Shown here in pieces: positions 1 to 41,444 of a stretch of 41,444 nucleotides of DNA. This DNA comes from an uncultured Eubacteriales bacterium (GTDB lineage Bacteria; Bacillota; Clostridia; Oscillospirales; Oscillospiraceae): positions 1 to 41,444 of the forward strand of contig CATJWI010000105.1 of NCBI GenBank assembly GCA_949744075.1, read 5' to 3'. Made by a program: the position numbers and the translations under genes. Each line of letters starts with the position of its first letter. Position 1 is the stretch's first letter. The notes beneath the pieces are model-generated. The model searched no databases and was not told the DNA's origin. It saw only the letters and a list, made by a program, of their open reading frames with translations.

Positions 1-53
1 CCACCACCGTTCCGTTTCCGGCTTCGCCGAAAACTGCACTCTGGTGGGAATTT
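1..53. repeat. Imperfect palindromic repeat, copy 1 (left arm cut by window edge)
   Basis: Right arm TGGTGGGAATTT (42-53) pairs with CCACCA at 1-6; inner stem around TTCCGGCTTCGCCGAA. Shares the 16-bp block ACTCTGGTGGGAATTT (38-53) with 1647-1662. Confidence 0.7.
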
Positions 54-144
54 CTTCGCTTTCCACCGCGACTCGCTTCGCTGGACTCGCGGCGGAGAGG
101 AGAACGGAGGACGAGAACGCTATCCAAAGTGAGCACGCACTTCA

Positions 145-187
145 AACACCGGCAAATTTCTTGCTGAAATTTGCCGGTGTTTTATGC
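145..187 (+). terminator. Strong hairpin, probable intrinsic terminator
   Basis: Perfect 16-bp stem AAACACCGGCAAATTT / AAATTTGCCGGTGTTT with 7-nt loop CTTGCTG, followed by TAT. Confidence 0.7.
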
Positions 188-891
188 TGTTTGATGTGTC
201 AGAACATGCAATAGGGGACCCAGAGACATATATGAGTGAAAACATATATGCGGGAGGGCTCTATGTATCAAAAAAACACATGTGGAACTGTCTTAGCTGC
301 CGATCATTCACCACGGGAGGCGGTTGTGCGCAAAGGCCTTTTGGATACGTTTTTTCCCGAAACGACCCAGGTCTTCACTGGAAACACTGGAGCGCTGTAT
401 TGGATGCTAAATTATGTAAGAAATGCCGGGCACACCACGGAAAAATTTATGCCATGGAGGAACAGCCGGAGGTAGAGCCGCCCTTGCATGCCCACTGCCG
501 GTGTGCTATACTTCCTATGGAGGCGGTCGCGCCCGGCAAGGCTACGAAAGATGGAGAACAGGGAGCTGACTATTGGCTTACCCATTATGGACGACTGCCG
601 GATTACTATATTTCACGAATTGATGCAATAGAGCTGGGCTGGAAAGAAGGAAAGCCTCCAAGACGATGGGCTCCCGGAAAAATGATATTTGGCGGGATCT
701 ACGACAACGCAAACGAGCACCTTCCCTCCGCACCTGGCCGGATCTGGTATGAGGCGGATATCAATTACTACGAGGGAAGGAGAAATGGACACCGACTCCT
801 GTTTTCCAATGACGGACTGCTCTTTGTGACCTATGACCATTATCTGACCTTTTATGAAGTGACCTACGACGGAGAGGAGAATGAGATATGA
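184..891 (+). CDS. Barnase-family ribonuclease toxin with Mu-F/minor-head-like Cys/His motif (5' end uncertain)
   Basis: C-terminus GRLPDYYIS..LGW..APGKMIFGGIYDN..LPSAPGRIWYEADINYYEGRRNGHRLLFSNDGLLFVTYDHYLTFYEV aligns by eye with barnase; Glu (EADINY), Arg (HRLLFS) and His (DHY) match the barnase catalytic triad. Upstream CKKCRAHHGKIY..PPLHAHCRC resembles the phage Mu F-type minor head C-terminal motif. Confidence 0.88.
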   Translation: MLFDVSEHAIGDPETYMSENIYAGGLYVSKKHMWNCLSCRSFTTGGGCAQRPFGYVFSRNDPGLHWKHWSAVLDAKLCKKCRAHHGKIYAMEEQPEVEPPLHAHCRCAILPMEAVAPGKATKDGEQGADYWLTHYGRLPDYYISRIDAIELGWKEGKPPRRWAPGKMIFGGIYDNANEHLPSAPGRIWYEADINYYEGRRNGHRLLFSNDGLLFVTYDHYLTFYEVTYDGEENEI

Positions 892-1472
892 GACTGGTGG
901 AGCCTTGGTTTGGTCGGTATGACCGTGCCTGGACATTATTCAATGTTCTTTCCATTGAATTTGAGATCGAGCCGAAGGTCAATACGCTGGAGGAGTTGGA
1001 GAACTATATCCGTGGCTGTGGGGAGGATCTTCGGGTGGAAGTCCGGTACGCGGATGAACCTTACGGGGAAGCGGCGACCGCCTTGAAACAGGTCTTTGCT
1101 TTGTTTGACCGCCTGCGGGAGGAACTGGGGAAGGAGCGCTTCGATTATGTCATTCTTCCCCGGGAGCAGGTAACGCTTGACCTGTCTTCTTGCAAGTACG
1201 TGGCCGAGCTGTGGCTGGAACTGCGGCAGAAAATGGAATGGGACGACTGGTACGGGGAAAACTTTGACGCGCTGTGGGACATCCTGACCGGATTGCCCTA
1301 CAAGGGGGATGACTTCATTATCCTTCGGCCCAGGCATTATACCGGGATCCCGTACGGAGATAACGAGGGCTTTACCGAGTATGTAGACAAGATCTGCGGC
1401 ATCTTTCAGAAGGCGCAGGACAGGGTAGGAAATATCACCATGGAACTGCGGTACACGGATGAGGCGGGCTGA
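888..1472 (+). CDS. Barstar-domain immunity protein with extra N-terminal domain
   Basis: WYGENFDALWDILTG matches the barstar core YYGENLDALWDCLTG; ATGA overlap with the toxin stop. Confidence 0.88.
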   Translation: MRLVEPWFGRYDRAWTLFNVLSIEFEIEPKVNTLEELENYIRGCGEDLRVEVRYADEPYGEAATALKQVFALFDRLREELGKERFDYVILPREQVTLDLSSCKYVAELWLELRQKMEWDDWYGENFDALWDILTGLPYKGDDFIILRPRHYTGIPYGDNEGFTEYVDKICGIFQKAQDRVGNITMELRYTDEAG

Positions 1473-1603
1473 GCGGCCCGGAACAGCGGCTACCGGTTTT
1501 GACAAAAGCTTTTTTCCACAGGCTGGCCTTACCGCCTTTTTCCCTTATAACACAGCAAGGACCTTGGGCTAAATATTCAAAGTGAGTAGACATGACAGCG
1601 AAG

Positions 1604-1662
1604 AAATTCCCGCCATTGTGACCGTTCCGGCTTTGACGGAAACAGTACTCTGGTGGGAATTT
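1604..1662. repeat. Imperfect palindromic repeat, copy 2
   Basis: Arms AAATTCCCGCCA (1604-1615) and TGGTGGGAATTT (1651-1662), 11/12 complementary; inner stem TTCCG/CGGAA; shared 16-bp block with copy 1. Confidence 0.75.
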
Positions 1663-1795
1663 TTTGTTTTTCATCCCAATAGAAGCATCTTTGCTCCAAA
1701 AGCTGGATTTCTCCGCCGGGCTGTGCTATAATGCTTCACCGGCGGAAGGCCCCGCAGGGGCCGCTATTTTAAATGAATGATAGGGGGATAAGATC

Positions 1796-2725
1796 ATGGA
1801 AAAAGAGAAGCCGGTCATCGGTCTTCCCCGTGCCATGCTGTATTACCGCTACCGGGTGTTGTGGCGGGCTTTCTTTCAGGAGCTGGGAATAGAGGTGGTG
1901 GTGAGCCCGCCCACCGACCGGGAGATATTGGAGCGGGGGATGGAGGCGGCCATCGATGAGGCCTGCCTGTCCCTGAAGCTCTGCCTGGGCCATGTGCGGG
2001 CCCTCATAGGCAGGTGCGACTACATCCTGGTGCCCCGGGTCAGCAATTTTGGACACCACCGGAGCATGTGCACCCGGTTCGAGGCCCTGCCCGACCTGGT
2101 GCGCAACGTGTTCCGGAGCAGCGGGCAGGAGTTCCTCTCCTACGATCTGGACGAGCTGCAGAAAAAGGACGAGGAGGCCGCCCTTGTGAGCCTGGCCCCT
2201 GCCCTGGGCTGTACGGCCAAGGAGGCCAAGCGGGCCTACAAGGCGGCCAAAAAGGCGGAGCAGGCCCAGTACAAGGCCCGGGTCCAGCGGCAGGAGCAGC
2301 TGCTGAAAGGAGAGGGGATCAAGATCCTCATTGCGGCCCACAGCTACCTGATAGAGGACCCCTATCTGGGCCGGACGGTCACCGACTACCTAGAGCAGGC
2401 GGGGGTCACTGTCCTCCGGGCGGACCTGGTGGACCGGGACCAGGCCCTGAAAAAGAGCCGGGAGCTGTCCCCCACCTGCAAGTGGGAGATCAGCCAGGAG
2501 ATCCTGGGGGGCATCGTCCACTACCGGGACCAGGTGGATGGCATCATCCTCCTCAGCGCCTTTCCCTGCGGCCCGGACGCCATGGTCAATGAGATCATCA
2601 CCCGCCGGGTAAAGGGGAAGCCCATGCTGACCATGGTGCTGGACAGCCAGAGCGGCACCGCGGGGGTGGAGACCCGGCTGGAGAGCTTCATCGACATCAT
2701 TCGCCTGAAGGAGGGGAAGCTGTAA
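1796..2725 (+). CDS. 2-hydroxyacyl-CoA dehydratase/activase-related protein (COG3580-like)
   Basis: GLPRAMLYYRYRVLWRAFFQELGIEVVVSPPT motif; Cys-containing ACLSLKLCLGHV; operonic with a BadF-type ATPase. Confidence 0.75.
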   Translation: MEKEKPVIGLPRAMLYYRYRVLWRAFFQELGIEVVVSPPTDREILERGMEAAIDEACLSLKLCLGHVRALIGRCDYILVPRVSNFGHHRSMCTRFEALPDLVRNVFRSSGQEFLSYDLDELQKKDEEAALVSLAPALGCTAKEAKRAYKAAKKAEQAQYKARVQRQEQLLKGEGIKILIAAHSYLIEDPYLGRTVTDYLEQAGVTVLRADLVDRDQALKKSRELSPTCKWEISQEILGGIVHYRDQVDGIILLSAFPCGPDAMVNEIITRRVKGKPMLTMVLDSQSGTAGVETRLESFIDIIRLKEGKL

Positions 2726-3801
2726 TGGCCGCCGTCAACGGAAGAAAAATTTCCTTTCCGCGGTACGCGGAGTATAACTGCGCCCTGAAATACATTGCGG
2801 AGCAGGCCCTGGGGGTGAAATACGTGATGCCCCCAGCCCTCACCAAGCGGACCATGGAGTTGGGCACCAAGCACAGCCCCGACTTTGTCTGCACCCCCTT
2901 CAAGACAGTGCTGGGCAGCATGATCGAAGCCCTGGAGGCCGGGGCGGACACCCTTTTGATGACCCACGGCCTGTGCCGGTTGGGGTATTACGGGGAGCTG
3001 TCCGAGCAGATTTTGAAGGACCTGGGCTACCAGTTTGAATTCATCAACCTGTCCGAGTATGACATGAGCAAGAAAAAGGAGTATCTTCGCATCGTCCGGC
3101 GGCTCAATCCCAAGGTAAACCCGGCCCAGTTCCTGGGGGAGTTTATGGAGGGGCTGCGGATGGTGGAGTACCTGGACGAGATCACCGGGGAATACTACCG
3201 CAATTGCGGCTTTGACGCCACCGGGGGAAAGTACCGGCAGGCCTACCAAAACTTCCTTACCGCCATGTATACCGCCCGGAGCCGTACCGATGTGGAGGAG
3301 GGCTACCGCACGGCTAAGACCGCCCTGAGCGCCATTCCCCTGGACAAGCCCCAGCGGCCTCTGCGGGTGGGGGTGGTGGGAGAGTTCTACACCGTCATGG
3401 ACGCCTTCTCCAACCTGGAGCTGGAGCAGCGGCTGGCCGACATGGGGGTGGAGATCCACCGGTGGATGAACGTGACCAACCAATTCCTGCGCTACAACGG
3501 CCAGAAGAACATGCGCGTGAAGATCCGGGACCTGTGCGCCTACGAGATGGGCCCCACCGCCACCGCCAACATCTGGTGGGCCCGGGAGTGCGCCGAGCGG
3601 GGCTTTGACGGCCTGGTCCACATCAAGTCCGCCGGCTGCACCCCGGAGATCGACGTGATGCCCGTGCTCCAAAATATCAGCGCGGACTATAAGATCCCGG
3701 TGCTCTACCTGACCTATGACGTGCAGACCAGCGACGTGGGGCTCATGACCCGGCTGGAAGCGTTTTATGACATGATCGAAATGAGAAAGAAGGTACTGTA
3801 A
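2725..3801 (+). CDS. 2-hydroxyacyl-CoA dehydratase-like protein (COG3581-like)
   Basis: ORF overlaps the preceding stop; ISFPRYAEYNCALKYIAEQALGVKYVMPP and late Cys/DVQTSDVGLMTRLEAFYDMI motif typical of the family. Confidence 0.72.
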   Translation: MAAVNGRKISFPRYAEYNCALKYIAEQALGVKYVMPPALTKRTMELGTKHSPDFVCTPFKTVLGSMIEALEAGADTLLMTHGLCRLGYYGELSEQILKDLGYQFEFINLSEYDMSKKKEYLRIVRRLNPKVNPAQFLGEFMEGLRMVEYLDEITGEYYRNCGFDATGGKYRQAYQNFLTAMYTARSRTDVEEGYRTAKTALSAIPLDKPQRPLRVGVVGEFYTVMDAFSNLELEQRLADMGVEIHRWMNVTNQFLRYNGQKNMRVKIRDLCAYEMGPTATANIWWARECAERGFDGLVHIKSAGCTPEIDVMPVLQNISADYKIPVLYLTYDVQTSDVGLMTRLEAFYDMIEMRKKVL

Positions 3802-3802
3802 C

Positions 3803-4753
3803 GTGGAACATGCGTATTTGGGCGTCGATGTGGGCTCCATCTCCACCAAGGGGGTCATCATCGACAAGGAGAACAATATTCTGGCCAGCCAGTACATCTG
3901 GACCCAGGGAGACCCCATCGGAGCGGTAAAGGAGCTGGTCCGGCTGCTGGAGGGGCAGTTCGACAAGGAACGGTATAAGATCGTGGCCACCGGCACCACC
4001 GGCAGTGCCCGAAAGCTGGTGGGCACCATTCTGGGGGCCACCATGGTAAAGAACGAGATCACCGCCCACGCTGTGGGCACCACCACCTTTTATCCCGACG
4101 TGCGCACCATCCTGGAGATCGGGGGCCAGGACTCCAAGATCATCCTGGTGGAGAACGGGGTGGCGGTGGATTACGCCATGAATACGCTCTGCGCCGCTGG
4201 CACAGGGGCCTTCCTGTCCAGCCAGGCCAAGCGGTTGGGCATCGAGGTGGAGGAGATCGGGGAGTACGCCCTGCGCTCCACCCATCCCACCCAGATCGCC
4301 GCCCGGTGCACCGTCTTCGCCGAGTCCGACTTAGTCCACAAGATCCAGATGGGCCACCCCCGGGAGGATATCATCGCCGGGGTGTGCAACGCCGTGGCCT
4401 CCAATTATCTCAACAACGTGGGCAAGGGCAAGAAGATCCTCTCCCCGGTGGTGTTTCAGGGGGGTGTCAGCAAGAACCAGGGGGTGGTGGCCGCCTTTGA
4501 GCGGACCCTGGGCTGCAAGGTCATTGTGGACCCCAACGGCCATCTGATGGGGGCCTTGGGGGTGGCTATCTTGGCCAAGAAGGGCAGCAAGCGCCAGGAC
4601 TTTGACTTCTCCATCGAGAACCTGGAGTTCCGCACCCGGGAGGCCAGCTGCGACGGATGCTCCAACCGGTGCGAGATCATCTGCGTCTACCGGGGGGAGG
4701 AGCTTATCGACGCCTGGGGTAACCGCTGTGAGCGGGGAGCGCAGGTAAGCTAA
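3803..4753 (+). CDS. BadF/BadG/BcrA/BcrD-type CoA-substrate-specific enzyme activase ATPase
   Basis: YLGVDVGSISTKGVIID, IGGQDSKII, CAAGTGAFL, FQGGVSKNQG ASKHA signatures; C-terminal CDGCSNRCEIIC. Confidence 0.88.
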   Translation: MEHAYLGVDVGSISTKGVIIDKENNILASQYIWTQGDPIGAVKELVRLLEGQFDKERYKIVATGTTGSARKLVGTILGATMVKNEITAHAVGTTTFYPDVRTILEIGGQDSKIILVENGVAVDYAMNTLCAAGTGAFLSSQAKRLGIEVEEIGEYALRSTHPTQIAARCTVFAESDLVHKIQMGHPREDIIAGVCNAVASNYLNNVGKGKKILSPVVFQGGVSKNQGVVAAFERTLGCKVIVDPNGHLMGALGVAILAKKGSKRQDFDFSIENLEFRTREASCDGCSNRCEIICVYRGEELIDAWGNRCERGAQVS

Positions 4754-4794
4754 AACAGAGAGAGGCTTTTGCTGACATTTCTGATAAGAGAATA

Positions 4795-4837
4795 AAAAGG
4801 CCCGGCCCCGGAGTATCCCGGAGCCGGGTCTTTTTTT
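4795..4837 (+). terminator. Rho-independent terminator
   Basis: GGCCCGGCCCCGGAGTATCCCGGAGCCGGGTC followed by TTTTTTT. Confidence 0.85.
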
Positions 4838-4939
4838 GCGGAGAGAGGGGAGAGATGGAAAGGTGTGGAATGGCAGAGGGGGCTATGCGCTATTTTTTGA
4901 AGTAAACTCCTGCTTTTTTGTCCAAACCGACCAAAGAGA

Positions 4940-4968
4940 TTGACAGAAAAACGGAAAAATGTATTAAT
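4940..4968 (+). promoter_or_regulatory. Putative sigma70-type promoter for BMP transporter operon
   Basis: TTGACA (4940-4945) with weak -10 (TATTAA/ATTAAT) 16-17 nt downstream. Confidence 0.4.
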
Positions 4969-5029
4969 AGTGATGAAGTGAGCGCCACAAGGAAGGAACC
5001 AATTTAGAATGAAATGAGGAGGAAGAACT

Positions 5030-6124
5030 ATGAAAAAGTTGCTTTCCGGGATCCTTGCAATATCGATGGCCCTGTCCCTGGCCGCCTGCCAGTCCAAGCC
5101 CACGGGCGGACAGGAGCAGCAGGGGGGGCAGACCCAGGCCCCCGTCCAGAGCCAGCAGGCTCCGGAGACCGCCAAGCCCAAGATCATCGTGGCCCTGCCC
5201 GGCATGTTGGGCGACAAGAGCTACAACGACTCCTGCAAGGCCGGCATCGATAGGGCTGTGGCCGACTTTGGCGTAGAGGTCAAGGTGCTGGAGGCCTCCT
5301 CTCCCGCCGACTATGAGCCCAACATCATCGCGGCGGCCACCGGCGGTTACGATCTGGTCATCATTCTGTCCGGCCAGCAGAAGGAGTCGGCCATGAAGGT
5401 CATCCCCGAGTACCCCGACCAGAAGTTCGCCACCATCGACTTCGTCATGGACGGCAACCCCGAGAACGTGTACTCCTCCTTCTTTGCGGTGAACGAGGGC
5501 TCCTTCCTGGCCGGTGCGGCCGCCGCTATGTTCACCAAGAAGACCGAGATCGACGGGGTCAACGAGGACAACATCATCGGCTGGATCGCCGGCAAGGAGA
5601 CCCCGCTGATCAACGACTTCTATGTGGGCTTCGAGCAGGGGGCCAAGTACATCGACCCCGACGTGCAGATCCTGAAGGCCTTTGCGGGCACCTTCACCGA
5701 TCCCCTGAAGGGGAAGGAACTGGCCCTGACCCAGTATGAGCAGGGCGCGGATATCATCATGAACGTGGCTTCCGGCACCGGCATCGGCATCCTGGAGGCC
5801 GCCGCCGAGCAGAAAAAGTTCGCCATCGGCGTGGACCTGAACCAGGACGACCTGCAGCCCGGCTACATCCTGACCTCCATGATCAAGAATGTGGACGCCG
5901 CCGCCTACCTGTTCATCCAGAGCATGGTGGAGGATACCTACCAAGGCGGTACCTCCCTGTTCTTTGACCTGAGCACCGAGGCGGTGTCCCTCACCGACTT
6001 CGCCGTGTTCAAGGAGGCCTGGGGTGACAAGTTCCCCCAGGACGTCGTGGACAAGTGTGCGGAGCTGAAGGAGGAGATCGCCAATGGGAACATCATTGTG
6101 GATGAGTTCCCCGGCGTCCGGTAA
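5030..6124 (+). CDS. BMP family ABC transporter substrate-binding lipoprotein
   Basis: Lipobox LSLAAC; PGMLGDKSYNDSCKAGIDRA and GFEQGAKYIDPDVQI typical of BMP/PnrA-like proteins; followed by matching ATPase and two permeases. Confidence 0.9.
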   Translation: MKKLLSGILAISMALSLAACQSKPTGGQEQQGGQTQAPVQSQQAPETAKPKIIVALPGMLGDKSYNDSCKAGIDRAVADFGVEVKVLEASSPADYEPNIIAAATGGYDLVIILSGQQKESAMKVIPEYPDQKFATIDFVMDGNPENVYSSFFAVNEGSFLAGAAAAMFTKKTEIDGVNEDNIIGWIAGKETPLINDFYVGFEQGAKYIDPDVQILKAFAGTFTDPLKGKELALTQYEQGADIIMNVASGTGIGILEAAAEQKKFAIGVDLNQDDLQPGYILTSMIKNVDAAAYLFIQSMVEDTYQGGTSLFFDLSTEAVSLTDFAVFKEAWGDKFPQDVVDKCAELKEEIANGNIIVDEFPGVR

Positions 6125-6136
6125 TATCTGACGGCA

Positions 6137-6184
6137 TAAAGGGCCCCGTCGATCAGGCGCACTGCCGTCGGCGGGGCCCTTCCC
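6137..6184 (+). terminator. Intercistronic hairpin (no good T-tail; possible mRNA-stabilising/attenuating element)
   Basis: AAGGGCCCCG...CGGGGCCCTT stem between the SBP and ATPase genes. Confidence 0.5.
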
Positions 6185-6205
6185 CTATTGACAGGAGACG
6201 AGGTG

Positions 6206-7726
6206 ATGACGTTGCTTCCATACATCAAATTAGACCACATCGTAAAACAGTTCGGAAGCGTGAAGGCGGTGGACGACTGCTCCATCGAGGTGCGCAAGGG
6301 AGAGATCTTTTCCCTCATCGGGGAGAACGGAGCGGGCAAGTCCACCATGATGAAGCTTCTCTACGGCATCCATCGTCCGGACCAGGGGCTCATCCAGCTG
6401 GACGGGCAGACCCTGGAGGACCTGACGCCTCAAAAAGCCATCGCCTGTGGGATCGGAATGGTGCACCAGGAGTTCATGCTGGTGAAGGAGTTCACCGTAC
6501 TGGAGAACATCATCCTGGGCTTTGAGCCCAAGGGGCCTATGGGGCGGATCGACTTTGCCGCCGCCCGGGAGAAGGTCCAGCGGTACATCGACGACTACAG
6601 CCTGGACGTCCAGCCGGACAAGCTGGTGCAGAACATCTCGGTGGGCGAGGCCCAGCGGGTGGAGATCATCAAGACCCTCTACCGGGGGGCCAACGTGCTC
6701 ATCCTGGACGAACCCACCGCCGTGCTGACCCCGGGAGAGACCAAGCAGTTCTTCGATATCCTGCGCAGCATGCGGGACGACGGGAAGACCATCATCTTCA
6801 TCTCCCACAAACTCCATGAGGTGCTGGAGATCAGCGACCGCATCGGCGTGATGCGCCGGGGGAAATATATGGCCACCCTGGACCGCCCGGAGGCCACGGC
6901 GGAAAAGCTGGTGAACCTCATGGTGGGCCGGAATGTGGAGATGAGCGATCGGCCCTCCCCCTGCCATCCGGGGCCGGTGGTGCTAGAGGTCCAAGACCTG
7001 GAGGTCTTGGGCCAGCGGTGGCTTTCCACCATCAAGAAGGTCTCCTTCCACCTGTGTGCCGGAGAGATCCTTGGGGTGGCCGGAGTGGACGGCAACGGCC
7101 AGTCCGAGCTGGTGGACGCCATCTGCGGCCTGCGGCCCATCCTGGCGGGCTCGGTGAAGCTAACGGGCCGGGAGATGGCGGGAAAGAAGGCCGGCCAGCT
7201 GCGGAAGGCGGGGCTGGCCCACATCCCCGAGGACCGGAACACCCGGGGCCTCAACAAGGAGTTCACCATCAACGAGAATCTGGTGGCCATCCACCTGGAG
7301 GAGGTTTCCCGGGGAGAGCTGCTGGACCGGAAAAAGATCGCCCAGAAGGGCAAGGAGCTCATCGAGAAATACGACATCCGGCCCGCCGACGGAGAGCTGA
7401 AGGCGGGGACCCTGTCCGGCGGCAACGCCCAGAAGATCGTGGTGGCCCGGGAGATCGAGTCCGGGGGCAAGCTGCTCATCGCCGCCCAGCCCACCCGGGG
7501 AGTGGACATCGGCGCCATCGAGTCCATCCGGGGCTACCTGAACCGGGCCAAGGAGCAGGGGGTGGCGGTGCTGCTCATCAGCGCCGACCTGGATGAGATC
7601 ATCGCCCTATCTGACCGGATCATCGTGCTCCACGAGGGGCGCATCTCGGGAGAGCTGCCGGGGGGAGACGTGGACATGGAGCGGCTGGGCCTTTTGATGA
7701 CGGGAGGGAAGAGCGATGAAGGGTAA
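6206..7726 (+). CDS. ABC transporter ATP-binding protein (tandem ATPase, nucleoside/simple sugar type)
   Basis: Walker A GENGAGKST; LDEPTAVLTPGE; second domain LSGGNAQKIVVARE; tandem architecture. Confidence 0.92.
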   Translation: MTLLPYIKLDHIVKQFGSVKAVDDCSIEVRKGEIFSLIGENGAGKSTMMKLLYGIHRPDQGLIQLDGQTLEDLTPQKAIACGIGMVHQEFMLVKEFTVLENIILGFEPKGPMGRIDFAAAREKVQRYIDDYSLDVQPDKLVQNISVGEAQRVEIIKTLYRGANVLILDEPTAVLTPGETKQFFDILRSMRDDGKTIIFISHKLHEVLEISDRIGVMRRGKYMATLDRPEATAEKLVNLMVGRNVEMSDRPSPCHPGPVVLEVQDLEVLGQRWLSTIKKVSFHLCAGEILGVAGVDGNGQSELVDAICGLRPILAGSVKLTGREMAGKKAGQLRKAGLAHIPEDRNTRGLNKEFTINENLVAIHLEEVSRGELLDRKKIAQKGKELIEKYDIRPADGELKAGTLSGGNAQKIVVAREIESGGKLLIAAQPTRGVDIGAIESIRGYLNRAKEQGVAVLLISADLDEIIALSDRIIVLHEGRISGELPGGDVDMERLGLLMTGGKSDEG

Positions 7727-8777
7727 GATCAAGCTGCGGCCCGGCTTCGCGGCGGCTATGCTGTTCCCCTTTGTGTTCGGCGCGGTGCTGATGCTCCTCC
7801 TGGGCTACGACCCGGTGGAGGCGTACCGGGAGCTGTTCAAGGGGGCCTTTGTGGGCAACTTCAACCTGGGCACAACCCTGGAAAAGTTCTGTCCCATCTT
7901 TTTGACGGCCCTGGCCTACTGCGTTACCAGCAAGGTGAAGTATTTCAATATGGGGGTGGAGGGCTGCTTCTACCTGGGGGCCCTGTTCTCGGCGGGAGCG
8001 GGCTTTTTGATCCAGGGCCTGCCCTGGTACATCCACATCCCCATCTGCTTTTTGTGCGGTACCTTGGTGGGGGCCGTCTGGGCCGCCATTCCGGGGGCCC
8101 TGCGGGCCTACCTTAATGTCAATGAGCTGTGTGCGGCCCTGCTGATGAACTATGTGGCCATCCACTTCGCCAACTTCATGATCGCCGGGCCCTGGTCGGC
8201 CAAAGGGGCCTCCTCCCAGACGGCGCCCATTGAGAAGTCGGCGGAGCTGTTGCGGATCATGAAGCCCAGCCGGGCCAATGTGGGGCTGTTCATGGCCCTC
8301 TTCCTCTACGCCGCCATCTTCTGGATGTTCCGGCGGACCAAGCTGGGCTATCGGCTCAACGCCACAGGCACCAACTCCTATTTTACCGACTATGTGGGGG
8401 TGGACGCCAAGCGGATGGTGCTGCTGGCCACCATCCTCAGCGGGGCCATCGGGGGCTTCGCCGGGTCCATCCAGACCATGGGTGTGTACGGCACCATCAT
8501 CGACGGCTTCTCCAACAACACGGCCTTCGACGGGATGCTGGCCTCCCTCATTGCCAACAACAGCTTTGCCCAGCTGCCCATCTACTCCTTCCTCATCGCG
8601 GCGCTGAAATCGGGCGCCTTGGGCATGGAGCGGTTCACGGGAGTGCCCAAGGCCCTCATCGACACCCTCATCCCCATCCTGATCCTGCTGCTGAATATGG
8701 AAGGACTGTTTGATTTCAAGCACTTGCGAAAGAGACGGAAAAAGAAAATAGCTGAGATAGGAAAGGAGGGGGCATGA
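7716..8777 (+). CDS. ABC transporter permease (nucleoside/simple sugar type)
   Basis: Hydrophobic, KVKYFNMGVEGCFYLGA and RLNATGTNSYFTDYVGVDAKR permease motifs; overlaps the ATPase gene. Confidence 0.88.
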   Translation: MKGKIKLRPGFAAAMLFPFVFGAVLMLLLGYDPVEAYRELFKGAFVGNFNLGTTLEKFCPIFLTALAYCVTSKVKYFNMGVEGCFYLGALFSAGAGFLIQGLPWYIHIPICFLCGTLVGAVWAAIPGALRAYLNVNELCAALLMNYVAIHFANFMIAGPWSAKGASSQTAPIEKSAELLRIMKPSRANVGLFMALFLYAAIFWMFRRTKLGYRLNATGTNSYFTDYVGVDAKRMVLLATILSGAIGGFAGSIQTMGVYGTIIDGFSNNTAFDGMLASLIANNSFAQLPIYSFLIAALKSGALGMERFTGVPKALIDTLIPILILLLNMEGLFDFKHLRKRRKKKIAEIGKEGA

Positions 8778-9733
8778 TGCAGCTTTCTGATGTGTTGTCC
8801 TATACCCTGGTCCACGCCACCCTTCGCTCCACTGCCCCCATCCTGCTGGCCACCATCGCGGCGGTCATCAGTAAGCAGGCCAATATCATCAACATGGGCA
8901 TTGAGGGAATCATGCTCTTCGGCGCCTACACCGGCTACGTGGTGGGCTATTTCACCCGGAGCTGGGTGGCGGGGGTGCTGGCCAGCGTGGCGGTGGGCAC
9001 CCTCTTGGGGATGCTGGTGGGCTGCGCCCACCTGAAGTTCAAGGCCCACATTCTGGTGGTGGGCTTTGCGGTGAATATGCTGGCCCTGGCCATGACCCGG
9101 TTCATGCTCCAGCAGATCTTCGGGGTGTCGGGGGCCCTGGTGCTGCCAGACCCGGTGTCCCTGCCCACCATCCACATTGCGGCCCTGGAGTCCAGTCCGG
9201 TGCTGTCCAGCCTCTTCAGCGACTACTGCTTCATGGAGCCTATAGCTATCCTGCTGGTGATCGCCCTGTGGCTGGTGCTCTACAAGACCTCGGTGGGGCT
9301 CCACCTGCGCAGCGTGGGGCTCAACGAGCCCTCGGCCATGACGGCGGGCATCGACATCGGCCGGAACAAGTTCATGGCTATCACCCTGTCAGGGCTCTTC
9401 GCGGGGCTGGCGGGGGCCTACCTGTCCATGGGCTATTCCACCATGTTCGTGGAGAACATGACCAACGGCCGGGGGTATATGGCCCTGGCGGCCATGAACT
9501 TTGGCAGCGGCAACCCCCTCTTTGCCATGGGCGGGGCGCTGATCTTCGGCTTTATGGACTCCATCGGGGCCCGGCTCCAGTCCTTCGGGTTCCCCTCCCA
9601 GTTCGTGCTGATGATCCCCTATGTGACAACGGTAGTGGTACTGACCATCGCCATGGTCAGCGCCCGGAGAAAGGAGAAAGCAATGATCTTGAAGCAGTAC
9701 CGGGACGGGGAAAAGACCGTCCAGACGTCATGA
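8774..9733 (+). CDS. ABC transporter permease (nucleoside/simple sugar type)
   Basis: QANIINMGIEGIMLFGAY and LRSVGLNEPSAMTAGID motifs; ATGA overlap with preceding permease. Confidence 0.88.
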   Translation: MMQLSDVLSYTLVHATLRSTAPILLATIAAVISKQANIINMGIEGIMLFGAYTGYVVGYFTRSWVAGVLASVAVGTLLGMLVGCAHLKFKAHILVVGFAVNMLALAMTRFMLQQIFGVSGALVLPDPVSLPTIHIAALESSPVLSSLFSDYCFMEPIAILLVIALWLVLYKTSVGLHLRSVGLNEPSAMTAGIDIGRNKFMAITLSGLFAGLAGAYLSMGYSTMFVENMTNGRGYMALAAMNFGSGNPLFAMGGALIFGFMDSIGARLQSFGFPSQFVLMIPYVTTVVVLTIAMVSARRKEKAMILKQYRDGEKTVQTS

Positions 9734-10818
9734 GCGGCGCCGGAGAGGTACGGGTGGGGATCATCGGCTGTGGCGGTATCGCCCAGGCCAAGCACATCCC
9801 AAACCTGAAGAAGAAGGAGGGGGCGGTGATCGCAGCCCTGTCCGACGTGCGGGGGAAAGAGTACCTGGAGCGGGTGTGCGGAGAGCTGGGGGTCACCGGG
9901 GCCAAACTGTGCACCGACTACTGGGAGCTATTGGCCGACCCCACCATTGAGGTGGTCCACATCTGCACCCCCAACGCCTCCCACGCCCAGCTCACCATTG
10001 AGGCCCTGGAGGCGGGGAAGCACGTGATGTGCGAAAAGCCCATGGCCACTGATTTGGAAGAGGCCAAGGCCATGGTAGAGGCCCAGCGGCGCAGCGGGAA
10101 AAAGCTGACCATCTGCGCCAACAACCGCTTCACCCCCGCCATGTGGTACCTGAAGGGCCGGTGCGCCCGGGGGGAGCTGGGAGAGATCTACTTTGCCAAG
10201 GCCCACTGCGTCCGGCGCAGGGGGGTGCCCACCTGGGGAGAGTTCCTGGACAGGGAAAAGCAGGGGGGCGGTCCGGTGCTGGATCTGGGCACCCACGCGG
10301 TGGACCTGGCCCTCTGGATGATGGACAACTACAAGCCCAAGAAGGTGACGGGCAAGACTTTCTATAAGCTGGGGGCTCAGGGGAGTCCCGCCAACCCCTA
10401 CGGGGATTGGGACCCGGCGCGGTTCACCGTGGAGGACAGCGGCTTTGCCATGATCGAGATGGAGAACGGGGCGGTGATCTGGCTGGAGACCAGTTGGGCC
10501 CTGAACACCCGGGATGAGCGGCCGGTGAGCGTCACCCTGTGCGGGACCCAGGCGGGGGCCGACGTGACCGAGGGCCTCACCATCAACACCGAGCGGGACG
10601 GGCGGCTGGTGGACGAGAAGATCGTCCTGGAGCCCCGGACCATCCCCTTCTACGAGCCCGAGCAGGTCTACGGGCCTCAGCTGGAGATCTCCCAGTGGAT
10701 CGACGCGGTGCGGGAGGACAAGGACCCGGTGGTGCGGCCGGAGCAGATGTACACTGTCCAGCGGGTCATCCGGGCGGTCTACGAGTCCAGTGAGGCAGGA
10801 GAGAGCATTTCCATATAA
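9730..10818 (+). CDS. Gfo/Idh/MocA family oxidoreductase
   Basis: VGIIGCGGIAQAKHIPNL Rossmann motif; VMCEKPMATD; ATG at 9730 overlaps permease stop. Confidence 0.92.
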   Translation: MSGAGEVRVGIIGCGGIAQAKHIPNLKKKEGAVIAALSDVRGKEYLERVCGELGVTGAKLCTDYWELLADPTIEVVHICTPNASHAQLTIEALEAGKHVMCEKPMATDLEEAKAMVEAQRRSGKKLTICANNRFTPAMWYLKGRCARGELGEIYFAKAHCVRRRGVPTWGEFLDREKQGGGPVLDLGTHAVDLALWMMDNYKPKKVTGKTFYKLGAQGSPANPYGDWDPARFTVEDSGFAMIEMENGAVIWLETSWALNTRDERPVSVTLCGTQAGADVTEGLTINTERDGRLVDEKIVLEPRTIPFYEPEQVYGPQLEISQWIDAVREDKDPVVRPEQMYTVQRVIRAVYESSEAGESISI

Positions 10819-10836
10819 AACGGGGAGGGACGGGCG

Positions 10837-11658
10837 TTGAAGATCGGGATACTGGGAGCGGGCCCCTTGGCCCGGAGCTGTATGGAGGCCGTCAAGGTCC
10901 ATCCGGGCTGGGAGATGGCGGAGCGGGACGAAAGACCGGACTGGATGGTCCTGTGCGGACCGGAGGAGCTGACGGCGGCGGAGCTGTCCCAGTTGGCCCG
11001 GGAGGCAGGGGGTGTGCTCTGCGTCTCCACCGCCGCCTGGGGGGAGGAGAGCGGGGCCGTCCTGGGGGAGCTCATGGCCCAGAAGCGGGCCCGGGCCCTT
11101 CGCCCCGAGTGCTTCCGGGAGCATGTGGCCGGGGTGCGCAACGCCCTGGAGAGCCAGTGGCTGGGGACGGTGGGCGCCGCCCACCTGACCCGCAGGCGGC
11201 CCTTGGCCCTGGTGGGGGGCTGCCGGGATGCCCTGAGCCAGTGCGGGATGGAGGAGGCCTCAGTGCTCCTGTCCCTGCTGGGGAGGCCGGAGCGGCTATT
11301 CTGCGTGGTGGCCGACCTGGGGGAGGGGGAGCAGGTCTCCCTCACCCTGCAGATGCCCAACGGGGCGGTGGCCAATATCCAGGGCATCCAGAGAGTGGGG
11401 GAGGAGGCCGGCTTCCAGTATGAATACGCCGGCCAGTTTGGCCTGGCGGACTATGACAGCCGCCAGGGGGCCCTGCGCCTCAGCCGCAGAGGCACCCTGC
11501 TGGAGGAGTGGCCCGTGGAGGCCAGCGCCAAGGCCCTGGAGGAGGCGCTGACCTGCTCAGGGGACAACGGGTTGGAGGCGCTGGTGCATCTCCAGCTGTG
11601 CGCCCGGCGCTCTGCCGGGGAGCGGCGGGTGGTGGAATGGAAGGAGGGAGCGCTGTGA
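10837..11658 (+). CDS. Degenerate Gfo/Idh/MocA-like protein (putative pseudoenzyme)
   Basis: TTG start; KIGILGAGPLARSCMEAV Rossmann-like N-terminus; short (273 aa); no EKP motif; within oxidoreductase operon. Confidence 0.65.
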   Translation: MKIGILGAGPLARSCMEAVKVHPGWEMAERDERPDWMVLCGPEELTAAELSQLAREAGGVLCVSTAAWGEESGAVLGELMAQKRARALRPECFREHVAGVRNALESQWLGTVGAAHLTRRRPLALVGGCRDALSQCGMEEASVLLSLLGRPERLFCVVADLGEGEQVSLTLQMPNGAVANIQGIQRVGEEAGFQYEYAGQFGLADYDSRQGALRLSRRGTLLEEWPVEASAKALEEALTCSGDNGLEALVHLQLCARRSAGERRVVEWKEGAL

Positions 11659-12641
11659 AACAGATCCGAGTGGGGATGGCGGGCCTGGCCCACATCCACG
11701 GTGAGGGCTACCTCCAATTTCTGCGCCAGGACCCCCGGGTCCAGCTCACGGGCATCTGGGACGAGCGCCCAGAGCGGGCGGAGGGGACGGCAAAAAAATT
11801 TGGCATGCAGCTGTGCAAGACCCTGAAGGAGCTGACGGACCAGGGCCTGGACCTGCTGCTGGTGTGTGCCGAGAACACCAAGCACCTGACCCCGGTGCTG
11901 GCCGGGGCCCAGGCGGGGACGGCGGTGCTGTGCGAAAAGCCCATCGGCACCGACCTAAGGGAGATCGACGAGATGATCCGGGTCTGTGAGGAGAAGGGCG
12001 TGAAGCTTATGACTGCCTTCCCTAACCGCTATGCCCCCGACATTCTCCGGGCCAAGGAGCTGCTGGAGCGGGGGGGGATCGGGGAATTGCGGGCGGTGAA
12101 GGCCACTAACAAAGGGAAGATGCCTGGGGGCTTTTTCGTGGAGCCAGAGCTGTCCGGAGGCGGGTCGCTGATGGACCACGTGGTCCACGTGGCCGACCTG
12201 ATGAACTGGTTCATGGGCCAGGCCCCCCAGTGGGTGTGCGCCTTCGGGGGCACGGTGCTCCACCCCGAGCTGGTGGTGGACGACGTGTCCATGGTCCACT
12301 TCGGCTACGCCAACGGGGTGACGGTGACCCTGGATTCCAGCTGGTCCCGGAACGAGAAGTTTCCCAGCGACCGGAACCTGACCCTGGAGCTCATGGGCAC
12401 CCAGGGGACCCTCTGGGTGGACATCGTCACCGACCACAGCCGGGTCCTCTCCGACCGGGCGGACCGGGAGCTCTACCTGGACTTCGGCCCCAACAAGGTC
12501 AAGCGGATGCTGGAGGACGCGGTGAACTGCGTTTGTGAGGACCGGCCCTTCCCGGTGACGGGGGAGGACGGCAAGCGGGCGTCCATGGTGGCGCTGGCGG
12601 CCATCGCCTCGGCCAGAGAGGGACAGCCGGTGATTTTGTAG
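11655..12641 (+). CDS. Gfo/Idh/MocA family oxidoreductase
   Basis: GTG start overlapping previous stop; VGMAGLAHIHGEGYL; VLCEKPIGTD. Confidence 0.9.
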   Translation: MKQIRVGMAGLAHIHGEGYLQFLRQDPRVQLTGIWDERPERAEGTAKKFGMQLCKTLKELTDQGLDLLLVCAENTKHLTPVLAGAQAGTAVLCEKPIGTDLREIDEMIRVCEEKGVKLMTAFPNRYAPDILRAKELLERGGIGELRAVKATNKGKMPGGFFVEPELSGGGSLMDHVVHVADLMNWFMGQAPQWVCAFGGTVLHPELVVDDVSMVHFGYANGVTVTLDSSWSRNEKFPSDRNLTLELMGTQGTLWVDIVTDHSRVLSDRADRELYLDFGPNKVKRMLEDAVNCVCEDRPFPVTGEDGKRASMVALAAIASAREGQPVIL

Positions 12642-12657
12642 AAGAGAGGAAGACAAG

Positions 12658-13734
12658 ATGAGACGATTGGATTCCCATGTACACATCTCCCTCAACGCCG
12701 AGTCCTCCACCCTGGCGGACGGGGAGCTGCTGTGCCGGCTGCTGGATGAGGTGGAGCAGCTCAATATTCTGAATATCGTGCTGGAGAAGCCGGAGAACCT
12801 GCCCCGGAACGCCATCTCCCTGCTGCTGAAGCTGCGCTTTCCCGGGCGGGTCTACAGCTTTGGGGGCATCGTGATGCCCCGGGGCCGGGGCCGGGAGGAG
12901 GACTATGTCCGGCAGGTGGAGCTGCTGGGCCGGGCGGGCTTTGACGGGGTGAAGCTCTTCGGCAAGCCCAGCGTCCGGGCCAGCCGCCCCATCCCCTTCG
13001 ACGACCCGGTGTACGACGGGATGTACGGCACCCTTCAAAATAGCGGCACGCCAGTGAATTTCCACATCGGAGACCCACCGGAGTTCTGGGACCGGGACAG
13101 GGTCCCGGCCTTTGCCTGGAAAAATGGCTGGTATTACGGGGAGGGGGAGTACCCCTCCATGGAGACCCTTTTGGGGGAGATCGTCCACGTGCTGGAGAAG
13201 TTCCCCCGGCTGAAGCTGCTCGTCCCCCACATGATGTTCCTCTCCCAGGACCTGGAGCGGCTGAGGGGACTGCTGGAGCGCTTTCCCACCCTGCTGACGG
13301 ATATCACCCCGGGGCGGGAGCTCTACTTCCAGCTGTCTGAGAACCGGGAGAAGGCCCGGGCATTTTTCCTGCGCTACCACGGGCGTATCCTCTTCGGCAC
13401 GGACAACGCGGTATGCGTCCAGCGGAAGGACAGCCTGGAGCAGTGCCGGGAGACCCTGAGCGCGGTGGAGCGCTTTCTGGAGACAGAAGACCGCTTCCAA
13501 GCCTGGGGCGGAGAGCTGGCGGGCCTAGGTCTTCCGGGGGAGGTCCTGGGGGACCTTTATGGGGACAACTTCCGCCGCTGGGTGGGAGAAGAGCCCGCCC
13601 GGCCCCAGGGGGGCAGCGCGATGGAATACTGTGGGTGGCTGCGGGAGTTGGCGGCCCGGCAGGGCTGCGCCCCGGCGGAGCGGGAACTGACGCTGGTGAT
13701 GGAAAAGATGGCTGAATTGGCAGGAACGGAGTGA
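12658..13734 (+). CDS. Amidohydrolase family (TIM-barrel metal-dependent hydrolase)
   Basis: RRLDSHVHIS metal-binding motif; GFDGVKLFGKP; HIGDPPEFWDRD; ILFGTDNAV. Confidence 0.82.
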   Translation: MRRLDSHVHISLNAESSTLADGELLCRLLDEVEQLNILNIVLEKPENLPRNAISLLLKLRFPGRVYSFGGIVMPRGRGREEDYVRQVELLGRAGFDGVKLFGKPSVRASRPIPFDDPVYDGMYGTLQNSGTPVNFHIGDPPEFWDRDRVPAFAWKNGWYYGEGEYPSMETLLGEIVHVLEKFPRLKLLVPHMMFLSQDLERLRGLLERFPTLLTDITPGRELYFQLSENREKARAFFLRYHGRILFGTDNAVCVQRKDSLEQCRETLSAVERFLETEDRFQAWGGELAGLGLPGEVLGDLYGDNFRRWVGEEPARPQGGSAMEYCGWLRELAARQGCAPAERELTLVMEKMAELAGTE

Positions 13735-14651
13735 GTGGGATGAAGGAATATCTGGCCTTTGACGTGGGGGGCAGCTACATCAAATACGGGGTGGTACAGG
13801 GGGACGGGACCATCCTGTTCCGAAAGAAGAGCCGGACCAACAGCCACCTGGGGAGCGAATATCTGGTGGGGGAGCTGTGCCGCATCGCTGACGAGACCAT
13901 GGAGGGTTTTGCCCTCAGCGGTATCGCTGTCTCCACCACCGGAGTGGTGGACGTGGAGCGGGGGAGCATCCAGACAGAGATCTGCAGCTGGATCAACGGC
14001 TACAACGGCACCCAGCTGCGGGAGCTGCTCCAAAAGCGCACCGGGCTGGCCGTGGAGATGGAGAACGACGTGAACTGCATGGCCCTGGGGGAGCAGTGGC
14101 TGGGGGCGGCCAAGGGCTACCGGAACGTGGTGTGCATGGCCATCGGAACGGGGATCGGCGGGGCGCTGCTGGTGGACGGAGAGCTCTACCGGGGCAGCCG
14201 GAACATGGCCATGGAGGTGGGGCGCATGCCCGTGGGCCGCAGCCACCTGGAGGACCTGGCCTCTGTCCGGGCTCTGATATATGAGTACGCCAAGCTGGCC
14301 AACATCCCCTCCCAGGACGTGGACGGCCTCCTGGTGGCCCAGAGGGAGCGGGAGGGTGACCGGTACGCCGCAGAGGCCTTTGAGCAGATGTGCTATTATC
14401 TGGCCCAGGGGATCGCCATGCTGACCTGCGCCCTCACCCCCGATGTGCTGATCCTGGGCGGGGCCATCACCAGCGACCGGGAGCTGCTGGATGGGCGGCT
14501 GCGGAGATATTTGAAGGAGATGCTGGATCGGGCCCTTTGGGAGAGCCTGGACATCCAATATGCCAAGCTGGGCAAGGACGTGAACCTGGTGGGGGCGGTA
14601 CGCCACCACCAGCTCATGAGCCGCCGCAGGCGGGAGCAGGCCGTAGGCTGA
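13731..14651 (+). CDS. ROK family protein (kinase-like, lacking CXCGXXGC zinc motif)
   Basis: AFDVGGSYIKYGVV, ENDVNCMALGE, AIGTGIGGALL motifs; zinc motif absent. Confidence 0.85.
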   Translation: MSGMKEYLAFDVGGSYIKYGVVQGDGTILFRKKSRTNSHLGSEYLVGELCRIADETMEGFALSGIAVSTTGVVDVERGSIQTEICSWINGYNGTQLRELLQKRTGLAVEMENDVNCMALGEQWLGAAKGYRNVVCMAIGTGIGGALLVDGELYRGSRNMAMEVGRMPVGRSHLEDLASVRALIYEYAKLANIPSQDVDGLLVAQREREGDRYAAEAFEQMCYYLAQGIAMLTCALTPDVLILGGAITSDRELLDGRLRRYLKEMLDRALWESLDIQYAKLGKDVNLVGAVRHHQLMSRRRREQAVG

Positions 14652-14688
14652 GCGCAGATGGAGAAATAAAATATATCAGACAGGAGAG

Positions 14689-15921
14689 ATGAACGGCATG
14701 GAACAAAAAAAGCGCATCCGGCTGGGATGCATTGGTGGCGGCATGATCATGAACGTGGCCCATGTGCCCGCCTATGTGGAGCTGCGGGAAGAAATGATCG
14801 TGACCGGGATATACTGTCCCCAGAAGGAGACGGCGGAGGAGACACGGGAAAATTATCTCTCCCAGATGGCCCGAGCCGGGGCGGAGGTGGATTGGGAGGT
14901 GCGGGTGTGCGCCAGCTTTGAGGAGCTTTTGGAGCGGGTGGACGCCATCGATATCGGCACCCCCACCCGCTGGCACGCCTGGTATGCCGAGCGGGCCCTG
15001 GCGGCCGGGGTCCACGCCATGTCGGAGAAGCCCATCGCCCGCAACTATTGGGAGGCAAAGCACCTGGAGGAGGCGGCCCAGACCTCCGGGGCTATCTACC
15101 AGCTCAACGACGACAACGTCTTTCTGCCCCGGTACCAGCACATCAAGAACGTGCTGGCCTCAGGGGCCATCGGGGAGGTCACCCAGCTGCTGCTGACCCG
15201 TGGAAGTCCCTCCTCGGACCGGAACGACTGGTTTTTCGACCCAGTGTCCGGCGGCGGGGCCATTTTGGACTACGGCTCCCATGCGGTAATGGGGGCCTGG
15301 TTTCTGCTGGGCTTTGACAAGCGGCCCCGGCGGGTCCGGGCCATCGACATCCGGGTGAAGGACCGGACCCGGTTCATCCGGGGGCGGCTGCGGGACATCG
15401 AGACGGACGATGACGCCCATTTCAAGGTTTTCTTTGAGGACCCCGGGAACGGAGACATGATCCCGGCAGTGCTAGAGGCCACTTGGTCCTGGCCCGACTT
15501 TGGAGAAAATTCCAGCGATACCCACGGCCACATCCGGGTGGACGGTACCGAGGGCTGGCTTACCAGCCAGTTTGACGAGAACGACCAGGAGTACTTGGTG
15601 GTCCACCGCTTCGCGGCGGGGGAGAGAAGGATCCCCATCCAAAGCTACCGCTCGGAGACCCTGTCCTTCCGGGATGAGATCTGGAACTTTATCCGCAGCA
15701 TCCAGCAGGGCGAGCAGTCCATGATCGACGCCCGGGTGGGCACGGTAACCGCCCAGATCATCACCGGGGCCCAGATATCCCAGCTCCAGGGCCGCAGGAT
15801 GGTGGAGCTGGAGGAGGTAGGCCCCTATTGTCAGGGCTTTGACGACGGCTCCGGGGACCTATTGAAAATGGGAGACAGTATTGCGCTGGAACTGACCCGC
15901 CCCTACCGCCTGGAGGGGTGA
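14689..15921 (+). CDS. Gfo/Idh/MocA family oxidoreductase
   Basis: LGCIGGGMIMNVAHVPAY; AMSEKPIARN. Confidence 0.9.
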   Translation: MNGMEQKKRIRLGCIGGGMIMNVAHVPAYVELREEMIVTGIYCPQKETAEETRENYLSQMARAGAEVDWEVRVCASFEELLERVDAIDIGTPTRWHAWYAERALAAGVHAMSEKPIARNYWEAKHLEEAAQTSGAIYQLNDDNVFLPRYQHIKNVLASGAIGEVTQLLLTRGSPSSDRNDWFFDPVSGGGAILDYGSHAVMGAWFLLGFDKRPRRVRAIDIRVKDRTRFIRGRLRDIETDDDAHFKVFFEDPGNGDMIPAVLEATWSWPDFGENSSDTHGHIRVDGTEGWLTSQFDENDQEYLVVHRFAAGERRIPIQSYRSETLSFRDEIWNFIRSIQQGEQSMIDARVGTVTAQIITGAQISQLQGRRMVELEEVGPYCQGFDDGSGDLLKMGDSIALELTRPYRLEG

Positions 15922-15949
15922 TGGAGCCGGCAGGGAGGACACGGGCTTT

Positions 15950-16816
15950 ATGACCAACGGACATGATCAGGACATCCGCCCCACCATATGCCGTATAGAG
16001 CCGGGCGGCGTTCAGGCCGGCAGTTCCGGCGAGGCCCTTATGTTGCTTTTTGGGCTGGAGGGCCGTTGCCAGATCGACCTGGACAGCGGCTGCTACCCCT
16101 GCGGGCATGGGGATGTGGTCCTGCTCCCGCCCAAGACGGTCTACCGCCTGGGGGCGGGAGAGGAACTGGGGAGGGCGGCGGTATGGAGCCTGGCCCCGGA
16201 GCAGCTGGTGCGCGCCCAGCACCGGGGCTGTCAGGCGGCGGAGCAGATCCTGGAGCTGGCGGACCGGGGTATGACTCTGCCGCTGAGCGAAAAGGAGCAG
16301 GAACGGATCAGACTGCTCCTGGACGGCGGAGCGGAGGACCGGCACGGGAGCTATTACCGGATGAACGCCATGGAGCTGGTCCTTATCGAGCTGTGTCGGG
16401 TGATCGAGGGCCGGGAGGACGTTCAGGAGCGGATGAGCCGTAGCGAGACAGAGCGGTCCAGGCTCATCAAGAACGTGATCACCTATGTCAATGAGCATTA
16501 CCGGGAGGAGATCCGACTGGACAGCATTGCCCGGCAGTTTTGGGTGAGCCCCTCCTATCTCAGCAGGCAGTTTAAGAGCAAGGTGGGGGTGAGCATCACC
16601 CAGTTCATCACCGAACGGCGGCTCCAGGCGGCCCAGCGGCTGCTGATGACCAGCGACCTGGACATCGCCGAGATCGCCGACCAATTGGGTTTTAAAAGCG
16701 CCAATTACTTTTATACGGTGTTTAAAAAGAACCAGGGGATATCACCCAGGGAATTCCGAAAGAACAGCCGCATCAGCGATAAGCTGCTGGACCATCATTG
16801 GGAAATGGGGGGATAA
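15950..16816 (+). CDS. AraC family transcriptional regulator
   Basis: C-terminal double HTH: ARQFWVSPSYLSRQFKSKVGVSITQFITERRLQAAQRLLMTSDLDIAEIADQLGFKSANYFYTVFKKNQGISPREFRK. Confidence 0.93.
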   Translation: MTNGHDQDIRPTICRIEPGGVQAGSSGEALMLLFGLEGRCQIDLDSGCYPCGHGDVVLLPPKTVYRLGAGEELGRAAVWSLAPEQLVRAQHRGCQAAEQILELADRGMTLPLSEKEQERIRLLLDGGAEDRHGSYYRMNAMELVLIELCRVIEGREDVQERMSRSETERSRLIKNVITYVNEHYREEIRLDSIARQFWVSPSYLSRQFKSKVGVSITQFITERRLQAAQRLLMTSDLDIAEIADQLGFKSANYFYTVFKKNQGISPREFRKNSRISDKLLDHHWEMGG

Positions 16817-16819
16817 GCA

Positions 16820-17776
16820 TTGCAGGGAAATGGATACTATTTGGGAGCCAACTGCGGCCGGGACTGTATCCGGCTGGGTGTAGTCCGGACAGACGGCGTC
16901 CTGCGGGACATGGCCGACTACCCCCTGGGGAGCCGGTCGGGGGGCGCGGTGCTCCATACTCTGCGGGAGGCCCTGCTCCACTACCGGGCGGAGCGGCCCA
17001 AGCTGAAGGTGGAGGCGGTGGGCATCGGCCTGCCGGGCTATATCAACCCCTCCGGCGGCATCTGGATGCGCAGCCTGGACCTGGGGGTGGATACGGCCCT
17101 GCCTGTGTCTGCGCCTCTGCGAAGCCTGTTGGGGGTCCCGGTATACATCGACAATGATATCAACGCAGCCACCCTGGCGGAGCTGTATTTCGGCATGGGC
17201 CGGCTGTGCGGGAATTTCCTCTATCTGGGCCTGGGAGAGGGCGTGGCCATGGGCATCGTGGCCGACGGAAAGCTTATCCGGGGCATTGCCAACTGTGCCG
17301 GAGAGATCGGCCACATGTCGGTGGAGACCGGGGGCAGGCAGTGCGAGTGCGGTTACCAGGGCTGCCTGGAGGGCATCGCCTCGGTGGGGGCCCTGTTCCA
17401 GGAGGTGCGGAATCTGCTGCCCTCCTACCCCACCTCTCCTTTGGCGGAGCTGGAGAAGGAGGGAAAGCTGACGGTGGAGGCGGTGCTGGACTATGCCGGG
17501 GAGGGGGAGACCCTGGCCCGTATCGTGGGAGAACGGATAGTCCAGGCTGTGGGCCGGGGCGTGGTGAACAGCATGAATTTGCTCAACCCTGGTTACATCA
17601 TTCTCTCCGGTCCCCTGAGCAAGAGCGACTGGCTGGTAGAGCAGGTGAAGCGGTTCGTTTACACCAACGGCTTTGTCTCCTCCATCGGCACCCTGCGGGA
17701 CATCTCCCGGTCGGTGCTGGAGGCGGAGTATATCGACGTGCTGGGGGCGGCCTGCCTGTGCATGCCGGCGCAGTAA
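16820..17776 (+). CDS. ROK family protein (zinc motif intact, phosphate-binding loops divergent)
   Basis: TTG start; CAGEIGHMSVETGGRQCECGYQGCLEGIAS; YIDNDINAATLAE; N-terminal GANCGRDCIRLG replaces the usual DIGGT loop. Confidence 0.85.
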   Translation: MQGNGYYLGANCGRDCIRLGVVRTDGVLRDMADYPLGSRSGGAVLHTLREALLHYRAERPKLKVEAVGIGLPGYINPSGGIWMRSLDLGVDTALPVSAPLRSLLGVPVYIDNDINAATLAELYFGMGRLCGNFLYLGLGEGVAMGIVADGKLIRGIANCAGEIGHMSVETGGRQCECGYQGCLEGIASVGALFQEVRNLLPSYPTSPLAELEKEGKLTVEAVLDYAGEGETLARIVGERIVQAVGRGVVNSMNLLNPGYIILSGPLSKSDWLVEQVKRFVYTNGFVSSIGTLRDISRSVLEAEYIDVLGAACLCMPAQ

Positions 17777-17787
17777 ACAGCGCAAAC

Positions 17788-17827
17788 AAAAAAGCCCGGC
17801 CCCGGAACTTCCGGGGCCGGGCTTTTA
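17788..17827. terminator. Bidirectional Rho-independent terminator
   Basis: AAAAAAGCCCGGCCCCGG AACTT CCGGGGCCGGGCTTTT between convergent genes. Confidence 0.85.
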
Positions 17828-17853
17828 TCAATGGATCATGGTGGGAAGAGGAC

Positions 17854-20800
17854 TTAAACCTCCTCGTCCTCCTTCTTGCGCTTGTGGGTCAGGGAGACCA
17901 AGCCCAGGCCGGAGGCCAGGGCGGCCGCCAGCCAGCCATAGAGACCGTCGCCGGTCTGCGGCACGTCGGCCAGGGGCACGTCCTCGTCCAGCAACTCCTC
18001 CTCGTTGTGGGGGATGTCAGCCAGAGGCACGTCGTCATCCAGCAGTTCCTCCTCGTCGCCGCCACCACCGCCGCCGTTCCCGCCGCTATCAGAGGGTGTG
18101 GGAGTGGGAGTGGAGGTAGAGGGCGTGGTCTCGGAGGGGGTGGGGGTGGGAGTACCGGTGGAGTTGGAGTAGGTGTTGGTGATGGTAAAGGAGGTGCCGC
18201 TGCCGCTAACGCTGACAGTGTACCCCTCGGGCACGCTCACCTCTTCCACGCTCCAGCTGCCGTTCTCGTCCAGACCCTGCCAGGTGTGGGACCAGCCGTT
18301 GCGCTCATTGAGCGTTACGGTGCCGGAGGGAGTGGAGCCGTTCATCAGCCGGACTTGGATGCTGGTGGGACGGACGCTCTCGTCGTCGCCCCGCCAGACC
18401 TTCTGAACGCTGACGTTCACAGTGTTCACGTAGTAGGAGTAGTTCCAGTAGTTGTCGAAGGACACCTCGGTGTACTGGTCCTTCTCCAGCAGCTCGCCCT
18501 TGTCGTTGACAGGGGTGGTGCGGTAGCTGCCCTCGCCGGCCTCCACTTCGGTGACGGTATAGGTGGTGCCCACAGGCAGGTTGCCCAGCTTCAGGAGCTG
18601 ACCGTGCTTCAAAGTGACCTCAAAGAGGGCGGCCTGAGTGTCCACAGGCTCAGAGGGCTCGGCGCTCTCCACAGGGGCCGGGTCGGCCTCCTCGGCGGGA
18701 GGCTCGTTGAGGTCGGGCTCGGGGGCGGGCTCCACATAACGCTGGAGCTCCACGAACTCCCGGGTGTAGTCGGTGACAGTCTCGCCGGTGGTCTCGTCCA
18801 CACGCTCACTGGGGGTGAAGATGGTGGCCCAGTAGGACTCCGCCAGTTCCACATAGGCGGCGGGGGCCTTCAGCTCTACCAGGAAGTGCCACTCCCGGTC
18901 CTTCTCGCCCCGGTTGCCCGAGACGGTTTTGCTCAGCTGGAGCCCGGTGGTGTGGCGGGTGTAGTAGTTGGTGGCTGTAACCTCCACCACCTGGCCCTGG
19001 GTATCGATGGTGACCACACGTTGGTTGGAGCCATCGTCCCAGCTCATGCCCTTGTAGTCGTAGTTGTCCAGCTCCCGGTTGCCCACCTCCACGATGGTGT
19101 AGGTGCCGAAGCGCAGGCCATCGGCGTAGACAGGCTTGCCGTCAGCGGGAACGGAGAGCCGGGCCACGGGCTCCGCGGTGGTATCGGTGCCGGCGTAGAT
19201 GTTGAAGTTGAAGGCCTTGCTGGTCAGGTCCTCGGTGATCGCATCACCGGTGACGCCGTCCAGATCCGGGACCTTGGCCACGCCGATGCTGCCCCGGATG
19301 ATCTCGTTGGTGATGGTGATCTCACCCGCGGTGCTGCTGTCGGTGGTGCTGGCTTTCCAGGACCAGGTGTTCTCACCCAGAATGTCGCCCTTGTTCACAG
19401 GCTCCACGGACAGGAGCTTATCCTTGTGGTCGGCGTCCTTGACGAACTCCAGGATCCACTCGTGGCCCTTGTTGGTCTCGTCGTCCCGGTAGCCGTCAGC
19501 CACCTTGGTCTCGGTGAGGCTGTACTTGCCGGGAGTCAGGCCGCTGATGGTCAGCTCGCCGTCGGTGGTGGAGTAGGTCTCAGACGTATCGCTGCCTTCC
19601 TTCTTCAGGGTGAAGGTAACGCCGGTGATGGGGGCCTTGGTCTCGGCGTCGATTTTGTGGATGGAGAAGGAGGCGGTGCCCAGCTCGTCGTAGCTGCGCC
19701 AGTTGTTGGTCAGGGTGACCGAGCTGCCGGCGTTTACCAGAGTGGTGGTGGGCTCACTGACCACCCAGCCGCCGATGATCTCATAATTGCCGTCCTGGGC
19801 CAGCTTGTCACTGCGGACCCGGATGATGCCCTGGGTCCGGTCGGTGTAGTCCAGGGTCCAGGTGGCGTCGGCGGGAACGGCGATGAGGTTCTCCTCCACT
19901 TGGTAGCTCCAGGCGGCCAGACCGTCGCCCTCATACTGGGGCAGGCTGTTCCAGGTATAGCGCCAGCCGTTGCCGCTGTTGAGCTCCACAGTCCGGTCAA
20001 TGCCGTCGGGGAGGCTGTCGGGCCCGCCCACCAGGGTCACGGTGATGGGCTGGCGGAACTCGTTGGGGGTCCCGGTCCAATCCTTGGTCACGGTGAGGCT
20101 GGTGTATTTGGGCTGATAGTAGTGGTTCTTCACGGTGACGCCGTTGCTGCCCTCGGTGATAGAGGTAGGGGCGTCCCCGGTGCCCGTCTTCACCACGCCG
20201 GTGAAGGTGTAGGTGCCATTGGCCGGATTATCAAAGGTCTCGGTCACCGTATAGGTGGTGCCGGTGGGGATACCGGAGATGGTTTTGCTATCCCGATCCT
20301 TCATGCCCTCGAAGACGTACAGGCCGTTTTCAGTATACTGGGTGGGATCGGCAGGGGCCACTGCCTCGCCGGAGCCCAGCTTCACGGTGATGGTGAAGCT
20401 ATCTGCCTGGGAATTGGGGGCCACGCTGGTGGTGCTGTCGTAGTCCACCAGCTTGCCCACGGTGAGGCTGCCGTTCTTCCGGGTGTTGGTGAAGGCGGCA
20501 GTGTTATTGCCGTTGGCCACGATGGTCCCGGTCTTGGTGTCCTCAGCGGCGGTGTAATTGCCGTTGGAGGTGTCCTCTTTCACAGTGTAGCCGAAGCCTA
20601 CGGGCAGGCCCTCAATGGTCTTGCTGCCGCCGGCTCTCAGCACCACGGAGCCCACGCCGTCCTTAAAGGCGATACCGCTGTAGGTGCCGTCCTTCAGACC
20701 GGGGATGGTGACGGTGAAGGTGAACTCGTCATTGGCCTCCGCGGCGGTGGTGTTGCCGGTCACCGCCTTGGAGAGGGTGAGCTTATCGCTGTTCCGGGTG

Positions 20801-23800
20801 TAGTGGTTGGTGGCGGTGACCTCATAGGTCTTCTGGTCCTCGGCTACCATGACCTGGAAGCCGTCGGTGTCGGGGTCGGCGTCGGTGCCGGAGAAGGTCA
20901 CACTGGAGAAGGTGTAGTTGGGAAGGGTGACATCGCCCTCTTCCTTAATGGTGTACATGCCGTAGCGCAGGTCGATAGAGGTATCGCCCTTGTCTTTTGT
21001 GACGGTGAGGGTATCCATCAGATAGCCATTGGCATCATAAATGTTAAAGGTGTATTCCCGGCTCAGGTCCTCGCCGTCCAAGGTATAGTCCAGGTCCAGG
21101 GCCTTGCCCAGCTGGATCTTGCCCAGCAGGGGCTCGTTCTTCACAACGAGGATGGAGCCGTCCATCTCTACCTTGGCGTCGCCGATGCCCACAAAGGAGG
21201 CCAGCCACTCCCAGAAGTTGGTGCCCACCTTACCCTCGGGAGCTTCCACTTTGAAAAGGGTGTCACCCTTGGTCAGCTCCACGGTCCACTTGCGGCCTAC
21301 ATTGCCCGCGGCAATGTAAGCGTCGGGCACAGCGGTCTCTTCCAGGGTATAGGTGCCCTTGGGCAGGTTCGTAAAGGAAGCATAGCCATTCTTACCAGCG
21401 ACTGGGCCGGTCACTTCAGTATAGGTCACATCGTTACCGGCGGCGTCCTTGCCGGTGAGGGTGAAGGTCACGCCATTGATGGGGACCCTGTTCTCACTGT
21501 CGACCTTGTGGATGAAGAACTCAAACTCGCCCAGTTGGTCGGGGGTGCGCCACTCGTTCTTCAGGTTCATGCCATCCTCGGTGACTACCCAGGCGCCCAT
21601 GATCTCGTAGCCGGAATCATCAAGGGCCAAGTTTGTGCCCCGGACCCGGACCAAGTCGCCCTCCCGGGGATCTTTGGTGTAGTTGCCCGTGGCGGGGTAA
21701 TTGATGTCAGTCTCCTGGACGGAGTAGGTGTAGGCGTTCTTGCTGCCGTCATAGGCGGGCAGGCTGCCCCAGCTGTAGTGCCAACCATTGGCGGCGGTGA
21801 GGGTCTGCTCAGCGCCATAGGCCTGGCGGTTCCGGTAGAGCTGGACGGTGACGGAGTCGGGGCGGAAGTTCTCATTGCCGTCGCCCGCCCATTCCTTGGT
21901 GACCTCGATGTTGGTCTCCCGTACCTTATAATAAGAGTTGTTGACGGTGACAGTCTGGCCAGCCACGGTGCCGGAGGCGTTGGGGATGCTGGGAGCGGCC
22001 CAGCCGGCCTCGGAGGGCTTAGTCTCCTCCACTGTGTAGGACACGGAATCCCTGGGGATGCCGTTGATGGTGGCGGTGCCATTAGCGCCGAGAGTAAAGG
22101 TGTACTTGCCGTTGGCCACATAGGAGGTACTGTTGCCAGCGTCCACGCTGCCGTCGCCCAGCTTTACCACGATGGTGAACTTGTCGGTGGCAGGGGTGGC
22201 GCTGGTGGGATCCAGAGCGGCCACCGTCTTCTTCACGGTGAGACTGGTGAGCAGGTGGGTGTTGATAATGGTAGCGGTGGGATTGCCGCCGGCGGTGATG
22301 TTGCCCTCCACCACGCCGCTGGCCTCGTAGGTGCCGGGCACGTTGATCTCTTCTACCTTATAATGGGCCCCAGCGGGGATGTCACTGATGGTGACGGGGG
22401 CGATGGAGGAGACATTAACGGTGGCCACACCGTTGGCGTCAAATTGGACGCCGCTATAGGTCACGTTTTTGATTTTGAGACCCTTGTTGTTGGGATCAGT
22501 GAGGGTCACCCGGAAGGAGAAGGCCCGGTTGGCGTCGCCCTCGGTGCCGCTGCCGGCCAGAGTTTTGTTCAAAGTCAGGCTTCCGGTCTTCCAGGTGTTG
22601 GTGTAGGAGAGGGTGGAGGCATCTGCACTCTTGCGCCAGCTGCTGCCTACACCGGTACCCATTTCCATGGTCACGGTGCCGATGGAGTAGTGGTGGATAA
22701 ATACCTTGAGGCCGGCGGTGGGCTGGCTCTCATCCACCTTGCCCACAATGACTGGGACGGTAATTTTATAAGTGGTATTGTTGGGTGTGGTATTGGCGTT
22801 GGCCTTTTCCCGCACGTAGAAGGTGTAGGAGCTGGCCAGAGCCTTGGTCTGGTCGATGCCGGAGCCGTAGTCCAGGGTCAGCTTGCCCTGCTTGTTGGTG
22901 GTGGCGGTGTCCAGCACCTTGGTGCCGGTGCTGTCCAGCAGCTCAAAGGTAAAGCTGGTCTTGGCAATGTCCGCGCCGTTGAGGGCTTTGCTGACACTCA
23001 GGGGCGCCGTGCCGTCCAGGGCGTAGGTGTGCTCCTCCTTGGGGTCGTCGCCGGGGGTATGCACATAGCTCAGGGCCAGGATGCCGTTGGTGGCGATGCC
23101 GCCGCCGTGGGTGGCGGAGGTATTGCCGCTGATGGTGACCTTGTGGCCGGAGAAGCCGGGGGCGGAGGTGTTGCCCGCGGTCAGGCCCAGCAGGAAGCCA
23201 CCGTAGATATAGCCGTTGTTGGCCTGGGTGATCTGCTTGAAGCTGCTATTGACGCTGTCCATCACATATCCGGTCCACTTGGCGCTGCTGTCGATGGGCC
23301 GGGTGTCGCTGATGATGGTGCCGCCGCCGTTGGCGGCAGCGCCGGCGCAGAAGATGTCTGTGGCGGCGTTTCGGAAGTTTTTCTGGGCGGCGCCGTTGCC
23401 CTGCCACTTGCTGTGGGCGTCTACGAAGTCGCCGGTAGTAGTGGTCCAGTGGGTGGGGCAGTTGGGATACCTGGGATCACAGGAGTTTTTGCCGCCCACC
23501 GAGCCGCAGGCAGGGGCGCCGTTCTCGTCATAGGCGGTCTTGCTGGTGGTGTTGCTGTAGATGGCCGCGCCGTTGTTGCCGATGTTGACGATGCCCACCT
23601 TGCCGTGGACGCAGGAGGCGATACCGCCTCCCAGGCCATCGGCATGGTTCTGGGTGATGATGGCGTTCTTCAGGGACAGCTTGGCGGGGTTGTTGACATA
23701 GATGCCGCCGCCGCCCAGGTCCACCTTGGTGGCGGAGGTGTTGTTCTGGATCTTGATTTCGGAGCCGCCGCTGACAGTGGGGTCAATGACAGCGGTGCCG

Positions 23801-25248
23801 TTGACCCAGATACCACCGCCGCCGCCGTCCAGGCCGGCATTGTCGTTGCCGGTCCGCCGCACGCCGGTGGCCTTGTTGTTGCAAATGTTGCCGCCGTACA
23901 TGTTGAAGGTGGCGGTTTGGCCGACATAGATGCCGCCGCCGGCGCCGGCAGAGTTGCCGCCCATGCCCTTGTCGGAAGAACTGAGGGTGCCGATGGTGCC
24001 GCCGTACATGGTAAAGGTGCCCTCTTCAATACAGACGCCGCCGCCCACGGTATGGCCGTAATTTGCGCTCTGGGGCCACTTGCTAATATAGTTGCCCGTG
24101 CCGCCCTTGACGGTAATGCCGTCGTGCAGGATAACGTGGGCGGTGCCGGATACGGTGATGGCGCTACGGCCCCTGTCGGCGGCGTTGATAGTGCCCTTAT
24201 TGCTGCCGCCGTAGTTGTTGGCGCCTGTTCCGGCGTAGATGTGCACCGTGCCGGCGCTAAAAGACAGAGTGCCCTTCCACTCACCGGAGACATAAATGGT
24301 ATGATTGCCGTCGCCCCGCGCGAAATCCGAGTTTTGGGCAATCCTGCTTGCGTCGCATACAAGGGTGCCATTGGCCAGCGTTTCCACCGTAGAAGTGAAC
24401 AGCACCTTCCAGGTCAGCGCCACGTCCACCGTCTCGGTATCGGGGACCTTCACGGTCACATCGTCCCCATCGTTGACAGGCTCATCAGCTGCGTCGGCGG
24501 CGGGCTGCTCGTCAATGATATCATCAGTGGGCGCCTCACTGGGTTCCTCGGAGGGCTCGTCGCCGGGCTCCTCAACAGGCTCCGCCTCGGGGCCCTCGGC
24601 CTCGGGGACGGGGTTGTCGTCGATGATCACGCTGTCGTCGCCCTGCTCCTCCTCAACGGGGGCTTCGGTGAGCTCCCCGGCGGGCTCTACGATCTCGGGC
24701 AGGGTAGAGGGCTCGCCCTCCTCCTGGAGCATGTCGGAAGTCTCCTCGGAGGGATCCACGCTGGGCTCGTCGGAGGGCGCTTCACTGGGCTCGCCGCTGG
24801 GAACGTCATTGGGCTCATCGCTGGGCTCCTGGGGGGCTTCCGCCTGGGTGGGGGCTTTCTCCACCATCTTCTGGTAGGTGTAGGTAATGACCGCCAGCGC
24901 CTCAGGACTGGTGGGCTCGAAGAAAGTGGCGTTGCCCTCCTCGTCCATGGTCAGGACAGGGGAGCCGTCCTCCCACTCGCCCTTAACGGCCCAGACGCCG
25001 CCCTCGGGCAGGATGCCGTTCCCCTTGGGGGCGGTCTCCATCAGGCCCAGGCCAAAGCCGGGCAGAGTCCAGGGGTAGGCCTCCCCCATCTCTTCCAGCT
25101 CCAGGGGGGCAGGCAGCTGCATGTTGAAGTCATAGTCTTTCTCCACGGCGAAGGCCGCCAGGTTGACCATGCTCAAGCACAGGGTAAAGGCCAGGAAGGA
25201 GGCCAGTGCGCGCTTGCCCATGTGTTTCCACTTTTTCACAGGGATCAT
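17854..25248 (-). CDS. Giant cell-wall-anchored surface protein: signal peptide, acidic P/E/S-rich stalk, beta-helix-like region, multiple Cna-B/SpaA-type domains, VPQTG sorting signal
   Basis: N-terminus MIPVKKWKHMGKRALASFLAFTLCLSMVNLAAFA with upstream GAAAGGA; GGG(I/V)Y/MYGG repeats; repeated LTVTK.W.G / YTVEE / NTR-type Cna-B signatures; C-terminus VPQTGDGLYGWLAAALASGLGLVSLTHKRKKEDEEV. Confidence 0.93.
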   Translation of the reverse strand: MIPVKKWKHMGKRALASFLAFTLCLSMVNLAAFAVEKDYDFNMQLPAPLELEEMGEAYPWTLPGFGLGLMETAPKGNGILPEGGVWAVKGEWEDGSPVLTMDEEGNATFFEPTSPEALAVITYTYQKMVEKAPTQAEAPQEPSDEPNDVPSGEPSEAPSDEPSVDPSEETSDMLQEEGEPSTLPEIVEPAGELTEAPVEEEQGDDSVIIDDNPVPEAEGPEAEPVEEPGDEPSEEPSEAPTDDIIDEQPAADAADEPVNDGDDVTVKVPDTETVDVALTWKVLFTSTVETLANGTLVCDASRIAQNSDFARGDGNHTIYVSGEWKGTLSFSAGTVHIYAGTGANNYGGSNKGTINAADRGRSAITVSGTAHVILHDGITVKGGTGNYISKWPQSANYGHTVGGGVCIEEGTFTMYGGTIGTLSSSDKGMGGNSAGAGGGIYVGQTATFNMYGGNICNNKATGVRRTGNDNAGLDGGGGGIWVNGTAVIDPTVSGGSEIKIQNNTSATKVDLGGGGIYVNNPAKLSLKNAIITQNHADGLGGGIASCVHGKVGIVNIGNNGAAIYSNTTSKTAYDENGAPACGSVGGKNSCDPRYPNCPTHWTTTTGDFVDAHSKWQGNGAAQKNFRNAATDIFCAGAAANGGGTIISDTRPIDSSAKWTGYVMDSVNSSFKQITQANNGYIYGGFLLGLTAGNTSAPGFSGHKVTISGNTSATHGGGIATNGILALSYVHTPGDDPKEEHTYALDGTAPLSVSKALNGADIAKTSFTFELLDSTGTKVLDTATTNKQGKLTLDYGSGIDQTKALASSYTFYVREKANANTTPNNTTYKITVPVIVGKVDESQPTAGLKVFIHHYSIGTVTMEMGTGVGSSWRKSADASTLSYTNTWKTGSLTLNKTLAGSGTEGDANRAFSFRVTLTDPNNKGLKIKNVTYSGVQFDANGVATVNVSSIAPVTISDIPAGAHYKVEEINVPGTYEASGVVEGNITAGGNPTATIINTHLLTSLTVKKTVAALDPTSATPATDKFTIVVKLGDGSVDAGNSTSYVANGKYTFTLGANGTATINGIPRDSVSYTVEETKPSEAGWAAPSIPNASGTVAGQTVTVNNSYYKVRETNIEVTKEWAGDGNENFRPDSVTVQLYRNRQAYGAEQTLTAANGWHYSWGSLPAYDGSKNAYTYSVQETDINYPATGNYTKDPREGDLVRVRGTNLALDDSGYEIMGAWVVTEDGMNLKNEWRTPDQLGEFEFFIHKVDSENRVPINGVTFTLTGKDAAGNDVTYTEVTGPVAGKNGYASFTNLPKGTYTLEETAVPDAYIAAGNVGRKWTVELTKGDTLFKVEAPEGKVGTNFWEWLASFVGIGDAKVEMDGSILVVKNEPLLGKIQLGKALDLDYTLDGEDLSREYTFNIYDANGYLMDTLTVTKDKGDTSIDLRYGMYTIKEEGDVTLPNYTFSSVTFSGTDADPDTDGFQVMVAEDQKTYEVTATNHYTRNSDKLTLSKAVTGNTTAAEANDEFTFTVTIPGLKDGTYSGIAFKDGVGSVVLRAGGSKTIEGLPVGFGYTVKEDTSNGNYTAAEDTKTGTIVANGNNTAAFTNTRKNGSLTVGKLVDYDSTTSVAPNSQADSFTITVKLGSGEAVAPADPTQYTENGLYVFEGMKDRDSKTISGIPTGTTYTVTETFDNPANGTYTFTGVVKTGTGDAPTSITEGSNGVTVKNHYYQPKYTSLTVTKDWTGTPNEFRQPITVTLVGGPDSLPDGIDRTVELNSGNGWRYTWNSLPQYEGDGLAAWSYQVEENLIAVPADATWTLDYTDRTQGIIRVRSDKLAQDGNYEIIGGWVVSEPTTTLVNAGSSVTLTNNWRSYDELGTASFSIHKIDAETKAPITGVTFTLKKEGSDTSETYSTTDGELTISGLTPGKYSLTETKVADGYRDDETNKGHEWILEFVKDADHKDKLLSVEPVNKGDILGENTWSWKASTTDSSTAGEITITNEIIRGSIGVAKVPDLDGVTGDAITEDLTSKAFNFNIYAGTDTTAEPVARLSVPADGKPVYADGLRFGTYTIVEVGNRELDNYDYKGMSWDDGSNQRVVTIDTQGQVVEVTATNYYTRHTTGLQLSKTVSGNRGEKDREWHFLVELKAPAAYVELAESYWATIFTPSERVDETTGETVTDYTREFVELQRYVEPAPEPDLNEPPAEEADPAPVESAEPSEPVDTQAALFEVTLKHGQLLKLGNLPVGTTYTVTEVEAGEGSYRTTPVNDKGELLEKDQYTEVSFDNYWNYSYYVNTVNVSVQKVWRGDDESVRPTSIQVRLMNGSTPSGTVTLNERNGWSHTWQGLDENGSWSVEEVSVPEGYTVSVSGSGTSFTITNTYSNSTGTPTPTPSETTPSTSTPTPTPSDSGGNGGGGGGDEEELLDDDVPLADIPHNEEELLDEDVPLADVPQTGDGLYGWLAAALASGLGLVSLTHKRKKEDEEV

Positions 25249-25309
25249 CCTTTCATATGGTAAATTTTTATATGATAACAGAGATGCACCCAACCCCTGG
25301 GCGAGGCGC

Positions 25310-25329
25310 TTTTTTGCTTAAGCAAAAAA
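25310..25329. repeat. Perfect 20-bp palindrome
   Basis: TTTTTTGCTTAAGCAAAAAA. Confidence 0.8.
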
Positions 25330-25351
25330 GGAAAAGCCGTACGGCTTTTCC
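25322..25351 (-). terminator. Leader intrinsic terminator upstream of surface-protein gene
   Basis: Perfect 22-bp palindrome GGAAAAGCCGTACGGCTTTTCC (25330-25351) followed on the minus strand by TTTTTT. Confidence 0.75.
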
Positions 25352-25415
25352 ATAGGCGTTGCCACCCATGGAAGTTGCTTTAGAATACAAAGCTTGACGC
25401 GGGTTGAACGCAGTC
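25322..25415 (-). ncRNA. Candidate structured leader RNA (riboswitch/attenuator-like, family not assigned)
   Basis: On the minus strand: stem GAC(U)GCG/CGCGUC (25396-25415), stem GCUUU/AAAGC (25377-25393), stem CCAUGGGUG-GCAA-CGCCUAUGG with GNRA tetraloop (25350-25371), then the terminator. Confidence 0.55.
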
Positions 25416-25697
25416 TTTTGTTTGTGCAATCATTATATCAAATTGTAACTATAAATGCAAGAGAAAATCATACAAATTTTACCTTTTTACAAAAAAGTTT
25501 CAAAATAGAAGGAAACAATTGAAAGAGAACAGATCAATAGATTTTTACAATGCGTTTTTCAGGAAAAAGCAGAACTGGTTTCCATAATTTTTTTGAATAA
25601 ATAGAGGAGAAGAAAGATTCAAAATAAAAAGAAATATGTAACCGGAAGGGCTGACTATGGAGCGGGGACGGGCAGGGCAGATTTTCCCTGCTGCCGA

Positions 25698-25726
25698 TTG
25701 ACTTCCGTTCCGACCTATGGTATAAT
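25698..25726 (+). promoter_or_regulatory. Sigma70-type promoter upstream of SCIFF gene
   Basis: TTGACT - 17 nt - TATAAT (25721-25726). Confidence 0.75.
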
Positions 25727-25760
25727 ATTCGCAAATTCCCGGAGAAGAGGAGGATGTTCC

Positions 25761-25907
25761 ATGAAGCGCATTAAGACCCTGGAGACCCGGAACCTCTGCG
25801 ACAGCGCGAAGACCGGTGGCTGCGGCGAGTGCCAGACCTCTTGCCAGTCCGCTTGCAAGACCAGCTGCGGCATTGCCAACCAGCAGTGCGAGAGCGTCCG
25901 CAAGTAA
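25761..25907 (+). CDS. SCIFF-family ranthipeptide precursor (seven-Cys variant)
   Basis: MKRIKTLETRNLCDSAKTGGCGECQTSCQSACKTSCGIANQQCESVRK; canonical GCGECQxSCQSACKTSC core; RBS AGAGGAGG; adjacent radical SAM maturase. Confidence 0.95.
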   Translation: MKRIKTLETRNLCDSAKTGGCGECQTSCQSACKTSCGIANQQCESVRK

Positions 25908-25920
25908 GGAAATGTCTCTG

Positions 25921-25948
25921 AAAATGCCGCCGTTTCGGCGGCATTTTT
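25921..25948 (+). terminator. Hairpin between SCIFF and maturase genes (attenuator-like)
   Basis: AAAATGCCGCCGTTTCGGCGGCATTTTT. Confidence 0.75.
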
Positions 25949-25980
25949 GCTGTAACGCCCACATAGAAAGGGAAGATACT

Positions 25981-27366
25981 ATGATACACCGCTATACCCT
26001 GGACGGCCTTCACATCGTGGTGGATGTCTGCTCCGGCTCGGTGCACCTAGTGGACGAGGTGGCCTACGATATCATCGGCCTCTACGACCAGGGGGCGGTC
26101 CGGGGGGAGATCGTCCGGGCCATGCTGGAGAAGTACGCTGGCCGCCCCGACGTGACCGAGGAGGACCTGGAGGACTGCTGTGACGACGTGGAGGAGTTGC
26201 AGCGGACGGGGAAGCTCTTTGCCCCTGATGTGTTTGAGCCCATCGCCGGAGCGCTGAAGGACAAGAGCGCCGGGGTGGTGAAGGCCCTGTGCCTTCACGT
26301 GGCCCATACCTGCAACCTGAACTGCTCCTACTGCTTTGCCAGCCAAGGGAAGTACCACGGGGACCGGGCGGTCATGTCCTTCGAGGTGGGCAAGCAGGCC
26401 CTGGACTTTCTCATGGACCACTCCGGCAGCCGCACCAACCTGGAGGTAGACTTCTTCGGCGGGGAGCCGCTGATGAACTGGGACGTGGTGAAGGACCTGG
26501 TCCGCTATGCCCGGAGCGTGGAGAAGGAGCGGGGGAAGAATTTCCGCTTCACCCTGACCACCAACGGGATGCTCATCGACGACGAGGTCATCGACTTTGC
26601 CAACCGGGAGATGCACAATGTGGTCCTGAGCCTGGACGGGCGGAAGGAGATCCATGACCGCTGCCGGGTGGATTACGCCGGGGAGGGCAGTTGGGAGCGC
26701 ATCGTGCCCAAGTTCCAAAAATTTGTCCAGGCCCGGGAGGGCAAGGAATATTATATGCGGGGCACCTTCACCCATGCCAACCCTGACTTTTTGAAGGACA
26801 TTCAGTGTATGCTGGACCTGGGCTTCACCCAGCTCTCCATGGAACCGGTGGTCTGCGCCCCCGGGGATCCCGCCGCCCTCACCGAGGAGGACCTGCCTGT
26901 CGTGCTGGAGCAGTACGAGGAGTTGGCCCGGCTCATGGCCAAGCGGCGGAAGGAGGGCAGGCCCTTCACCTTCTACCATTATATGCTGGACCTGTCCGGT
27001 GGGCCCTGCGTCTACAAGCGGGTGTCGGGCTGCGGCTCGGGCACCGAGTACATGGCGGTCACCCCTTGGGGGGACCTTTACCCCTGCCACCAGTTCGTGG
27101 GGGAGGAGAAGTACAAGTTAGGGGACGTCTGGCAGGGGGTCACCGCCCCCGCCATTCAAGCGGAGTTCGCCCAGTGCAACGTCTATGCCCGGCCCGAGTG
27201 CCGGGACTGTTGGGCCAGGCTTTACTGTTCCGGTGGCTGCGCTGCCAACGCCTACCACGCCACCGGGGCCATTACCGGGGTCTACGAGCAGGGCTGCGAG
27301 CTGTTTCGGAAGCGGATGGAGTGCGCCATCGCCCTGGAGGCGGCCAGGACCCTGGAGGAGGCCTGA
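25981..27366 (+). CDS. SCIFF maturase: radical SAM/SPASM thioether-forming enzyme
   Basis: CNLNCSYCFASQGKY (CX3CX2C) radical SAM motif; C-terminal SPASM cysteines PCHQF..CNVYARPECRDCWARLYCSGGCAANAYH; directly downstream of SCIFF precursor. Confidence 0.95.
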   Translation: MIHRYTLDGLHIVVDVCSGSVHLVDEVAYDIIGLYDQGAVRGEIVRAMLEKYAGRPDVTEEDLEDCCDDVEELQRTGKLFAPDVFEPIAGALKDKSAGVVKALCLHVAHTCNLNCSYCFASQGKYHGDRAVMSFEVGKQALDFLMDHSGSRTNLEVDFFGGEPLMNWDVVKDLVRYARSVEKERGKNFRFTLTTNGMLIDDEVIDFANREMHNVVLSLDGRKEIHDRCRVDYAGEGSWERIVPKFQKFVQAREGKEYYMRGTFTHANPDFLKDIQCMLDLGFTQLSMEPVVCAPGDPAALTEEDLPVVLEQYEELARLMAKRRKEGRPFTFYHYMLDLSGGPCVYKRVSGCGSGTEYMAVTPWGDLYPCHQFVGEEKYKLGDVWQGVTAPAIQAEFAQCNVYARPECRDCWARLYCSGGCAANAYHATGAITGVYEQGCELFRKRMECAIALEAARTLEEA

Positions 27367-28706
27367 TGGATGCCCCGGTGTTCGACCTCCTTAAGGGCTA
27401 CCAGCTGGAGGGCATGAGCCGGTTCCACATGCCGGGGCACAAGGGGGCCGGACCTCTGGGCTGTGAGGGCTGGGACATCACTGAGATCAAGGGGGCGGAC
27501 GCCCTCTACGAGGCCGAGGGAGTCATCGCCCAGGCCGAGGCCAATACCACCGCCCTCTTTGGGACCCAGCGGAGCCTCTGGTCCACCGAGGGATCCAGCC
27601 AGTGCATCCGGGCCATGCTCTACCTGGCCGTGACCCACCGCCGGCCGGGGACCGCCCCCGTGGTGCTGGCCGCCCGCAACGTCCACAAGAGTTTTATCTA
27701 TGCTGCCGCCCTGACGGACTTTGGGGTGGAGTGGCTCTGGCCCGAGGGGGAGAGCGGCTCCCTCTGTGCCTGCCCGGTGTCACCGGAGGCATTGGAGGAG
27801 GCCCTTTCCAGAACGGAGACGTCCCCTTGCGCAGTTTACATAACTTCTCCGGATTATCTGGGAAATATGCAGGACGTCTCCGCCCTGGCCGCCGTGGCCC
27901 ACCGCCACGGTGCCCTGTTGCTGGTGGACAACGCCCACGGGGCCTATCTCCATTTTCTGCCCCGGCCCCGGCACCCCATGGACTTGGGGGCCGACCTGTG
28001 CTGCGACTCTGCCCACAAGACCCTGCCTGTGCTCACGGGAGGTGCCTATCTCCACATTGGAAGGGAGGCCCCCGGGACCTTGGCGGACAGAGCTAAGGCG
28101 GCCCTGGGCCTCTTTGGCTCCACCAGCCCTTCCTATCTGACCATGGCCTCCCTGGACCTGTGCAACCGGTGGTTGGCAGAGGAGGGGAGAGGGCAGCTGG
28201 CCCTTGCGGCAGAGCGTCTGGGAGAATTGAAAAAGGACCTTGCCACCCGGGGCTGGACCCTGTCGGGAGAGGAGGAACTGAAGTTTACCCTCCACGCCTC
28301 CGCCGGGGGCTGGGAAGGCGGCGCCCTGGCCGACCTGCTGCGGGTGGGAGGCGTGGAGCCGGAGTACGCCGACCCCGACTATGTGGTGCTGATGGTCTCC
28401 GCAGCAAATGATGCGGAGGATTTCCAAAAGCTGTCCCAAGCCATGCCCCCGCCGGAGCTGGCAAGGAGAAGGACTGCCGCCCCTCGCCCTGCCCCGTCCC
28501 GGCGGGTGATGTCCGTTCGCCAGGCTGTCTTCGCCCTCCATGAGTGGGTGGGGCGGGAGGAGGCCCTGGGCCGGGTCTGCGCCGCCCCTGCCGTGGCCTG
28601 CCCCCCCGCCATCCCCATCGCCGTCTCCGGGGAGGAGATCGATGCCCAGGCGGTGGAGTGCTTCCGCTATTACGGGATAGAGCGGTGTATGGTAGTGAAG
28701 GAATAA
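27366..28706 (+). CDS. Orn/Lys/Arg decarboxylase-type PLP enzyme
   Basis: SRFHMPGHKGAG, TEGSSQCIRAML, LLVDNAHGAYLHF, DSAHKTLPVLTGGAYLH PLP-lysine motif; TGATG overlap with maturase. Confidence 0.88.
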   Translation: MDAPVFDLLKGYQLEGMSRFHMPGHKGAGPLGCEGWDITEIKGADALYEAEGVIAQAEANTTALFGTQRSLWSTEGSSQCIRAMLYLAVTHRRPGTAPVVLAARNVHKSFIYAAALTDFGVEWLWPEGESGSLCACPVSPEALEEALSRTETSPCAVYITSPDYLGNMQDVSALAAVAHRHGALLLVDNAHGAYLHFLPRPRHPMDLGADLCCDSAHKTLPVLTGGAYLHIGREAPGTLADRAKAALGLFGSTSPSYLTMASLDLCNRWLAEEGRGQLALAAERLGELKKDLATRGWTLSGEEELKFTLHASAGGWEGGALADLLRVGGVEPEYADPDYVVLMVSAANDAEDFQKLSQAMPPPELARRRTAAPRPAPSRRVMSVRQAVFALHEWVGREEALGRVCAAPAVACPPAIPIAVSGEEIDAQAVECFRYYGIERCMVVKE

Positions 28707-28752
28707 AAACCGCCCGCCGAAAAGCGATCGCTTTTCGGCGGGCGTTGTTTTA
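28705..28752. terminator. Bidirectional terminator
   Basis: CGCCCGCCGAAAAGCGATCGCTTTTCGGCGGGCG flanked by AAAA/TTTT. Confidence 0.85.
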
Positions 28753-28782
28753 TCAGGAGATGGGCGGGCCTTTGAGTTCCTC

Positions 28783-29226
28783 TCACCGCACGCTGAGGGC
28801 GGCGATGATCCGCTCCCGGTATTCCCCGTGGTGGGGCATCCCGCCGCCCAGCCCACCCCGCTTGGGGAGCTGGAGCTTGAGAAAGCCGCCGTTTTTCAGG
28901 GTGATGGAGCAGTTTACCGCCCCCATGATCCCCTTTTTTACCTCGCAGTCCTGGATCTCCGACAGGGGGAACACCGTGCCCAGGTCCTCGGCTACCGTCT
29001 TGCGCAGGTCGGGGATGCGGTAGAGCTCGGAGAGATACTTCCGCTCCTCACACTCGGCTACCAGGAGATAGTGGTCGGTGAGGCCCACGTATACGTCAAA
29101 ATAAGACGTTTTCTTTTGATTGACCTGAAGGGTGACGGCATGGATGCCGGCAGAGAGCCGTTCCCCATCGGGAACAAGGGGTTCCAGCCTTTGGAGCATC
29201 AGGGCTTCGTCAAAGATACCGGACAT
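28783..29226 (-). CDS. Hypothetical protein, possibly PH-like fold
   Basis: 147-aa ORF with DVYVGLTDHYLLVAECE.. and VFPLSEIQDCEVKKG.., resembling small bacterial PH-like proteins. Confidence 0.6.
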   Translation of the reverse strand: MSGIFDEALMLQRLEPLVPDGERLSAGIHAVTLQVNQKKTSYFDVYVGLTDHYLLVAECEERKYLSELYRIPDLRKTVAEDLGTVFPLSEIQDCEVKKGIMGAVNCSITLKNGGFLKLQLPKRGGLGGGMPHHGEYRERIIAALSVR

Positions 29227-29379
29227 GGCGGCGGACCTCCCAAATCAGAAATCGATGGTATCGATTATAAGGCCGGGCCGGAAAAAAAGCAAGAGGAGGC
29301 GATAAAACGGGCCGGATTTCAGACTAATTTTAAGTTGTTGTCCTATAATGGCCCTATTCCAGAAGGAAGGGAAGGACTT

Positions 29380-31608
29380 ATGATGAAAAAGACCCCAATG
29401 GCCGCCCTGCTGGCGGCGGCGATGCTTTTGACGATCCCCTGCGGCGCCAGGGCGGCGGAGAAGGAGACCGCCGTCGTCCTCTCCGACGCCCGGATCACCG
29501 TGGACGGCAAGGCTGTTTCCGCCGACCCCGCCGAAGCCGTCTACGTAGGGGCGGAGATCATCTACTACCGTGACGGTACCGACAGCTCTTACGGGGAGGG
29601 AACAGAGGGGGAAAAGCACTCTGAGGCGGAGGCCGCCGTCCATACCGTTCTCACCATTACCCAGCCGGGGACCTACCGGCTCAGCGGCTCCCTGTCAGCC
29701 GGCCAGATCGCCGTGGACCTGGGCAAGGAGGCCAAGGACGACCCCACCGCAGTGGTCACCCTCATTTTGGACAATGTAGATGTGACCTGCACGGTGGCCC
29801 CGGCCCTTATTTTCTATAACGTCTACGAGTGCGATCGGGCCTTTGTGGCCTATGACAACGACGAGGACCCAGACTATGAGGCCACGCCCTATGTGGACAC
29901 CGGCTCCGCCGGGGCCAATGTGGTCATCGCCGCCGGCAGCGGGAATACCTTCACCGGGTCCCATGTGGCCCGGATCTACAAGGAGGGCACCACCAAAAAG
30001 CTCCACAAGTACGACGGGGCTTTCTATTCCAAGATGTCTATGAACATCTTCGGGGACAATGGGGACGACAGCGGTGTGCTGAACATCATTGCCGACAACG
30101 AGGGTCTGGACTCCGAGCTCCACCTGACCCTGAACGGCGGTACGGTGAACATTGAGGCCCAGGACGACGGCATCAACACCAACGAGGACTTCGTCTCAGT
30201 GACCACTGTCAACGGAGGCGTGCTGAACATAAACGCCGGCCTGGGGGCCGAGGGGGACGGCATCGACTCCAACGGCTACCTGGTCATCAACGGGGGAGAG
30301 GTTTGGACTGCCGCCAATGAGCGGACCCCTGACGGGGGCATCGATGCCGACAGCCCCATCCTGATCAACGGGGGGACCCTCTACGCCTTTGGCACCAGGA
30401 ACGATGCCGCCGACAGCGCCTCCAGGCAGCCCTATATGGAGCTGTCCTTTGCCTCCACCCTCCCGGCGGGGAGCCTGGTGACGGTGCAGAACCAGGCGGA
30501 GGAGCTAGTCCTGGGGGCCGTGCTTTCCAAAGCCTGTCAGTCCATTACCCTCTCCTGCCCGGAGCTGAAACTGGACACGTCCTACCGGCTCTATGTGGAT
30601 GGCGTACTTCAGTGTTACAGCGGCAACGGCTTTGGCATGGGCCGCCCCGGCGGTCCCCGGGGGATGGAGCCCCCCGAGGGCTTTGAGCCCGGCCGACGCC
30701 CGGAAGAGGGGGAAGGCCGGCACGACTTCATGCTCGGGAAAATGGAGCCTCCCGCTGATTTTGACCCCACCCGGATACCCCCCGAAGGTTTTGACGGTTT
30801 TGGCGGGGAAAACCGGGCGGACGGCTCTGGGTCTACGGATTTTATGTTAACTGAAACGGCAAAATCCTTCTCCGGTATTTGCGACTCCGACGCCTCGGGC
30901 AAGACCCGGGTCTCCTTCACGGTGGAGGGGGTGGACCGCGGGGGAGGTTGGGCGGTCATTGAGGCTGTTACCGCCATCACCTCTGATGTAGATTTGGACC
31001 CCTCTTTGGTCCAGATCACTGTGACCGACGACCTCTCGGAGAATTATTCCGCCTCCTGCCTGCTGGCCGACGGCCTGGAGGAGGTGAATGCCCTGTTGCC
31101 TAAGGAGGATGGGGATTATATCCTCACCGTGGCGGTGGTGAGCCAGGCGGAGGCCTTCACTGGGGCCACCCAGGTCTCCTTTTCCGTGGGAGCCTTGCCC
31201 TTCTACGATTTGCGGGAGACGGACGCCGCCTATGAGGCGGTGAAGGAGCTCTATTGGGCGGGGGTGCTGAAGGGAACAGGGCAAAACACCTTTTCCCCCA
31301 ACGCCTCCGTCACCAGGGCCCAGGCGGTTGCCGCTCTGGCCCGCCTGGCGGGGGCGGAGGAGGCGGAGACAGACCGCTTTTCCGACGTGGAGCTGGGTTC
31401 CTGGTATGGGGGATACGTGTCTTGGGCAGTGGAGTCGGGGGTCGTGGAGGGGGACGGTGAAGGCCGTTTCCTCCCCAATGAGGCGGTGACGGCCGAACAG
31501 CTGGCGCTGATGCTGGGGAGACTCAAAGAAAATTATGTAAATCAAAAAGAGTTTACCGGCGAATTGACCCGAAGCCAGCTGGCACAGATGATTATTGACA
31601 TTATGTAA
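29380..31608 (+). CDS. Secreted carbohydrate-binding (Cthe_2159-like) protein with C-terminal SLH repeats
   Basis: Signal peptide MMKKTPMAALLAAAMLLTIPCGARA; repeats NGGTVNIEAQDDGINTNEDF / NGGVLNINAGLGAEGDGIDSNGYLVINGGEVW; SLH repeats LYWAGVLKGTGQNTFSPNASVTRAQAVAALAR and VSWAVESGVVEGDGEGRFLPNEAVTAEQLA. Confidence 0.85.
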   Translation: MMKKTPMAALLAAAMLLTIPCGARAAEKETAVVLSDARITVDGKAVSADPAEAVYVGAEIIYYRDGTDSSYGEGTEGEKHSEAEAAVHTVLTITQPGTYRLSGSLSAGQIAVDLGKEAKDDPTAVVTLILDNVDVTCTVAPALIFYNVYECDRAFVAYDNDEDPDYEATPYVDTGSAGANVVIAAGSGNTFTGSHVARIYKEGTTKKLHKYDGAFYSKMSMNIFGDNGDDSGVLNIIADNEGLDSELHLTLNGGTVNIEAQDDGINTNEDFVSVTTVNGGVLNINAGLGAEGDGIDSNGYLVINGGEVWTAANERTPDGGIDADSPILINGGTLYAFGTRNDAADSASRQPYMELSFASTLPAGSLVTVQNQAEELVLGAVLSKACQSITLSCPELKLDTSYRLYVDGVLQCYSGNGFGMGRPGGPRGMEPPEGFEPGRRPEEGEGRHDFMLGKMEPPADFDPTRIPPEGFDGFGGENRADGSGSTDFMLTETAKSFSGICDSDASGKTRVSFTVEGVDRGGGWAVIEAVTAITSDVDLDPSLVQITVTDDLSENYSASCLLADGLEEVNALLPKEDGDYILTVAVVSQAEAFTGATQVSFSVGALPFYDLRETDAAYEAVKELYWAGVLKGTGQNTFSPNASVTRAQAVAALARLAGAEEAETDRFSDVELGSWYGGYVSWAVESGVVEGDGEGRFLPNEAVTAEQLALMLGRLKENYVNQKEFTGELTRSQLAQMIIDIM

Positions 31609-31623
31609 ACTAAAATAGATCGA

Positions 31624-31665
31624 AAAAAGACAGGGCAGACCTATGTGGTCTGCTCTGTCCTTTTG
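31624..31665 (+). terminator. Rho-independent terminator
   Basis: AAAGACAGGGCAGACC..GGTCTGCTCTGTCCTTTT. Confidence 0.75.
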
Positions 31666-31709
31666 GGTGGGCGATATTTATGCCGGATGGAAAAAATATC
31701 TTTTTCTCT

Positions 31710-31739
31710 GTGACAAAGCCGGGGCCTGGGTCGTATAAT
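31710..31739 (+). promoter_or_regulatory. Putative promoter of sigma-factor operon
   Basis: GTGACA - 18 nt - TATAAT (31734-31739). Confidence 0.5.
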
Positions 31740-31776
31740 AAGTGAATGTACATTCCAGGACAAGCGAGGATGGGCC

Positions 31777-32256
31777 ATGGACAAACTCAGTTTTACCCGG
31801 GCGGTAGAGACCTATCAGGATATGGTATATCGGGTGGCCCTTCACAGCCTGGCCAGCCCCCAGGACGCGGATGACGCGGTCCAGGAGGTGTTTTTGCGCC
31901 TGTTCGGCTATGGGGGAGAGCTGGCTGGGGAGGAGCACCTGCGGCGGTGGCTGCTGCGGGTGACAGTAAACTACTGCAAGGACGTGCTGAAAAGCCCCTG
32001 GCGACGGCGGCGGGCTCCGCTGGAGGAGGCCGCCCTGCCTGCCTTTCAGGCCCCGGAGGAGCAGGGGCTCTATGAGGCGGTGATGGCCCTGCCGGAGAAA
32101 TACAGGACGGTGCTGGACCTGTTCTATTACGAGGAGCTCTCCGTAAAGGAGATCGCGGAGCTGCTCCGGCTGGACCCCTCGGCGGTGACCACCCGGCTCA
32201 GCCGGGCCCGGGCCCGGCTGAAATCTGAATTAAAGGAGGTATGGCAGGATGAATGA
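31777..32256 (+). CDS. ECF-type RNA polymerase sigma factor
   Basis: YQDMVYRVALHSLASPQDADDAVQEVFLRLF region 2; LPEKYRTVLDLFYYEELSVKEIAELLRLDPSAVTTRLSRARARLK region 4. Confidence 0.93.
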   Translation: MDKLSFTRAVETYQDMVYRVALHSLASPQDADDAVQEVFLRLFGYGGELAGEEHLRRWLLRVTVNYCKDVLKSPWRRRRAPLEEAALPAFQAPEEQGLYEAVMALPEKYRTVLDLFYYEELSVKEIAELLRLDPSAVTTRLSRARARLKSELKEVWQDE

Positions 32257-33919
32257 CCGTGAGTTGTACCGGCGCACCTTTTCCCAGGTCCATCCCTCCA
32301 AGACAATCACATGGGAGGACGTGAAGCAAATGAAACAAAAACGGCGGCGGCCTCTGGGCCGCCTGGTCCCCCTGGCGGCGGTCATCGCCCTGCTGGCCCT
32401 CTTGGGGGGCACAGCGGTGGCGGTGAATCTCTTCGGCTTGCGGGACGCCCTGCTGCCCCAGCGGCAGGAGGTGGAGGTGCTGGACCCGGAGACGGGACTT
32501 CCGGTCCCGGGAGAAAAGACCCAGGTGGATGTCATCAGCCTGTCCGGCTTTGCCAACACCCCCGAGAGCAAGGCCCTGGCCGAGTGGCAGGAGTTTTTGG
32601 ATGGCTACGACCGGGACGGCTCCATTCTAAACAGTGTGGGCAACGCCATAGACCCGGCCCTGGACAAGTATTTCTACTATGGGGTGTACACCCAGGAGAT
32701 GGGAGACAGGCTGGATGAGATCGTGGAAAAGTACGGCCTGAAGCTTCACACCGATATGATCGACCTCTATGAGCACCCCGAGGCCCTGGGCCCTCTGGCC
32801 GAGTTCACCCAGGAGAAGGAGACCTACTGGACCTATATGTACGAGGACGGAGGCTGTCATTTTGACGGCTACGCCTATGTGGAGGGCTGGGGGCTGGTGG
32901 ACGTGCAGTTCCAGCGCAGCGTGAAGGGGACCTTCAACGAGGTGCAGCTTTCAGTGATGGACGCCGCGAAATACCAGGAGTGGAGCTACCAAACGGACAG
33001 CGGGGTGGAGGTGCTACTGGCCATGGGGCCGGGGAAATCGGTGATCCTGGCCGACCTGCCTGACAGCTTCGTGGTCTTCAACATCTTCATCGGCACCGAC
33101 GGGGAGATGACCCGGGAGCGGCTGGAGGCGGTGGCCGACTGCTATGACTTCAGCGTCCTCACCCCGGTGAAAAAGCCCGTGGTGGAGGAGCGGACGATCC
33201 AGGAGCGGCTTTTCGACAGCCCCCGGGAGCTCTACGCCGCCGCCCTTTGGGAGCTGTGGAACACGGGAGCGTTCCCCATTGACGGAGTGGAAAACCAGCT
33301 GGCCGACAGCTTCGGCAGCGACGAGGTCATGGGGGGCAACCAGTTTGCCATTCGGGACATAGACGGCGACGGCAAGGAGGAGCTGATCCTGCTCTTTACC
33401 GACACCTACACCGCCGGCCAGGCGGGCTATGTGGCGGCCTTCGACGAGACCTATACCGGCCAGGCTCTGCCCCTGCGGACCCAGCTTCAGGAATTCCCCA
33501 TACTCGCCTTCTATGAAAACGGTGCCGTCACAGCCGGGTGGTCCCACAACCAGGGTCTGGCGGGAGATGCCCTATGGCCCTACACCCTCTACCGCTACGA
33601 CGCCGAAATGGACTGGTATGAGGCGGCGGCCACGGTGGACGCCTGGGATAAGTCCCTGAGAGATACCGATCATGAGGGAAAAGCCTTCCCGGACGAGGTG
33701 GACAAGGACGGGGACGGGGTAGTTTACTACATCAGGTCCAACTGGGCCCGGGGAGAGGCGGAGCCGGTGGACGGAGAAGAGTATCAAACCTGGTACGCCG
33801 CTGAGGTGGGGACAGGGGAGCCTCTAAAGCTCCAGTACCAACCCCTGACCCGGGAGAACATCCAGGCCCTCACGGACGAGCCTTTGCCCATCTATCCCTA
33901 CATCATGCCCGCAGGATAA
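32249..33919 (+). CDS. Membrane protein of unknown function, putative anti-sigma/sensor partner
   Basis: Overlaps sigma-factor ORF; single N-terminal TM (LVPLAAVIALLALLGGTAVAVNLF) and large extracytoplasmic region. Confidence 0.65.
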   Translation: MNDRELYRRTFSQVHPSKTITWEDVKQMKQKRRRPLGRLVPLAAVIALLALLGGTAVAVNLFGLRDALLPQRQEVEVLDPETGLPVPGEKTQVDVISLSGFANTPESKALAEWQEFLDGYDRDGSILNSVGNAIDPALDKYFYYGVYTQEMGDRLDEIVEKYGLKLHTDMIDLYEHPEALGPLAEFTQEKETYWTYMYEDGGCHFDGYAYVEGWGLVDVQFQRSVKGTFNEVQLSVMDAAKYQEWSYQTDSGVEVLLAMGPGKSVILADLPDSFVVFNIFIGTDGEMTRERLEAVADCYDFSVLTPVKKPVVEERTIQERLFDSPRELYAAALWELWNTGAFPIDGVENQLADSFGSDEVMGGNQFAIRDIDGDGKEELILLFTDTYTAGQAGYVAAFDETYTGQALPLRTQLQEFPILAFYENGAVTAGWSHNQGLAGDALWPYTLYRYDAEMDWYEAAATVDAWDKSLRDTDHEGKAFPDEVDKDGDGVVYYIRSNWARGEAEPVDGEEYQTWYAAEVGTGEPLKLQYQPLTRENIQALTDEPLPIYPYIMPAG

Positions 33920-33940
33920 CAGGGAGACAGCAGAGTACAA

Positions 33941-33978
33941 AGAAGGCCCTTCGCCTATGGCGGCGAAGGGCCTTTTTG
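33941..33978. terminator. Bidirectional terminator
   Basis: AGAAGGCCCTTCGCC TATG GCGGCGAAGGGCCTTTTT between convergent genes. Confidence 0.85.
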
Positions 33979-33987
33979 CGCTGAGAT

Positions 33988-34749
33988 TCAGTTCTCCTGA
34001 TAGCGGGCCAAAAACTGCTTTGTCCGCTCCTCCCGGGGGTGCTCGATGACCTGCCGGGCGTCTCCCTGCTCCATGATGAGGCCTCCGTCCATGAAAATGA
34101 TTTGGTCGGCCACATCCCGGGCAAAGGCCATCTCGTGGGTGACGATGATCATGGTGGTGCGCTGCTCCGCCAGGGAGCGGATGACCTTCAAGACCTCCCC
34201 GGTGAGCTCTGGGTCCAGGGCGGAGGTGGGCTCGTCGAAGCAGAGCACGTCGGGCTGAAGGGCCAGGGCCCGGGCAATGGCCACCCGCTGCTGCTGGCCG
34301 CCGGAGAGCTGGTAGGGGTAGTGCTTTGCCCGGTCGGCGAGGCCCATGCGCGCCAGCAGCTCCAGCCCCTGCTGCTCGATGGCGGGCCATTTCCCCCTGT
34401 CCTTCTCCCGGAGCCTGCCCGCCAGAGTCACGTTCTCCAGGGCGGTATACTGAGGAAAAAGGTTGAAGCCCTGGAACACCAGTCCGAAGTGGAGCCGTTT
34501 CTGCCGTACCTCACTCTCCCGCTGGGTGGCGGGGTCGGCGGCATCGAAGATGATTTGGTCCCGGACGGAGATGGTTCCCGCATCGGGAGTCTCCAGAAAG
34601 TTGAGGCATCGCAAAAGGGTGGTTTTGCCGCTGCCCGAGGAGCCAATGATGGCCAAAGCCTGTCCCTCGTTGAGGGAGAAGGAGATATTTTTCAGCACCT
34701 GGGTGGCGCCGAAGCGCTTCCCGATGCCCTTTACATCTAAGATCGCCAT
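33988..34749 (-). CDS. Polar amino acid ABC transporter ATP-binding protein
   Basis: GSSGSGKTTLLRCLNFLE; LSGGQQQRVAIARALALQPDVLCFDEPTSALDPEL; ends FLARYQEN. Confidence 0.93.
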   Translation of the reverse strand: MAILDVKGIGKRFGATQVLKNISFSLNEGQALAIIGSSGSGKTTLLRCLNFLETPDAGTISVRDQIIFDAADPATQRESEVRQKRLHFGLVFQGFNLFPQYTALENVTLAGRLREKDRGKWPAIEQQGLELLARMGLADRAKHYPYQLSGGQQQRVAIARALALQPDVLCFDEPTSALDPELTGEVLKVIRSLAEQRTTMIIVTHEMAFARDVADQIIFMDGGLIMEQGDARQVIEHPREERTKQFLARYQEN

Positions 34750-34761
34750 ACCGCGTCCTCC

Positions 34762-35406
34762 TTATCGGAAGTAATCCAGCTTTTTTTCCATCCGGCCCAG
34801 CAGGAAGGTGACCACCCCGTTGAAGACCAGGAAGAACACCCCGGCGTAGAACAGGGGCCAGATCATGGCCCGGTTGCCGAAGTCCTTGGCCATGGCGATG
34901 ATCTCCTTGACCATGATAAAATTGGCCAGGGAGGTGTCCTTCACTAAGGTGATGACCTCGTTGCCGATGGGGGGCACGATGCGCTTGACCACCTGCAGAA
35001 GGGTGACGTGGAAGAAGATCTGGCCCTTGGTCATGCCCAGGACCTCCCCGGCCTCCCGCTGGCCCACCGGTACCCCCTGGATGCCGCCCCGGAAGATCTC
35101 GGAGAAATAGGCGGCGTAGTTGAGCACGAAAGCCAAGGCGGCCGCCGCCATTTTGGGCAGGTTGTACTGGGGCCCAAAGACGATGCCGGGCAGGTAGTAG
35201 ACAATGGCCAGCTGGAGCATCAGGGGGGTGGAGCGCATGATATACACGTAAAAGCGGGTCAGCAGGCTCACCGGCTTCACTCGGCTCATGGACCCGAAGG
35301 CCACCAGAAGCCCCAGGGGCAGGGACAGGATCAGGGTGATAAAAAACAGTTGGCAGTTGAGGGTAAAGCTGGACAGCAGCATTTTTGTGACGGTCTGAAA
35401 GCTCAT
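34762..35406 (-). CDS. Polar amino acid ABC transporter permease
   Basis: YVYIMRSTPLMLQLAIVYY; EIFRGGIQGVPVGQREAGEVLGMTKGQIFFHVTLLQ EAA loop. Confidence 0.92.
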   Translation of the reverse strand: MSFQTVTKMLLSSFTLNCQLFFITLILSLPLGLLVAFGSMSRVKPVSLLTRFYVYIMRSTPLMLQLAIVYYLPGIVFGPQYNLPKMAAAALAFVLNYAAYFSEIFRGGIQGVPVGQREAGEVLGMTKGQIFFHVTLLQVVKRIVPPIGNEVITLVKDTSLANFIMVKEIIAMAKDFGNRAMIWPLFYAGVFFLVFNGVVTFLLGRMEKKLDYFR

Positions 35407-35485
35407 AAAAGTGGGCCCCCTTCAAAACACGGCGGGGCAGGGGCTTTCACCCCTGTCCCGGCGTGGGATGGACAGATAGGATCGG

Positions 35486-36337
35486 TCACTGGTTGGCCAA
35501 TAGCAGGTCGGCCAGGTCATACTTCTCGGCAATGGTATTGAGTGTGCCGTCGGCCACCAGCTCCGCCATGGCGGTATTGAAGGCGGCGGCAATGTCGCTG
35601 TCTTTCCGAAAGCCTACGCCGTACTCCTCCACCGACAGCTGCAGGTCGGGGATGACCATGAGGTCGGAATAGTCCCCCTGGCCCACCATGGCCCCGGCCA
35701 GCACGAAGTCCAGCACACAGGCGTCGGCGCCGCCGGCCTTGACCTCCAGCAGGGCGTCGGTCTGCTTGTTTACCGAGGTGTATTCCGCCTGGGCCAGGCT
35801 TTCGTCGGCGTCCTCCCCAATGACGGCGGCCTCGCCGGCGGAGCCGGCCTCGGCCTCCACCCGGGCCCCCACCAGGTCGGCGGTGGAGGTGTACTTCTCC
35901 GCGTCGGAGGCCCGGATGACCACCACCTGGTAGTTCTTGATATAGGGGTCGCCGATGGTGAGGGCCTCCTGGAGGGCGGGGGTAATGGTCATGCCATTCC
36001 AGATACAGTCGATGCGCTTGCCCTCCAGCTCCATGACCTTGGAATCCCAGTTGATCTCCACAAACTCAGGCTCCACCCCTAACTTTTCGCACACGGCAGT
36101 GGCGAACTCGGTCTCGAAGCCCACAAACTGCCCGTCGTCATCCAGGTAGTTCATGGGGGCGAAGTAGGTAAAGCCGATCTTCAAACTGCCGTTGGCCTTG
36201 ACATAGTCCAGGTCGTTGTCAGCGGCGGGAGCGGCACTGTCGGCTACGGGCTGGGAGGGCTGAGCGCTCCCGCCGCCGCAGGCACACAGGGAAAGGGCCA
36301 TGGTGAGCGCCAGGGCCAGAGAGATGAATTTTTTCAT
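35486..36337 (-). CDS. Polar amino acid ABC transporter substrate-binding lipoprotein
   Basis: MKKFISLALALTMALSLCACGGG lipobox; GFETEFATAVCEKLGVEPEFVEINWDSK. Confidence 0.92.
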   Translation of the reverse strand: MKKFISLALALTMALSLCACGGGSAQPSQPVADSAAPAADNDLDYVKANGSLKIGFTYFAPMNYLDDDGQFVGFETEFATAVCEKLGVEPEFVEINWDSKVMELEGKRIDCIWNGMTITPALQEALTIGDPYIKNYQVVVIRASDAEKYTSTADLVGARVEAEAGSAGEAAVIGEDADESLAQAEYTSVNKQTDALLEVKAGGADACVLDFVLAGAMVGQGDYSDLMVIPDLQLSVEEYGVGFRKDSDIAAAFNTAMAELVADGTLNTIAEKYDLADLLLANQ

Positions 36338-36398
36338 GATATGTATCCTCCTATGGGATGGAAATTGAGCGTGGTCCTTGCCCACGGCACTTTAGTAT

Positions 36399-36412
36399 AT
36401 TAGCACGCTAAT
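36399..36412. promoter_or_regulatory. Short inverted repeat in divergent intergenic region (candidate operator)
   Basis: ATTAGC-AC-GCTAAT. Confidence 0.35.
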
Positions 36413-36526
36413 GCAAAAATGTAAAGAGAAATTTTGAAATTGGTGAAAACTCCAAGATTCGCCGGGAATAGGAGGGGAAAAACTCCACATCTTAATGGCA
36501 GACTTTCAATAACGGAGGAGAAGGAC

Positions 36527-37663
36527 ATGAAAAAGATCCTTGCGGCTTTGCTGGCCGTTAGTTTATGCGTCCTCCCGGCCCGGGCCGCGGTGACCGGGGC
36601 GCCGGAAGTGTCGGCGGGGTCGGCCCTACTGATGGAGAAGGAGACGGGGCAGATCCTCTATGAGGAGAATTCCCATGACCGGCTGGAGCCCGCCAGCGTC
36701 ACCAAGGTGATGACTCTCCTGCTGGTGATGGAGGCCATCGACGGCGGGGCGCTGTCCCTGGAGGATACGGTGCAGGTCTCCGCCCGGGCGGCCTCCATGG
36801 GCGGCAGTCAGGTGTATTTGAAGGAGGGGGAGACCATGACGGTCCACGACCTCCTCAAGGCGGTGGCGGTCGCCTCGGGCAACGATGCCGCTGTGGCCCT
36901 TGCCGAGCATGTGGCGGGCAGCGAGAGCGCCTTTGTGGAGCGGATGAATCAGCGCGCATCCGAGCTGGGCATGGCCGATACCACTTTTTTGAACTGCACG
37001 GGCCTGCCCGCCCCGGGCCATCTCACCTCGGCCCATGATATTGCCGTCATGAGCCGGGAGCTGATCCTGAACCACCCCAAGATCCGGGAGTATACCACCA
37101 TCTGGATGGACTCCCTCCGGGACGGGGCCTTCCAGCTGGCCAACACCAACAAGCTCATCCGTTTCTATGACGGAGCCACCGGGCTGAAGACCGGCTTCAC
37201 CGCGGCGGCGGGCTACTGCATTTCCGCCACCGCCGAGCGGGACGGCATGGAGCTCATCGCCGTCATCATGAAGTCGGAGACCAAGGATACCCGAAACGCC
37301 ACTGCCAAGAGCATGCTGGACTTTGGCTTTGCCAATTACACCGTCCTGGACGTAAAGCCCGCCCAGGCCCTGGCCCCGGTGAAGGTGCTCTTGGGGGAGC
37401 AGGAGTGGGTCCAGCCGGTGCTCTCGGGCGGGGGCCGGCTGCTGGTGGAGAAGGCCCAGGTGAACCAGGTGGAGACCGCTGTCTCCCTCTGCCCTGACGT
37501 GGAGGCTCCCGTGGAGGCGGGCCAGAAGTTAGGGGAGCTGACGGTGACCATCGGCGGAGAAGTCCGGCAGACCCTGGACCTGGTAGCGGCCCAGCCAGTG
37601 GCACGGCTTACTGTCCCCGGCATTTTTAAGAGCCTGTTGGAACGTTTTTTCCTGGCACGATAA
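36527..37663 (+). CDS. D-alanyl-D-alanine carboxypeptidase (serine-type, DacF-like)
   Basis: Signal peptide; PASVTKVMTLLL (SxxK), SGND (SxN), KTGFTAAAGYC (KTG). Confidence 0.93.
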   Translation: MKKILAALLAVSLCVLPARAAVTGAPEVSAGSALLMEKETGQILYEENSHDRLEPASVTKVMTLLLVMEAIDGGALSLEDTVQVSARAASMGGSQVYLKEGETMTVHDLLKAVAVASGNDAAVALAEHVAGSESAFVERMNQRASELGMADTTFLNCTGLPAPGHLTSAHDIAVMSRELILNHPKIREYTTIWMDSLRDGAFQLANTNKLIRFYDGATGLKTGFTAAAGYCISATAERDGMELIAVIMKSETKDTRNATAKSMLDFGFANYTVLDVKPAQALAPVKVLLGEQEWVQPVLSGGGRLLVEKAQVNQVETAVSLCPDVEAPVEAGQKLGELTVTIGGEVRQTLDLVAAQPVARLTVPGIFKSLLERFFLAR

Positions 37664-37667
37664 GCCC

Positions 37668-37720
37668 AAAAAAGCAGAACAGGGGCAGCTCAAAAAGCTG
37701 CCCCTGTTCTGCTTTTTTTG
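37668..37720. terminator. Long bidirectional terminator
   Basis: AAAAAAGCAGAACAGGGGCAGCT CAAAA AGCTGCCCCTGTTCTGCTTTTTTT. Confidence 0.9.
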
Positions 37721-37727
37721 GGGAAGA

Positions 37728-38185
37728 TCATTCTGTGATCAGAGAGAGAAAGGCCTGGCGGGCTACATCTACCGTCCCCCGGTCGGTGGGAGCCAGCTGG
37801 GGGGACGGCCGGATGAGCGATAAAACTAATGGTCATAAAGGGAGCGGGTAAAGTGTAGCCGGTCAGCTCCGCGGAGCGGTTCATCCTGGCCGGCTGCGAG
37901 ACGATGACCTTCGCCTCTGCTTCCTCGCTGATGAGCCCGCCAATGGTCAGGGGTATGGAGGCGGTCACCTGGCCGTCAATGACGGTGGCCAGTCTGCTCT
38001 TCATGCGGCGAAGCTCCTCCACCGCAAGAGCCATGTCCTCATCGCTGACGCCCAGAACGCAGATGTTCTGGTGGTTGTGGGACATAGAGTAGGCCAAAGC
38101 GCCCCGCCGGAGGGAAAAGCCCTTGACAAAGAAAACGCCCACGTTTCCATTTTTGCCATGCTGCTCCACCATAGAAAATTTTGCC
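37728..38185 (-). pseudogene. Adenine deaminase C-terminal remnant (frameshifted, 5'-truncated)
   Basis: HGKNGNVGVFFVKGFSLRRGALAYSMSHNHQNICVLGVSDEDMALAVEELRRMKSRLATVIDGQVTASIPLTIGGLISEEAEAKVIV...PFMTISFIAHPAVP; after a frameshift at the G6 run (37799-37804) continues QLAPTDRGTVDVARQAFLSLITE*. Confidence 0.82.
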
Positions 38186-38395
38186 GCCATTTCCATGGTG
38201 GAACAGGGCTTTGGTATGAGCATCATGAATGAACTCATTACCCTCCGCTGGCAGGCTGATGTGGTAAAGCTTCCCCTGGACCCACCCCGGCATGTGACTT
38301 TGGGCATGGCGGTGCCGTCCTTAAAAAAGGCCCGGCCAGCGGTGAGTCGCTTTGCCGGGTATGCCCTGGAGCTGCTGGAGAAAAACAAAGGCTAA
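38165..38395 (+). pseudogene. LysR-type regulator C-terminal remnant
   Basis: IENFAAISMVEQGFGMSIMNELITLRWQADVVKLPLDPPRHVTLGMAVPSLKKARPAVSRFAGYALELLEKNKG* resembles the end of a LysR substrate-binding domain; no HTH or upstream portion present. Confidence 0.72.
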
Positions 38396-38411
38396 GCCTT
38401 TTGACAAGGAC

Positions 38412-39383
38412 TCACAGAGTAAACTGGAATACACAAAACGCAGCATATGTGACCAGCAGCGCCACTCCCTGCCAACGACTCAGCTTTCCCCGGACCAGGG
38501 CGGGGAGGGTCATAAAACCCATGACAAAGACCATCAGCGGCAGGTCCACCACCAGGGAGGCGTTGTACCCCGCAATGGTCTTGCCCGCCGGCAGGGAGAA
38601 GGGTGCCAGGACGGTGGAGACGCCGCTGACCAGCACCAGGTTAAAGAGATTGGCCCCCACGATGTTGCCCAGGGACAGGGTGCCGTGGCCCTTTACCAGG
38701 GAGGTGATGGCGGTGACCAGCTCCGGCAGGGAGGTGCCCAGGGCTACGAAGGTGAGGGCGATGACCGACTCGGGCACCCCCAGGGCTTGGGCGATCAGGG
38801 TGCCGTTGTTCACCAGCAGGTTGGCCCCCACCGCAATGACCACGGCCCCCACCGCCAGCAGGCACAGGTCCTTCCACAGGGGGCCGGGCCGCAGGGAGTC
38901 GGGATCCTCGTCGGCGAAGACCTTGGGCATCCGCAGGGCCCGGAAGACGGTGAAGCCCATATAGAGGACGAAGATGCCCAGCAGCTCAACGCCTACCAGC
39001 CGGGTGAAGGTGCCTATGGTGTAGGCCCGGTAAAGGTAGATGGCCGCAGCGATGAAGAAGAACAGCACCGGCACTCCAAAGCTGGCCCGGTTCACCGGGG
39101 CAGGAGAGATGGCGATGGTGATGGCGGCGATCAGGGCGGTGTTGCAGATGATGGAGCCGATGGCGTTGCCGTAGGCGATCTCCCCGTGGCCCCCCAGGGC
39201 AGAGGTGGCCGACACCATCACCTCGGGCAGGGTGGTGCCGATGGAGACGATAGTGGCGCCGATGAGCAGCTCGGGGACCCGGAACCGCTGGGCAATGCCC
39301 ACAGCGCCATCCACGAACCAGTCCCCCCCTTTGACCAGTAGCAGGAGCCCCACCAGGAACAGAAGAACAGGTACAGTCATCAT
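38412..39383 (-). CDS. CaCA-family cation exchanger (calcium/sodium antiporter-like)
   Basis: GATIVSIGTTLPEVMVSATSALGGHGEIAYGNAIGSIICN and VALGTSLPELVTAITSLVKGHGTLSLGNIVGANLFN paired alpha-repeats. Confidence 0.92.
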   Translation of the reverse strand: MMTVPVLLFLVGLLLLVKGGDWFVDGAVGIAQRFRVPELLIGATIVSIGTTLPEVMVSATSALGGHGEIAYGNAIGSIICNTALIAAITIAISPAPVNRASFGVPVLFFFIAAAIYLYRAYTIGTFTRLVGVELLGIFVLYMGFTVFRALRMPKVFADEDPDSLRPGPLWKDLCLLAVGAVVIAVGANLLVNNGTLIAQALGVPESVIALTFVALGTSLPELVTAITSLVKGHGTLSLGNIVGANLFNLVLVSGVSTVLAPFSLPAGKTIAGYNASLVVDLPLMVFVMGFMTLPALVRGKLSRWQGVALLVTYAAFCVFQFTL

Positions 39384-39467
39384 TTAACATCCTTTCCGCC
39401 ATTGACGCAAAAGGCCCAGGCAGGGCCATTGCGCCATACCTGAGCCAAAAAGACAAAAGAAAAGGCC

Positions 39468-39580
39468 CATGTATAGCTTGGCAGTTATACATGAGTCTCG
39501 CAATTTGAAGCAAGCCAGGCCCAAAGGGCCGGGATTGTTGACTTGCTGCGGGCAAAGGCCCGTTTGCTACTCCCTCGTAC
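39468..39580 (-). ncRNA. yybP-ykoY family (Mn2+-sensing) riboswitch with terminator expression platform
   Basis: On the minus strand: GAGGGAGTAGC...GCAGCAAGTCAACAATCCCGGCCC..GGGCCTGGCTTGCTTCAAATTGCGAGACTCATG, then CATGTATA-N10-TATACATG plus T-rich tract. Confidence 0.87.
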
Positions 39581-39585
39581 TGGGA

Positions 39586-39614
39586 AATATAGCATGGTTT
39601 TGGGGATTTGTCAA
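39586..39614 (-). promoter_or_regulatory. Sigma70-type promoter for riboswitch/exchanger transcript
   Basis: Minus strand TTGACA - 17 nt - TATATT immediately upstream of the aptamer. Confidence 0.8.
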
Positions 39615-39626
39615 GGAGGAAAATGG

Positions 39627-39672
39627 AAAAGCCGGGCCGCGCTGTGCCAAACACAGCGCGGCCCTTTTTTCG
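39627..39672. terminator. Rho-independent terminator downstream of etfA (bidirectional-looking)
   Basis: GGGCCGCGCTGTG CCAAA CACAGCGCGGCCC followed by TTTTTT on the plus strand, preceded by AAAA. Confidence 0.75.
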
Positions 39673-39686
39673 GTTGAACGGTCTCT

Positions 39687-40793
39687 TTACTTGCTGGCCT
39701 TCAGGGCCCGGATGGCCTCGGTGAGCATGGGGGTCACCTTGAAGATATCGCCCACGATGCCGTAGCTGGCCACCTCAAAGATGGGGGCAGCCTCGTTCTT
39801 GTTCACGGCGATGATGCACTCGGAGTCCTGCATGCCCGCCTTGTGCTGGATAGCACCGGAAATGCCCAGAGCCACGTAGATGCGGGGATGGACCGTCTTA
39901 CCCGTCTGGCCCACCTGATGATCGGCCTCGATCCAACCGGCGTCCACACAGGCGCGGGAGGCGCCTACCACGCCGCCCAGGGCGTTGGCCAGGTCCTGGG
40001 CCATGGCGATGCCCTTCTCCGGGTCCTTGCTGATGCCGCGGCCCACGGAGACCACCACGTCGGCCCCGATCAGGTCCACCATCTCCTTGGCGGCCTTCTT
40101 GATCTCCAGGATGTCCACGTGGATGTCGTCCTTGCTGAGCTTCACGTCCACCTTCTCCACCACAGTCTTGGCGGCGCCAGCCTCGTCAAAGGGCTGGGTC
40201 TGCATAACGCCGGGGCGCACGGTAGACATCTGGGGACGGAACCGGGGGCAGATGATGGTGGCCATCAGGTGACCGCCAAAGGCGGGACGGGTCATCTTCA
40301 GGTTGGTGTTCTCTTCGAAGATGGTGTTGTCCACGTCGATGGTGGAGGTGGTCTTCAAAAACTCCTTATACTTGGCCACGTCTACATCCAGGTGGGTGCA
40401 GTCGGCAGTGAGGCCGGTATGGAGCCGGGCAGCGCAGCGGGGGCCCAGGTCCCGGCCGATGTTGGTGGCGCCGATGAGGAAGATCTCGGGCTTCTTGTCC
40501 TCCACCAGGTCGCAGATGACCTTGGTGTAGCCGTCGGTGGTATAGTCCTTCAGCAGCTCGTGGTCGCAGTAGTAGACCTTGTCAGCACCGTAGCCGCCCA
40601 GGGCCTTCACGTATTCTTCCTTCACGCCGCTGCCCAGCACCACGCCGCACAGCTCCACGCCCAAGTCGTTGGCCAGCTTGCGGCCCTCGGAAAGCAGCTG
40701 GTAGCTGATGGACATGATCACGCCGTCTCTTTGCTCACAGAACACCCACACGCCCTTGAAGGCGGCGGTATCTTTACTATTGAATCCAGCCAT
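39687..40793 (-). CDS. etfA: Electron transfer flavoprotein alpha subunit
   Basis: VVSVGRGISKDPEKGIAMAQDLANALGGVVGASRACVDAGWIEADHQVGQTGKTVHPRIYVALGISGAIQHKAGMQDSECIIAVNKNEAAPIFEVASYGIVGDIFKVTPML. Confidence 0.95.
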   Translation of the reverse strand: MAGFNSKDTAAFKGVWVFCEQRDGVIMSISYQLLSEGRKLANDLGVELCGVVLGSGVKEEYVKALGGYGADKVYYCDHELLKDYTTDGYTKVICDLVEDKKPEIFLIGATNIGRDLGPRCAARLHTGLTADCTHLDVDVAKYKEFLKTTSTIDVDNTIFEENTNLKMTRPAFGGHLMATIICPRFRPQMSTVRPGVMQTQPFDEAGAAKTVVEKVDVKLSKDDIHVDILEIKKAAKEMVDLIGADVVVSVGRGISKDPEKGIAMAQDLANALGGVVGASRACVDAGWIEADHQVGQTGKTVHPRIYVALGISGAIQHKAGMQDSECIIAVNKNEAAPIFEVASYGIVGDIFKVTPMLTEAIRALKASK

Positions 40794-40809
40794 TGTTTTC
40801 CATCTCCTC

Positions 40810-41444
40810 TCAGATAATGTGCTTGGCGTCCAGGATGCCGATGAGCTGGTCCACGGTGGCCTTGTCGGCCCCCTCCAGCATCATGCCGGCGCCCTTCACC
40901 GGGGGGGAGAAGGACTTGTAGACGTTGGTGGGAGAGCCCTTGAGGCCGATGGTGTCGGCGTCGATGAGGGGCTCGTCTTTCAATGCCTCGTAATCAAAGA
41001 CATCCAGGGGTTTGGAATAGCACTCCATGATGCCGCCCACGGACATGTACCGGGGGGCGTTCAGCTCCTTGACGCAGGTGATGAGGCAGGGGGTCTGGGC
41101 CTTCAGGGTCATGTAGCCGTCCTCCAGGAGGCGCTTGACCACCACGGCGTTGCCCTCGGTCTTCACCTCAGCGGCATAGGAGATCTGGGGCAGATCCAAC
41201 TTCTCGGCGATCTGGGGACCCACCTGGGCGGTGTCGCCGTCGATGGCCTGCCGGCCGCAGAAGACGATGTCATCCTTATCCACGCCGATCTTGTGGATGG
41301 CGGCGGCGATGATCTGGGAGGTGGTGTAGGTATCAGAACCGCCGAACTCTCGGGCGGAGACCAGCACGGCCTTGTCGGCGCCCATGGCCAGCAGTTCCCG
41401 GAGCATGCCCTCGGCGGGCGGGGGGCCCATGGAGACCACGACCA
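40810..41444 (-). CDS. etfB: Electron transfer flavoprotein beta subunit (N-terminus beyond window)
   Basis: MGPPPAEGMLRELLAMGADKAVLVSAREFGGSDTYTTSQIIAAAIHKIG..DIVFCGRQAIDGDTAQVGPQIAEKLDLPQISYAAEV; upstream of etfA; ORF runs to window end. Confidence 0.93.
   Translation of the reverse strand, partial: VVVSMGPPPAEGMLRELLAMGADKAVLVSAREFGGSDTYTTSQIIAAAIHKIGVDKDDIVFCGRQAIDGDTAQVGPQIAEKLDLPQISYAAEVKTEGNAVVVKRLLEDGYMTLKAQTPCLITCVKELNAPRYMSVGGIMECYSKPLDVFDYEALKDEPLIDADTIGLKGSPTNVYKSFSPPVKGAGMMLEGADKATVDQLIGILDAKHII

Follow-up and report, generated by a model that had tools for sequence, protein, structure and literature searches.

The locus described here raises the question of which compound is taken up, and by what chemistry it is broken down, by an operon that joins a BMP-type importer to several oxidoreductases, an amidohydrolase and two sugar kinases. 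It lies in a window of 41,444 nucleotides (the whole stretch of DNA that was analysed), which is one contig of a fragmented, 78% complete metagenome-assembled genome (MAG) of 2.0 Mb; genome-wide checks of this MAG were performed as family searches. The operon is a rare 12-gene combination of a nucleoside-type importer and an enzyme of the DgpA family, which initiates plant glycoside degradation by oxidation of the sugar, and the occurrence of these two in one operon points to the import of an unusual glycoside or nucleoside-like compound that is split oxidation-first. The putative substrate would be a nucleoside-like glycoside, in which a flat aglycone, either heterocyclic or aromatic, is N-, O- or C-linked to a sugar. 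That such a compound is imported and then cleaved oxidation-first is the reading that we favor, tentatively and at somewhat less than an even chance.

Open reading frame calls and Pfam scans identified 12 co-oriented genes on the + strand (Table 1). Five of the 11 gene junctions overlap (by 11, 4, 4, 4, and 4 bp) and the genes are otherwise at most 63 bp apart, in agreement with the earlier note, which had counted at least 12 same-strand genes with many overlapping starts and stops. Pfam matches above the cut-off were obtained for 11 of the 12 genes, with GfoX as the exception: a Bmp substrate-binding protein (SBP), an ABC ATPase, two BPD_transp_2 permeases, three full Gfo/Idh/MocA proteins, an Amidohydro_2 protein, two ROK proteins, and one AraC regulator. 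The same inventory had been drawn up in that note, and is refined here by the tentative addition of GfoX, a short protein that would be the fourth Gfo-like one. The start of GfoA was corrected to the ATG at 9730, which forms an ATGA overlap, and that of GfoB probably to the GTG at 11655. Scans of the window for Rfam families and tRNA genes gave no match.

Table 1. Positions in the window of the genes and terminator-like stems of the operon at 5030-17776, with the evidence for each assignment.
Feature	Position	Strand	Evidence or remark
Terminator-like stem, upstream of operon	4801-4828		12-pair stem, T-rich tail on - strand; consensus match only
BMP/PnrA-type substrate-binding lipoprotein (SBP)	5030-6124	+	PF02608, E 3.9e-62; nucleoside pocket residues
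ABC transporter ATPase, two ABC domains	6188-7726	+	PF00005, two stretches; start may be ATG 6206
Permease 1	7716-8777	+	PF02653, E 9.6e-32
Permease 2 (PER2)	8774-9733	+	PF02653, E 2.1e-32
GfoA, predicted DgpA-family glycoside 3-oxidoreductase	9730-10818	+	phmmer vs PDB 7XR9, 9M3D
GfoX, short degenerate Gfo-like protein, 273 aa (tentative)	10837-11658	+	Weak match to in-house Gfo HMM
GfoB, Gfo/Idh/MocA oxidoreductase	11655-12641	+	PF01408 and PF22725; EKP and D..H motif
Amidohydro_2 metal-dependent TIM-barrel enzyme	12658-13734	+	PF04909, E 1.5e-12
ROK1 sugar kinase, no HTH, no Zn-Cys motif	13731-14651	+	PF00480, E 4.5e-43
GfoC, divergent Gfo/Idh/MocA oxidoreductase, 410 aa	14689-15921	+	PF01408, E 2.7e-17
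AraC-family regulator	15950-16816	+	HTH_18, E 7e-24
ROK2 sugar kinase, CxCGxxGCxE motif	16820-17776	+	PF00480, E 2.3e-44; motif read from sequence
Long palindromic terminator-like stem, operon end	17790-17826		17-pair stem

The remainder of the window contains several other gene sets. Upstream of the operon (1796-4753) are a DUF2229 protein, a DUF2229/HGD-D-like protein, and a BadF/BcrAD ATPase, which form a split set resembling 2-hydroxyacyl-CoA dehydratase activators. What looks like a ribonuclease toxin/immunity pair is encoded at 184-1472, where a small protein that weakly matches Phage_Mu_F and ribonuclease-like Pfam families is followed by a Barstar-family protein. Convergent with the operon on the - strand (17854-25293) is a gene for a cell-wall anchored protein of 2479 aa, in which domains are repeated and the C-terminus resembles a sorting signal. 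A radical-SAM SPASM-type protein encoded at 25816-27366, whose translation contains CxxxCxxC and a Cys-rich C-terminus, resembles peptide maturases.

According to its Pfam matches the importer consists of a Bmp SBP, a tandem-domain ATPase, and two BPD_transp_2 permeases, as in the PnrA/BMP nucleoside importers. The 12 pocket residues of BmpA with thymidine (PMC13325309) were used as the reference for its binding site, and their numbering was checked, all twelve matching at one offset. Eight of them are kept in the SBP, namely Asp24, Asn28, Asp98, Phe151, Phe176, Val224, Asp225, and Lys242 (D62, N66, D137, F197, F222, V268, D269, and K286 in SBP numbering). A ninth, Phe27, is changed to Tyr65, and the other changes are Asp19 to Pro, Ile147 to Leu, and Ala200 to Val. 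The Asp/Asp/Lys anchors (D137, D269, K286) are therefore among the kept residues, and the aromatic stack combines the kept F222 with Y65.

Within a set of 391 Clostridia genomes, relatives of the SBP at E <= 1e-60 were found in only two others, at 56% and 41% identity, and each of these two genomes carries the whole importer. At one of these loci (L211) an IU_nuc_hydro nucleoside hydrolase and a PfkB kinase lie alongside, and at the other (L213) a PNP_UDP_1 phosphorylase and a PfkB kinase; the ATPase of the operon scored 585 bits against that of L211. Since both relatives are found in nucleoside operons, nucleosides appear to be the substrates of this importer lineage, and the importer studied here is predicted to be of the nucleoside type. 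In the operon, oxidoreductases, an amidohydrolase, and ROK kinases appear to stand in for the usual nucleoside-cleaving enzymes: no match to the nucleoside phosphorylase, nucleoside hydrolase, or glycoside hydrolase families was obtained by Pfam among the 12 genes, as had already been noticed for canonical phosphorylases and glycoside hydrolases. NCBIfam names of a "B6 transporter" for the importer were family-level matches far below the cut-off and were not taken as its function. The importer operon of L211 (6932-15658) also encodes an M20 peptidase-family protein and a GATase1_like protein beside the nucleoside hydrolase and PfkB.

The first enzyme gene behind the importer, gfoA, gave by far the strongest match in the operon to a characterized enzyme. 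A phmmer search with GfoA retrieved DgpA (PDB 7XR9; 364 bits, E 6e-108; 47.9% identity over 349 aa) and DgpA1 (9M3D; 354 bits), and the best PDB entry other than DgpA reached 99 bits. The catalytic residues K99 (the EKP lysine) and D181 and H185 (DxGTH) are kept (numbering from 9742). DgpA is an NAD enzyme that oxidizes the glucose C3 of C- and O-glycosides and whose bound NAD is regenerated by 3-oxo-glucose (PMC11239390), and the aryl C-glycoside route proceeds by oxidation, beta-elimination, hydration, and reduction (PMC13273386). By this sequence relationship GfoA is assigned to the DgpA family and is expected to catalyze the same first reaction, oxidation of a glycoside at C3. The assignment supports the oxidation-first keto-sugar chemistry that the earlier note had proposed, and makes the C-glycosides suggested there as ligands an apt choice, since they are a substrate class of DgpA.

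DgpA-like genes are common, being found in 67 of the 390 other genomes of the Clostridia set at E <= 1e-80 (best identity 55%). Among 40 DgpA-like neighborhoods, none of which contained the BMP importer or the amidohydrolase, an AP_endonuc_2 TIM barrel (the DgpC fold) was encoded within 4 kb in 21, and about half of the DgpA-like genes stand without such a partner. No AP_endonuc_2 match was found in the window, and the MAG contains one PF01261 (AP_endonuc_2) protein on another contig. The beta subunit DgpB (PF19906, CGDB) gave no match at E <= 1, and PF06439 (3keto-disac_hyd) was not found, in the 78% complete MAG; at this level of completeness DgpBC or another lyase may be missing from the assembly and not from the organism. 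In two related Clostridia genomes (L089, 462-3626; L090, 1707-4871) a DgpA-like gene, a second Gfo gene, and an AP_endonuc_2 gene are arranged in tandem behind an AraC-type gene.

These results bear on the alternative that the operon serves a DgpA-type pathway for C- or O-glycosides of plant polyphenols (flavonoids or xanthones). In that case DgpBC would be encoded in the fifth of the genome that was not assembled, and the importer would have shifted from nucleosides to aryl glycosides. Both the family of GfoA and the incompleteness of the MAG would fit, and dgpA genes need not adjoin dgpBC, a Catenibacillus species having DgpA-like proteins without DgpBC (PMC11170127). However, the SBP retains the polar anchors of the nucleoside pocket and its second stacking Phe, PF19906 was not found in the MAG, and a BMP importer was present in none of the 40 DgpA-like neighborhoods. 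We consider a polyphenol-glycoside pathway unlikely, although it retains an appreciable chance.

The enzyme that could take the place of the missing lyase is the Amidohydro_2 protein. A 15-row family alignment has H9, H136, H191, and D249 in every row and H7 in nearly all, consistent with an HxH...H...H...D metal site. No PDB sequence match at E <= 0.1 and no NCBIfam match were obtained. An AlphaFold2 (AF2) model (pLDDT 86) was compared using Foldseek, and its matches include the LigJ hydratase, the LigY C-C hydrolase, and ACMSD at 11-17% identity; on this predicted structure the best fold matches fall in the clan of hydratases, C-C hydrolases, and decarboxylases and not among lactonases. For the search for relatives a six-sequence alignment was used (a single sequence found nothing and the alignment of 15 was too diverse), and 236 relatives were identified in a scan of 84,980 species. 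The best 80 of the 236 come from Clostridia, Chloroflexota, Spirochaetes, Planctomycetes, and several archaeal lineages; relatives at seven archaeal loci (Bathyarchaeota, Lokiarchaeota, Brockarchaeota, and others) are 30-36% identical to the protein of the operon. By sequence, the protein is thus placed in an uncharacterized Amidohydro_2 family of bacteria and archaea.

The genomic context of this family was analyzed at 90 distinct loci, with duplicate genomes removed and loci treated as independent. A ROK gene lies within 4 kb at 13 of them and an MFS_2 sugar transporter gene at 17, compared with none of either in about equal flanking DNA. ROK-linked loci include many of Anaerolineaceae and other Chloroflexota, and also of Lachnospiraceae, Clostridiaceae, and other Clostridia. 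These neighbors support a role related to sugars, without specifying a reaction. A link to GH4, nucleoside hydrolases, and Gfo was considered and dropped, because these genes, like PfkB, showed no enrichment over flanking DNA after the duplicate genomes had been removed. At two loci (L048, 5476-10635; L053, 736-10627) relatives of the amidohydrolase are clustered with altronate dehydratase-type and mannitol-dehydrogenase-type genes, and in L048 also with GH4; there the family might serve a hexuronate pathway.

The opening of a lactone had been one of the roles suggested for the amidohydrolase, and a corresponding pathway, in which a Gfo enzyme oxidizes the anomeric carbon and Amidohydro_2 opens the resulting lactone, as in the fucose and rhamnose lactone pathways, has to be weighed. 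Some Amidohydro_2 proteins are sugar lactonases, and the L048 relative adjoins altronate dehydratase, mannitol-dehydrogenase-family, and GH4 genes. The fold matches to LigJ, LigY, and ACMSD point elsewhere, and the family's neighbors in other genomes are sugar kinases and transporters; moreover, the close match of GfoA is a C3 oxidase and not an aldose 1-dehydrogenase, and neither an acid dehydratase nor a KDG aldolase is encoded in the operon. The typical substrates of ROK kinases are free sugars and not acids, and the nearest PDB sequences of ROK1 are N-acetylmannosamine kinase, glucokinase, and beta-glucoside kinase. Lactone opening is accordingly not borne out and is regarded as quite improbable.

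The EKP motif is present in GfoA, GfoB, and GfoC, the three proteins in which it had been reported, and GfoB and GfoC are similar to many Gfo enzymes but close to none of them. GfoX begins in a Rossmann-like manner but lacks the EKP lysine as well as the catalytic Asp and His; with no Pfam match and an AF2 model of unusable quality (pLDDT 40), it is placed in the Gfo family tentatively. Given several Gfo paralogs, the operon could instead degrade a cyclitol, amino-cyclitol, or anhydrosugar, with GfoB and GfoC as the main dehydrogenases and GfoA as an accessory. The best NCBIfam matches of GfoC, to IolG (62 bits; cut-off 355) and levoglucosan dehydrogenase (59 bits), might be read in this way but are both far below the cut-offs; in agreement with the earlier note no other iol-type gene occurs in the operon, its best-matched enzyme (GfoA) resembles a glycoside oxidase, and the importer is predicted to be nucleoside-type. 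We give this explanation only a slight chance. Among the substrate classes named before, the nucleoside- or glycoside-like ones are upheld by the SBP pocket and the importer's relatives, and the cyclitol reading is weak and gains no positive support.

The operon appears to be sporadic, since GfoC has no relatives at E <= 1e-30 in the other 390 genomes of the Clostridia set and the amidohydrolase has no close ones: a single relative (36%) was found among 15 congeners, and 300 genomes of the family contained none that was closer. Plasmid records contained only distant Gfo and amidohydrolase matches. The conservation of the gene neighborhood, which had been put forward as a check, was not observed, the importer, a DgpA-like oxidase, and this type of amidohydrolase occurring together in no other locus examined. 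This, and the fragmented state of the MAG, could suggest an assembly chimera of a nucleoside importer and an unrelated carbohydrate operon, but PER2 and GfoA, which form the importer-enzyme junction, overlap by 4 bp (ATGA), and GC and GC3 are uniform across all operon genes, so that a chimera is very improbable.

For the favored reading, in which the substrate is a nucleoside-like glycoside, the following sequence of reactions is proposed. The intact compound would be taken up by the PnrA-type ABC importer, and GfoA, like DgpA, would oxidize the C3 hydroxyl of its sugar with bound NAD. The aglycone would then leave by beta-elimination, either spontaneously or assisted by the amidohydrolase, which would occupy the place of the AP_endonuc_2 TIM barrel found in many other loci. 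The enediolone would be hydrated, possibly by the same enzyme, the 3-keto sugar reduced by GfoA, GfoB, or GfoC, and the free sugar phosphorylated by a ROK kinase, with AraC controlling the operon. The amidohydrolase step and the roles of GfoB, GfoC, and GfoX are inferred. The amidohydrolase is a candidate eliminase or hydratase because the AP_endonuc_2 partner is missing, it has a TIM-barrel metal site, and its fold falls in the hydratase clan; as its family is not enriched beside Gfo, GH4, or nucleoside hydrolase genes, a part in 3-keto chemistry is only suggested. The incompleteness of the MAG also counts against the proposed pathway, as does the finding that about half of the DgpA-like genes have no TIM-barrel partner anyway. 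Furthermore, DgpA is known to act on glucopyranosides, but the SBP retains a pocket known to bind ribofuranosides and deoxyribofuranosides. A more specific version, a new cleavage of nucleoside-like glycosides in which C3 oxidation is followed by elimination and hydration by Amidohydro_2 in place of the DgpBC/AP_endonuc_2 lyase, is decidedly unlikely; if it were true, the members of a broad, uncharacterized bacterial and archaeal amidohydrolase family would be 3-keto-sugar lyases or hydratases of a new class.

Oxidation-first glycoside cleavage by gut bacteria is a recent discovery, and its substrate range is poorly mapped. The operon ties this chemistry to a nucleoside-type importer, with nucleoside-like glucosides, C-nucleosides, and aryl glycosides as candidate substrates. 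It also supplies a tractable member of an Amidohydro_2 family that extends from Clostridia and Chloroflexota to archaea and is related to sugars by its genomic context.

Four known systems were compared with the operon. The 3-keto-O-glycoside lyase route of Bacteroides thetaiotaomicron (mentioned in PMC13273386) follows the same logic of oxidation, elimination, hydration, and reduction, but no PF06439 protein was detected in the MAG studied here. With the DgpA/DgpBC C-glycoside deglycosylation of Dorea strain PUE, and DfgE/DfgAB of Eubacterium cellulosolvens, the operon shares a DgpA-family enzyme with the K/D/H residues kept; instead of an AP_endonuc_2 TIM barrel and DgpB it is accompanied by a BMP importer, Amidohydro_2, and two ROK kinases. 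The ACMSD/LigJ/LigY clan resembles the amidohydrolase in its TIM barrel and metal-site pattern, whereas identity is low and the family is tied to sugar metabolism by its genomic context. Finally, the PnrA/BMP nucleoside ABC importers (TmpC, BmpA/BmpD, Lbp) differ in the pocket residues Phe27 (Tyr here) and Asp19 (Pro here), and the operon, unlike L211 and L213, encodes no nucleoside hydrolase or phosphorylase; yet the component set is the same, and eight of the 12 pocket residues are kept and a ninth is changed conservatively.
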